NCBI RefSeq assembly: GCF_039555335.1
Contig: NC_092642.1
Span: 23,665,262-23,729,261 of the forward strand
Reading direction: 5' to 3'
Source of the DNA: Amphiura filiformis
Lineage: Eukaryota > Echinodermata > Ophiuroidea > Amphilepidida > Amphiuridae
Length of the DNA stretch: 64,000 bases
The notes under the pieces are model-generated. The model saw only the letters and a list, made by a program, of their open reading frames with translations, was not told the DNA's origin and did not search any database. Shown here in pieces: positions 1 through 64,000 of this stretch (positions are counted from its first letter, which is position 1; each line of letters starts with the position of its first letter). A program made the translations under genes and the position numbers.

Positions 1-977
1 TGAGCATGTATACGCCATTGATGAGGTCAATATGGTCATATGCTTTTAGACTGCTTGCACGAGTGAGTGCAGCTAGCCTTCGCTGCGCTGTAGTTCGGCA
101 CATATAAAATCAGAATATTTTTGTCAGTTTTTGAGTTCAAGACGCAATGGTTCTTTCTCAAGACGCAAGCTAACGACTATCATATCCGTTGAACACGTAT
201 ATTCAAGTGCAAGGAACAAAATCTGGCTTCTTTAGACTAAATCAATTACGGGAGATATTCATCATTTTCTAATCCGGTATCCAAAGATTTATCGTCTGAA
301 TATCAAATCGTGCATAGCATATTCACGTGTATCGATCCCGTGTATTCATTTCAGTGTCTCTGCTGTATAATGTAATTATTAACCGGGCGATGTCGGTGTG
401 CGTTTCCTCTCCTCCACGAGGACAAATTTCTGTCCATTGATTAAATTCGTCATCCTCCGAATAGCGCACGTCAGCCTCCCCAAAGTTTTGATCAGCAGAC
501 TGTCTTCAACCAATCAGTACACCGTTCCGATTGGATTGCGCGTCTACCACAAAGATAATGCCGCTTCCTGCTCGAACATGTTGTTCGCGTACATGGGTGG
601 CAATCCAGGGAGGACATGGGGACGTGTAACCCCCCCCCCCCCACACACACACACACATATTGGGAAATTTGCCATATGTTTGTTCTTTTCAGCCAATTTA
701 GACCAAATGTATACCCTCACTTTTCAAGAAGCATTGACGCCGCTCTTTGCGCATATCACCATCCACAGATGGCATGAGCACAACAACTTTTTTAGATGAA
801 CCGCAAAACATCTGATAATTCAGTACGCAAAATCAGGGGAAAACATATTCATTCGTTGAAGAGAAATCCTGTTACATTCGACTTGGCTAAAGAGGCAGTG
901 AAAATGTCACACTCTTCAAAACACGTGTTTCTCAATTTCATAATGTTAGTCTTGTTGCTGGTGGAAAATAACAGATT
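1..977. other. Intergenic, 3' flank of the LRR-GPCR gene
   Basis: No supported gene. It holds a homopolymer C run followed by a CA dinucleotide run at about 631-656. The short open frames here have no recognisable domain, and one runs straight through the C/CA tract. The region lies downstream of the minus-strand receptor gene, so its 3' UTR probably falls here. I could not fix a polyadenylation site. Confidence 0.5.
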
Positions 978-3900
978 TTACACATTTGATTCCGCCGTGT
1001 TACGACTATCAGGTACATTAGGTAAAGAAATTCTGCCATGGTCCGATTGAACAACACTTGAGACAGTTCTTAATTGCCTTTCATGTCTCCTTGTTGTAGA
1101 TTGTTGGCTCGAGTTTTCCGTCCGGGTTCGCTCCATGTTTTCCTTCCGACGACTAGTTATCATATCGGCTATTGTATAAAGGTATGGATTAATCGCTGAA
1201 TTTATAGGTAAAACGAAGGTAACGGCCCATGCGAATACCGACGGAGGTAATGTCAGTACTTTGGTTTGAACCAAGATCCCGAGTACGATTACCGGGAACC
1301 AGCACATGAAATCCGTGATCACTATCGCAGCAACCTTCAGAGTCAATCGAATTTGAGTTTTCATTTCGGAATTCAACCCGGCGCGTTTAGATGACAAATA
1401 CACTGTCCTTATGATACTTCCATAGCATATTACTATTAGTAAGTAACAAACGCAGTTCAGACCAAGAAAAACTGCTGTAGAAAAATACATTCCTACTTCT
1501 TGACCATTAGGAAACGATCTTGAAATGTCAATGTAAAATGGCCTGTAATGCCAGAAGAGAAGTTTTGTGGCACTAGTCGTTGTGTATGATTCGTACAAAG
1601 CCAACGGAAGGCCGATGCAAACGTGTGAATTGTCATAAAAGTTTTGGTTTCTTCCAGCTAAAAACGACGGAACAGCGCCCAAAGTTACTGACAATGCCCA
1701 AATTAAAGCGACCACAATTTTGGTTGATTTACGTCCTAATTTGAAAAAAGAGTGCGTGTATTTGACACTGATAAATCGATCTATGCTGATGAGGGTTACA
1801 AAAAATACAGATGATTCACTTGATATAATCGATAGCGCTCCTGCAATTTTGCAGGTAATTCCCTTTCGCCAACTCTCAGCTAGCATAGGAAATGTTCCAC
1901 CAAAATAAATGTCAGCAATTGCAATAACGATCATGTATAATCCCATAAATAAATCAGACAATGCCAAATTATTATAGAGAAAGGTCTGGACCTTGTTTTT
2001 GTTATATTTACTTTTGTAGCCTAAAACAAAAGCATTTCCACCAAGTGCATTCAGTCCAATAAGCCACATCATAGCTACTAACACTCTATCTGATAATAAT
2101 CTATCGCATGTAAGAAATGGTGACCTATTTGACGAAGCACTGCAATTGACGCCGAAAGGTACATAGCATTCACAAATTTCATGTTGGCTTGTAAACACAA
2201 AAATATCAGTCCGCATTCTGCTAAATACATCATTTGCAAACCCACGCAAACTGTTACCTTTTAGGTTAACCACAAAAAGATTTTCCAGGCCTCCCAATAT
2301 TGGAATTGTCTCTAGCAAATTTTCTGATAAATCCAAAATGGCAAGGTTAGGTGTATTGATGAATATATCAGAATCGATGCGTTTGAGCTTATTTCCTTTT
2401 ACTGTAATCGTGTCCAGGTTTTTTAAATCAGCTAAAAGATCTTTTTGTAAGAGGTTTAAGTTGTTGAAATCTAAAAAAAGTACTTTCAATTCTGACATTC
2501 CTTTCATGATATCAGAAGGTAAATACTCTATTTTATTCACATCCAAACTAAGAACCTCTAGAAGTGTCAAATCTTTGAAAATTCCTGGTGGTAGTACCGT
2601 CAGGTCATTTTCACTCACACTCAGGGACTTCATATGATTTAAACCAGTAAACAGTCCCTCGTCAAGACTATGTAAGCGATTTCTATACAGCAGAAGAAAT
2701 TCTAGAAGTGTCATATCTTTGAAAAGACCCGATGGTAGTTTCGTCAGGTCATTTCCACTCACTCTCAAATATTGCATATGCTTCAAACCCGCAAATAGTC
2801 CCTCGTCTAGACTTTGTAAGTGATTATTTTGAAGCTTAAGGGCCTTTATGTGGACAAACCCATGAAATGTAGCATTATCTACTTTTGACAAGTTATTGTT
2901 GTCTAAATATAAATCGGTCAAGTTAAATAAATTTTTTGTCACATTATCTACTGTTTCCAATTGATTTCTCGCAAGATCCAGAACTTTTAAACTGGTTAAA
3001 TGCTGGAATACGCCAGATGGTAATCTGATAATTTGGTTTTGGCATAGGTCTAAACTCTTTAATCTTTCCTGGTCTTTTAAAATATCAACCTCTAGTGTTG
3101 CAATTTTATTCCTACGAAGGATCAATGCGTTCATGGTAGTCAAATTGCTAAATATATCAGGCGGCAGAACATTGATTTCATTGACACCAAGATCAAGGAA
3201 AGATAGCATGCTCAAGTCATTAAACAAACCAGTCACCAGTGTTGTTAAACGATTGTACCCTAAATTCAGATATGTTAAATTTCGAAAACCATTGAACACT
3301 CCCGGCCATAATTGACGGATTCTATTGAATCTTAAATTGAGAGTTTTCAGTTGCTTTAACTGTTTGAACGCATTGGCTTCGATCTCAACTATGTTGTTTT
3401 TAGTAACATCTAAAACAGTACCAGATCTTGGATAGATAATCAAAATGTCTTTGTGGTAAAAAATACTTCCAACCGAACAATTTAAAAGTATGTGTCTTTT
3501 ACGAAACGTAGAATTGCAATTTGGTGGAAATGAAATCCTACAGAATTGACCTTGATCATCGCAAGTTTTAACCTCGTCAAATTGTCTTACACTACAACTA
3601 GGCATTGTCTGATTTACATCAGGAACAATAACATGCTCGTCTACCATGTCTACGTCAGGACATTTTGACCTTTCAAAATTACTAGCTGATATTTCAGTTA
3701 TTAAAATACCGACATTACCTTGCAGGTTAATGCGAACATTCTTATGAGGTATACGAACACTGCATGTTGCATGGTGTCCATGAATGGCTGTAATTTTGTG
3801 TGGGCAATCTCCTAACGATTTATACAGTTCGATGTACAACAAATCATCCTCCGTCAGATTTCCGATAATTTGAACTGAACTTGACGATACCTGCAGACTG

Positions 3901-4103
3901 CAAAGATACTCGGGATTCCCGAACAATGCGATGGTTTTGTTTTCCTCGTTCCATTGAAATGAGCAATATTCTGAATAATTGACACTTGCATTCCACAATG
4001 GTGATGCTGTCGTACCAGCTATGGTGACATCACACGACGGGTTGAACCGTATTACAGCTATTAAAGCAAGAACTGCCACAAAAAGTTTCACATTCATGTT
4101 CAC
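978..4103 (-). CDS. Intronless leucine-rich-repeat GPCR, relaxin-receptor/LGR-like
   Basis: A single uninterrupted frame encodes 1041 residues. The N-terminus is hydrophobic (about residues 5-20) and looks like a signal peptide. Residues about 20-230 form a Cys- and Asn-X-Ser/Thr-rich extracellular region. About 15 leucine-rich repeats of 24 residues follow (LxxLxLxxNxL pattern), then a Cys-containing hinge (CECY...NCS...C). A rhodopsin-type 7TM domain spans about 672-981. Visible class A landmarks are DRF at 775-777 in place of DRY, a WFP motif in TM6, and NPYLY at 972-976 in TM7. The TM1-TM3 wording (NLALSDLFMG, SESSVFF) is closest to type C LGRs (RXFP1/2 relatives). No LDL-receptor class A module is visible, although vertebrate RXFP1/2 carry one. 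The tail is Ser/Thr/Arg-rich. Expected role: surface receptor coupling to G proteins; ligand unknown. The first of two close Met codons (M1, M3) was taken as start. Confidence 0.9.
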   Translation of the reverse strand: MNMNVKLFVAVLALIAVIRFNPSCDVTIAGTTASPLWNASVNYSEYCSFQWNEENKTIALFGNPEYLCSLQVSSSSVQIIGNLTEDDLLYIELYKSLGDCPHKITAIHGHHATCSVRIPHKNVRINLQGNVGILITEISASNFERSKCPDVDMVDEHVIVPDVNQTMPSCSVRQFDEVKTCDDQGQFCRISFPPNCNSTFRKRHILLNCSVGSIFYHKDILIIYPRSGTVLDVTKNNIVEIEANAFKQLKQLKTLNLRFNRIRQLWPGVFNGFRNLTYLNLGYNRLTTLVTGLFNDLSMLSFLDLGVNEINVLPPDIFSNLTTMNALILRRNKIATLEVDILKDQERLKSLDLCQNQIIRLPSGVFQHLTSLKVLDLARNQLETVDNVTKNLFNLTDLYLDNNNLSKVDNATFHGFVHIKALKLQNNHLQSLDEGLFAGLKHMQYLRVSGNDLTKLPSGLFKDMTLLEFLLLYRNRLHSLDEGLFTGLNHMKSLSVSENDLTVLPPGIFKDLTLLEVLSLDVNKIEYLPSDIMKGMSELKVLFLDFNNLNLLQKDLLADLKNLDTITVKGNKLKRIDSDIFINTPNLAILDLSENLLETIPILGGLENLFVVNLKGNSLRGFANDVFSRMRTDIFVFTSQHEICECYVPFGVNCSASSNRSPFLTCDRLLSDRVLVAMMWLIGLNALGGNAFVLGYKSKYNKNKVQTFLYNNLALSDLFMGLYMIVIAIADIYFGGTFPMLAESWRKGITCKIAGALSIISSESSVFFVTLISIDRFISVKYTHSFFKLGRKSTKIVVALIWALSVTLGAVPSFLAGRNQNFYDNSHVCIGLPLALYESYTTTSATKLLFWHYRPFYIDISRSFPNGQEVGMYFSTAVFLGLNCVCYLLIVICYGSIIRTVYLSSKRAGLNSEMKTQIRLTLKVAAIVITDFMCWFPVIVLGILVQTKVLTLPPSVFAWAVTFVLPINSAINPYLYTIADMITSRRKENMERTRTENSSQQSTTRRHERQLRTVSSVVQSDHGRISLPNVPDSRNTAESNV

Positions 4104-4183
4104 AGCAGATAGTATAGGTGTAATTCACTAGCGAAGAAACTGCTACGACATGAAAAGCGCTAGCATGGCTAGAGAGCTCGGTA

Positions 4184-4225
4184 CTGAAATGAAAGAATTA
4201 ATATCTTTCTACTTTTTATTATAAA
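4184..4225 (-). promoter_or_regulatory. Possible 5' UTR splice acceptor or TATA-like site of the LRR-GPCR
   Basis: On the minus strand a pyrimidine tract ending in TTTCATTTCAG stops at 4184, 80 bp upstream of the start codon, and an A/T-rich TATAATAAA-like word lies at about 4213-4222. Either the receptor has a non-coding 5' exon farther away, or transcription starts here. The sequence alone does not decide. Confidence 0.25.
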
Positions 4226-4790
4226 CTACTTTCACGACAAGCTAAAAACAGCCTTTGACTACGCCGGTAATGAGTACGTTCCTTCCTTTCTTCCTTCCTT
4301 CCTCCCTAAAACAGTTTTAGACTTCTCGAAACAATTTATGCCGATATAGTGATTGCTACAAACAATATTCTGCAGACGACGAGAGAAATAGATGCAGAAA
4401 ATCCTGTTTTGAACGTATGGTGGCTTTGACCAATCACAATTGAGAAAACGATTTACTCAGTATTTAATACTTGCTAATTACTGTAGTACCCAAGGCTTTC
4501 TTGCCGCTGATGCGTAATATTTGCAAATTTTGTTCAATAAAAAACAATTTTATTGTGTACTTCTATTGATTTTATATTCCCATTTGATTACATCTCCTCT
4601 GTAAATTAAAAGAAGTGGACATTTTATTAGTAATATATAAACTCAATAATGCGCTTTGTTATAGCTTCGATGTTTGTCTATTTTTTTTATATTGAAGTGG
4701 AAGTATAAACTATTAAGAATAAAATGCAATTTCGAACGTTTTTACATTAAAGAACGTACGAGGGGGTCTAATCGTGTGTTACTTGAAATT
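4226..4790. other. Intergenic, no gene seen
   Basis: AT-rich sequence with a short CTTCC/CTTTC simple repeat at about 4276-4303. No coding, RNA or clear transposon feature was recognised. Confidence 0.5.
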
Positions 4791-5304
4791 TACGGTGTCC
4801 CAGAAAGAATTGTATCATCGGAAACGTAATTGTTTGGGTATTTTAGCGTCACAGCTAGACATAAATAAATGACTGTTGTGATTGAGGAAAAAACAAGCTG
4901 TTATATACTTTTTGAATTTTGACAATTGATCCCCTCGTTCTTGAAATATAAATCTTTTACGAAACTCCCCATTTTCAAATCTTTCCACGGATTCCAATCA
5001 ATCGACGATCTGCATTCGGAGTGGTAATCACTGCGCATCATCAGCACGTCTATTAATTATCATTGATAGGTATTTGACTCCGTGGAACGAATTGAAAATG
5101 AGGTGGTTTCGTAAAATTCTTTTATTTCAAACATGGAGCTGTCAATTGACAAAATTCAAATAGTATGTGATAGCTGATATATTCTTTAACCACATCGGTT
5201 GTTTCGTTATGTTTGGTTTATCATGTTTATGCTTTAAAATACAAACAAATCCAGTTCCTGATGATAAAGTTCTTTTAGGGAGCTTCAGGGACACCTTGTA
5301 TACC
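4791..5304. mobile_element. Fold-back element, GGTGTCCC ends
   Basis: The left arm starts TACGGTGTCCCAGAAAGAA and the right arm ends in its diverged reverse complement (GGGACACCTTGTA near 5288-5300). The arms are related over roughly 130 bp. A half-copy with the same order of motifs lies at 52668-52860 and shares the inner TAATCACTGCGCATCAT word. This looks like a non-autonomous DNA transposon; superfamily not assigned. Confidence 0.6.
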
Positions 5305-6101
5305 AGAAAAAGTAATGATCAATATCGCTTGTATTTAAAAAGTAATGTTTTTTGTAAGGATTACTATATTATTAAAGTCATGATGTACGATCTTTTAAAA
5401 TGATTTTGGTCCATACACAGCTCGTGATGTAAAACCCTTAATTTTGGAAATGGTCCAGCGACAGCTTGTTAGGTTCATCTCTGTGGAGAATTTCACCGAA
5501 AGACAAACGTAACACATCTTAAGGATCAGCTGCAATTAAACCAGTTTAATAGCCACTAGAAGAGTGATGTCTCAATGCATAATGTTCGTGATCCTTAAAC
5601 TGAATGTATACTACATCGCTGAGCGATAGCGATTGGTTTTTAGCCATTGAGATGTAACTCCTTTTGTTGTGTTTGGAAAATCGAGTTACCTTATTGGCCA
5701 AATACCAGTCACTCGTCACTCAACGACGGAGTATAAATTCAGCTTCAGGCACAGACGAATAATAATTGATATGTTTTTAGTGAACTTGTATGGAGCATGT
5801 TTATTTGTTGCCCCCCCCCCCCCCTCCCTCGTATGTTCCTGTAGGAAGTTGCTGGACAAAACAGCATACAAAATACCCGAGTTTACTAAAATAATTTGGT
5901 GGCCAGCTAAATTACGCGAACTTACCGCTTGACTCTTTTTTGATTGTTTTAAGCACATTTTCAAGAATAGAACCAGTCTATTGATCAAAAACAATAATTT
6001 GAAAATCTCAGAGATGTGGGAAACATGTCTAGTAATCGAAGAAATAAGCAATGTAGCTGAGAGTTGCAGTACATGTAGTTCACTTCCCCAATAGCATGAA
6101 T
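5305..6101. other. Intergenic with repeat debris
   Basis: It contains a short GTACGATCTTTTA fragment (about 5387-5399) matching the ends of the elements at 45587 and 47080, and a long C run at about 5811-5824. No gene is supported. Confidence 0.4.
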
Positions 6102-6855
6102 AGGGCCGGATTTACCATAGGGCCAGATGGGCCCGGGCCTAGGGCCCCCAAATTTTGGGGGCCCCCAAAATTGCCCTGTGTAGTGTGCATCTTCCATTTT
6201 AGCCGAAGAACACCATGTTTTCGGCCAAAATTTTGCGCGCTTCGCGAGTACTGGCCTGTTATATAGCAAAATCAGCTTCAATTTGGGCTAAAATAGTCAA
6301 CAATTGAAATTTTTTTCGTGCGCTTGCGCGCAAATGTCCTAATGAAATCTAAAAACCTGGCCTCTCAAAAGGAGACACTTTTGGGTAGGTTATCAATTTT
6401 GAGGTTTTTACATATCTTAAATATAGAGATATTTTGCTCCACAATGCCGTTTTCCTCAATGAAATCAGACATTCCTAAGCTTAAGATATTGAGTTCGTAA
6501 GTTATGGTATTATAAAATTCGAAATTGAGATAACGACCTTCAAAAAAAATTATTGACAATGTTAAGAGTAGGAATTACCTAGAAAAAATGTCTCAAAATT
6601 ACAAGATGTCAGTTATATTCCGGTCTGAAACTATCAGACAATATTTTAAACATTATTAACATCACAAATTTGTAACAAACCCAAATTGCGAAAAAAATCA
6701 CCCCGGGCAGATTTTTGGCTATTTCTCCATTTACGACCCTGCCCAAAAGTGTCTCCTTTTGACATGACACGTCACATATGTCTTCCTCACGGTGCGTTTG
6801 GGGCCTCCAAATTTTGGCCTGGCCCAGGGCCCCCAAAAAGGTAAATCCGGTCCTG
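6102..6855. mobile_element. Fold-back element with GGCCGGATTTACC ends
   Basis: Terminal inverted repeats of about 45 bp: the left end reads AGGGCCGGATTTACC and is followed by GGGCC-rich sequence, and the right end reads GGTAAATCCGGTCCT. The interior shows a second inverted pair around GAGACACTTTTGGG and CCCAAAAGTGTCTCC. No transposase frame, so it is a MITE-like element. Confidence 0.7.
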
Positions 6856-6965
6856 AGCATGAATAGTGTTGTTGGAGACATATATTTGTTTGGGCCGCGG
6901 TTTGAGCTTCACGAGTCAGACGTCATGGACGTGGTAATGGAGTACAATACCTCAATATAAAAGTA

Positions 6966-7370
6966 ACCCGGGGGCACTCCCACATATTGACATGCGTCAT
7001 GTGCCCATGAAAAGACCCCCTTATTTGGGGAAAATCCTACACCAAATGACCCCGTTTTTTTCAGCCTACACTGAATGACCCCCTTTCTTGAACAATTAGT
7101 CATCAAAATTGAAATTTCGGCGCGCTTCGCGAGCATTTTGAGCAAAATAAATGAGTTTATTTTGTACTGTAAAATTGGGTAAAAAGCTATTTTTTATTGT
7201 CAATGATGTGAAATTTTGGGGCGCTCCCATACAAAATCACCCAATTTTGATATTGCCAACACCGAATGACCCCCTTTTTTCTGAAAATTTCCACACCAAT
7301 AGACTCCTAGTTTCGTACGCTGGTGGGCACAGGTACGTCACTTTCATATTCGAGTGCCCCCCCCCCCTTC
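6966..7370. mobile_element. Fold-back element with GGGGGCACTC ends
   Basis: The left end (CCCGGGGGCACTCCCA, then CATGTGCCC) and right end (GGGCACAGGTACGTCAC, then GAGTGCCCCC) are inverted copies over about 45 bp. Inside, GACCCC-type words recur on both sides of the centre. No coding capacity. Confidence 0.65.
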
Positions 7371-8376
7371 TCCCCCCGGAAAGTAACATGCCGATCAGAT
7401 ATTAAATTCAGAATTAATGAATATAATCTCAAATTTTACTCAAGATAAATGTGACAATAGTGAAGGATTTTCGGAATGGTTGTTTTATTACAACTGTGGA
7501 AGAATTCAACAATGTTATTGTTCACACAGGAATTCAATAATTATCACGATTATTAGTATTACTAGCTTCGCTCATATGCTTTAAAACGCAATACAATGGC
7601 TCTATGGAATATTAAATAGCTAATAATGGTAAATACATTTCAAAGCTCGTTTCATCTTGACCATTGGATTGGAGTAAAATGTAGTATACAGGGTGTGTCA
7701 TACTAAAGTATACAGTTTGAAAAATGCCACAAGATTAAGAAGTATAAGGCATTGGCCAAAATTAATCAAATTAACATCTTGTCCTCCCATCACTGGCGTG
7801 TAACCAAAATTACCATCAATAAGGACTCTGTATAGCTATATTATTTTGAGCCGAGTAAAAATGCAGTTGCGCGAAGTCAATAAAAATCAAAGCAACGTAA
7901 AATTCACATGATTGGTCACTTTCTTTACAGTGATTAACAGTCTTAGTCTCCACGATGTGCTTTCAAGTTATGACATGATTACCAAACAATTCTGAAAGGC
8001 GTTCAGTCAATTAACTGGTTCTTTTTCTGCCTCCGCAGGAGGTAGTATGCTTTGAAATTTACACCTAAAATGCCGCACATTGCGCGGCATATAGGCCGAT
8101 TGTACAAATTTATATTCTGACAAGTACTCTAATTTCCGCCCAATATCGAGAGCCCAATATATATCCCCCACCTCTTTGCGCCATACATAAATTCGCCTAT
8201 CGCCATTTCCGAATGTTCAAAAAGGTAATCACGCTTCCTCAGCATGTGCAATAAATTAGCATTAAAATTAATCTTATTCTATAGGGATTCTAGAAACGCC
8301 TAGCACGTGGCGCCAATGGCGTGGGTCTATCAAGTTAATGAATTATGCATTAGAATATTTTCAAACTCATATGTTG

Positions 8377-8533
8377 TATAATTGAAGACCGAATTAAAAA
8401 GACTAGCTTGCGTATGCCGTCCTGTAAACCAGACCAAAAATGCCATACTGCGCAGGTCAGCAACCAATCACGGCGCGCCTTTGTCATGACGTCAGACGCA
8501 AACTAGTCTTTTTTAATTCGGTCTTCAATTATA
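8377..8533. mobile_element. Short MITE with ~30-bp terminal inverted repeats
   Basis: The first 31 bp (TATAATTGAAGACCG... ending GACTAG) and last 31 bp (CTAGTC... ending CTTCAATTATA) are near-perfect reverse complements around a ~95-bp centre. Size and structure are those of a miniature inverted-repeat element. Confidence 0.75.
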
Positions 8534-9439
8534 GGTTGTAGCCTCAGCGCTCATCAGCCTTCGGTGTGATCAGCAGCTTTATCGTTGAAGACAAGTTGGA
8601 AAACCGTTGTGCTGTGGCAATGGGAATACACATCAAACAAGGTTTAATTTCATGATTACATGAAACCTGGTTATTAATGCAAAAACTTTGGCTGGAGAAG
8701 TTGAAGCTGACGTTCATGGCGACACTTTGGATGTGATAATTTGACATCATGGATTGTTTTGTGCAAAATTGGAGGTATTTTTGTGCCGCGGCGAGTCAGC
8801 AGACCGACTGGCATGCATGCTAGGCTCGACTAGGCCACACTCATGATCCGATGCATTTGAACTGCAATGTATGGTATGATACGCCTAGCCGCGCCTATGG
8901 CCGGCTTCATTGCTGCCCGGGCATTGCTGTTCAAATACATGTACTAAAATATTGCAATTTTATTGCGTTGATATAATTCGGAATAATTCGTTTTAAAGTA
9001 TTTGCTTCCCCAATTCCCATGCGTGGTTGTGTTTTATGTTCTACTGAGTACGGTACTGTTGCAATATTTTTGCATGCATACCCATGACCGTTTCAAGACT
9101 TTGACTGAGAAATTTGCTTTTTGTTTGTTAAGATAAAAATTAAAATAAAATGCAAGAATCATCTTTCCCCACACAATACTTCTCACAAACAAGGTGTTGA
9201 TATTGGCCCTTTCGATGCAAGACAAAGCACAAATGAAGGAAACAAAACAAAACAATAATGTTTTTGATTTTTTATTCAATTACACATACAAAAGAGAAAT
9301 GGCCTATAAAAAGACCCCTAAATATAATAATATTAATATTATTTTAGTCCTGAATACAAAATATAATAAACAGGCATAAAAAAATCTGATACGAAAATTT
9401 GTTACTCTGAAACGTTACAATCGTAATTTTCAGTCAAAA

Positions 9440-9775
9440 ATTCCACGAGAAATGACTCTTGATACAACTTGGGCATATTCCTGGGGATTCGAGTAGTGAT
9501 TTGGATTTAAGTGTGTTGTTTATAATTATCATGCTTTTGTTCATTATAATATGCTATTCTGTTTCTCTTATCAAGTGTAATATTGCTTTATATTTTTTTT
9601 TTTTTTTAAATGTGTTTACTATAATTTAATTTGTATTGGTTGTATTATGCCTATTTGAATATGTACTTTTGTAGTTTTTGCATATATTTGTAAGTTTAGT
9701 TCTCTGTTCAGCGCATTGAGGCCTGGCATAATGCGCTATATAAATTACTTTATTTATTTATTTATTTATATATGC
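9440..9775 (+). mobile_element. LINE-type 3' tail remnant
   Basis: AT-rich sequence ending in a GCGCTATATAAAT word and a (TTTA)n run at about 9743-9770. That is a common 3' terminus of non-LTR retrotransposons in marine deuterostomes. No reverse-transcriptase coding remains, so the call rests on the tail only. Confidence 0.35.
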
Positions 9776-9879
9776 ATTTAAAAACCAGAAACGGCTGCCT
9801 GCATCTGGAACTCTTCATATCTGAAAGTTTGAAGGTCTTATTTCATACATCAGAATTATCTGCAAGATTGCAAGATGGC

Positions 9880-10596
9880 TTTAGGTGACCGTGGCCCTAT
9901 TGGCTAATGCACAAATTTAGATTTTCTTTCTATTTAAATAATATGTTAAAGCTTATGCCCTGTAGATTACATTCGGTTCTTGAGATATGGCCTGTCAAAA
10001 TGGTGCGAACCCAAAACAAAAAATTGGCAACAACTTTCTTTTTATTTTCTATATTTTGACAAGTCCAGTTGCCAGATGATTTTCTAATTACATGTATGAA
10101 TTATGCAAAGTAAAGATTTCAGATACAATTAAAAGAGCTATTATAGTAGGACTACTGAGGCATGGTACATGGCTAGAACCCACACTGTAGACCTACTACA
10201 AAATTACAGTTGCGTCTTGGCAAATTTCAATTTGCATAATTAATTTGGGCCACTTATTAGAAAAGTTGATTAGGGCCCTAATTAATTATGCAAATGGAAA
10301 TTTGCATGGAAAAAGGCATTCATGGGTTTTATATCTTATTTTGTAGCCGATCTGAACATTCTACTTTGTACAATTCTTGCATATATAATTAGAAAATAAG
10401 GCCTATCTGACATCATTGCATAACAAAAATTAAAGAAATTTGTTGCCAACTTCGCGCCATTTTGACAGGCCATATATTTTGGTAACCGAATATCCGATTA
10501 AAATAAAATTTTCAGTCTTGTAATCAGGAGAGAATGGACTCACATATTTCAATCAGACAAAAATCTATATCCAATAGCGTTACCTCAAAGCTAGCA
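9880..10596. mobile_element. Fold-back element, long imperfect arms
   Basis: The left arm contains TTTAGGTGACCG, CCCTATTGG, ATTCGGTTCTTGAGATATGG and CCTGTCAAAATGG. The right arm contains the complements in reverse order (CCATTTTGACAGGCCATAT, AACCGAATAT, CCAATAGCGTTACCT). The arms run about 150 bp or more, with a second inverted block nearer the centre (TTAATTATGCAAAT type). No coding. Confidence 0.65.
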
Positions 10597-10921
10597 TTAT
10601 AAGTGTCTCCTTAACTAATAACAAAAGGTGCCCACTGGTATCTTGGAGGCATTGTCTTTTTTAAAGACATTTCTTGTTTCATGTTACTTTATAGCTTTAA
10701 TTGACTAAGCTTCGCGCAACTGCATGTTTACACAGCTCACAAAAATAGCCACTGAGTCCTTATTAATGGTTACACGCCAGTGATTTTACAGTTGTGGGAG
10801 GACAAGATGTTGGCCCCGGATGTTGGCTCAGCTAACAACTAAAACATTTTAATCAAATGCCTCGTATATTTTATTCTAGCGGCATTTTCCAACGGTATAC
10901 TTTTTTATGATACTCCTTGTA

Positions 10922-11449
10922 TTTCCCAAGGACAGTTTTTACTTTTTGAACAATCTTTACTATCATTCTTTTGAAACATCTGTTGTCGCTGGCAGGTAAA
11001 TAAGAATAATTTACTGGGTATATACAATTTAATTTTTGCCCCTAAGTTAGGTAAAATGATCGCTAGCTGTAATTTTAATGGCATTCATGTCCGTAGCTGG
11101 TACGGATTACATGTGGGGTTTCCAAAATAGACTTGTTTTGCACAAACAAAACAAATTGGTACCTCCCCATCTAAATGGGCCCTTGATGGCTATTTTTATC
11201 ATATCTACTCGAGATCGAAAAAAATTAACTTTTGTGATTTCCCGATACACTATTTCCCAGATTTGAACCTTTTGCAAATGTTTTTTTCTTTTATCTGAAG
11301 AAAAATAACAGTTTGGAAGTTATGATTCGAATGTACGATTTAGCATGCTGCTAAGGGAAAGAATGTATGTGCGTGGATATATGTTTTTAATTATCGCTTT
11401 CACATGCAATGTTTTTCACTAAAAGAAGGAACCAATCTTCTATCTGTAG
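10922..11449. other. Intergenic, nothing recognised
   Basis: AT-rich single-copy-looking sequence with no supported gene, RNA or repeat. Confidence 0.4.
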
Positions 11450-11850
11450 CTTAAAGCCATATTATAACATTTGCTGAAAAGAACGCCCTCAAAAAAAATT
11501 TAAATTCAGGTTTTTACACGATTGTAATGTACTTTAGTAAACAAAGATTCTCTGCAAAAATCAAGACTTTAGGTGCTGTAGTTTTGTCAAAATCCGAGAT
11601 TTTCAATAAACCGCCGGATTCAGCGTTTTATTATTACGATAGAAATGTTACTCGAACGCGTATTCAACACACAGTACTACGTACACGGCGTGCGGGACAC
11701 ACACAGACACGCCACAGGATCGTACCATATTACAACCGCCGGAGTAACATGCATTGGCGCTAGTTGTAAATTCCAATTTTCTTTGCTTTACCTCAGCTCA
11801 CTTGTTTGGCTCAAAATTAAAAAGGGACATATCTGACAGTAAATGCTAAC
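11450..11850 (+). repeat. Short copy of the AAAGCCATATT element
   Basis: Its ends match those of the longer copy at 41828-43000: TAAAGCCATATTATAACATTTG on the left, and TTCTTTGCTTTACCTCA followed by a CTCAAAATTAA block on the right. The middle is different or deleted. Confidence 0.5.
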
Positions 11851-11880
11851 ATTTTATTGAAAATGAATACTAATCTATTT

Positions 11881-13291
11881 TGGGGGTACTACACCCATGC
11901 CGGGCACCCATGTGGTAAATTTGTGACTATTTTTGCATTTTTCTCAAAAAATAATTACACACTGGTAACAAAAGTTATGTATTATTAGGGCAAGGAATCC
12001 AATTACTACACTGAAATTTCAGTGACTCAAGACAAGCGGTTCAGTATATATGATAGGAAACGAGGTACATCCTAGTGGTAGGGGAAGGTGGGGCATAACG
12101 GACCCCCGGGGCAAAACGGAACCACCTGGAAAAATAGGCCTTCGCAATACTGCCGTCTATGCAAATTATATTGAGGAACACAAGTATGGCTACGAGGATT
12201 TACAACAAAAATTTTATCTGAAACAATCCACTGACATTCGAGCAAGATCGAGTCAAAAAATTACTACCCTTCTGGTGTAAGATATGTAGACGTTTAATGC
12301 GCTGAAATTTTATTTCATTAATATCGGATTCCCAAATAATTGTGTATATTGTAAACACAAGGGTACTAGCCATGAGCTGTATTAAGTGCATGGCCTATAT
12401 GCTACGATGTATTATGCATGCAACCTATTTCTAAAAAATCGGGTATGGGGCAAAACGGAACCCTAGGTGTGGGGCATAACGGAACAGGGTTCCGTTTTGC
12501 CCCGGGCGTTTTGTCCCACAGATGGGTTCCGTTTTGCCCCAATTGGACATAACTTGTCTTCACTCAAGGAAATGTAGGCGTTATCTAGGGGCCTACTCGA
12601 ACATGGTAAACACTTCCTGAAACATTGACATATAACTAGACCTACAGATAGAATTAATGATTACAAGTTAACCACTTACTCCACAGAGATGGTAGGCCTA
12701 CTGATTATTTCTTTCTGATCAAATATTGGTCATACATATTATAGGCCTACTAGGCCTATAAGTAGTAAAATTAGTAGTAAACTAGTAAAATTGTAACTGA
12801 ATATAGGCCTACATATAACTAGGCATAGGGCCTACCGATGGAACAACTGATATAAGTTTACACCCAGGGTGCCGTTTTGCCCCATAGGGGTTCCGTTTTG
12901 CCCCGATAGTGGGGCAAAACAGTTTTTTTTGTTGAAAATATTTCTTCATTTTTAAAAAAACTGTAAGATTCAAGTTATATTGGTTAATGATATATTAAAG
13001 GTAAATACAAACTTCAACTGAACATATAATTTTTATAGTCATATTACTTATGGTGACGTCACAGAGCATCCTCAAAGTTAAGTGTTCCGTTATGCCCCAC
13101 CTTCCCCTACCTCATTTCTGGTCATAAATAACAAACCACTTGTGACTTGTCTTGGGTCACTGAAATTCCAGTGTAGTAATTGGATTCCTTGCCCCTATAA
13201 TATACATAACTTTTGTTACCACTGTATTATTAGTTTTTTGAGAAAAATGCAAAAATAGACACAAATTTATCGAGGGGTGTAGTACCCCCTT
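11881..13291. mobile_element. Outer fold-back element, GGGGTACTACACCC ends, split by a second element
   Basis: The left arm (11881 to about 12080) and right arm (about 13108-13291) are inverted copies over ~190 bp. The ends read GGGGTACTACACCC and GGGTGTAGTACCCC, and both arms carry AAGGAATCCAATTACTACACTG or its complement. The 12081-13107 element occupies the exact centre of this palindrome. Confidence 0.75.
12081..13107. mobile_element. 1.03-kb GGGGCAAAACGGAACC element, copy 1
   Basis: Ends are GGGGAAGGTGGGGCATAACG and its complement, flanked by TA on both sides (12079-12080 and 13108-13109), which fits a TA target duplication. Subterminal and central sequences carry repeated GGGGCAAAACGGAACC words in both orientations. 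A frame covering about 12098-12280 (with an IEEHKYGYEDLQQKF stretch) is kept in the other two copies (43546 and 57390). This copy is inverted relative to those two. No transposase recognised. Confidence 0.8.
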
Positions 13292-13380
13292 AACAATAGC
13301 AAAATTAATATTAAATTTTATGACTACCTATAGCCTAGAGATATATACTCTGAACAATTTTAAGATAAGGCAAAACTTAA

Positions 13381-14846
13381 GGGATCTGGACTGAGCGTTT
13401 TGAGCGTTTCGACAGTATTTTTGTGGGACATGAGAGCACATCAGACATATCGAATTGCATTCTGAATACGAAGAATGTCTTTCTGATATCAAATAATTTT
13501 CATTTTTGAAATTCACGATATAATACAAATTTTATGACAAATTATTAAAATTTGATATTTTTCACATTTTTGATATATAAGGCCAAAAAAAAAGTGTTTG
13601 TTTGCCCAGACACGACCGACCCAAAAAATCAAAAAACATCATACACTTTTTTTATTATTTTTTTAGCAATGATAATTGATATAAAAGTAAAGAAAATTAT
13701 GTTGTTTTTTTTCATTTAAAATGCCAAATGACAAAATATTCCTGACAATCACAGCTTTCATTTATCCAATTTAGCCCTCCCCAACAATATTTTACCATCA
13801 ATCAACATCAATATAGAGATATAGCATGACAAGTAGGCCCTATGGTTTGGGATTTTGTACTCCAGCCCGTCACCCTTGCAACAAGCATGCATTTATACTG
13901 AATTTAAATACTGAATCTTTATCAAGATTTTGTTGCAAAAGAGATTAATCTTTATATAGTAAGGTTGAAATACATTCATACAATCCTATATCAAAGCAGC
14001 CAATCAAAAAAGCGGTTAGAAAAGTACGCTGAGTGCATTGATTGTGTATTATGTGCACTCCGCATACTACGTGCAGTGCTTTTGCACGCGTTTGCGTCGC
14101 TTTATAGGATTGATTCATTTTTCGGGCGAGTTGATGCATTTATATTTCCGAATTTGGTTCTATTTTCAAACAATTTTAGTGATAATTTTTTTATAAAAAC
14201 AGCAAAAATCATGGGTTTTTTTCTCGTGTATGAAATAGGTTTTAAAATGAATGCGTCTCTCAACAAGTAATACATGTTCATTAACCTATAATTAAAGTTT
14301 GACACAAGTTCAAAATGTAAAGCTGAATTTTGTATATTTTCCCTTTAATATCCCACTTGCTGCAACACATATGTAGGCCTACAGATCTAAAAAAAAAAAA
14401 AAAAAAAAAAGGAAATCGACCTACCGACCCACTCCTTGCTACCCCATGTCTGGGCAAACAAACACTTTTTTTTTTGGCCTAACAGTCCTCGAAGTAAATT
14501 TTATAAATCTAATGATATATTCGTAAAGTGTATGTAGCTGGGAGGAAAAGCCGACGATCAATACGAAAGGTCAAAATTTTCAATTGATCGTCGGCTTTTC
14601 ATCCCACCTACATACACTTTAAGTATAAATCATCAGATTTATAAAGATTACTTCGAGTACTGTTAAATATCAAAAATATCAATTTTTAATGATTTGCCAT
14701 AAAATGTGTATTACATTGCGAATTTCACGAAATCAAAATTATTTGATATCAGAAGGACATTCTCCGTATTCAGAATGCAATTCGATATGTCTGATGTGCT
14801 CTAATGTCCCACAATAAATACTGTCCAAACGTTCATACCCCACCCC
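13381..14846. mobile_element. TTAA-flanked fold-back element, copy 1 (interrupted)
   Basis: TTAA lies on both sides (13377-13380, 14847-14850). Arms of about 200 bp are inverted copies; both contain the AGCACATCAGACATATCGAA type word. A central stem is formed by GCCGACGATCAA and TTGATCGTCGGC. The intact relative at 21397-22088 has the same ends and TTAA flanks. TTAA duplications are known for piggyBac and Kolobok superfamilies; which one this is cannot be told without a transposase. It is interrupted at 13581-14479. Confidence 0.75.
13581..14479. mobile_element. Nested Harbinger-like MITE with TAA target duplication
   Basis: Ends are GGCCAAAAAAAAAGTGTTTG and CAAACACTTTTTTTTTGGCC, with longer imperfect arms that include TGCCCAGACA. 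It is flanked by TAA at 13578-13580 and 14480-14482. The sister element at 21397-22088 shows the uninterrupted target (GATATATAACAGTCC, about 21589-21603), so the insertion and its 3-bp duplication are direct observations. A TAA/TWA duplication is typical of PIF/Harbinger. Confidence 0.75.
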
Positions 14847-14850
14847 TTAA

Positions 14851-16364
14851 GCATGTTAAGTGTTTTGTACTTGCTTTTTTATTATTATGAACCAAGCTCT
14901 AAAGCTTTTACCTGTAGCATAAGCGCCAATCTGGCTTGAAATGTGTTGGGGACAATCGGCTTGAATTGTCAAAAAATGGCTGAAAACCACAACAAATGGA
15001 TATTTTCCCATTAGGTAAGGTTGGGGACACGTCCCACTGCCCTCCCCCCTCCCCGGATTGACGCCCATGATCTGTAGTGTAACAATAGTACTATTGTATT
15101 AGTAAAATTGTATAGCTACCTGAGCATGAGATTAGCCTTAATTGAATACGACTGCTTCAGTCAATGGCGTAGATTTCTATTTCGTAGCTAAACTGATGAA
15201 ATATGGTTCAAAAGTGGAATAAATGCGCGCGAAAGCGCTCGAAAATTTGCACTTTTGGGGCTAAAATGGGCAAATATGAGGTTAATTTGGTCAGAAACCC
15301 ATATTCAGGTGTATGGATCATCCCCTGGCAAATATTGGGGGGTAAATCTGATCCCCCCCCCCACTCCCATGCTAAATAACACTGAATAAATTAAATAAGC
15401 TCTTCCACAGTGGAGTGGATGCATAGCCAATTTAATACTATATATATATATATATAGCTCTATCATGTGTTGTTAGGAAAAGAGATTTCAAAAGGCTATC
15501 ATAGGTCAGGTTATAGGTCACTTGGTTCAGGTCAAATTTATAGCATCCATTTTGAAAACATGTGATAGTCTGTGATATCATAATGAGGCATCAATTTTGA
15601 TATTTTGTCTAGTTTGTCTTTTACTGGATATATATTGAAAAGGCATGTGGTGGATATATTAACATACATGTATATGGGATGTGAGTACAATTTAGATTAC
15701 CTATAGTTGAAATGGATTGGACAAGCAAAATAAAGTAGTTACCAAAATCACAAAAGTGAAGCTGACGAAATACTATACCTAATATGGTGGTATAGGTGAC
15801 AAGAAATACATTTTTTTTTTCAACATTGCTGTAGTTTAGTTGTGATAACCTGTTACCTATGGCTCAATTATGTTTTAGTGAAATAATGTTGCTAATTAAA
15901 AATACAAAATATAGCTCAACATTGAAAATATATAGAAGCATTTTAACCAGTTCGTTTTTTGATAGGTGCGGAGTACCAAGTTCATGAAGTCATAAAAGAA
16001 ATCAGGAACCACTTATTCCCATTTTACATATCAACATTATTTTTCTAATGCGTTAACAACACATATCCAACATTTTAACGAAATCCGTTGATAGTAAGCT
16101 TTCCAAAATTAAGTGAATTTAAAACATCAGTGATGTACCATCATGGCTAGTCAAGTCCTTTAAAGGTATGTAAGCTACATTGATACCGATGCCACCAACA
16201 GAACGAGAAGATTTACCCCTTCATTTTACATACCACTTAGTCCAATTTTTTTCTCATTTCTTCACAAAATGCAAAAAAAAAAAAAAACGCAACTAAAAAA
16301 TGCAATGGGTGTAGTACTCCCTTACAGGGAGTTTCCGGCAATCAAAACATTATGCTTTATATGT
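14851..16364. other. Intergenic repeat-rich stretch, no gene
   Basis: It holds a G/C-run fragment near 15040-15060, a GGGGGG/CCCCCCCCCC-bearing fragment near 15330-15365, and a (TA)n tract at about 15440-15458. A solitary TGGGTGTAGTACTCCCTTA end at about 16308-16326 matches the outer element at 11881-13291. No coding sequence recognised. Confidence 0.4.
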
Positions 16365-16940
16365 AAGAAAAATAATTATCAAGCACAAATCCCGTGGTTT
16401 AATTTAAAACAAACTCATAGTGACCATAAAAATGAATAAAAACATCCGTCTCTCAGCACGCGATATTCATTCCTGGGCGCCGAAATTGTTGAGTGCAGTG
16501 ACGTCCCAGTAATAGAGGTTATCCACTTAACTCATGCGTATAACTTCTAACAAAAGGAGCTGGTTCCCGTAGTATTCCTCATTCAAAATAATTCTATGTA
16601 CGACCTCGGAGTTACCTGCATGACTTTGGCGGGCTATTATGAAATAGTCATGGTTGCACATGCAGATACTTCTTTTGAAAGTCCTAAACAAGGTATAGGA
16701 GTCGCTGGTATAGGATATGCAGCTTATAGAACACGGATAACCTATCTATCTATACAATGAAGGCTTACGGCAATTGAGCTCAAACAACCATTACGGCATC
16801 GCGGCATTGCACTTAGACTATTTCGGCGCGGGAAGTTTGAATATCGCGTGTTGAGAACCGACTGTTTTTATGGTCAACATGAGTTTGTTTTAAATAAAAC
16901 CATGTGATTCGTGCTTGATAATTATTTTTCTAACATATAC
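16365..16940. mobile_element. Fold-back element enclosing a GAGGTTATCC element
   Basis: The outer arms are about 150 bp (AATAATTATCAAGCAC...GTGCTTGATAATTATT; CGCGATATTCA against its complement). Within them lies an inner unit bounded by AGGTTATCCACTT and ACACGGATAACCT (about 16516-16745). The same inner unit is found at 59531-60237. Confidence 0.7.
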
Positions 16941-17436
16941 CGCACACGGTCGACGTCCTATACGATAAATATAAATTTAATACTCCGTTGGTGAGCGACG
17001 GGCGAGTGGTAGTGAGCGACAGGCGAGTGGTATTTCACTGAACGCAAGAAAAGGAGTTCTATCTGATTGGCTAGCAATCGATCGCTTAGGTCGCTCAGTA
17101 GTCAACTACAAACTCATGCATTCAATTCGATTGAAATCGATTATTCTATTATTGACGAAGATAAAGAGCGTGATAGTGTGTCAATAATGTACATTGTATT
17201 GCACCTGGTTTTACCAGCATTCCTTTATAAAATAATTTTCTCAAAGAGTTGAATATTATCAAAATTTTTACAGCGGATTTCAAATGTTTTACATCAAAAT
17301 TGCAGTTAAACATATCCACAGCAAAATACCGGTCCTCACCAATTAGTACATTTAATATCCAGTTAGTACATTTAAACGAAACCTGTGATTTACGTGACAA
17401 CAAATAAAATTTTCTTACAATAGAAATATCATATGG

Positions 17437-18950
17437 GATACTGATATGGTAGGCCGCAACCGCCACAACGTGGAGCTGCTACGCGTAGCTGACTTTTTGT
17501 TCCGTGGAGCCAAATTGACCAATCATGTTAGAGGTTTTCATTACTCGGAGGTAAAACTGACCAATCAAGTACGACTTACTCATTACGTGAAGCGAATTTA
17601 GTCATTAAGAATTTGCCAGACGAGCTTCACGTAGTTGCAAGATATCCTCGGTCACGATAGTTATGATTCAAAAAGTAATTTATGAAAAGTACGAACCGAC
17701 TTATTATTAAAATGGACATGCACTCACAAGAAACTCATACAGTATTGTACACAACTATATAGCTAGGCAGAGTGGTGGTAAACCATGCACACAATTCTGC
17801 GATCTGCAGTGTATCGCCGGGAGCTGATTTGTACATCTTGCGCGGCGTGGCCTGCGGAATTCGACCTTCAGCAAACCAGTTCGGATTTACTTTATATACT
17901 AGTAGTAGGCCATACATACTGTAGTTACGGTACTGCCCGTTTTCCTATACACAATACTCAGTGCGCTCACCATTGACGCGTGACCTAGTGTATGTTAGAA
18001 GGTTTTATGCCATTGCCTATATGACGTCACTGTGTAAAAAATAACCAGTCAATATTTAAAGTATTCTCTGAAATTCTAGAAAATATAGTTTTGTAACATT
18101 TCCTAAATTTTTAGCTAATTTAGGTGTTTGGAAATATTGGTACTTTTGTGTTTTAGGAAGGATATGTAAACGACAGATAACACCAAAAAATATGAACAAA
18201 TTATTTCTAAACTGTGTTAAGTCTGCAAACCATTATGCTTCTCATTTTCAAGAACGCTGGTTAACAATAAGCAGACTATTGTCTCATTTCGTAAACAAAA
18301 GCCCAGACAGTATTGTTACCTTGCGTTCGCTTTATAATCATTCACCCAACTGAAACTATAATACCAGCTCATTGTTCATTGCACAGGTAAAACAGACACA
18401 AGTGCAGTGTGTATTTAACCAGAGAAGATCTGATGTAACATAGTTGAGCTGTTTTCATTGAGTGTTATCTTGGTTTAATAGCTTTTAATGTGGTTTAAGT
18501 CCTTCAAAGGTCGTGGTGAATTCTACTGTAGACATGACTGCATCATGATTATTTTAAAGTCAACAACATTCAACAATATGATCACCGTGATAGTATGACA
18601 GTATCAGTACCGTGGGTGTCAGTGATCCTGGCCTGACACAGTAGACAAACAAACAAACACGCCACACACATGGCACATGCATGCAAGATAACATTGACTA
18701 TACACTAATCAAACAATGGTATTGATCCTGTACAACTGTTTGTGGTTTATTTACATTCGATTCATTTAAAATCCACATAGTAAACATTAATTTTGGCAAG
18801 AGTTTTCTCTCTCTGGAACGATGATGCATCAACTGGCTCCGCGTAATGAAAAGATCTAACATGATTGGTCAATTTAGCTCCGCGAAGCGAAAAGTAAGCT
18901 ACGCGTAGCAGCTCCACGTTGTGGCGGTTACGGCCAGCCATATACTGATC
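17437..18950. mobile_element. 1.5-kb fold-back element, CCGCCACAACGTGGAGC arms
   Basis: About 110 bp at each end are inverted copies (17437-17545 and 18838-18950), including CGCCACAACGTGGAGCTGCT and GACCAATCATGTTAGA with their complements. The interior carries a copy of the element family seen at 41828-43000. Confidence 0.7.
17910..18560 (-). repeat. Inverted partial copy of the 41.8-43.0 kb repeat
   Basis: The order of blocks (TTTCCTAAATTTTTAGCTAA, AACACCAAAAAATATGAA, CCAACTGAAACTATAATACC, TTGAGCTGTTTTCATTGAG, CTACTGTAGACATGACTGCA) is the reverse complement of the copy near 41990-42700. Confidence 0.65.
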
Positions 18951-19564
18951 ATGCGAAAATCGTAAAACATAGAATAGAAACAGTGTGGCCGGCTCTCAAA
19001 ATCTCAAATTGTATGCATAGCCTGAGTCGCACGGCCTATCTCGAACAAAATAGCTCAAAATCACCATGCGTAGTTGTTGAAAAACGTGAGGATTTATCGT
19101 ACTACCACGGCAATTTTTAAGACGAAGATATAGGGATGATGATGGTGTGTACCGTAAAGCATACTGTTATGATTGCCTGAGCTGAGATCCCCTTTAAAGA
19201 TTAAAGATCTAAACACAATTCTTATTAAACATGTTAAAGGAGTATTTCATAATCCTAGCACCCTCGCTCTTTTTATGACATTTTCTTAGTAGTTATCCAC
19301 GAAAAAAACTTATTCCCAAAAATGTCAGTTGATTCCGATTTTACGTTTGCGAGTTATGCCGAGTAGCCAGTCCATAATAACTTAAGCACTCCCCTGGTTT
19401 ATCGAAGTCATCATTATCTCGAGGATGATCATTGTGGCGAAAGCAGACTAAACAAGCAAGTAATTGTTGGATTAATACGTGTATTTTTCTTTGTTTTTTA
19501 CGGGCCCGCTACTCTCTTTTGTTTGCTTTTTATAAGCGTGCCGTAAAAAAAGAACAAAGAAAGT
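18951..19564. other. Intergenic, no gene seen
   Basis: A poorly conserved stretch. No coding frame longer than 60 residues and no recognised repeat. Confidence 0.35.
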
Positions 19565-19795
19565 AGACCTTCATCGATGCCAATGTCCGCAGTAGACAGC
19601 TACTCCATCAATACCAACATGAGCAGTAGATAGCTACTTCATCAATAACAATATCAGAAGTAGGTAACTACTTCTTCAATACCACTGAATATCAGCAGTA
19701 GTATAGTAGATAGCTACTTCATCATGTCAATACCAATATCAGCAGTAACTAGTTACTTCATCAATGCCAATATCAGCAATAGATAGCTCCTTCGT
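19565..19795. repeat. ~41-bp minisatellite, about five degenerate units
   Basis: Units read roughly CCAATATCAGCAGTAGATAG followed by CTACTTCATCAATA, with small insertions. The array is imperfect and non-coding. Confidence 0.65.
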
Positions 19796-19844
19796 ACTAA
19801 ATTCGTAGTGTATTTTAACGCCTCATTTGTCATTCGGCAATACA

Positions 19845-20215
19845 ATACAATAAACGGAATTTATATAGCGCCTTAGCATAAGTATGAACAAAGCGCTTTA
19901 CAATGAATGATTTTAAAAGTACAACTTACACTACATCTTAGGCTACAATAAAATGTACAACTTAATTAAAAATAAAAAACTTAGTTTGGAAACAAATGGG
20001 TTTTCAGATTAGATTTAAAAGTGGCCAGACTAAGTACGAGGTTTTACAGGTAATTGGTTCCAGAGAAATGGCGCAAGTCTAAGCATTCAAATTCTTGAGT
20101 AAAGGCTAAGAGTTAGCTCAAAATTTGAATATTTTATGTCATTTTTGATAATTGGTTATGAAAAAGATTAGAAAATGTGTCTTCCAAAAATGAGAATTCA
20201 TAACTTGAATTTAGT
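19845..20215. repeat. Dispersed repeat with GCGCTTTACA word, linked to a copy at 21060-21225
   Basis: Begins around TTATATAGCGCC...AAGCGCTTTACA, a non-autonomous element type also echoed at 40840-41170. Its last ~150 bp (about 20065-20215, from GAAATGGCGCAAGTCTAAGC on) recurs almost unchanged and in the same orientation at 21060-21220. Confidence 0.55.
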
Positions 20216-21059
20216 CTTTGGGCTACTCAGCCTTTGCATCGGGGCCTGAGGAATTCCAGTTTCCTTTCTCACGAAGTAAGGGCTAAGAGTAAAATTGTAC
20301 AATTGTGTTTGGGAGTGGCCTTCTCTCTTTTCTCTTTTTTTTAGCTATTTTCTTCCATTTCTTGCTTTGTTTATCAAAGCTATCTAGGCCAGCATGCATA
20401 TATTAGCCTACACTGGCTATCCAGGCTTGTGCATTTGTATGAGCTTGGAACGGTCCATGGTTTTCCATGGATTAGCATGTGTTCCTCACGGACCAACCTG
20501 GGTAAACAAATAATGAAGTCATGAAAGCACTGAAAGCATGCAGCAACCTCCCCCTCCAAGCCCATACTAATATAAAAATTTCCATTCAGTCCTGACTCGT
20601 TTGATCATGGCTTTTCCCCAGATTTTTTGTCACAAGCGTGAGTGAACTACCCTTTTGATTCATATCAATCATTCAGGAAATAAATGTCATTTGTTTCTGT
20701 TTTACACTGTGTATTTTGAGTACTGAGCTGTAAAACATCGTTCATTCTACATTTAGTACTTCAAAATTTTAAAGATTTTTTAGATGAATGGTCAGGTTCA
20801 TCAGGCCTACCACCAATCATGAGATACGGTGTACATCATGGAAGTCAAGTGTTTCTATACTACCATGAAAATGAAAATAAGTATGTGATTACATAAAAAT
20901 TGAATGTAGTTTTCTCAAATGATATACTTCCTAGCTATTCCGGAATAATACAGACCTAATGTTTTGGAATTAATAAAAATATTATCTTGTTTTGCCAATA
21001 TTATCCTTAAGTTAGTTCTAGGCCCTAACTGGCAATTTTAATATTGGCCAATTTTAAGG
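20216..21059. other. Spacer between direct repeats, no gene
   Basis: No supported coding or RNA feature. It is bounded by the ~150-bp direct repeats ending at 20215 and starting at 21060. Confidence 0.35.
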
Positions 21060-21396
21060 GAAATGGCGCAAGTCTAAGCAATCAAATTATTGAGTAAAGG
21101 CTAAGAGTTAGCTCAAAATTTGAATATTTTATGTCATTTTTGATAATTGGTTATGAAAAAGATTAGAAAATGCGTCTTCCAAAAATGAGAATGCATAACT
21201 TGAATTTAGTCTTTGGGCTTGGTTGTCACAGCATACGAAAAACACCCTAAAAATACACCTACCCTTTATTCCAAAAATTGACCAAATAGTAAAATTTGAC
21301 TTTTATTGCTACATGTAGGCCTAGATATAACTAAGTAAAGGATTAGGATTTAACTATGTTTCATTCATCAAAACAAAATAATTAATATTTGTTTAA

Positions 21397-22088
21397 GGGA
21401 TCTGGAATGAGTGTTTTGAGCGTTTTGACAGTATTTTTTGTGGGACATGAGAGCACATCAGACATATCAAATTGCATTCTGAATACGAAGAATGTCTTTC
21501 TGATATCAAATAATTTTCATTTTTGAAATTCACGATATAATACAAATTTTATGACAAATTATTAAAATTTGATATTTTTCACATTTTGATATATAACAGT
21601 CCTCGAATTAAATTTTTATAAATCTAATGATATATTCTTAAAGTGTATGTAGCTGGGAGGAAAAGCCGACGATCAATTGAAAATGTTGACCTTTCATATT
21701 GAAGATATGGATTTTTTCCCAAAAAGACCTAATATTATTTGGTGTTTTGGGGGAAAAATCCCTATCTTCAATACGAAAGGTCAAAATTTTCAATTGATCG
21801 TCGGCTTTTTATCTTTTTATTCCACCTACATACACTTCAAGTATAGGGCCTAAATCATCAGATTTATAAAGTTTACTTCGAGTAGGCCTACTACTCTTAA
21901 ATATCAAAAATATCAATTTTTAATGATTTGCCATAAAATGTGTATTAGGCCTATATACATTGCGAATTTCAAAATCAAAATTATTTGATATCAGAAGGAC
22001 ATTCTTCGTATTCAGAATGCAATTCGATATGTCTGATGTGCTCTAATGTCCCACAATAAATACTGTCCAAACGTTCATACCCCATCCC
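21397..22088. mobile_element. TTAA-flanked fold-back element, copy 2 (uninterrupted)
   Basis: TTAA at 21393-21396 and 22089-22092 flanks a 692-bp unit. Arms of about 200 bp are inverted, and a long central hairpin is built on GCCGACGATCAATTGAAAAT and its complement. It lacks the insertion present in the 13381 copy and so preserves the empty site. Confidence 0.8.
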
Positions 22089-22575
22089 TTAACAAATTGA
22101 CACCAAATATGACTAAAAGCAATATTGCTGTCAAAATATGACCATTTGAAAAAATATATTTGACCGACCAAAGTTACCCCGCTGACCGAAGTTACCCCAT
22201 TTTACGGTATCTTTCGATAGGCCTAAATAAAAAAGCCCTCATAGGCCTAAGCCCCTTCTCCTTTTTTTTTTTTCGAAAACCCGGACGAGAAACATGATTT
22301 TATTTTTCCTCGGCCTAATTAATGGTATGCTTTACGCCTAAATGACCCCCCGGGAAATGACCACGTACAAAGACATACCTCTAGCTCTGGCCTATAAACA
22401 GCTTCCGGCCTCTTGGCGATTGTCAATAAAAACATTAATTGATCGACTCATTGATCGATCAACAAATATTTATTTTTAAGGAAATTGGATTGCTTGCACA
22501 GTACAGGCGCACAACATTGAATTCAAATCTTCAATGCCGCATCCCTCCACGTTCAGGCCACGTTATATCAACGAC

Positions 22576-22764
22576 GTGTGGGTGGTCTAGTGGTAAGCGC
22601 CCTTTAATTTCCCTCGCTTCTGAATTTGCACGATCGATTTGGCGGGAGTTGAGGAGGTTGGCAGTGCGTTGTTGTTTTGTTGGTGTGTGCTGTTCCGGTT
22701 GCTGCAAATTTCTCATCTTCCTTGGAATCCGGGCTTGAAAAATACCAAAATAATCACATTAATC
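22576..22764 (+). promoter_or_regulatory. 5' flank of the fusion gene with an E2F-like site
   Basis: TTTGGCGGG at 22638-22646, about 120 bp before the start codon, matches the E2F consensus TTTSSCG. The 190-bp flank (CGCCCTTTAATTT, CTGAATTTGCACGAT, GTGCGTTGTTG, TTAATCATGTCAAAC) is recognisably duplicated upstream of the second RPA1-like start at 59238. RPA1 is a known E2F/S-phase gene in animals. No TATA box stands out. Confidence 0.55.
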
Positions 22765-25700
22765 ATGTCAAACTCACTGACAGGAGGAGCTATAAAGGTA
22801 ATAACAAATTTAAGTTGTTTTTTGTTAGTGTTTAGGGGCCTAATTTCGGTCTTGAAAGATGATAGGCCTGTTATATAAATAGGCCTATATTTATGTTATT
22901 GTGTAGGCTAACTGGAAGGACGTGGCGTAATTCTGAATCAGATAGGATAGCCTAAATGTTAATATTGAATCATGCATGCATTAGGCCGTGTAAAATTAAT
23001 ATTTTGGTTCTCGTCCCCTCCCTCCTCAATTTCTGGGATTTGTCAAATTTTTAAAATTTTTTTAGATTTTTCAATTTTTTAGACTTAAGTTGGAATGATT
23101 TATGAAATCTTCATACATATAAATAAGTTTATTAGAGAACAAGCATCACTTCCAAGTCTTTTTGTGGTACTCTAGGGGGTTTATCCCTCAGAATCTCACA
23201 TTTGCAGATGATGGTGGATGCGATATCGCTATTTTTGACGTCGCCATTGGATTAACACATAATCATGAAATCTTCACAAACAATTCTAAATTTGTTATGT
23301 GGTGTCAAATCAAAATTATCTTACTCTAAAACCGTTGGGGTTCTGCAAAGTACCCCACTGCAAGTATGTTAATTGTCCATTTATAATCGCTAACCGTGTA
23401 TTGTGAATGGGGCTGTCAGCCCTGTATCTTCGCCAGCCTCGTACGTCCGAATTGCGTGTCCTACACACTAAAAACTACGGGGTTATATTTTCCGTGGTCA
23501 TTTTGAATTGACCACGTTTGGGGTTGTTTTGACCCTTCAAGGGGGTTGTACTGTTTTAATTTGACCACATTCACGAGGTCATTTTAGACACGACGAACGT
23601 GGTCAAAAACTTAGTGGTCATTTTGCCGATACCGTCGCGCATTGATATCAGTTTCAATCTTCCGCTTTGAAAATCTCAATTCATAAATGAGTTTAAACAT
23701 GAGGTGCAATTAATGTTTGTTGATTAATAAATAAAACTCATTTTTTGACTGTAGTTACCCAATTTGTCAACTTTATAATGACTTGCATTCGGAACTATTT
23801 GCACACACGGTGTGCATCGGCTCACGTGGTCACATCAGCGCCATATTTGTTCTGATTGTGCAGCTCAGCGGATTGTCGTGTGTGCTTGTCTGCATGATGG
23901 AATATGAAAAGTTAGTTGAAAAGTGAGACTGCAAGGATGCATAGACCCTTGTCTATGCACGCAGATTCATTCAATTTCATGCTGTCGTGGCTGGTGTCTT
24001 GGCTGCAGTTGTTATAAGCTTATATCATGTAAGCTTATAATACGTGAACTGTCATAGGCGATGACTGACTGTGTGTGAGTGTGATACACAGATGCATTTT
24101 GCAGTTTGCTGTTTATGTAATTCTTTCTCTGTGCAGAAACACACTTATGTCCTGGTGGGACCAGCATGACCATAGGCCTACTAAAAACATCCAAACAACC
24201 CCTAAATGTGGTTATTGAGTAACCCTATAAAACAACCCTTTCAAATGGGTCATTTCATTTGACCCCGAAATGAGGTCATTAAGTAACCCAATAAGGCAAC
24301 CCTTTTGAAGGGGTCATTTCATTTGACCCCGAAATGTGGTAATATTTTGACCCCAATGGGGTTACTATTTGACCAAATACGTAGTCATTGCAATGACCCG
24401 ACCAATGGGGTCAAAATGACCCCGTTAGTGGTATGGTGTTTAGTTGATAACTATGCTGGGGTCAAAAATGACCCCGTTTGGGTCATTTTTTGACCCCGTA
24501 GTTTTAAGTGTGTATGCCGCCTGACATTTGAAAAAAAAAAAGGGCCTCATCGTTTCCTCGAGCACTGTTGGATGGAGAAGACCGAAAACTACTGACAATG
24601 CTAATTTTACATTGACAAAAAAAACAAAACAACAAAACACCTCCCTCCCTCATCAATTCATGAAAATCCTCTGGACGAGAACCAAAACATTAATTTTATA
24701 CGGCCTTAGCAAGGGCGTCAATCCGAGTTGAAGGTGGGGGTGCAGTGGCGTGCCGTGGCGCTCCTACCGGGGGCTGAAGAAAATTCAATTTTGCCGCCCC
24801 TTCCTCAACAGCCCGAAAAGGTTGAACCAATTTTTTTTTTCCGGTTGTTGGAAAAAGTGAAGAGCAAAACGAAACAAAAAAAAAGGATTATAAAAGCAAC
24901 ACATTTTGATGTAGGCCTAAATTTTTTTTACTTTTTAAAATTTTGCCGCCCCTTCATCTTCAGCCGCCCCTTCGTTTTGGCCGCCCCCTGCTTTTACACC
25001 GGGGGGCTCGCGCACCCAAAGCCCCCCATAATACGCACATGGGGTGGGGACACAATAATTGGGAAATATGATCTGATCCGGAAGTGGGTAGGCCCGGGGG
25101 GGGGGGGGTACTCAGTACAAATGACCATACGGGGACGTGCCGCAAACATGGGTAGCATTTTCAGCCTTCTGGTATATCTAATAGGCCTATTTTATTGCAT
25201 AAATTGTATCACTATGGTTTAGGGGAGTATCTCATGACTGGTTTCGAAATTATCTTTCTAAGGCCCCTCGTACTTGATTATCAGTTTCCTGTTTACCGCC
25301 CGCGTCCAAAATTGAAAATCTCAAAATAATTAATTATTTGATTTTTATTTCTAATTTTCTCCTTTAAAATAACTTTCAACTACTTCTACTTGCCATTTTC
25401 TGACTTTAATAATATCAACAATAATGATGAATGAACAAAGAGTACAACTCCACCTTCACTTATTTATAAAATCAAATATTGTTGTGAAATAATTAAATGC
25501 CCGCTCTAGTCAAAATGAGTCGATAGTTGCTTGTACTAGTTCAAACTAAATAAAGAAAATAAAAGATAATTAATAATTAATAATTAAAAGTCACCTCGTC
25601 CCTTTTTCAAAATTTTAAACAGGAAACTAATAATCAAGTGCGAAGGGCCTAATAGAAAACAATATGTTTTATATTAGGCCTACTCTTGCAAATCTCCTCA

Positions 25701-28700
25701 CGAAATTGTTTCTTGTGGTGTTCCGCAAGGATCAATACTAGGTCCTCTTTTATTCATTCTGTATATGAATGACATCAGCAACACATCACAGATCTTAAAT
25801 ACAATTTTGTTTGCTGATGATACCACAGTTTTTTATTCTCACAAAGATGTGTCTGTATTATGTAAACGTGTAAACACAGAAATTAAAGAGGTTTCAAATT
25901 GGTTCAAAGCAAATAAATTGTCATTAAATGCAAATAAAACAAATTTCATGTACCTTGGTACACGTGCACAGACTAGTACTGTAATAAATAACAAAGAATT
26001 TGATATCATCTTGGATGGGTGTAAATTAAGTCGAGTTAGTGAAGCAAAATTTAACTTGGAAAAAACATGTTCAAAATATTTGTAAAATATGTACCAGAAA
26101 TATTGGTGTACTAAACAAAGTTAAATTATTCCTGCCAAGAGACGCCATGTATAAATTATATTGTACTCTAATATTACCTTATCTTAATTATGGTTTATTA
26201 TTGTGGGGAAATGCAAATAGAGAGCACATGAATAAAATGTACATACTCCAAAAACGTGCCATAAGAGTAATCTCCAATAGTGAGTATCTTCGTCACACTG
26301 AACCAATTTTCAAAATGTTTAAGGTATTAAATATCTTTGATATGTTCACTAAGGAAGTTGCTATATTTATGTTTAAAAGTATAATAACAAAATGTTACCT
26401 AGATCTTTTGAAAATTTCTTCCAGACTCATAAAGAAAATCATAACTATAATACACGGAATAGGAATGATTATAAAATACCTATCCACAAAATCAACAGTA
26501 TCTGAACGGTTGGACCAAAAGTTTGGAATACATTGCCAAAAAATGTTAAAATGTCAGCAACCTTAGGTCATTTTAAGTCAAACTTGAAATCTGTTTTTGA
26601 TATTTACAAGTAGAATTATGTTTATTCATTGATATGGTAACATTTGGTTAATACTACTGAATTTGATATGAATAATATTTATTATATTTAATTTTATGTA
26701 TACCTTTTTATTACATGCCTATGACATTGTGGTGGGGTGTGAGTGTGAGGTGAGAAATCAAGTGTATTTTTCCCTTTAGGTTTTGGTATATTGTATTTTT
26801 TTTTCTTTCATTTTGTGTATCTGTGTATATATATTTAGGTCTTTCTTCTAAGTGTTTCAGGGGGCACAACATTTTACAGGCTTCTGCTTCTAGTTGTGTC
26901 TCCTCCATCTTGTTTTATCATGTTTTGTTATTTGTATGTTTTGGGATGGAAATAAATTTGATTGATTGATATATCAATGACCCCTTTTTCAAAGCCTATT
27001 TTGGTATATGAATGGGTCCTTTTTTCAAAATTGTCTCAAATTTTTCGGAAAACAGCCCAATTTTTCCTTAATCTAGCCAAAATTGTGCACCTGTTTATTT
27101 TCCTTGGATCTATATCACAGGTATACTGATAATAATTTGTGTGCCAGAACTGCCAACTGCACCTATTGAGGGATTCCTTCTCTCTCTCTCTCCCCACCAT
27201 AGCTTTCTCTTTTCCTCTCCCTCTCTCCTTTCTTTCTCTCTTTTCCCCTGCACTGGGAGGGGAGGTGGGGCCCAAATCAGCAAATTTTGCCAGGGGGGAA
27301 TTTCGCTCCCTGGTAAGTACACCAGTATTAGCATGAGACAAAAATATCTGTAGAATTCATGTGAAAAAACAAATTTGTATTTTTTTTTATCTGCACACAG
27401 GAACTTGCAGATAGTGGAAATTATACCAAACCAGTTGTTCAGCTCTTGGTAAGATTTAATTGCAATCCATTCTCAACCATTCTTAAAATTATTATGTGGT
27501 ATTACTGGCAACTTCTTTTTACAGTACTTAGGCCTATATTATTAATTTTTATGTACCCAATTTTACAAAATACAGCTGCTAGTTCCAAAAACAAACAAAA
27601 AAACAAACAACCAGTCAAATCTTTCCTCAAAAAAGAGATACTGAGTATCACATTGAATTGAAAAAAACCCTCTCTTCATTATAAATATCACATTTCCACC
27701 TGTAGCGTTGTAACTAGAATTGGGATATTATATAATTTTGACTACTAAAGTACTAGTATCCTGTTTGAACTTTTAAAAAGCCTAACACTGCACCAGGAGG
27801 GCAACCCAAGCCAAATTTGTTGAGTACCCACCCTTCAAGTTTGCCAAAAACACTACTCAAACCTTTGTTCTAAAGATTTGGTCAACATGGTCACAGTCTC
27901 ACTCACTCTCACAGAGAACATTAGCATCTATGGTCTCTTGCTGTATTTTGCCTACAATGTATAATTATGCATAAAGACCCATCTAAATAAGTACTTACAT
28001 GTATAAGTATGTATATAATATGGTTACGGTTCGCTATCTCTAAGGACCGCTATCTCTAAGGTTCGCTATCCCTAAGGTTTGTTATCACTAATTACGAAAA
28101 AGGTCCACTATACCTAAGGTTCGATATCACTAATTTTGAAAAAGGTTCGGTATTCCTAAGGTTCGATACCACTAATTTTAAATAAGGTTCGCTATCTCTA
28201 ATTTTAAATAAGGTCCGCTATCACTAATTTATTGAAGGTTCGCTATCTCTAAGGTTCGCTATCACTAATTTAAAATAAGGTCCGTTATCTCTAATTTTAA
28301 CAATCCCGGTATCCCTAAGGTTCGCTATCTCTAATTTCAAATAAGGTCCGCTATCTCTAAGGTTCGCTATCTCTAAGGTTCGCTATCACTAATTTCAAAT
28401 AAGGTTAAGCTATCTCTAATTTCAAACAAGGTTACGCTATCTCTAATTTATAATAAGGTTAAGCTATCTCTAATTTTAAATAAGGTTCGCTATCTCTAAT
28501 TTTAATTAAGGTTCGCTATCTCTAATTTTAAATAGGGTATAGATAGCGGACCTTATTTGAAATTAGAGATATCGGACCTTATTTAAACTTAGAGATAGCG
28601 GACCTTTTTTAAAAATTAGAGATAGCAGATCTTTTTTAAAATTAGAGATAGCGGACCTTATTTAAAATTAGAGATAGTGGACCTTAATTAAGATTAGTGA

Positions 28701-30299
28701 TAACGAGCCTTAGGTATAGCGCGCCCTAATCAAAATTAGTGATAGCGAACCTTAGAGATAGCGAACCTTAATTAATTAGGGATAGCGAACCCTAAATAAA
28801 ATTAGTGATATCGAACCTTAGGTATAGCGGACCTTTATTGCAATTAGTGATAACGAACCTAGAGATAGCGAACCTTCAATAAATTAGTGATAGCGGACCT
28901 TATTCAAGATTAGTGATAGCGAACCTTATTTTAAATTAGTGATAGCAAACCTTATTTAAAATTAGTGATATCGAACCTTAGAACCAGCGAACCTTATTCT
29001 AAATTAGTGATATCGAACCTTAGAAATAGCGGACCTTTTTTTAGGTATAGCGAACCCTTTTCTCTATTAGAGATAGCGGGATTCTGATCTCCATAGACTT
29101 TACATGTTAGTGATAGTGAACCTTAGAGATAGCGAACCTTAGAGATAGCGGTCAGTTTATACATAAATGTAGATTATGATAGTACAATTCCAGTGATGCC
29201 TTAATGTTTTTTGCACTTAAATAAAATCACTTATATTTAGGCTTTGAAGAAGCTGAGCGCAAATACATGTTCTGGTAATGGTACAACAGACCGGTATCGT
29301 GTCTTGCTATCTGATGGCGTGCATAGCAACCCAGGTAGGTAGCCATTCTCAAAGTGTTGGTCCAAACGGACAATGAATCATATACGCCTGTGCATCTATT
29401 CAAAATCCTGTCAGATGAGAGTGAAAGATTGCACGGGCGTATGATACTTAATTATGTTTGGAAATACAATGCTCTCTTCTGTCAATTGATTTGCTCACAG
29501 AACCGTGATGATTGTGTTTATTATAAGTCAGAGCACAGCACAGATATACCATGATCATTATGCTAATTAAACTCATTGATGCCATATTGTTTTGAGAATC
29601 ACACTAATTTAGGGTAAATTTCCAGAACCAGCTAATTACCACTAATTAAACTGATTGATGCCATATTGATTTAGAGAACCAGGATGTTGAAACCAAATAA
29701 CTTTATGAGAGAATGATAGCTATGAGGATGTTTTGTAAGAGTCTGAAAACCGTGCTAATCATGCTAATTTAGTCCCTCAACCGCACTAATTATGCTAATG
29801 ACTGCTAATGAAATTTTGAAATTTTAGCTGACAGAAAATAAGTTACCCGCCACTGGTGTGCGGACAGGTGCTATGCTACAGCCCTGGGCTGTTGGGAAAT
29901 TTTTCAATTGGATGTGTATATACATGTAGTTGATGTTGTAAATTAGTTGTTTGACTTTGTACTTTTCTGTAGCTATGCTGGGTGTCCAGTTAAACAAGCT
30001 TGTTGAAGACAACGCCCTGGAGTTATTCAGTGTAATCCAGTTGGATAAGTTTGTGTGCAACCCTTTGCCAGATAACAGGTTAGTTAACTCGAAGTTTCTA
30101 CCTGCAAAAGTAGGGCTAAAATTTGCCCTAAGATTTTGTGTTGTGGGGGTGTTTTCCTTTTTTCTGTATGCATATTACACAGTGGCGTACCGTGGCCGCT
30201 CATACCCCGGGGGCTCAAGAAAACTCAATTTTGCCGCCCCTTCCTCAACAGCCTGAAAAGGTTGACCCAATTTTTTTACGGTGGTTTGAACAAGTGAAG

Positions 30300-30334
<35 letters not shown>

Positions 30335-30773
30335 TATAGGCGCTACCGCCCTCAAAAGCAACACATTTCAGGAAAGTGCAGTCTCATGCCTGAAATAAAT
30401 AAATATAAAAAAAATACAACTGATTCTATTTAATGTCTGGCCTCCTTGTTTTTGTCACCAAAAGGCAATATTTAAACTTTAATAAACAAAAATCATACTT
30501 TGTACATGTTTACCAAATATACTTTTAAAAATGCTTGTGGATCGATCAAGAATTGAGGCCATTGACATCCTGACAAAAAGCGACCAGATTTTCTGAATTA
30601 AATATGTTTGTTTTTTGTGAATCCTCTTGCTTTCAGGCGTGTCATGATCGTATTAGAAGTTAGCATCCTACAGCCAGGTAGTCAAGTTGGCAACAAAATT
30701 GGCCTCCCAATACCTCTCCATGTAGCAGTTGCACGGCCGGTAGGTGCATTATCTCCAAATCCACAACAAAAAG
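22765..30773 (+). CDS. RPA1-like: Exons 1-5: RPA70 N-terminal OB-fold module
   Basis: Residues 1-139 begin MSNSLTGGAIK and follow the vertebrate RPA1 start (MVGQLSEGAI). They keep the P22-V-V-Q core, the DRYRVLLSDG strand (44-53), QLNKLVED (64-71), and the RRVMIVLEVSIL strand (94-105). The basic cleft used by RPA70N to bind acidic peptides of p53, ATRIP and RAD9 is retained: K30/K31, R45, R47, R94, R95. The other RPA1 domains (DBD-A, B and the zinc-bearing C) are absent downstream. Exons 2 and 3 carry upstream intron sequence shared with the 59-62 kb duplicate, which argues for a genomic duplication and against a retrocopy. Confidence 0.85.
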
Positions 30774-33700
30774 GTGGGTATTTATACTACAATCCCGGTC
30801 ATAATTGTTCGAACACTTTAACATGAGTGCTGCAAATATGCCCCCCATTCCCCGATCAATGTTGGTAGTTGTTTATTTGGCCATGCACCCTTCAATTCAA
30901 TCTTTCTACTGTGTGGCGCATAGGCGCGACCTTTGTCCCACAAACGTCTATTAATTTGGGTTAACCACGACCTTCCATGATATACCAGGTTCAACAGCAA
31001 CTTAACCGAAGGACGACCTTGCTACCATTTACCATATCCGTTCAGACTGTAGCATTATTCACACGAGTAGGTGATTGGTATTACAAAGAGTGGAACAATA
31101 TAATAGTTTTTATGCGCTGAAACGTAAAGTATAGTAACTGATATGTTTTCTGTAGTTCATCCAAAGACAAATATAAGTAACAGTAATCACTATTTGTTAA
31201 AATAAACAAAAAAGCAGCATATATAATCATGCCACGTAGTAAAATTTTTATAAAATCATACCCGCTGAAAACTGGAATCAACCAAAATATCCTATGTGGA
31301 GAACAGCGTTCAATAACCTTGAGTTTACCTGACCTGACAAGCAGAGAAATTTTGACCTGAAAACTTACTGAAATATCTTACCGTTATCAAATTGAAACTG
31401 ATGGTGGAGCTTATAGTTTACTTATTGAAGTAAACTAGGGTAAATTTAGTTAATATAAAATGTTAACTAGGTTCAGACACCTCTGCATATTTGCTGCGAC
31501 ACTGCAATCCTTTTCCAGGGCAGTTTTTCTGCAGAGAGCTGCTGGTGCACTGCGAGACTAGCTCAGTCCTATGCAAGGTCGCGTGTTTTGTGGTAGGGGT
31601 GATTTTGTAGTATTTTTAGTACAAAAAAAAAATCGGTCGGTGTATATAACAGCCATCAAAATTCACGAAAAAAATACACGAAGTGTACAAATATATATGA
31701 AATCCATATCCACCCCTGCATAAATTGTGACTATTACCATTTTCCCGATTTTAACACTAAACCGCCGACGGCTGTTGCTGGTCCTATAGCGTAGCATGCA
31801 GGGGTTTGTAGAGGTCATCTGGTTTAATACGGAGTGGAATAGGAAAAATGGACCGATAGTTTGTAATGTAGAGACATCCAACATTGATTGATGGGGAAGG
31901 GGGAGGGCTGTAGTAGTAGGAACGGGTTCAGACTTTACACCAAAGAAAGCTAAATTTCAGTACCGTACAAATGTATGTTAAGTATAACTAAAATACGGGT
32001 TAAAACAATCCTACTTTTACACAAGTGTTCGAACGACTTATGGCCGGGATTGTAGGTCTACTAATTTTTTAAATTTATTTATTTGTTTGTTTGTTTGTTT
32101 GTTTCTATTTAGAGAGTCCCTGGACCTAATTTGATTGATTTTAAATGATTTTCAAAAAAATCACAAGTTTGTATCCAAAAGGGGCAGATTGTAATTTGTG
32201 TTCATGTTCACTTCATAATCTTTTAAGAATCTTAACTTGCATTGGTTTTGTACACATTTCTATATTTTCAATAGATTCTGAAGTGACCGTAAAGTTATAC
32301 GGTGTGCAATAAGTGCATGAGTGGTTGCCCACTTCTTTGTCAGAATACTGACTACACTGGGCTATTGGAATAAGAACATGTTCTTGTACCAAATTATAAG
32401 TTGTACATTGCTTTTTACTTCATCAAAATTGACAGAATTTTGACAAAGTTATGCCAATTTATTAGGAATGTTCGAAATTATGCATGTTTGTACCTCCAGA
32501 AGAATTTTTTGATGGCATGTGATTACATGGTGGAGTGGGTTTAGGGGTGTGTGGGTGGGGTGGGTGTGTGTGGTTTGGTTTTTATGGTCCACATGCATGA
32601 GGTGGGTTTGTGTGAACATACTGGGTGTGGGCCTATGTGTTTCTATACACCGATGCCTACCCTGACACCCCGAACACACACCCACAACACGATCAATAAC
32701 CTTCCTCTTCCGGTACAAGTATTACCCTTTTATTACATAAATTAACATAACATAACTTGGTTAAATATGCCTCTATTTTGATGCAGAAAAAGCAAAATGC
32801 AGCTTACATTTGGGTGCAGCCAATTTAGTGTTTCTTTGCACTTTTGCACATCTTTCTACGCCAGGAAGGTATATGTAAGGGAAGGGGCAATCACTTATTG
32901 CACACCATATACACATTTGCCCCTTTTTGATACAAATTGTAATAAAGGGAAAAAATAAATGAACCACAAATGATTGTCAGCACATGGCTCTAGGTCAAGG
33001 GACTCTCAAATAAAAATAAGATAAAATCACAAAAAAAAATAAAAAAATTTTTAGTATACACAACAGTGTCACTTTTGAAAAATGAAATGGCACTAGCCAG
33101 GGTTCTAGCGGTCCTTGAAAGTCCTTGAATTTGAAAACACCTTTTCAAGGCCTTGAAATTTGGGGAGTGGAGAGGACTATCACTTTTATTAATATTGTGC
33201 CGCATGTAGAGCCAAATCATGATTTTTGTGTTGTGGGAAGTCCTTGAAAATCATGCTTTTGGACCTTGAAAAGTCCTTGAATTTTAAAGCCTTCAAGGGG
33301 CAGCTTATGTGAATATATGTGACTGTAAGTTGGGACATTAGTGACGTGTATTATTTTTCGCCAATTATAAGCACTCCTATAGGTAACACCAGGAGCAGGT
33401 ATTATACTCTAAAGATTTGCCTAATGGTGCTATGGGCTCCCTTGACATAAGTGGAATTTTACACACAACCTACATGTAAAAGTGCCCTCCCGTAATATTC
33501 CCACCAGCAAAAGAAGGACACAGAACTTAATTCTTGTTTGGATTTTAGAGGAGGGAGCTCTATTTGCACATGAAATTTACAGTAGGCCTATACTGATTTT
33601 GGCACAGCTGTTGTCATTTTACTATAAATGGTAGAATTCAGGTAATCTGCATGTTTTCTAATTGTTTGTGTTCATTATCTAGGAGGATCTGTCGTTGCAC

Positions 33701-36700
33701 AGAGACCAGCTGGAATGCATCAATCAAGTGATTATCGGGGTGATTTTTGGGGTAAGATTTCTGCATTTGGTCATATGTGTACATCCATATCAAAATGATG
33801 CACTTGTCGGCTGCTACATGTGTCTCATTTCACATAATAACTGGGAATAAATACCAGACTCATTTCCAGTGGGGGTCACTTTATATCATCCCCAAGTCAC
33901 ATGGCTTATTAATACAGAGAACATTCCATAACCATGTCACTTGGGGATGATTTGAAGTGACCTCCACTTGAGATGAGTCTGGTATTTATTCCCAGTTATT
34001 ATGTGAAATGAGGCACATGTAGCAGCCGACAAGTGCATCGTTTTGATATGGATGTACACATATGTCATATTAATTAAGTTGGTATGGAAAAAAACCACTT
34101 TACAAATTGAGAGAAAAGTCATCAATTTTGATTCAAATTAATGTAACTTTTATTCTATACATAGTCCAAATCTGAGACACCAATATTCGTCTCAGGTCCA
34201 ACTGATATGAAATAAACATATTTAATAACTTTACTTTATAAGGATGCATAATATGTTGACATTAAATATACAGGGTGTGTATGAATTATACAGGGTGTAA
34301 AAAAACATCACATTTTTGTTTCTAGTTCTAACATACCCAGTTTATTTTTTTCTCTGTAAGTAAAAAACAAGATCTTTGGTTACAAGTGATATTTCGTTAG
34401 TTTAATGTGTTATTGATTGCAATACCTGTGAATTTTGAGACGCCCAATAGTTGGACTTTTCCATATATGATGCAGCATTGTTTTGACCCCTCGTTTTTTC
34501 GTAAACTCTATGGATAATTAGCACTTGAATTAAACAATTAATTCATGAGAACTTTGGTTGCAAATGATATTTCATTAGTTAAATGTATTATTGATTGCAA
34601 TACCTGTGAATTTGCAGACCACTAAGAGTTAACTTTTCCAGATATGACACTCTAAATTTAAAAAAGCATCATTTTGACAATTTGCATGTAAACTCTATGG
34701 CTGCACCTCCGCTGAGTCCACCCCTGACTACTTGGGCATTTAGTGATCTATAGCCAAAAGTCAAAATTTCAGCCACATTTAATGCAAATTGACAAAATGT
34801 TGGCAGATTTTGAACATTTTGGTTACAGCTAGGCAAAATTGGACTATTTTTTCGGACAAAAACAGGGGTAGACATAAGGAGCAATAACCTGCTGCCTGAA
34901 GGCCAGCTGGGAAGGTTTCGGGCTGGCCCAAGGGCAAATCCACTGGCCCAGATTCTACTTCATTGTGTTTGGTATATTATAATGATTATAATATAATAAT
35001 AATATTGTAACATAATTTTATGTTATAATTTCTTAATTATGCCAAAATTCCAACTGGCCAACTGGGCCATCCAGACGGAAATCTCCTGGCGTTACAAGAA
35101 AACTACTGGCCAGGGCCAGTGGCTAAATGGACCCCTGACAAAAATTGGGAATAGTTTGATAAGTGACCCATATACCAAATATTAGACCCTTGTTTGTGGC
35201 ACATCCCTGTATGGTCATTGTATTGAGTACCCCCTTCTCCTGGGGAATGGGGAATAATTACACATAACGGTACAAACTATAAAGTCAAACTCGAATCCAT
35301 CCTTTAGTTCCCTGCTGATCAGTTGGAACAGATATTATTGTTAACATTGACATGATTGAAATCTTTGGTTCTTTTCAGCTCATAAAATTGCTGCAAGTGG
35401 AAATGCATCAAAGAAGAGTAGCCTCCTACAAGATATGTCTCAACAGCTTACCTGCAGCATATGCCTGGATCACTACACAGTTCCCAAAACTGTCACCCCA
35501 TGCTTGCATACATTTTGCCAACAATGTCTTCAAGAAACTATAGACACTACTGCTAAATCTAGTGGGGCTACAGGAAAGTTTCCATGCCCAAAATGCAGAG
35601 GAAATGTTGAATTTGACTGTCCAGACTTACCAAGTAAGAAAAATGCAGCAGAAAAGCAATTTCAAACAAATTTTGACATTCAGAGTCAACTAGAAATGAT
35701 CAAAAACAAGATCGCCAGTGGATGCTCCAAACACGAAGGTGAAATGCTGATATTTTTCTGCCAGTCATGTGATCAACTCATCTGCGTGATGTGTCTTGGG
35801 GAGATGCATCGGTACTGCGAGTTTATTACTGTTAAAGAAGAAGCAGAGTGTCTTCGTGCTGAATTTGAAAGTGAGCGCAAGGAACTTACAGATAAAGAAG
35901 AGCTGTTGTCACAACATAAGAGCAATTTAGCAGAACTTGAGAAAACTTTGAGAAATGCTACTGACATGATTGAATGCCTTGATTCTTGCAAAGCTGAGAT
36001 CAAAGATTTCATATCTGAAGTAGAGCAGAAGAAACAAACCTCAATAGAAAATATCAAGGGCATCCAAGAGTATCCAGACAAGAGCGAGAGACTAATTCAA
36101 CTCATGAGCGGAACAGATGACTTGAAACTTTTACTAGAAAGAGAGACAGTTTCAAATTTACGTCAAGAACTGAAGAACACCGATTGTGCTCCTACCACAG
36201 AAACTCTACCTTCTTGGGATCGCTTGGATAAAATGTTTGAGCGCTTATTATACAGTGTGACAGATTTACACCAACAAAAGGCTCAAGAAGAGGTTCAAGA
36301 AGAAGAGGTTCAAGAAGAAGAGGCTCAAGAGCATAAATGGGTAAAAGAACTATTTTTAAAAGATGGTTGTCTTTCCACTTTCTGCAGTTCAGTTAGAGAA
36401 AGGATTGCTGATTTTTTTTTTTTTTTTTTAAAAAGCTTTACAAATTTAGAAGTAAGATTTTTTTAAATTTAAATCTGATTTTTGTCAGTCAAGCTTGGAT
36501 CATAGCTGCACTATGGGTACATTTATGTATTTGTGGTATCAAACAACTTGTACAATAGGTCAACAATGAAAAATCTTGTATCCCATGAACAGTTTTAAAT
36601 CCAATTGCAACCATTATGTTTTGATGAGTCCAAGTGTGTGAAAGTATTTGATCCAAAACACAATAATGATAAAATTGGATGCTTTACGCTCAAATTGTCA

Positions 36701-39700
36701 CTCAAATCTAGAATGTGGTTGATGTAAAATCTTAAATAAATCATGTGAATATTAGAGGGAATAAAGTTATAAATTCATAAGTATTTGCTTGATTTTCAGG
36801 TTGTGGAACTGAAGAAAGTGAGTACGGTAGCTGCAAGCAATAAGAGACCAAAGGGTAAGTTCATAAAAGTGCAGTAAAATTTTGTTTAGAAAACTTTTGA
36901 CCCCTTCTGGTCCCAGGAAATCCCAACAAAAATTTTTTCCAGGGGGCATGGGGGAAAAAGGACTAATGTGTCATGTTAGCTCTCAATCAATAAGACGTTC
37001 AACTATGGTGCAGGACGTTGCGGGTTTGAACCATGGTGGTGGTTTACTGCGTTCTTGTGTAAAAATTGTGTTGGCTTGATATTCTTCAAGGAACTTGCAA
37101 TGCCGACTATTGAATATTGTCTTGTTGTAACCTGTAAGAAACTTGATTGTGGATTCTTAGCTGCAAATCCCTGTGTTGTTTAATGGTTTATGGAATAATG
37201 TAGGGTGGTAGTGAACAGTGCAGTGACAACCTGTAAAGTTTGCTGATGAGGCTTGTGGATCAATGTCTATGCGATGTGCTTGTGCATAGCACACTATAAA
37301 TCACTGCGTTTTCTTTTCTTTTTTGATTTTATATTTTATTTGATAATCCAGGCAAGCAAAGAAACAAAAAGCAAAGAGCAAAGTCATTGATCATAGTGGA
37401 AGTGAGGCCGTGGGATGTGATGGTTGCTGGTGATTTTGGGATTATGACAGCTGCTAGATTAGATGGTATAGCATGGGGAGATGGTAAGTACACACATGCC
37501 CACTGCCAGGCCCATAGGCAGGGGTGTGACGCACCCCCACAAAAAATGACAAAGGCCCAAAAAGTCCCCTTTTTTTACCCAAAAATTCCCATTTGCAAGC
37601 GTAGGGAGCAAAAAATAGGTTTTTATGCCTTTTTGGTCCAAAAATGTCCAAATCCGACCCCCATGTCCAAAGAGGTCCAAATTTTGACAAAAAAGGTCCA
37701 TATTTTCAAAATCAGCACCCCCCAAATAAATCCAGGCTACGGGCCTGCCCACTGGATCTAAGCATTGGGTGTGGACCAGTGTCTTAGCTTTGCAGATATT
37801 GAGCTATTTGAATCAAATTTTGTGTCCAAATTTGACTTGACAAATATCAAGCACATCAGACATATCGAATTGCATTTTGAATACAAGGAATGTCCTTCCG
37901 ATGTCAAATAATTTTAATTTTTTGAAATTTGCAATATAATACACATTTTATGGCAAATGATTACAAATTGATATTTTTGAAATTTAATAGTCCTGAAAGT
38001 AAATTATATAAATCTAATGATATGTACTTAAAGTTTATGTAGCTGGAATGAAAAGCTGTCTATCATATGAAAATTTTGACCTTTTGTATTGAATATATCT
38101 AGTTGTTCCCCCCCCCAAAAAAAAAAAACAAAAAAATTTAGGTCTTTTGGGGAAAAAATGTATATCTTCAATATGAACGGTCAAAATGTTCAATTGATTT
38201 TCATCCCAGCTAATTATGTATACTTTAAGTTCACAGCATTAGATTTATAAAGTTTACAGTGAGCGTGTTTATAGTGGGAGCAGATGTGCGGTACATTGCA
38301 GTATAATTTCTATTCCGTCAGAAATTATCCGGATACTTGCCTACTATAAACACTAGCAGTATATGTATGTACGGTACATCGATATCCTTCTCAACCGAAG
38401 GATATTGTCGCGAGATATTTGCACTATAAACACACCAGTATAAATTGTGTGCGGTATTGCGGAAGTAGGAGCTTCTTCATGATGTGTGGAATGCGCACAG
38501 GACATTCGGAACGATTTTCACCCCCCTTAAGAGTTATCAAAATAGAAGCTACATGTTTGCCGCCATGATCATATTGTTGAATGGGCTGTTTATAGCTCGC
38601 GCCACAATATTTACACATTCCCTGTGTGACCTCGGGGTCATTGTAAATGTACGATAATGTTAGTTATTGGTATATATTTGTGCGGTAACTGCAAGTGTCT
38701 CACTATAAACAGCAAGAGTATCGGTGTATATATACAAGGAATATCGTGTACGGTATACACAAAATGCGGTATATTCACTATAAACACACTGTTTGAGGAC
38801 TGTTAAATATAAAAAATATCCAATTCTAATAATTTGCCATAAAATTTGTATTATTTCGCGAATTTCAATGTCTGATGTGCTCTCAGGTCCCACAAAAATA
38901 AGGTGCAAACGTTGCTATCCGATTCCTTAAGTAAGATGTATTGTTTCGCACATTCTTTTTTTCACAGGTAAACTTGTGCCAATGGACAATGGAATGAAGA
39001 AGTTACAAATGGAATGTGTGGTGGACGACAACAAGGTGAGTCACTTTGTAATACTTTACTAAAAGTAATTAAAAAAAATATGACTTAAAAACATAAAGCT
39101 GGAAAAATCTAGTGGGGAAAAAAAGAAGATAGTGGGTCTCAGACCTTGCTTGTCTGACACATGTGCACTAACCGATTGAGTCATTGGGGCAACTCCATGT
39201 CTTTGATATGTGAAAAATATTACGATTAAGGACACAGCTGTGTAAATAATAATTTCAATTATTTTAATTTTTTGCCCCTACACAAATGTGGGGCTTATAT
39301 TATCATCAAAATGTTTGTTTGGCTGTCTGCCTGGGTGTGTTTGTCTGCCTGGTTGTTTGTTTGGCTACCCGGGCAGAAGCAAATTCATTAATCCACTGTC
39401 CAGCTCAAACGTAATAACTGATCAACTTCATTATTATGTTTTCAGGGTTATTAGGAGTTAAGAAAACCTAATAATGATAATTTTGGATGGCTTATTTCGC
39501 ATGATACCATAACATATCGGATTCGTCATACAAATATCGAACTCGCCGTTGGCTCGTCCGATAATTTTATGACTCATCCGATATGTTATGGTATCATGCT
39601 CAGCCAGCCAATATTATATCAAACTTGGTATGGTGATAGGATATGGTGTGCTGTATAGTTTTTTGTATTGTTATTGGCATATTTATGAATATTAATGAGC

Positions 39701-42700
39701 TTATTTGCATATTTTGCCAAGATTTTCATTAATCCACACTGCAGCTTAAACGCAATAACTGACCAACTTTAAACTTAGTGTGGTGATTGGATATGATGGT
39801 ATGATGTACTGTATAGTTTTGTGTCATGTTATTTGCATATTTATGAATATTAATTGGCTCATTTGCATATTTTGCCTACATTTTTTTCAGAGGAAAAAAA
39901 CATTTATTCAAGTTAAACTTTAAACAGAGGTAAACATTAATCATACACATGATACGCAATGATATTACATGATACACATGATGAAATATAATTTCATATA
40001 CACAGAGAAGCTCTCACACAACGCTATGCAAGTACAGAACCTCACATGAGGTTCTGCCACTACACATCACCATGCAAAAACCACTCCGCGTGTATGAGGG
40101 TCTAAATCTAAATCTTATTCTCTACAGAGTGAATTGAAAATACCCCATCTTTTGTAAAATATACCAATATTATTATTACATACGGTATGTAAATATATTT
40201 TTCTAATTTATAATGATTTGCAATTCGTTCTTGAAAATGTGGATCGAAGGGTTATTTTCTTTCATTTTCATTTTATATATATGAAATCTGCATAAAATTA
40301 GAATCAAATCCAAAACAATATAGCTAGGACCAACGCCAAAAAGCAGATTATCTTTTTTCCAAGAGAGGTTTATATTAACTTTGTTTTCGATCCACCTTTT
40401 CACATCATCCCAAAATTTCTTAACCACATGACAATCACAAAACATATGAATCATAGTTTCACTCACCTCCAGACAGAAGGTACACAGACTGGAATCTTTT
40501 ATCCCTATTTTAAATAAAAATGCGTTTGTACCAAGGATTCTGTGAATTATTCTGAATTGAAACCACCTGAGTTTAGTACTTATTGTACATTTGAAGGGTG
40601 TATTAAAATAACATGCCATCTTGAAGGATCAAATGTAGCTTCAAGCTTTTCTTCCCATTTTGTACATATTTACTTAACAATTGGTTTTCTCGAAACCAGA
40701 ATATTGTACATTCTTCTAGAACCCTTTCTATCTTTAAAGAGGACATCAAAGTGAAATGGAATAGTAGGGTAAACAAGAGTATGAATCACCAGGTTTGTCA
40801 AAGAATTTTGGAAATGACTTTTTGATCGCCAATATTACATATACACTGGGCTTTTATATTGCGCCATTTCATTTAGACCACAGCGCATAATAATACGACA
40901 ACAACATAATATTTACAAGCAAAAACAATTATCAACAATCTGAGTGAAAAAGTTACTATTGAAAGAGATGTGTTTTGATACCTTTTTTAAAACTGTGTAA
41001 TGAGCTGGAAGTTCGGTTACTGATGGGTAATTTATTCCATAAACCTGGTGCTGCGAGCAAAAAACATTTATCAGCGGCAGAGTTGAGAGATTACACCACC
41101 GTACTCAACAAAATTTGTGCGAACATGAAAAATACTCATAAAATCCTCCAGCGAGAGGAATTCCCCTCTCTCATTTTGCCTACATTTTCATTAATCCACT
41201 CTGCAGCTTAAACGCAATAACCAATCAACTTCAAACTTGATATTGTGATAGTATATGCTGGCCTGATGTGCTGTATAGTTATTAGCATATGCATATTAAT
41301 GAGCTTATTTGCATATTTCATATTATTTGTACAAACCTTTGTTATTTACACACTTTTTTACACAATTCTAGTTTATCATTTGTGACACGATCTGGTCCAT
41401 GGGGGCCAAAGGTGCCAAATTTGAAACTGAGATAAAGATAAAACTATGGAGTAAAAAAACAATAAAATGCATAAGAAAATAGACATCAAAAAACTTCATA
41501 ACTTTAGAACCATGTATGCTAGACCTTTGGTGTTTTCAGTAAATGATAGTCTATTGTATGTATAATTATAATAATTACAGTAACTCAATTTTCAAAAATG
41601 CCTCCTTTGGCCCCCATGGACCAGATCGTGTCACATTTTTAATCACTCAATATAAACCTGACATTTTGTCTTGTTTTTCAAAAGTTGAAAAATGTTTTAA
41701 AAAAATGCTTTGTGTGTGCTGCTAAAGCATGACACTTCAAGGTACGAAGTGAGTCAATACTACCAGAGTTTAAAACAGCATAATTATAATGAAATCAGAC
41801 ATCTTCTTTTAAAGTAATTTATTGGGTAATTAAAGCCATATTGTAACATTTGTTGAGGCAGATACCCTCAAGTTTTGTCAAAATTCTGAGTTTTCCCTGC
41901 AAAAATGATTTCGGGTGTTGTATTTGTGGCAAAAAATATGGAATATTTAATATAATGGTGTGTCCTGTACGTTTGTTTAGTTCATACATGATGCAGTCAT
42001 GTCTACAGTAGAATTCACCACGAACTTTGCAGGACTTAAACCCCATTAAAAGCTATTAAACCAAGATAACACTCATTGAAAACAGCTCAACTGATTAAAT
42101 CAGATCTTCTCTGGCTGTGCACATGTGTCTGTTTTATATGTGCGGTATCGCAATGAGCTGGTATTATAGCTTCAGTTGGGTAACCGATTATAAAGGAAAC
42201 GCAAGGAAACAATGGTATGTGGACCTGTGTTCACCAAATGAGACAATGGTCTGCTTTTTGTTAACCAGCATTCTTGAAAATGAGCAACATAATGATTGTT
42301 GACTTAACACGGTTTGGAAATAATTTCTTCATATTTTTGGTGTTATCTGTCGCTTACATATCCTTCCTAAAACACCAAAGTACGCATATTTCCAAACATC
42401 TAAATTAGCTAAAAATTTAGGACATGTTACAAAACTATATTTTCTAGAATTTTAGAAGAGTACTTTTAATATTGGCCGGTTATTTTTCACACAGCAACGT
42501 TAACTAGGCAATGTACTATTACCTATAACATACACTAAAACACCAAAGTACGAATATTTCCAAACATCTAAATTAGCTAAAATTTTAGGACATGTTACAA
42601 AACTATATTTTCTAGAATTTTAGAAGAGTACTTTTAATATTGGCCGGTTATTTTTCACACAGCGATGTTAACTAGGCAAATCCCCATACTTCTAACGTAC

Positions 42701-43265
42701 GCTATTTGTAGAGGTCACACGTCAATGGTAAGAGCACTGTGTATTGTGTATAGGAAAACGGACAGTAACTGCAGTATGACAATTGAACTATTAGTCAAAC
42801 TGTCAAATGCATACTAGATGTTGACACTGTACGTACATTATGGTTTACGGGAGGGTCATAACACATCAACAGGTCCGACCTTGGTCTTGATCAATGGAGT
42901 GACATGCATTGGTGACATCGACGCTGGAATGAAATTGCAACTTCTTTGCTTTACCTCAATTTTTTGACTCAAAATTAAGGGAACAACTGGGATGTTTCAC
43001 AGTAATTTGAGGAAAAGATTAATACAAATCTATTTTTTGATGGAAATGTTGCAATTGCAATATGTCTTTAAGAAAACCAATAGAACATTTAGGATTGTGA
43101 TTAAATACAAAGTGATGTTCCAATTAATGAATTTGTGTTTTCTGTATCGGTTTTGTTTTGTTACATTTGTAGGTCAACATGGAAGAGCTAGAAAGGGATC
43201 TCAATGCTTGGGTGGAATATGTACATTCTGATGACCCTGATGCTTTCAGCAAGCTGCCCAAATAA
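22765..43265 (+). CDS. RPA70N - RING/B-box/coiled-coil - eEF1B-GEF fusion gene (11 exons)
   Basis: Proposed exons: 22765-22797, 27401-27448, 29241-29334, 29973-30078, 30637-30773, 33683-33751, 35379-36340, 36800-36854, 37352-37483, 38968-39035, 43173-43265. Every intron is GT..AG. Junction phases are 0,0,1,2,1,1,0,1,1,0 and all agree, giving 1797 nt with no internal stop (598 residues). Residues 1-139 are an RPA70 N-terminal OB fold. Residues 140-162 are a linker exon. Residues 163-483 are a TRIM-like RING, B-box and coiled coil. Residues 484-512 are a basic linker and 513-598 an eEF1B-type guanine-exchange domain. The first part in RPA recruits checkpoint proteins, RING domains act as ubiquitin ligases, and the last part recharges eEF1A with GTP. 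What the combination does is unknown. Retention of intron 7 would end the protein at 36466. The alternative is three transcripts read together; RNA is needed to settle it. Confidence 0.72.
23464..24513. mobile_element. Fold-back element of repeated GGGGTCA/TGACCCC words (intron 1)
   Basis: Ends ACACTAAAAACTACGGGG and CCCCGTAGTTTTAAGTGT are inverted repeats. The left side repeats GTGGTCA/TTGACCAC and the right side is dense in TGACCCC/GGGGTCA words. Central sequence is unrelated to the motif. No coding. Confidence 0.75.
24744..25020 (+). repeat. CAGTGGCGT(G/A)CCGTGGC dispersed repeat
   Basis: Starts CAGTGGCGTGCCGTGGCGC and contains CAATTTTGCCGCCCCTTCC; it ends near GCCGCCCCCTGCTTTTACAC. Related copies lie at 30181-30360 and, as a short end, at about 61286-61310. 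It was inserted in intron 1. Confidence 0.55.
25680..26970 (+). mobile_element. 5'-truncated LINE, CR1/jockey group, frameshifted
   Basis: Reverse-transcriptase motifs are visible: GVPQGSILGPLLFILYMND (about 25717-25773), the catalytic FADDTT box (25810-25827), NKLSLNANKT, and after a frameshift near 26055 the WKKH...PYLNYGLLLWGN thumb region. The 3' end is a TTGATTGATTGAT run at about 26958-26970. Only the last part of ORF2 remains, so it is a dead copy. It sits in intron 1 in the same orientation as the gene. Confidence 0.85.
27178..27245. repeat. CT-rich low-complexity tract
   Basis: Polypyrimidine (CTCTCT/TTCCTCT) run. Frames on both strands here are by-products of the low complexity. 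Confidence 0.6.
28018..29160. repeat. 1.1-kb palindromic minisatellite in intron 2
   Basis: The left half is a degenerate array of GGTTCGCTATCTCTAA words spaced by short AT-rich pieces. From about 28540 the same words appear as the reverse complement (TTAGAGATAGCGAACC) up to 29160. More than 40 copies are visible in all. The two halves can pair, so single strands could form a very long hairpin. It is absent from the corresponding intron of the duplicate gene (61402-62005), so it arrived after the duplication or was lost there. Confidence 0.85.
30181..30365 (+). repeat. Second copy of the CAGTGGCGTACCGTGGC repeat, with a poly-A tract
   Basis: Matches 24744 onward (CTCAATTTTGCCGCCCCTTC, AACAGCCTGAAAAGGTTGA), then an A run of about 28 nt at 30304-30331. 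It lies in intron 4. Confidence 0.55.
30786..32057. mobile_element. Fold-back element, CTACAATCCCGGTCATAA ends (intron 5)
   Basis: CTACAATCCCGGTCATAATTGTTCGAACAC at the left is matched by the complement GTGTTCGAACGACTTATGGCCGGGATTGTAG at the right. A second inverted pair occurs farther in (CCCCGATCAATGTTGG against CCAACATTGATTGATGGGG, about 30849 and 31879). No transposase. Confidence 0.65.
32105..33015. mobile_element. Fold-back element, AGAGTCCCTGGACC ends (intron 5)
   Basis: The outer pair is TTAGAGAGTCCCTGGACC against GGTCAAGGGACTCTCAAA. The inner pair is TACGGTGTGCAATAAGTG against CACTTATTGCACACCATA (about 32299 and 32891). A TTTG simple repeat lies just left, at 32080-32103. Confidence 0.55.
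33768..34075. mobile_element. Near-perfect hairpin element of ~150-bp arms, just after exon 6
   Basis: About 150 bp are followed almost at once by their reverse complement. Shared blocks include TCATATGTGTACATCCATAT, AATGATGCACTTGTCGGCTG and CTGGGAATAAATACCAGAC. It begins only 17 bp after the exon 6 donor, so an RNA hairpin could sit close to that splice site. Confidence 0.75.
34340..34640 (+). repeat. Two diverged direct copies (~190-bp spacing)
   Basis: GTGATATTTCGTTAGTTTAATG...TTGATTGCAATACCTGTGAA recurs as GATATTTCATTAGTTAAATG...TTGATTGCAATACCTGTGAA. Non-coding; lies within intron 6. Confidence 0.55.
35379..36340 (+). CDS. Exon 7: TRIM-type RING, B-box and coiled coil in one 962-bp exon
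   Basis: The C3HC4 RING is C188-C191-C204-H206-C209-C212-C232-C235. A B-box follows with C278-H281-C290-C293-C298-C301-H306; the last ligand position holds C309 where His is usual. Residues about 310-460 are heptad-like and rich in E, K and L (coiled coil). The exon ends in a repeated QEEE/QEEV acidic stretch before the donor at 36341. No C-terminal B30.2, NHL or filamin domain follows. A Met at 182 (35435) could serve as a start if the exon were once an independent gene, but the frame stays open 19 codons upstream to the AG at 35377-35378 and joins exon 6 in phase. Confidence 0.85.
36612..36705. repeat. Short palindromic repeat (GATCCAAAACA...) also at 55680-55765
   Basis: ATTATGTTTTGATGAGTCCAA and TTGATCCAAAACACAATAATG form a hairpin. 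An almost identical unit followed by the same GATGCTTTACGC word lies near 55686-55760. Confidence 0.55.
36800..36854 (+). CDS. Exon 8: short basic linker
   Basis: Fifty-five bases after a clear GATTTTCAG acceptor encode VVELKKVSTVAASNKRPK before a GTAAGT donor. It is supported mainly by splice signals and by phase agreement with both neighbours. The Lys/Arg content continues into exon 9 and could act as a nuclear signal (inference). Confidence 0.6.
36965..37320 (+). mobile_element. Degenerate tRNA-derived SINE (intron 8)
   Basis: An A-box-like TAGCTCTCAATCAATAAGACG (about 36978) and a B-box-like GGGTTTGAACC (about 37021-37031) have tRNA spacing. They are followed by an unrelated body and a TC-rich 3' end before the exon 9 acceptor. 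The call rests on the two internal promoter boxes. Confidence 0.5.
37352..43265 (+). CDS. EEF1D/EEF1B2-like: Exons 9-11: eEF1B-type guanine-exchange domain
   Basis: Residues 513-598 read like the C-terminal third of eEF1B alpha/delta. VRPWD (519-523) corresponds to the family VKPWD, LDGIAWGDGKLVP (538-550) to the family DGLxWGxxKLVP, GMKKLQMECVVDDNKV (554-569) to GIKKLQI.CVVEDDKV, and AFSKL (592-596) to the terminal AFNKI/AMQKL. K595 aligns with yeast K205, the residue that disturbs the Mg/nucleotide site of eEF1A. Two extra residues (P597, K598) follow. The family ETDM...LE...VRSI segment is strongly altered (residues 524-537), so this is a diverged paralogue and not the standard housekeeping gene. 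A basic cluster (KQRNKKQRAK, 503-512) precedes it. Confidence 0.85.
37500..37750. repeat. CCCATAGGCAGGGGTGTG repeat (intron 9)
   Basis: The left end GGCCCATAGGCAGG and right end GGCTACGGGCCTGCC are weak inverted copies. The inside is rich in GTCCCC/GGTCC words. It begins within 20 bp of the exon 9 donor. Confidence 0.45.
37845..38934. mobile_element. TTAA-type fold-back element, copy 3, degenerate and interrupted (intron 9)
   Basis: It shares the AGCACATCAGACATATCGAA arm, the central AAGTTTATGTAGCTGGAATG stem and the right end with 13381 and 21397. The right end stops at a CCTTAA; the left terminus is eroded. A second element interrupts it at 38264-38789. Confidence 0.7.
38264..38789. mobile_element. 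Fold-back element of repeated CACTATAAACAC words
   Basis: Ends CGTGTTTATAGTG and CACTATAAACACAC are inverted. The word ACTATAAACA recurs internally near 38342, 38424 and 38702, together with several GCGGTA/TACCG words. It splits the TTAA-type element and has no coding capacity. Confidence 0.7.
39130..39205 (-). repeat. tRNA-like SINE head fragment
   Basis: On the minus strand an A-box-like TGACTCAATCGGTTAGTGC and a B-box-like GGTCTGAGACCC lie at tRNA spacing. The acceptor stem does not pair well and no tail was recognised, so this is a fragment and not a functional tRNA. Confidence 0.35.
39382..41315 (+). repeat. ~190-350-bp intronic repeat, three copies, split by insertions (intron 10)
   Basis: The phrase CATTAATCCAC...CTGCAGCTTAAACGCAATAAC...TTTGCATATT occurs near 39386, 39728 and 41190 in the same orientation. 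A 140-bp hairpin (39478-39615, GATACCATAACATATCGGAT arms) and an L1-like insertion (39885-41172) break it up. Confidence 0.6.
39885..41172 (-). mobile_element. 5'-truncated L1-like LINE with 16-bp target duplication
   Basis: The minus-strand frame 40203-40619 keeps the C-terminal signature of L1-type ORF2: KLRWFQFRIIHRILGTN, then the zinc-knuckle-like C-X2-C...H-X3-C...C (CTFC...MIHMFCDC) and FWDDVKRW. An upstream KWEEKLEATFDPSRW piece is in another frame. The minus-strand 3' end has AATAAA and an A-rich run. ATTTTGCCTACATTTT flanks the insertion at 39869-39884 and 41173-41188. The part 40840-41172 resembles the 19845 repeat family and may have been carried along. Confidence 0.75.
41378..41637. 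mobile_element. 260-bp MITE, GACACGATCTGGTCCATGGG arms
   Basis: The left and right 30 bp are near-perfect reverse complements (GTGACACGATCTGGTCCATG...GGCCAAAGG, and the reverse). It lies in intron 10. Confidence 0.8.
41828..43000 (+). repeat. Full-length copy of the AAAGCCATATT repeat with internal duplication (intron 10)
   Basis: Its ends match 11450-11850, and its middle matches 17910-18560 in inverse orientation. About 145 bp (AAAACACCAAAGTACG ... GTTAACTAGGCAA) are tandemly duplicated at 42369-42510 and 42536-42680. It ends about 170 bp before exon 11. Confidence 0.65.
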
Positions 43266-43411
43266 TACCAGATTGTGCCAAGTCCCTGAGTACAGATTAG
43301 GTACAAATATATAATAGCAAGACCAACAGAATCAGGGTTGCCACAATTAAATTCAATTGATTTAACCCACAATTTAATTTTTTACCATTTTTGATAAATA
43401 TAAGTTAATTT

Positions 43412-44742
43412 CAAGTAGTAATTTGTGCTTGGCAAAACCAGTAAGTTTTTACTTACTTAATATTTTGTCCATCTCGTCAGGACTTCATCAGATATGAGCA
43501 TCTGATCCACTTTCCCGGGAAACTGGCTTCCAGTTTTCAGTAGTAGGGGAAGGTGGGGCATAACGGAACACCTAACTATGAGGATGCTCTGTGACGTCAC
43601 CATAAGTAATATGACTGTAAAAATTATATGTTCAGTTGAAGATTGTATTTACCTTTAATATACCATTAACCAATATAACTTGAATCTTACAATTTTTTAT
43701 AAAAATGAAGAAATATTTTCAAAAAAATAAATCCGTTTTGCCCCACTATCGGGGCAAAACGGAACCCCCAATGGGGCAAAACGGCACCCTGTGTGTAAAC
43801 TTATATCAGTAGTTCCATCACTGTCCATCGGTATAGGCCCTAGGCCTAGTTATATGTAGGCCTATATTCAGTTACAATATTAAGTGGGCCATCTCTGTGG
43901 AGTGAGTGGTTAACTTCTTATAGACCTAGTAGGCCTATAATATGTATGACCAATATTTGATTAGAAAGAAATATTAAGTAGACCTACCCATCTCTGTGGA
44001 GTAAGTTAACTTGTAATCATTAATTCTATCTGTAGGCCTAGTTTAATATGCCTATGTTTCAGCGAAGTGTTTACCATGCTCGAGTAGGCCCCTAGATAAC
44101 GCCTACCCTTCCTTGAGTGAAGACGTATTATGTCCAATTGGGGCAAAACGGAACCCATCTGTGGGGCAAAGCGCCCGGGCAAAAGCGGAACCCTGTTCCG
44201 TTATGCCCCACACTAGGGGTTCCGTTTTGCCCCATACCCGATTTTTAGGAATAGGTTGCATGCATAATACATTGTAGCATATAGCCCATGCAGTACATAC
44301 AGCTCAAAGCTAGTACCTTAGTGTTTACAATATACACAATTATTCGGGAATCCGATATTAATGAAGTAAAATTTCAGCACATTAAACATCTTCATATCTT
44401 ACGTCAGACAGGCTGTAATTTTTTGACTCGATCTTGCTCGGATGTCAGTAGGTTGTTTCAGATCAAATTTTTGTTTTAAATCTGCGTGGCCATACTTGTG
44501 TTCCTCAATATAATTTGCATAGACGGCGGTATTGCCAAGGCCTATTTTTCCCTGTGGGTCCGTTTTGCCCCTGGGGGTCCGTTATGCCCCACCTTCCCCT
44601 ATTACTTCCAGTCTTCAAAAGTGGGTCTTAGGAAATAAGTGCCTTCCTCTCTATTCATGGTCTTGGTCCCCCTCTATCTGACGAGATGGACAAAATATTA
44701 AGTAAAAACTTACTGGTTTTGCCAAGCACAAATTACTACTTG
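43412..44742. mobile_element. Outer fold-back element, CAAGTAGTAATTTGTGC arms, split at its centre
   Basis: 43412-43480 and 44675-44742 are nearly perfect inverted copies (CAAGTAGTAATTTGTGCTTG through GTCCATCTCGTCA). Weaker pairing continues inward to the borders of the 43546-44599 element, which therefore sits in the loop. Confidence 0.75.
43546..44599. mobile_element. 1.05-kb GGGGCAAAACGGAACC element, copy 2
   Basis: Ends are GGGGAAGGTGGGGCATAACG and its complement, with TA on both sides (43544-43545, 44600-44601). The interior is colinear with 57390-58428 and inverted relative to 12081-13107. The conserved frame reads NYIEEHKYGHADLKQKF here, on the minus strand. Confidence 0.8.
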
Positions 44743-44849
44743 ATTTGATATCCAAACCTGATGAATCTATTCACTGAAGTTAGATTGACTGTTTTACTTC
44801 ATTTCTTATGCTTCTACAACTTTTGAATATAATTAAAATACCTCTGTGA

Positions 44850-45170
44850 GGCAGACCTGCCAACTGTCCCTCATTTTGAGGGACTGTCCCTCATTTGGGT
44901 TTTCTAAAGTGAAAAAGAGGGACAGTCCTGCTCGCTGAAAATTTCAGTGATGGCAAATTTGAATGTAAGAACAGCAGAAAATGATGCAAATTTCACTTAA
45001 AAAATTTGCTATAGCATTCTCCTTAGTCTATTGTGATAAATATAGACCTGCAATTCTGAAAGTATTGCACACCTCAAGTCTTTGAATTTGTCGGTACCTG
45101 GTTTGTGTACATGTACAAGGTTTTAATTGGCCTCAATGTCCCTCATTTTGACTTTGGCAGGTTTGGTGAT
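44850..45170. repeat. GTCCCTCATTTTGA repeat fragment
   Basis: GCCAACTGTCCCTCATTTTGAGGGAC near 44868 and CAATGTCCCTCATTTTGAC...GGCAGGTTTGG near 45135 bracket unremarkable sequence. No gene. Confidence 0.35.
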
Positions 45171-45444
45171 GTCATTTTATGTTTTGCTAAAAATTTGTCT
45201 TCAAGGTGTAGAGTTCAACAGGTTTTTCCTCTAGATTTTACCAATTTGTTGCTTTGAAATGTTCACATGTAAAAACACATTTTGAATTTTTGTAAATACC
45301 TGATAGGATTGCACATAATGTCTAGCATTCCACTGGTCCCTTCTGACTTTTATCATGGGGTATAGCAGTTCTTGGAATAACAAAAAATATTAAAAAATCT
45401 GATTGAAATCAAATAAATCCATTTTTACCTGTTTAATTAATGGG

Positions 45445-46142
45445 CTTTTCCATTTGAAATCGCATGCACCCCCTATGGAAGACAATATGACATAAATTTC
45501 CCACACAGGGAGTGGAGATTTCAAATGAAGCAGCCCATTCATGAATAACCCCATTTGATATCCACACCCCCTGTGTGCTAGATTAAAGTCATAATGTACG
45601 ATCTTTTATCAGAATTTACCTTTATTTTTTTCAAAACCGATTTTTTGGCATATTTGTAATACTTACACATGTTCTAACTTAAATCTATGAGCAAACTGTC
45701 AAATTCGTCCTATTTGTCGTAAAACGGGACGATTTTCTGTTGGTCCGACATAAAGTCATAATTTTTTATTATGACTTTATGTCGGTCACGATCGCAAACC
45801 GTAGTCTCGTACAAAACTAGCTTGGTTACGCTCTCTCCACATGTGGAGGGAGCGTAACAAATCTGGCCGCGTAGGAGACTAACTCTGAAGCCGCACTCGC
45901 TGTCCTAATCCAAATAGTGCGAGATGTTTCGAGTGATAGAGGTGAAGTTTATGATGTTGTTTCTTTGCAAATTCCCAATGTTTTTCAAGCGTCCAAATGT
46001 ATTGGGAACTTTCATAATGATTGCATATTATCATTTTAGAAGAAAAAAGAAAAATCTAAAAATTTAAAAAGATCGTACATTAAGGCTTTAAGGTCATGTC
46101 TTCCATAGGGGGTGTATGGATTTCAATTGGAATAGACCAATG
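45445..46142. mobile_element. Fold-back element with CCCCCTATGGAAGACA words, containing a nested element
   Basis: The left part (CCATTTGAAATC...CCCCCTATGGAAGAC) is inverted at the right (GTCTTCCATAGGGGGTGTA...GATTTCAATTGG). A shorter relative lies at 48890-49045. The interval 45587-46096 is a second element. Confidence 0.65.
45587..46096. mobile_element. Nested element, AATGTACGATCTTTT ends
   Basis: AAAGTCATAATGTACGATC at the left and GATCGTACATTAAGGCTTT at the right are inverted. A relative occupies about 47100-47460 (AATGTACAATCTTAT ... AAATCGTACATTAGGGCTTT). A TTATGACTTTATGTCGG hairpin lies in the middle. Confidence 0.65.
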
Positions 46143-46961
46143 ATGATGATAAATATCTTAACACTTGGACAGAGCAATAATTACTGTATTTGTTCCATTA
46201 ACCACCCAGGGCACCTAATTACGTAATATTGGGCGTGCGCTTATTTTTTACATTGTTTACATAATTGCATATACCTAAAAAAAGGGCCCAAAATATTCAC
46301 CCAGCATCATCAGCATGCCATATGTTTCGGACAATGATCCAGATTTGCATTGGCTGTTAATAAGATACAGTTTGCTTGTAAAGTATGGGTATGGGCAGCT
46401 AATGGAACAAATACAGTATTGGATTATGCAAATTTCAATACTACCTAAGTGCAAAATGAATTTGATAGTGCATGTAACTCCTGCAGCTTGATTCTGTATT
46501 TCAGAACAAACTCTTTGGTGACACAATCCAGCAAGATGACTCATTTTCAATCAAGTTTGAGATAATTTTCAGATGTATTGAAATACATTTCTGTTGATTG
46601 CATCGTTGAAATACTCATCTTAAGAACTGAAAGTTTCAGTTTGGATGGAAGTTTCCCAAAAATGCTACGGCTGGGTCTACTCAAATGCCCCACCCAATGC
46701 ATAGTGCTATGAACAGGAATGTGTGGAATGCGGATTTGGTACCCAAATTGTGAACTTGACATTCACAAGGGTACTAGTAGGGGGTACATGGATTATGTCA
46801 TGAAAAGGACATTTATATTTGTTTACATTAACTTTTTTCAAAAATCTACATGTAACCTTTTTTTAGGACACCCAGCTTTCTTTGGTGGGGGGGGGGGGGA
46901 TAGAAAAATTGGACATGGACAAAAAATTCAGGTTGCATCATTTTGAGATATAAACTTATAG

Positions 46962-46993
46962 CATTATTATTATTATTATTATTATTATTATAG
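46962..46993. repeat. (ATT)n microsatellite
   Basis: About ten ATT units. Confidence 0.9.
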
Positions 46994-47611
46994 CAGTACA
47001 TGTAGAAGTCTTTGAAATTCCAAAAAAGTACTATATTTGACAATGTGCATGTGAAGCCCTCAAAATTTGATGGGTTTTTTTTTTGGCCCATGAGTAGGGA
47101 TGAACTTTGGTAGGAATAATGTACAATCTTATATATGAAATTGTGGGGTTTTTTTCAAACCTGAATTTTTGGCGTACTCGTAATGTGTACATATGACCAA
47201 ACTTGCACCGGAATGGAATCGGCCTAATTTGTTTGTAGGTCAACTGAGCAAAGTTTGACATAAAGTCATGACTTTATTGTCCTATAGAACTACAAGTTGA
47301 ATGGCCAAAATAACCAGTAGCGTTTATTTCACTTTACCTTGTTATTTCAGCTTAAAATGGACAGAAACCCTTCCTGACAATTATTACTAGTATTATTTCA
47401 GCATTCTGAACATAGAATAACAAATTAAAAATTTGAAGGAAATCGTACATTAGGGCTTTTAAGTATTTTTAAAGCAAAACTGAAAAATCTTTGTTTTGCA
47501 ATCATTTTATACTATTTCTATGAATATTGAAGTTTTTAAATTAAATTGCATCAAGTAGTTTATTCACATGTGTCTTGCCTGTTGTAATGGTTTTTTAGAT
47601 TGAGTGTCCAT

Positions 47612-48240
47612 GTTGTGAAAAGGAAGTTCATTTGTCAAGATTTAGTTCAGATTCTGACATTTTTTTGACTATTCTTAACTTTTCTTAACTATTTCTTTAC
47701 AATTTAAATAAAGAAATACTGTATTGTTTGTAATAAACGCCCCAGGGGCTGTACATGATATATGATTATGATGATATCAATACAGGAGCGTTGCATTTTT
47801 CCAAAGGGGGCGTTTATTGGAAGTGAATAGTCAATGAAAAAAACTTGTAGAAAGGAGGGATTTACGACTATACTAATGCTATTTCCATTGCTCCCATGGA
47901 AATCGAGTGGAGTGGAAAATTATATTTTCGTGGTAATTACAACAAAATTACACCCGCAAGTGCATCATCTAGCAAGAGTCTGGTGAAATTCTACAATAAT
48001 TAGGCAATGAAATGGATGGAAGTTTGAGTCATAATAGGTTTTGTCCATGCAATTTAGCGATGACTCATAACCTTACTCACACGATATGACATGGAAATGT
48101 TTGCATTTTTGTCAATTTTTCACAGAAATATTGGAGAGGGCGTTTATTACAAACAATACGGTAGTTAAGTAATGTCAAGAAATAGTCAAGAAAATGTCAG
48201 AATAAATCTGAACAAATGAATTTCCTGTATGTAGTACGGT
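47612..48240. mobile_element. Fold-back element, GTTTGTAATAAACGCCCC centre arms
   Basis: ACTGTATTGTTTGTAATAAACGCC (about 47720) and GGGCGTTTATTACAAACAATACGG (about 48140) are inverted. Pairing extends outward through TTGACTATTCTTAAC and GAATTTCCTG/AGGAAGTTCATTTGT-type words to both ends. Confidence 0.65.
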
Positions 48241-48890
48241 ATTTGAAAGGTTATTGTAAACTGGCCTCAAAAATAAACTTTTTCACAAGGTCATATCTTT
48301 AAATCCCCTCCATAAAAATGAACAAAAATTTCACACAGGATTACTTCAATACTCTACTCTAAACACAAAAATTGCACACAGGATTACTTCAATACTCTAA
48401 TCTAAACACATGTAACCAAGCAGTTGTCCAACTGACACAACAGCAAAATGCACTGACATGGAACACCTTTCTGAACCAAAATTCACATCCCAACAGATTT
48501 CTTTTGTTGGGTTCCAATTATTCACCTGTAAAATGTGGTCCCGGAAGCTGTTCTGTGTCAGTGCATTTTACTGTTGTGTCAGTTGGACAACTGCTTGGTT
48601 ACTGACATGTGTTTAGAGTAGAGTATTGAAGTTATACTGTGTGTAATTTTTGTTCATGTATAGGCGAATAATTGGAATCCAACAAAAGAAATCTGTTGGG
48701 ATATGTGAATTTTGGTCCAGGAAGATGTTCCATGTCAGTGCATTTTGCTGTTGGTTACTCACATGTGTTTAGAGTAGAGTATTGAAGTAATCCTGTGTGC
48801 AATTTTTGTTCATTTTTATGGAGAGGATTTTAAGATATGACCTTGTGAAAAATTATTAATTTCTTTTTGAGGCCAGTTTAGTTGACATGC
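48240..48890. mobile_element. Complex palindrome with duplicated hairpin
   Basis: The outer arms (AAACTGGCCTCAAAAA against TTTTTGAGGCCAGTTT) enclose repeated inverted blocks. ATTACTTCAATACTCTA occurs twice on the left and as its complement twice on the right. GTTGTCCAACTGACACAACAG and the AAATCTGTTGGGAT/ATCCCAACAGATTT pair also recur. It looks like a fold-back element that copied part of itself. Confidence 0.6.
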
Positions 48891-49045
48891 ATACACACCG
48901 TATGGAAGATGTGACCTTAAATCTTCCTATACAGGGGATTGAAAGGAGGTTGCCTGAATGTCAATGGGCGAGTTCATTTTAAATCTACAGCCCGTGTGAG
49001 AAATTTTAATCATGCCTTCCATAGGGGTGTATGCATTTCAAATAG
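48890..49045. mobile_element. Short relative of the 45445 element
   Basis: ATGCATACACACC...TATGGAAGATGTGACC and CATGCCTTCCATAGGGGTGTATGCAT form inverted ends about 155 bp apart. Confidence 0.6.
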
Positions 49046-49793
49046 CCCACTGTACCTAGAGTTGCACCCAGGAAGGTTATTCCAATAAAATCAGGGGTGT
49101 GAGAGTTCAGATTAAAATCTGAATTCAGATTTTTTGATCTTGATATTTATCTCTTTTTCTACACTTTCTCTGTACAAAAGTATAGGAGCTTGCCAAATTT
49201 CAGACTTTTTCAGATTTTTTCAGATTTTTTTATCTGTGGTCACTCACACCCCTGTAAAATTTATTAAATGTTTATTATATATTAGATTACCCAAGAATGG
49301 GGTAAAATGCTAACATTTGTGCAGATGAAGAAGCATTTTGAGCATATTACAACAATGATATCCACCTGTACCATTGGAAATAAGGCAAGCCCCTTGGCAC
49401 GCGCCCTTCCCCCTAATCGATTTGAAAAATAGCTTGTGCCCCCCAATCAGATCCGGTGCCCTCCAATCATGGTCGTTGCCCCCAATGTGATGACCCACGC
49501 TACGCCACTGCAATAATATCCACCTATAGCATTGAAAATACGGTGGGGCCCTTGGTGCGTACCCTTCTCCCTTATCGTCTAGAAAATCCTGTAGAAAAAT
49601 TGCTGAAAAATAGCTTGTGCCCCAAATCAGGACCGGACCAAATGATGAGAACCCTAGAATTTGAAGACTTACTGGCAATGGCCCTTGAATAAAACTGCTC
49701 ACCTGAGCTCGGATATTTTTAGATCCATTTGTGTCTCGGAATGCATTTTGATGATAAAAGCAGGATCAGTCCAGGCATGAATGACATGACTTG

Positions 49794-51560
49794 GTATGCT
49801 ATCTACTGCTGATGAGGGTGTGGATGACATACTTGGTATGCTATCTTCTGCTGATGAGGGTGTGGATAGCATACTTGCTATGCTATCTACTGCTGATGAG
49901 GGTGTGGATGACATACTTGGTGTGCTATCTACTGATGATGAGGGTGTGGATAACATACTTGGTATGCTATCTACTGATGATGAGGGTGTGGATGATACAC
50001 TTGGTATGCTATCTACTGCTGATGAGGGTGTGGATAGCATACTTGGTATGCTATCTACTGCTGATGAAGGTGTGGATGGCACACTTGGTATGCTATCTAC
50101 TGCTGATGAAGGTGTGGATGGTAAACTTGGTATGCTATCTACTGCTGATGAGGGTGTGGATGACATACTTGGTATGCTATCTACTGCTGATGAGGGTGTG
50201 GATGGCATACTTGGTATCATACTGCTGATGAAGGTGTGGATGATAAACTTGGTATGCTATCTACTGCTGATGAGGGTGTGGATGGCACACTTGGTATGTT
50301 ATCTACTGCTGATGAGGGTGTGGATGTCATACTTGGTATCATACTGCTGATGAAGGTGTGGATGGATGCTATCTACTGCTGATGAGGGTGTAGATGGCAT
50401 ACTTGGTATGCTATCTACTGCTGATGAAGGTGTGGATGGTAAACTTGGTATGCTATATCTACTGCTGATGAGGGTGTGGATGACATACTTGGTATGCTAT
50501 CTACTGCTGATGAGGGTGTGGATGTCATACTTGGTATCATACTGCTGATGAAGGTGTGGATGATCCCAGCAAACACAAAACGTTTTCGACATCAGTCGCA
50601 AAAGGTCATAAAAGGTTGTCAGAAAACGTTTAAATGTCGGGTTATATAAAGGGTATATTAACAGTATAAAACGTTTTCATGACCTTAAAAAATATTTGTT
50701 GATAATCTACTGCTCAGCAAGCACAAATGTTTTACAGAAAACGTTTAAATGTCGGGTTATGTAAAGGGTATAAAAACGTTTTAGTAACATTCCAAAAACA
50801 TTCCTGAAAACTTGATACAAAACATTCTAAACAGAATGTTATTTTGGGGTTGAAAAAATATTTTGCCAAAAATGTTTGCCCAAAATATTTTCAATAACGT
50901 TTTAAAAACGTTTTCATGACCTTTATATAACCCGACATTTAAATGTTATTAAAAGGTTTTGAAAAAAACATTTTAAGAACATTTCTGTGTTTGCTGGCTT
51001 CAAATATTTTAACATAATGTTATTTAAGTATTGCCACAATATTTGGCAAAAATGTTTGCAAAAATAGTTTACAATAACATTTTATAAAAACATTTAAAAA
51101 TAGTGTTGTAGTGTGTTTTCATACAAAACGTTTTAAAACGTTATCATGACCTTTATATAACCCGACATTTTAATGTTATTAAAACGTTTTTACCTAAACC
51201 AAAAGCCAAAATATAACATATTTAAAACGTTTTTAAACGTTTTTGTGTTTGCTGGGATAAACTTGGTATGCTATCTACTGCTGATGAGGTTGTAGATGGC
51301 ATACTTGGTATGTTATCTACTGCTGATGAAGGTGTGGATGATAAACTTGGTATGCTATCTACTGCTGATGAGGGTGTGGATGACATACTTGGTATGCTAT
51401 CTACTGCTGATGAGGGTGTGGATGGCATACTTTGTATCTGAGACCATTATGGTTTCAGCTTGGTATGCTATCTACTGCTGATGAAGGTGTGGATGATGCA
51501 TGTATACTTGGTAGGCTATATATCTACTGCTGATGAGGGTATCATAATGTGTGCAATCTT
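49794..51560. repeat. 42-bp minisatellite, split by an insertion
   Basis: About 18 head-to-tail units of GGTATGCTATCTACTGCTGA + TGAGGGTGTGGATGACATAC + TT run from 49794 to 50564, and the array resumes at 51257-51560. Because 42 is a multiple of three, frames stay open on both strands and simulate 14-residue repeat proteins (S-T-A-D-E-G-V-D type). There is no signal peptide, start context or flanking exon. A decayed unit (TTCTTGGTATGCAATCTGCTG, about 55012-55032) shows that the array once extended farther right. Confidence 0.85.
50565..51256. mobile_element. CCCAGCAAACACAAAACG fold-back element in the minisatellite
   Basis: Starts CCCAGCAAACACAAAACG and ends CGTTTTTGTGTTTGCTGGG, 692 bp. Comparison with intact repeat units shows the target GATGATAAAC and an AT duplication (50563-50564 and 51257-51258). 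The interior is packed with AACGTTTT-type words and with internal copies of the ends (CAGCAAGCACAAATG near 50714, GTGTTTGCTGG near 50988). Confidence 0.8.
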
Positions 51561-51653
51561 CTGCTAATGAAGGTGTGGAACATACTGTGGATGACATACT
51601 TTACTATGGGGGGATGTATATGGCATACTTGACTGGCTATCTACTGCTGAGGG

Positions 51654-51862
51654 GGTGTAACAGGGGTCACTTTGACAAGAAGGGGTAACTTTGGTAGCTT
51701 TTTGCAAGTTGTGTTTTACAAGCTCAACTCTTTATAATTTTAATTTTCTTTTGAAAATAATAATTTTGCTTGAAATCAAAAATGTGTAGGGGTGAACTTG
51801 TAAGAAGTGATCCTCAACAAGCTGCCAAAGTTACCCCTGTATACCAAAGTTATACCCCTTTT
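51654..51862. mobile_element. Small fold-back element of GGGGTAACTTTGG words
   Basis: AACAGGGGTCACTTTGACAA...GGGGTAACTTTGGTAGC is mirrored by GCTGCCAAAGTTACCCCTGT...AAAGTTATACCCC. Similar words (CAAAGTTACCCC) occur at about 22180-22198. Confidence 0.6.
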
Positions 51863-52667
51863 ATGGTGTGCTATTTATTGCTACTGGTGGTGTGGATGAG
51901 TTGATATGCCATCTACTCCATCCAGGTAAGAGTGTGACTAACACATTTGGTGTGGTATCATTTTAAAATGTCGGGGTTATATAAAGGGTATAAAAACGTT
52001 TAAATAACTTTAATAAAATTTTGAAAACGATGCAAAATTTTTTAACAGAATGTTATTTAATTGTTGACAAAATATTTATCAAAAATGATTGCCCGAAATA
52101 TTTGTATGGGCGTACCATAGGCGGAGAGCCATACTTTAATTTTGTTTTGCAATATTTGTTCGCACGTTTAAGGGGTTATCTAGCCACTGTGTAGATTGAA
52201 AGTTGCAGGGTATATAGTATGTAAGCGAATGAAGAAGTAGATAGATTTTCTATAATAATGTGTGTTCAGGGGAGGAGATATTTAACAAAAACAAAAACAC
52301 CCAAGTCCGTCAAATGCACGAATAAGAATACGTGTATAAGATAGGCCTATGCACCATTGTGCATGATTGTGGAATTGCCGCAGCTGATTAGAGTCGTTCA
52401 TTTCGTGCGGTACCTGATTAGAGTCGTTCATTTCGTGCAGTAAATAGCGGGCAATGGGTGTATTTTTTGTTTGCTTTTGTGTTGCTTGTTGGAAACGCTC
52501 ATTTGTTTGCACAGACCTAGTCTCCTACACATCCAATTTATGTCGGGCGATCCGAACAAACATCGTGATAGCCACATACAGTCTGGCCTGAGGCACAGAC
52601 TATCAAGTGTTTGTTTACCAGTGACCTTCAATAAAATCGATACTGTAGTACAAACATGCTATATACA

Positions 52668-52860
52668 GGGTGTCCCTGAAAGAACTGTATCGTCGGAAAC
52701 TTAATTGTTTTGGTATTTTAACGACACAACTAAACAAAACTAAATACTTGGTGCGGTTGAGCAATAAATCGGCTATCACATACTTTTGACAATTTGACAA
52801 AAACACGAAATATTAAGATTAGAAATTTAATAAGATGGCATGGCATAATCACTGCGCATC
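52668..52860 (+). mobile_element. Half-copy of the GGTGTCCC element of 4791-5304
   Basis: ACAGGGTGTCCCTGAAAGAA and the following ~190 bp, through TAATCACTGCGCATCAT, are colinear with the left arm at 4791. No right arm was found nearby. Confidence 0.65.
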
Positions 52861-53659
52861 ATAATTTTTACTTCATTTACTGTATAAAACATACATCTTT
52901 TGATTCATTATGACACCAGATTATTCTTTTCTTTTTTGAGAAACAAAAATCCTTCCAAACTTTACATAGAGCCAAAAATTTACAAGATAATTTTTTTTAT
53001 TTTGGCATAACAATTTAGCGAATTTTGTTTTTGTTTGTTAACGTTTGTTTTAATACGCAATCACTCGGGCACACCCTTTCCAACGAAAAATGAAAACTTT
53101 AATTTTAACATTTAATTTTGAGCATGGAGAAAGGAAATCATAGCTTCCCTCCCGTTCATCCCCATTTCCCCCTTCTGTTTTTCTTCTCTTTTTTTCATTT
53201 TGCTTTTCACCTTTCCACATTTTTTCTTCTCAGACAACCCTTGTTTACCAAAAGTAATACATTTTATTTAATTTATGACGACACACACAGCTTTCTGTCA
53301 TCCCTGTCTAGCCCCGCTCCAAAGGTCTGACCTGGTTGGTTAAACCGGCGCGCCGCGGGCAGGCCAGATGTCAGAACTGCAAATAAAATGCAGCAAGGTA
53401 GAGGTTGTAATATCGTGCACATAGCTTCCTATACCTTGCTGTGTATAGTGAACAGAGCACGTGTATTTTGCTCACTGGCAATTGATACAAACCGAAGGTG
53501 TCAATAAATGGGACAGTATGGATCATTTTCGAAGTTTATGTTGTGATGAAGTTTGGAAGTCAACATGTGCGATGATGCCATAGGGTCTACAGGGGTTTTA
53601 ACAACATGGTGTATCGCCTAAACTTGGTCAGTTGTATTTGTAGTTGATGTTCTTACAGA

Positions 53660-54115
53660 GCTGAATAGATTTCGGGGTCATCCAAGGTCACACAGAGTTC
53701 ATCTGAGGTCAAATTACTAAAAACAGTCATATGGGCACGAAACTTGGTGGGTATAGTCAACACTTAGAGTCAATTTTTTGGAAGGTCATTTCGGGGGCAT
53801 CCGAGGTCACCCAGGGGCATCTGAGATCAAATTACTAAAACTGTTATATGGGCACGAAACTTGGTGGGTATATTCAACATTTAGAGTCAAGTTATTGGAA
53901 GGTCATTTCGGTGTCATCCGAGGTCACACAGGGGTCATCTGAGGTCAAATTAAAAACTGTCATAACAGCATGAAATTTGGTGAGTACAGTCAACATTAAG
54001 AGTCAAATTTTTGGAAGGTCATTTTGGGGGTAATCCAATGTCACCCATGGGTCATCTGAGGTCAAATTACTAAATTCTGTCGTATGGGCATGAAACTTGG
54101 TGGGTACAGTCAACA
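53660..54115 (+). repeat. ~117-bp tandem repeat, about four units
   Basis: Each unit reads GGAAGGTCATTTCGGGG...CATCCGAGGTCAC...CATCTGAGGTCAAATTAC...GGGCACGAAACTTGGTGGGT. Unit starts near 53780, 53897 and 54013 give a 116-117-bp period. Each contains up to three AGGTCA words. Confidence 0.75.
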
Positions 54116-54418
54116 TTGCTAGAAAACTGTCTAAACATACAAAATCTTCCAACACACGGCTCGGGTTGTTTTGATAAAGCAATACCAACACCTGTTGTGA
54201 ACTCGACACCACGAGGGGATTTTCCATATCCCAACCCGTGCTCTGGGCATCTTGTAAAACATAAACATTACACAGCTGTGCGGCCTATTACATTTCCATA
54301 TTATTTCCTTCTTTAATCACCCCACACTCCCCATCCACCATCCAGGCTTCGCCCATACAGGGTTCTGAAAAGAAACTCACATTTAAACACAACCACTACC
54401 ATACCATCACCCAACAGA

Positions 54419-54870
54419 GGGCGAGATGGCCGAGCGGTTAAGGCATTGCGCTGTCGGCCGGGAGATACGATCGACGAGAGTTCGAGCCTTGGGCTTGCCT
54501 TAGGTGAAAATTCTCCTGCCTCCCAAAAAGTTCCTATATGGTCGGGAATCCTTCAATTAAGTTCAGTTTCATCACAGAATTTAATTGTAGAATTTCTTCT
54601 CGCCCCCATACACTGCTTAGCACGTGCAGATATAGGTAGTGTGTGCGATGTCCGTGGTTCGGAAGTCACGTAAAGCCGTTGGTCCCGTGTTCAGGAGGAT
54701 TCATCCCTGTGCACGTTAAAGTGTCAGAGCTATTCGAAAAGAGAAGGGGGATCATCCCCGGTTCTGATATCTGCAATCAGTCCTAGGTTCCAGGATCAAG
54801 TGTTGACGAAATGTGACATATTATAAAGTCGCTCTGTCGACCGAAACCAAGAAGAAGAAGAACAACCTTA
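54419..54870 (+). mobile_element. tRNA-derived SINE (Ser/Leu-like head, AAG tail)
   Basis: The head has a good A box (TGGCCGAGCGGTTAAGGC, about 54427-54444) and a B box (GTTCGAGCC, about 54480-54488) at the spacing of a class II tRNA. A ~370-bp body follows and it ends in (AAG)n at 54848-54864. Polymerase III transcription is implied by the boxes. The body has no frame of note. Confidence 0.8.
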
Positions 54871-55013
54871 CACACCAACCGCGTATGCCGAAAACCGCGC
54901 AACCCGAGAACCGCTCTAGTTTACAATAACGTTTTAAAAACGTATTCATGATCTTTATATAATCTGACATTTAAATGTTAATCGGAAAGAAAATTTTTGT
55001 ATTTGCTGGGATT

Positions 55014-55975
55014 CTTGGTATGCAATCTGCTGTTTAACACAGATGACGGAAAGATTTGTCCAAACATCACCAAATCCCGGGGTAATAATTGATTTCAACA
55101 GCAATTGCCAATCTGGTTGGTTGGGCCTAGAATCATGCTAGAATGCTAGACCTGGGTTTATTTTTGTCAGCCACTGATCATAATGATGGAAGTTGTGGAA
55201 AAGAGAGGGGGAGAGATGAGAACTTGAGATTACAGCGGAGAGGGTGGATGAAAATACAACCAGAGTGGGAGTGTGGGTCCAGAATTCCAAAGTGTCACAT
55301 AAAAGTGGACCCAAATAACACCAGTTTTTAATAATAATATTTGAGTTTGGACCCTGGAAAATTGATGACGACCCATAAATTTCCAGATCAATGGTGCTTG
55401 AAGGTTTGGGTCTATTTGGAATAAAATTCCCTATTAACAATATTCGGTAATTGATTGTACATAGGCTATAGGTCAAACAAATAAAAATTGTCCGATATCA
55501 AATTGATAAAATGGCCTCAAAATGTTTCCTTTGTTATATAAGTTTACCTATATGCAACAGTTTGTTACCTTGGTAACGTGGACTGGAATATTACCATGGT
55601 AGCAACAAATATGTAGTGCAAACTAGGGCCTATTTAAAAAAAGATTATAACAAGATAAACATTTTAAGACAATTTTCATCATTATTATGTTTTGATGGAT
55701 CCAAGTGTGTGAAAATATTGGATCCAAAACATAATAATGATAAAATTTGATGCTTTACGCCCAATATTTATCGTCCAATATTTAAAACTTATAGCTCGAC
55801 CAATAAATATGGGCTCAACTGATCCAATTTTATATCACAATTGGGTAACTTTTAGAGCCCAAATCCAGTTTTTGACCTTTTTGCCAATATTAGAATACTT
55901 GTGACCTGGGGAATTTTGTCGAATAAGTTTTAACCAATCGGTACAATTTCAGTTTTAACCCCTGTGTAGCCTACA
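55014..55975. other. Intergenic, no gene
   Basis: It contains the short palindrome near 55686-55760 shared with 36612 and one decayed minisatellite unit at the left edge. Small overlapping frames at 55138-55476 on both strands show no domain. Confidence 0.4.
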
Positions 55976-56157
55976 CTGCAAAAAAATTGTGTTTAGAAAT
56001 CCAACAATTTTCTTGCACCACGTTTCTAAACACATTTTATTCCTAAACACCAATGTCAAATTTCAAGACATGTGTTAGATTTTAAACATGTTTAAAAACA
56101 TGGTTCAAGATAGTGTTTAGAAAAGTGTTTAATTTCTAAACACACTTTGCAGCGTGA
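55976..56157. mobile_element. Small fold-back element of GTGTTTAGAAA words
   Basis: Starts CACTGCAAAAAAATTGTG and ends TTTGCAGCGTG; GTGTTTAGAAA or its complement occurs about six times in 180 bp. The repeated-motif palindromic layout is the same as in the larger elements. Confidence 0.7.
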
Positions 56158-57389
56158 ACTTTGACCCTGTAGGTCACATCGTCAGAACCCCCCTAAAAAA
56201 TACAAAAATTCCCACTTTTTGCAGCAATTTTGTAGTCTTTTTTGCAAAATTTATATCCCCCCATCCACTGTGCCCCTCCAATCAACCCCGAAAAAAAAAA
56301 TTCCTGACACTGCAAGTTCTGTTCTACACGTCCTATAGGCCTATATCAGCCACGGATCGTGAGGGAGAAAAGTAAGGTTTGCAAAATCCCAACAATTTGG
56401 CATGTGAAAAGGGGGCCGGGGGGTGGGGGGGTAGTACAGAGAACGTTTTTGCCTATGTGAAGAGAATAAAGCGTTTTGCTGGGACGATGGTAAAGGGCCT
56501 ACTTGTGTTCGACGCCCAAGCCGGCTGTGTAGGTGCCTATCCCCCATTCCAGCCCTGCCCCATTCCAGAAAAATACAGCACTATTTTTGGGGGAATAAAA
56601 ATTATTATCAAGTCAAGTTCTGCTAAATGAAACATATAGCTCAATCCTAATCATTCATTTTAGTCCTAACTGGAGATAAAAGAAAAAGTTAACTATTTTA
56701 CATATTTCTTGAGCTACTTTAATAAAATGGTTGGTTATAATCAATCACTTTAATGAAACGTCTTTTCAAAAAAATAAAATGCATAAATTGAAATTAGTCT
56801 TTGGGCTTGATTGTCGCAGTACTAGGCCTATACGAAAAACACCCTAAAAACGCATGTTTTTGGCCCTTATTGGCTAAATATTAAAATTATACTTCGCTAG
56901 TTAGGACTAACTAAAGGATTAGGATTTAGCTATGTTTCATGTGGCAATACAGGATAATATTTTTTTTTATTCAAAAAATTAGTTCTGTATTTTACTGGAA
57001 TAGTCAAATGGCGCAGCCCTCCATACACGTAATATCAGAGAGTTGATATTCTTGAGAGGGCACTCTATTCACGTGGTTTCTTTTCCAACGCTAAAAGATC
57101 ACGAATTTTGGTGGTTTGCAAATAAAAAGTGTCCGCACTATCGATTGATTACGTAACTGTTATGAATAATTTATTAGGTTTTTCAATGCAATCGCCTCGA
57201 CCCATTAATACATATTATCTGTATTATCAAAGTACTTGGAATAGCAATCCGGTGAGTTCACTGAACTACGCCCTAATACTGATGGCGTTTTAATGGCGTT
57301 TAATGGCGCTAATCCTCTCCATACACAGATGAACAAATACAATAGATGAAGGTCAACACGTATGACCTCCTATGTGACATGTTACAGTA
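56158..57389. other. Intergenic with repeat fragments
   Basis: 56780-56960 is a diverged copy of about 21190-21370 (GAAATTAGTCTTTGGGCTTG, ACGAAAAACACCCTAAAAA, AAAGGATTAGGATTTAGCTA). C- and G-run fragments occur near 56260 and 56412-56432. No gene. Confidence 0.45.
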
Positions 57390-58428
57390 CAGAAGGTGGG
57401 GCATAACGGAACACTTAACTTTGAGGATGCTCTGTGACGTCACCATAAGTAATATGACTGTAAAAAGTATATGTTCAGTTGAAGTTTGTATTTACCTTTA
57501 ATATACCAGTAACCAATATAACTTGAATCTTACAATTTTGTTTAAAAATGAAGAAATATTTTCAAAAAAAAAAAAATCCGTTTTGCCCCACTATCGGGGC
57601 AAACGGAACCCCTATGGGGCAAAACGGCACCCTGGGTGCAAACTTATATCAGTTGTTCCATCGGTAGGCCCTAGGCCTAGTTATATGTAGGCCTATATTC
57701 AGTTACAATATTAAGTGGGCCTACTATCTCTGTGGAGTGAGTGGTTAACTTCTTATAGGCTAGTAGACCTATGTATGACCAATATTTGATTAGAAAGAAA
57801 TATTCAGTAGGCCTACCATCTCTGTGGAGTAAGTGGTTAACTTTTAATCATTAATTCTATTTGTAGGTCTAGTTATATGTCTATGTTTCAGCGAAGTGTT
57901 TACCATGTTCGAGTAGGCCCCTAGATAACGCCTACATTTCCTTGAGTGAAGACAACTTATGTCCAATTGGGGCAAAACGGAACCCATCTGTGGGACAAAA
58001 CGCCCGGGGCAAAACGGAACCCTGTTCCGTTATGCCCCACACCTAAGGTTCCGTTTTGCCCCATACCCGATTTTTTAGAAATAGGTTGCATGCATAATAC
58101 ATCGTAGCATATAGGCCATGCACTTAATACAGCTCATGGCTAGTACCTTCGTGTTTACAATATACACAATTATTTGGGAATCTGATATTAATGAAGTAAA
58201 ATTTCAGCGCATTAAACATCTACATATCTTACACCAGACGGGTAGTAATTTTTTTATTCGATCTTGCTCGAATGTCAGTGGATTGTTTTAGATAAAATTT
58301 TTGTTGTAAATCCTCGTAGCCATACTTGTGTTCCTCAATATAATTTGCATAGGCGGCAGTATTGCCAAGGCCTATTTTTCCAGGTGGTTCCGTTTTGCCC
58401 CGGGGGTCCGTTATGCCCCACCTTCCCC
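57390..58428. mobile_element. 1.04-kb GGGGCAAAACGGAACC element, copy 3
   Basis: Colinear with 43546-44599; TA precedes (57388-57389) and follows (58429-58430). The left end is eroded (CAGAAGGTGGGGCATAACGG) and the right end is intact. The conserved minus-strand frame with NYIEEHKYGYEDLQQKF is present (about 58229-58420). Unlike the other two copies it is not inside an obvious palindrome. Confidence 0.8.
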
Positions 58429-59089
58429 TATATGTGATGTACAAAAACCTGAATATCATAAAGATCAGTATTCGTTTGTGCATATGAACTGCACATTTAC
58501 GTTGCTAGATATTACTCATTATATATAATGACAAATATTGGTATTATGACAATACGGTATATACATTGTATATAAAACGACTAATAGATCCTACTATCAT
58601 GGCGTCAGGTCAATGTTCATCATACCCCGTATGTTTCTTAAAATTCATTCATATTTGAGACAAATTGCTGTGCCAATTTTTATTGGTGCACAAGTAGATC
58701 CGTGTTTTTTTAATTTTCATTTCCTTTTAATGAAAGAATTAAGGTTTTCCACTGCACGGTGGCCACAAGGGTGATACTAATTTTAATGCTATATTTTCAA
58801 AACGAATACGTGCTCCCGGTTGGCTCTATAGCGATTTCACAGAAAAGGTATTTCTAGTGCAATGCAGCGTCGGACTCTAGCTGAGAGCGTAGCCTAAGTC
58901 ATTCCGGACTCCAAAAGGGCTCTCCATACACAAATGAACAAACACAAAGGAGGTAGTCTCCTCCGTGACCGGCTTGATTTCGATGGAGCGGAACCAAATT
59001 GGCTGCGGAGGAGACGGGTCATTTTTCCATGCAAATTTTTCAGTGTCAGCCGCCTGGTAATATCCTCGACATGTATGCGGTGGGTGATT

Positions 59090-59237
59090 AAATGGTGTGC
59101 GCCCTTAATTTCAAGCTATTTCACTGGCTGCTGAATTTGCACGATTTGGCGCGAGTTGACCATTCAGTGCGTTGTTGCTGTCCTGAGATTTTGCCTTTCA
59201 TCTGTCGACTGTCGTATTCCTGACCAGTCACTTAATC
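59090..59237 (+). promoter_or_regulatory. 5' flank of the duplicate RPA1-like gene with an E2F-like site
   Basis: TTTGGCGCG at 59145-59153 matches the E2F consensus TTTSSCGC and lies about 90 bp before the start. The flank aligns with 22576-22764. The E2F-like core is retained in both, which is consistent with selection but also with recent duplication. Confidence 0.55.
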
Positions 59238-62099
59238 ATGTCAAACTTCCTGACAAGAGGAGCTATCAAGGTAATAAGGCCAGGGTTGTTAGGGTTTGCA
59301 TCTCGGGGTTGTATTTGTCACTTTAGCCATCATCCGTGCAACTTGTCTCAGCCTGGGTGCTGGTGTATTGGGTGAGTCAGTGGTGGCAATGTCATGTGTG
59401 TAAGCTTACCTCAATATCAGCGTCATCATCCCTATATCTTCGTGTCAAAAATTGCCGTGATAGTACGGCGAATCCTCTCGGTTTTCAACAGATACGCACG
59501 ACGATCCATTTTACACAAAAGGTATTAACTATAGACTAGAGATTATCCACTTCACTCATGTGTGACTTCTAAGGCGTATTCCTCATTCAAACCAATTCAA
59601 TGCACATGATGCACGCCCTCGGAGTTACCTGCATGACTTTGGCGGGTTATTTTGAAACAGTGATGGTTCCACATGCAGGGACTTCTTTTGAAAGTCCTAG
59701 TTAAACAAGGTATAGCAGTCATTGATAGGATAATGGATATGCAGCTTATACTTGTAGTAGGTATGCCAGGCAAACACATTTGCTAGTCGGCCAAATTCGC
59801 CGACAATGTCAATGCATTTTTACATAGAAATTTAAAACAACTGGCGAAGAAAGAAACCTACATAAATATGTTTTCTATACTTCACTTGACCCAAATATAT
59901 GATTTTTATGGTGATAAGTCACTTTCACATGTAATTTTAGAGGATTTTGATAGCAGTTCCATTAAAAAAAAGCTGCTATCATCATGAGATTAAGATCTAG
60001 AAACACCCCGAAATGCCGTTTTGGGGAATTTTGCTAGCTGAATCTTTTTGACATTGTTTGATGAAAGTCAATCTTTGACAAGATGTAACTTTGCTACGGA
60101 AAGTGCTATGAAAAAAAGGTTTTCAGTTTTGGCTTTGTTTACTCAAGGGCTTTAATTTGATATATAAAATGATGCAGTTTGATGGCAAATTTGAATTCAC
60201 CTAGCATACCTACTTGTAGAACACGGATAACCTCTATTGACAGTTTTTGACTTCTACATAAAGTTATTGGTGTCCAAATTTTAAATTTTTGTACTTTCCT
60301 AGGAGATTACACAGTTAAGCCATTCCTGTGGTCACAAGTCATGCAAGTTGGGTGTTGAAGGAGCCCTCTATGATAGGCAACGTGGGCGGACCCGGGGGGC
60401 GGACCAAGCACAGTGCTTGGTCCGTTGCTCTTTTTACTAATGTGACCTTCCTGACCAGATCACTCTGCGGTCCAACTCTTTGCTGACAACTGACATTATT
60501 TACAGAACCTTCAGCAACGACAAAGACCTACTTCAACATGACCTTGATCAATTTTGAGAGTATGGATAAGCACTGGGAGAATTTGCAACGCAAATTTTGG
60601 GTGTAATCATGAATTTTCGGCTCGGCTGCGAATTTAAGATTTTACCAATTAAGATATCCATTTGTTTTATTATACGGTATATAATTATTAAACTTTTAGG
60701 CAGACGATGGTGGACGACATTATTCAATGTGGCAACAGCCAAAAGCATAAACAAAACAGACAATATGACGGCAACACTGCCTGCACGTTGGGCCTAATTA
60801 TTTTTCCCGAGCCAAGATGCGTTTTTAGCTCTATTGGCCCCATTACAGAAAAAAAATGCACAAAATATATTTCCCAGTGCAATGTATACATTTTCACATG
60901 AAAATAAATAATTTTAGATTCAAAGAAAAAAAGAAGAAGAAAATTTTTTAATCATTGCCGGGGTTGGGAATCGATCTCGGGACCCTCTGCGTGGGAGGCG
61001 ATCTCGGGACCCTCTGAGTGGGAGGCGAGACTCTTAACCATTACACCACGCAATCGCATTGGTACACATGGGGAAATTTTCAGTACATATATATCGTAAT
61101 ATATCGTGCGTTATTCATACAAAAAATTAAAAAAAACAGTACTTACAATGAGGTTCATTGTCGAACCTCAACGGATTTAGACTGATAAAATAGTGCTTGA
61201 TAACATGCATACACTTTTAGAATTATTTGAGACATTTTTGTGTTTACGTGTAAAACCAATGACGACGTCAAAATTCAGTCAATCTTGGCCGCCCCCCCTG
61301 CTTTTAGGATAATGTAAAAGAATTCATTTGTATTATTTTTCATTTGCACACAGGAAATTGCAGATGGCCGAGATTATAGCAAACCAGTTTTTCAGCTCTT
61401 GGTAAGATATATATATATGCAAACTTAAATTTTAATATAAAATAATGCTATGCAAAAAAGAAAGGCCTGCTTTGATTGAAAAAAAAAGTTAGAAAAGCAT
61501 AAAGTATGAATTGAATTGCAAAAATATAATCTGGGCAACACCAAGTTCATCATTACACTACAGTTTCTATTTCTGTAGCACTCTTGCTCCCGCCCCCATT
61601 TTCCACCAGTAAAATTGCGAAGATTTTCAGGTCTTGTCGTCACATTAAAGGCGAGTGGTTAATCACTCGCCTGCATGATGCTAGCCGAGTGGTCGAATTT
61701 TCGAGTGATATTTAATGTCTATGGCGAGTGGAAAAACGCTCACTAGAAATAATGGAGTTCAAACTTGATTTCAAACAGCATCGAGTTCAAACTCAATTTC
61801 AAACGGCAAGGCCTGAATTTTTGCCCACCCCCCCTGAAATTCACTGCCCCTCCGAAAAAATATCATGGAGATAGTAAATAGGACTCCTACAAATAAGTAC
61901 ACAATACACATCCTATACATTTAGTACCATGATCATTGAATACTATATATAATACAATTCCAGTGATGCCCTAATGTTTTTGCACTTTAAATTGCTTATG
62001 AATAGGCTTTGAAGAAGCTGAGTGCAAATTCCCCTTCAGGTAGTGGTGCAACAGACCGGTATCGTCTCTTGCTATCAGATGGCGTCCATAGCAACTCGG
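59238..62099 (+). CDS. RPA1-like: Duplicate RPA1-like gene, first three exons (continues past the window)
   Basis: Exons 59238-59270 (MSNFLTRGAIK), 61354-61401 (EIADGRDYSKPVFQLL) and 62006-62099 (ALKKLSANSPSGSGATDRYRLLLSDG...) have exactly the lengths (33, 48, 94) and phases (0, 0, 1) of exons 1-3 of the fusion gene. The DRYR basic-cleft residues are kept. The sequence TACAATTCCAGTGATGCC ahead of exon 3 is shared with the first copy, so introns were duplicated too. No exon 4 match is seen to 64000, whereas in copy 1 it follows after 640 bp. The copy is either truncated here or continues to the right; if it continues into DBD-A/B/C it is the standard RPA1 gene. Confidence 0.8.
59531..60237. 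mobile_element. GAGGTTATCC-type element interrupted by a second element
   Basis: Ends AGAGATTATCCACTTCACTC and ACACGGATAACCTCT, with inner blocks (CCTCGGAGTTACCTGCATGA, CTTCTTTTGAAAGTCCTA), match 16516-16745. The interval 59757-60222 is extra. Confidence 0.7.
59757..60222. mobile_element. Nested insertion with AGTAGGTATGC ends
   Basis: TAGTAGGTATGCCAGGCAAA at the left and CACCTAGCATACCTACTT at the right are imperfect inverted ends. The 16516 relative lacks this block, so the insertion is directly visible by comparison. No coding. Confidence 0.6.
60404..60580 (+). mobile_element. Dead reverse-transcriptase fragment
   Basis: After a CGGACCAAGCAC/GTGCTTGGTCCG palindrome (60405-60429), a broken frame reads QLFAD-N then DIIYRTFSNDKDLLQHDLDQF, which is the FADD box region of a LINE reverse transcriptase with one frameshift. 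It is too short to place in a clade and lies in intron 1 of the duplicate gene. Confidence 0.6.
60955..61055 (-). pseudogene. tRNA-Gly(CCC)-like pseudogene with duplicated anticodon arm
   Basis: On the minus strand: GCGTGGTGTAATGGTTAAGAG (A box and D arm), CTCGCCTCCCAC (anticodon loop with CCC), and a B box GAGATCGATTCCC, with a short ATTGC/GCAAT acceptor pairing. A 27-bp block (CCTCCCACGCAGAGGGTCCC + GAGATCG) occurs twice (60972-60998 and 60999-61025), which makes the molecule about 27 nt too long. Probably non-functional or the head of a SINE. Confidence 0.55.
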
Positions 62100-62118
62100 G
62101 TAGGTATTGCGCCATCTT

Positions 62119-62844
62119 ACTATACTGCGCCAATAAAGTATCCTTACACTTAGAAAAATAATCATAATTTCAAAACTGAACAATATTGGGGTACATTTGT
62201 TTTTTTATAGAAGCACTATGACTATCTTATCCTGCACATTATGACACCACATTGAATCCAATGTGACCTCAAGAAGTAAAGTTACAAGCAATTGAATAGA
62301 TGAAGGTCCGGTTTTAAAGTGACAAACTGGCCATATGCAAGGCGCAAAAAGATTCCAACAAGTGAAACAAAGAGACAACACAGTTTCTTCAATGAAGCAT
62401 TATTTAAAGCAGTTTTTATTTCAGTTTTTGCTTAGACTGTACTTTTCATAATTTTCATTTTATTTGTCAGTTCTTTTGTTTCAGTTTTCTTTTGTTCCTT
62501 TTGTTTAAATTAAAGGCAAATGCATAAATTAGCCATTCACCACTCTCAAACCAGATGTCTAGTCTGTGGAGTTTTGAATCTAGGCCAGTTTGTCACTTTT
62601 AAAACTGGATCTTCGTCTAATCAAATGGTTTTAACTTTGCTTCTTGAAGTCACATTGGATTCAATGTGGTGTCATAATGTGCAGGATTAGATAGTGCATC
62701 TATTAAGGTCATGCGGGTATGGGGTATAGGAAAAGGTGGCGGTGTTACATTTTTTTTATTTTTTCCCAAACATTTTTTCTCAAGAATGGATAGGTGTACT
62801 GAACTGGTTTTGGAGTGTAAGGATACTTTATTAGCGCAGTATAT
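62119..62844. mobile_element. Fold-back element of ~300-bp arms in the duplicate gene's intron 3
   Basis: ACTATACTGCGCCAATAAAG...ATCCTTACAC at the left is inverted at 62815-62844. Further in, CTGCACATTATGACACCACA, GTGACCTCAAGAAG and ACAAACTGGCC also pair with their complements in order. It begins 19 bp after the exon 3 donor. Confidence 0.75.
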
Positions 62845-64000
62845 AATTCACTTTGTTGTATGTATGCATGTTAATGGCTCTGTACACTTTCATCAGTTTT
62901 GATCCAAATATTGCCAAATTCATATGGGAGATTGAGAAATAATACGAGGAGTATTATAAACTACAACTTTCTGTTTACTGCCCTCCATAGGCCTACTTCT
63001 AAAAGGCTAATGGCAGAAATTTTATCAGCCAAGAAAAACATAGCACAGCAATGGCATATATTGTAACGGAACCCCCAGTAGGCACCTCAGTAGGCCTACT
63101 ATTTTTAATATTGAAAACCATCATTTAAACTTCGGCAGCACTAATCGTATTTTTATCATATTTTATAATCTTTTCATTTCAATCTTTATTTCATTTGCTT
63201 AGGTATCGCGTGCTTGCTTTGCAGGCGCCAAGCGACGTGCATAATCGCTGCGTCCCAAATAGTGCTTAGCGCGATATAGAAAAGAAATGCCGTTGGTGCA
63301 TCTTGGAGCGGCTGAGTTGCGGCCCAGGCTTTGTACCGGGTGGGCGTGTTTTTCATGTCTTGCAACTCTGCCGTTGGTGCATCTTAGAGCAGCTGAGTTG
63401 CGGCCCAGGCTTTGTACCGGTGGGCGTGTTTTTCATGTCTTGCAACTTCGCACTTCGGCACTCGGACATTCTGATAGATTCGCTGATCCTTTTAGGATCA
63501 GCTACGTGAAATGTTGTAATAATTCGTAATGATTACGTATTTAATATAATATCTGACTAGAAATGTGCTTTTAATTTACTTATAATTTTGTATACTTTTG
63601 GATCACGGAGACTCAGTAAGCGGATTAATTCCGAGTGAGTTCTCGCTTTAAAGGGCGTGATCAGGTTTTTGGCTTTTCTATTTTTAACTTCAGTCAGATA
63701 AATAAAATACGCATCGTCGATCAAACATAAATCATTAATTTCTTTAGTTAATTCATCTCATTAATTGTCACGATTTTCTAATCAATACGTCGGCCTTTTA
63801 ATAAATAAATAATATAATAAATGTATTTGAGAGATCGGCGATAGAGTCCGATACTCTAATTTTCGCATCAATTTGAGCGTGGGAATTTACAGCGATCAGC
63901 TGTTCATTTGTAAACAAACCCACGATGATTTTATAAGTGAAGCTTTTATGCCGATGCACTCGTGACTTTTACAGGATGAAGTGACTGGTTTTAGTGATTA
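62845..64000. other. Right end of window, no exon found
   Basis: This should be intron 3 of the duplicate RPA1-like gene if that gene is intact. I searched for the exon 4 phrase (MLGVQLNKLVEDN) and did not find it. Apart from the tandem duplication at 63290-63450 nothing is recognised. Confidence 0.45.
63290..63450 (+). repeat. Two tandem ~81-bp units
   Basis: CCGTTGGTGCATCTTGGAGC...GGCCCAGGCTTTGTACCGG...CATGTCTTGCAACTC occurs twice head to tail, starting at 63290 and 63371. Frames across it repeat accordingly and are not taken as a gene. Confidence 0.85.

Follow-up and report, generated by a model that had tools for sequence, protein, structure and literature searches.

Gene structure and domain composition

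The window, i.e. the whole stretch of 64,000 nucleotides that was analysed, carries a predicted eleven-exon gene on the forward strand, at 22765-43265, and the start of a second RPA1 copy further downstream (Table 1). The eleven exons join into 1797 nt, corresponding to 598 codons and a TAA stop, with GT..AG borders in 10 of the 10 introns and intron phases of 0,0,1,2,1,1,0,1,1,0. These borders and this frame, free of phase conflict, had been proposed in a sequence-only reading of the same DNA, and both were recovered when re-derived. The frame used is the best of three by codon usage in 10 of the 11 exons, the exception being exon 6.

Four domain matches of the joined 598-aa protein exceed the Pfam cut-off: Rep-A_N (aa 5-106, E 3e-24), RING (aa 188-233, best E 2.7e-10), B-box (aa 278-307, E 1.8e-7; PF00643 with 31.6 bits against a cut-off of 24.1) and EF1_GNE (aa 516-596, E 1.4e-8). 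The solved structures that are closest by sequence agree with these assignments, namely human RPA70N for the front part (2.4e-18), TRIM3 (6.2e-13) and TRIM2 (6.3e-12) for the middle part, and eEF1B (9.9e-18) and eEF1D (2.2e-17) for the tail. The RPA70N, RING plus B-box, and EF1_GNE modules recognised in the sequence-only reading are therefore confirmed, and the domain matches support the TRIM exon and the eEF1-type 3' end that it had proposed.

Table 1 Features of the window. Positions are those of the whole stretch.
Feature	Position	Strand	Content
Exon 1	22765-22797	+	MSNSLTGGAIK, RPA70N start; duplicate at 59238-59270
Exon 2	27401-27448	+	RPA70N; duplicate at 61354-61401
Exon 3	29241-29334	+	RPA70N; duplicate at 62006-62099
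Exon 4	29973-30078	+	RPA70N
Exon 5	30637-30773	+	RPA70N end, linker start
Exon 6	33683-33751	+	Linker, phase 1-1, without domain match
Exon 7	35379-36340	+	RING, B-box and coiled coil; possible ATG of its own at 35435; may end in frame at 36451 instead
Exon 8	36800-36854	+	Linker VVELKKVSTVAASNKRPKG
Exon 9	37352-37483	+	Basic linker, EF1_GNE start
Exon 10	38968-39035	+	EF1_GNE
Exon 11	43173-43265	+	EF1_GNE end, ...DAFSKLPK, stop
Second RPA1 copy, exon 1	59238-59270	+	MSNFLTRGAIK
Second RPA1 copy, exon 2	61354-61401	+	
Second RPA1 copy, exon 3	62006-62099	+	
Receptor-type open frame	981-4124	-	One exon, 1047 aa
Retroelement remnant, intron 1	25678-26563	+	RVT_1 1.8e-16 in 25678-26082
Variant tandem repeats	28028-29150		About 1.1 kb, units such as GGTTCGCTATCTCTAA
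Minisatellite, end of TRIM exon	36285-36330		15-nt unit, 3.1 copies
Retroelement remnant, intron 10	40206-40628	-	zf-RVT 3.2e-9
Dispersed repeat, first occurrence	43549-44000		0.45 kb, directly after the gene
Minisatellite	49702-50347		Repeat on + like SADEGVDDILGML; both strands open
Dispersed repeat, second occurrence	57392-57828		0.45 kb; the second RPA1 copy follows after 1.4 kb

The splice sites were scored with a generic splice matrix, and percentiles refer to the 1471 GT and 1302 AG dinucleotides in 20-46 kb. At least the 96th percentile is reached by 17 of the 20 splice sites of the model. Lower values are observed for the donor of exon 1 (93.3), for the donor of exon 7 at 36340, which is weak (81.0), and for the acceptor of exon 3 at 29241 (58.2), the equivalent of which in the second copy is about equally low. 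A stronger in-frame donor for exon 7 is present at 36451 (95th percentile); its use adds 37 residues, including a phenylalanine run, and gives a protein of 635 aa. Exon 6 is dispensable, as exon 5 joins exon 7 directly in frame, and exons 7 and 8 jointly form a phase 1-1 cassette. Codon usage is uninformative for the 5' extension of exon 7, which is at the 78th percentile of open non-coding segments, with another frame scoring higher.

RPA70N front and second RPA1 copy

In the available text of PMC10479964, R31, R41, R43, R91 and a hydrophobic patch are the sites at which RPA70N contacts acidic-hydrophobic peptides from damage-response proteins; K88 is also among the residues named. Alignment to the human structure indicates that R41, R43 and R91 are kept in the RPA70N part of the model, while R31 is replaced by lysine and K88 by proline. 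The full-length Rep-A_N match and these three arginines are shared with the N-terminal domain of RPA1 (RPA70).

The second RPA1 copy emerged both from a model-protein search of the window and from a self-comparison of the window, whereas it escaped the raw Pfam scan of 54001-64000. It lies on the same strand as the first, the borders and phases of exons 1-3 are identical, and the 5' flank and the intron edges are related. The Rep-A_N profile fits the stretch encoded by exons 1-3 about equally well in both copies (32.4 and 33.8 bits). No exon was found between 62099 and the end of the window at 64000, where the copy runs off. Since this second RPA1 start stands in tandem (59238-62099), 36.5 kb downstream of the first, the RPA70N part is a local tandem duplicate, which bears out the partial RPA1 duplicate of the sequence-only reading. 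A tandem assembly of two haplotypes is unlikely, as the copies differ at 14 of 58 residues.

The two occurrences of the 0.45 kb dispersed repeat are 91% alike. This repeat may be what brought about the tandem duplication; alternatively, it may have been inserted afterwards.

TRIM exon

The RING encoded by exon 7 exhibits all the C3HC4 ligands, with an arginine after the last cysteine. In the B-box, the last ligand position is a cysteine, where a histidine is usual. About 187 residues precede the RING in the fusion model; in TRIM/RBCC proteins the RING is usually close to the N-terminus, as it would be here if translation started at 35435. The arginine after the last cysteine of the RING occupies the linchpin position, the role of which is described in the part of PMC11992055 that was available. 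The TRIM exon retains features that are to be expected of an active RING.

A coiled coil had also been attributed to this module, and a heptad pattern is indeed found after the B-box, from aa 309, by a plain count that involved no null model. In 56-aa windows starting at aa 309-351, 69-81% of the a/d positions are hydrophobic, compared with about 29-32% overall (best of seven registers). The coiled coil lies within 120 residues of the B-box, in line with the rule for TRIM proteins given in the available sections of PMC2533329. The exon ends with a minisatellite with units of five codons, which encodes an acidic repeat. A tblastn search of the window with the model protein returned no second TRIM copy at E <1.

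The C3HC4 RING, the B-box-type zinc site, the adjoining coiled coil and the one-exon module are all features of the TRIM/RBCC family. In contrast, an EF1_GNE tail is absent from the C-terminal domains named in the text available from PMC2533329. The same text states that the tails of TRIM proteins belong to a limited set and that new ones arise by rearrangement, as in TRIM5-CypA. These chimeras resemble the present case in that a rearrangement gave the tripartite motif a new tail; they differ in the tail itself, and the protein predicted here has an extra N-terminal module.

eEF1B-type tail and missing parts of RPA1 and eEF1B

The EF1_GNE profile is matched nearly over its full length (3-88 of 88). 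The region of the first helix has diverged and two additional residues are present at the end. The near-terminal lysine is kept, whereas an asparagine is found at the position occupied by a phenylalanine in the yeast chain and a tyrosine in the human chain; both positions presumably have functional roles. As the lysine is kept but the phenylalanine or tyrosine is replaced, the tail is more likely a docking module than a fully working exchange factor, and its exchange activity is doubtful. EF1_GNE and the near-terminal lysine are thus shared with the exchange domain of eEF1B alpha and eEF1D, from which the tail differs by this asparagine and by the N-terminal and acidic parts, which were not found.

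The missing parts were searched for by tblastn in the whole window, on both strands, with human RPA1, eEF1B2 and eEF1D sequences. No convincing DBD-A, B or C of RPA1 was found in the window, although short exons can escape such a search; the only two matches to RPA1 beyond RPA70N have an E of 5.6 each, and one of them is inside the leucine-rich repeat receptor frame. For the N-termini and the acidic segment of eEF1B2 and eEF1D, the window gave only chance-level matches, the best (E 0.97) being in a lysine run. These searches are limited evidence, because the same method missed or barely reached real RPA70N exons: exons 4 and 5 were found with E 0.001 and 1.1e-4, exon 3 with E 4.3 (1.9 in the second copy), and exons 1-2 were missed. 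The GNE exons were found with E 1.6e-5, 0.006 and 0.18.

As tblastn found neither convincingly, the locus comprises a front without its usual end and a tail without its usual start, and between them a complete TRIM tripartite exon. The numerous DBD exons should not all escape the search, so the upstream copy, which differs from RPA1 in that DBD-A, B and C were not found downstream within the window, is probably no ordinary RPA1. A whole RPA1 gene with the TRIM and GNE modules nested in an intron is unlikely, as there is no convincing DBD exon before 59238, and a complete eEF1B or eEF1D gene was rejected because tblastn detected no N-terminal exons.

One transcript or several

The joins between the modules were evaluated with a shuffle chain test, in which the donor of exon 5 and the acceptor of exon 9 were kept fixed and in-frame chains were scored. 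For RPA70N-TRIM, the best real chain was equalled in 3 of 600 shuffles. For TRIM-GNE via donor 36451, it was equalled in 47 of 1500 shuffles, and in 60 of 1500 in a second run; the path of the sequence-only reading, via donor 36340, was matched or beaten in 220 of 1500. The TRIM-GNE join is therefore only modestly better than chance. A version of the test in which these splice sites of exons 5 and 9 were shuffled as well (0/150, 8/400) was set aside as unfair. In the real sequence, the true frame scores 11.4 for RPA70N-TRIM, against 10.1 and -3.4 for the displaced frames, and 5.9 for TRIM-GNE, against 5.0 and -2.4. The RPA70N-TRIM path proposed earlier, which includes exon 6, scores 9.8, below the wrong-frame chain at 10.1. 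As one displaced frame nearly equals the true frame at each join, phase alone says little. The sequence-only reading had brought the modules together in one protein: its phases do fit, but such a fit is weak evidence, and the union itself stays an interpretation.

The distances between the modules, 4.6 and 1.0 kb, are comparable to the introns inside the modules (at most 4.6 and 4.1 kb). Altogether, a linkage of the modules into one gene is favoured, and we assign a probability of about 0.42 to a single three-part protein, RPA70N-TRIM-GNE. This value is kept at that level because the TRIM-GNE join is modest and because most of the helminth-specific two-domain fusions from 20 species were judged likely annotation artefacts, according to the available part of PMC12964723.

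The modules could instead belong to neighbouring separate genes, which we regard as possible. The front would then be a truncated gene, or a fragment, that encodes RPA70N alone; TRIM would be a one-exon gene with its start at 35435; and the tail would be a short eEF1B-like gene with a small first exon of its own, or only GNE would be separate. The shared frame would in that case be coincidental. The TRIM exon possesses an ATG of its own, its frame is open up to the stop at 36466, and TRIM modules are often encoded by one exon, the tripartite motif standing alone in 12 of 18 worm TRIM genes in the available text of PMC2533329. Candidate start exons for the GNE part exist as well, with 14 small ATG-to-donor combinations, the donors of which are weak or moderate. 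AATAAA is present at 33846, 36735 and 36760, though AT-rich DNA makes such signals common. The near-equal displaced frames at each join and the ease with which shuffles reach the donor-36340 path also agree with separate genes. On the other hand, RPA70N would be left without a known 3' partner and GNE without a known start, and the TRIM frame past 36340 crosses a T-homopolymer giving the phenylalanine run, which is atypical for coding sequence. Moreover, the acceptor at 35379 has the right phase and is a strong site (98th percentile). This same acceptor, which lies inside the open TRIM frame and has the phase of exons 5 and 6, makes it unlikely that RPA70N ends alone and that TRIM and GNE are joined in a single TRIM-type protein whose tail is an exchange domain, as does the rarity of equally good RPA70N-TRIM chains in shuffles. 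Such an arrangement of two genes would nevertheless account for the stop soon reached by read-through from exon 6 and for the AATAAA at 33846; in addition, exon 8 requires a phase-0 partner, for which the TRIM donors 36340 and 36451 both fit, and the open frames that extend upstream from exons 8 and 9 both lack an ATG, which also speaks for a single gene.

Constraint on the locus

Between the two RPA1 copies, Ks is 0.22 and Ka 0.13 over 58 codons. The resulting Ka/Ks of 0.58 (bootstrap 0.24-1.75, an interval that includes 1) indicates loose or one-sided constraint; it is compatible with neutrality and does not demonstrate purifying selection. Exons 1-3 contain 0 gap events in 174 columns, compared with 7 in 197 columns for the three longer flank alignments (Fisher p 0.016), a count that excludes three short flank alignments of 12, 10 and 11 columns with 1 gap event in 33. 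In a neutral simulation at a divergence of 0.11, a stop-free frame was retained by exons 1-6 in 13% of cases, by exon 7 (counted from its ATG) in 0.9% and by exons 8-11 in 20%. The front and the middle thus seem to have been under constraint during at least some of their history.

These values, together with 598 codons without a stop, render it improbable that the locus is a decaying chimeric fragment, i.e. a duplicate that is untranslated or no longer constrained. Decay would be consistent with the wide interval around the Ka/Ks, with the diverged first part of GNE and the asparagine at its phenylalanine or tyrosine position, and with the retroelement remnants carried by the introns.

Possible origin and function

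If the eleven exons form one gene, a tandem duplication would have copied the 5' part of RPA1, of which the 5' flank and exons 1-3 are visible in both copies. The truncated upstream copy would have kept the RPA70N exons 1-5 and lost the remaining RPA1, and would have acquired its 3' end from downstream: the TRIM tripartite module, encoded by one exon, and after it the final exons of a gene of the eEF1B/eEF1D type. Such a duplication route agrees with the enrichment of human readthrough fusions in segmental duplications that is reported in the available text of PMC6764479.

A putative transcript under a presumed RPA1-derived promoter would give a single product of about 598 aa, or 635 aa via donor 36451. 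This product may be a coiled-coil, dimeric TRIM-type protein with predicted E3 ligase activity. Its RPA70N groove would bind acidic-hydrophobic helices of damage-response partners, the presumed targets, and its GNE tail would dock on eEF1A. An E3 that uses the RPA70N cleft to find damage-response peptides, with a tail linking it to eEF1A, is thus possible. Judged from sequence, a working E3 ligase that combines an RPA70N fold, a TRIM motif and an eEF1A exchange domain, and that arose via tandem duplication of RPA1, can be put forward only tentatively.

Among the open PMC keyword matches listed, neither a combination of RPA70N and TRIM nor one of TRIM and EF1_GNE was described. If transcribed as read, the gene would encode a TRIM-type protein carrying, before and after the tripartite motif, domains that we have not seen reported for this family, and would be a natural case of RPA70N serving as a substrate-recognition module for ubiquitination. 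The adjacent RPA1 sister copy would allow the birth of a three-part chimeric gene to be dated and reconstructed. Should the proposed function be true, replication-stress partners, ubiquitin and translation elongation would be linked by a ready-made protein.

Other features of the window

Raw forward-strand DNA was scanned with Pfam in 4201-22801, 43266-51667 and 54001-64000; inside 22802-43265, the model protein and three open frames were scanned, and on the reverse strand 43999-49400 in three frames and chosen open frames. The raw forward-strand stretches gave no family above the cut-off and one chance match (INTS4_C, E 0.038). A scan of the window with the Rfam gathering thresholds found nothing, and of 5 pattern matches in a scan of IMG/VR for relatives, 0 were confirmed. 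In intron 1, the open frame at 26030-26563 (+) has no Pfam match.

The one-exon open frame near the start of the window encodes a rhodopsin-type 7TM domain (7tm_1 1.2e-21) preceded by many leucine-rich repeats (LRR_8 1.9e-82), an arrangement which we take to resemble the relaxin-receptor-type LGRs. In the variant tandem repeats at 28028-29150, the second half corresponds to the reverse complement of the first. The minisatellite at 49702-50347 gives, on the forward strand, a DUF1331 match of 33.0 bits, which is above the cut-off, yet no single stretch passes. Finally, the palindrome TAGGCCTA occurs 29 times in the whole window, compared with 0.7 times expected from base composition, and this excess is a marked genome signature.
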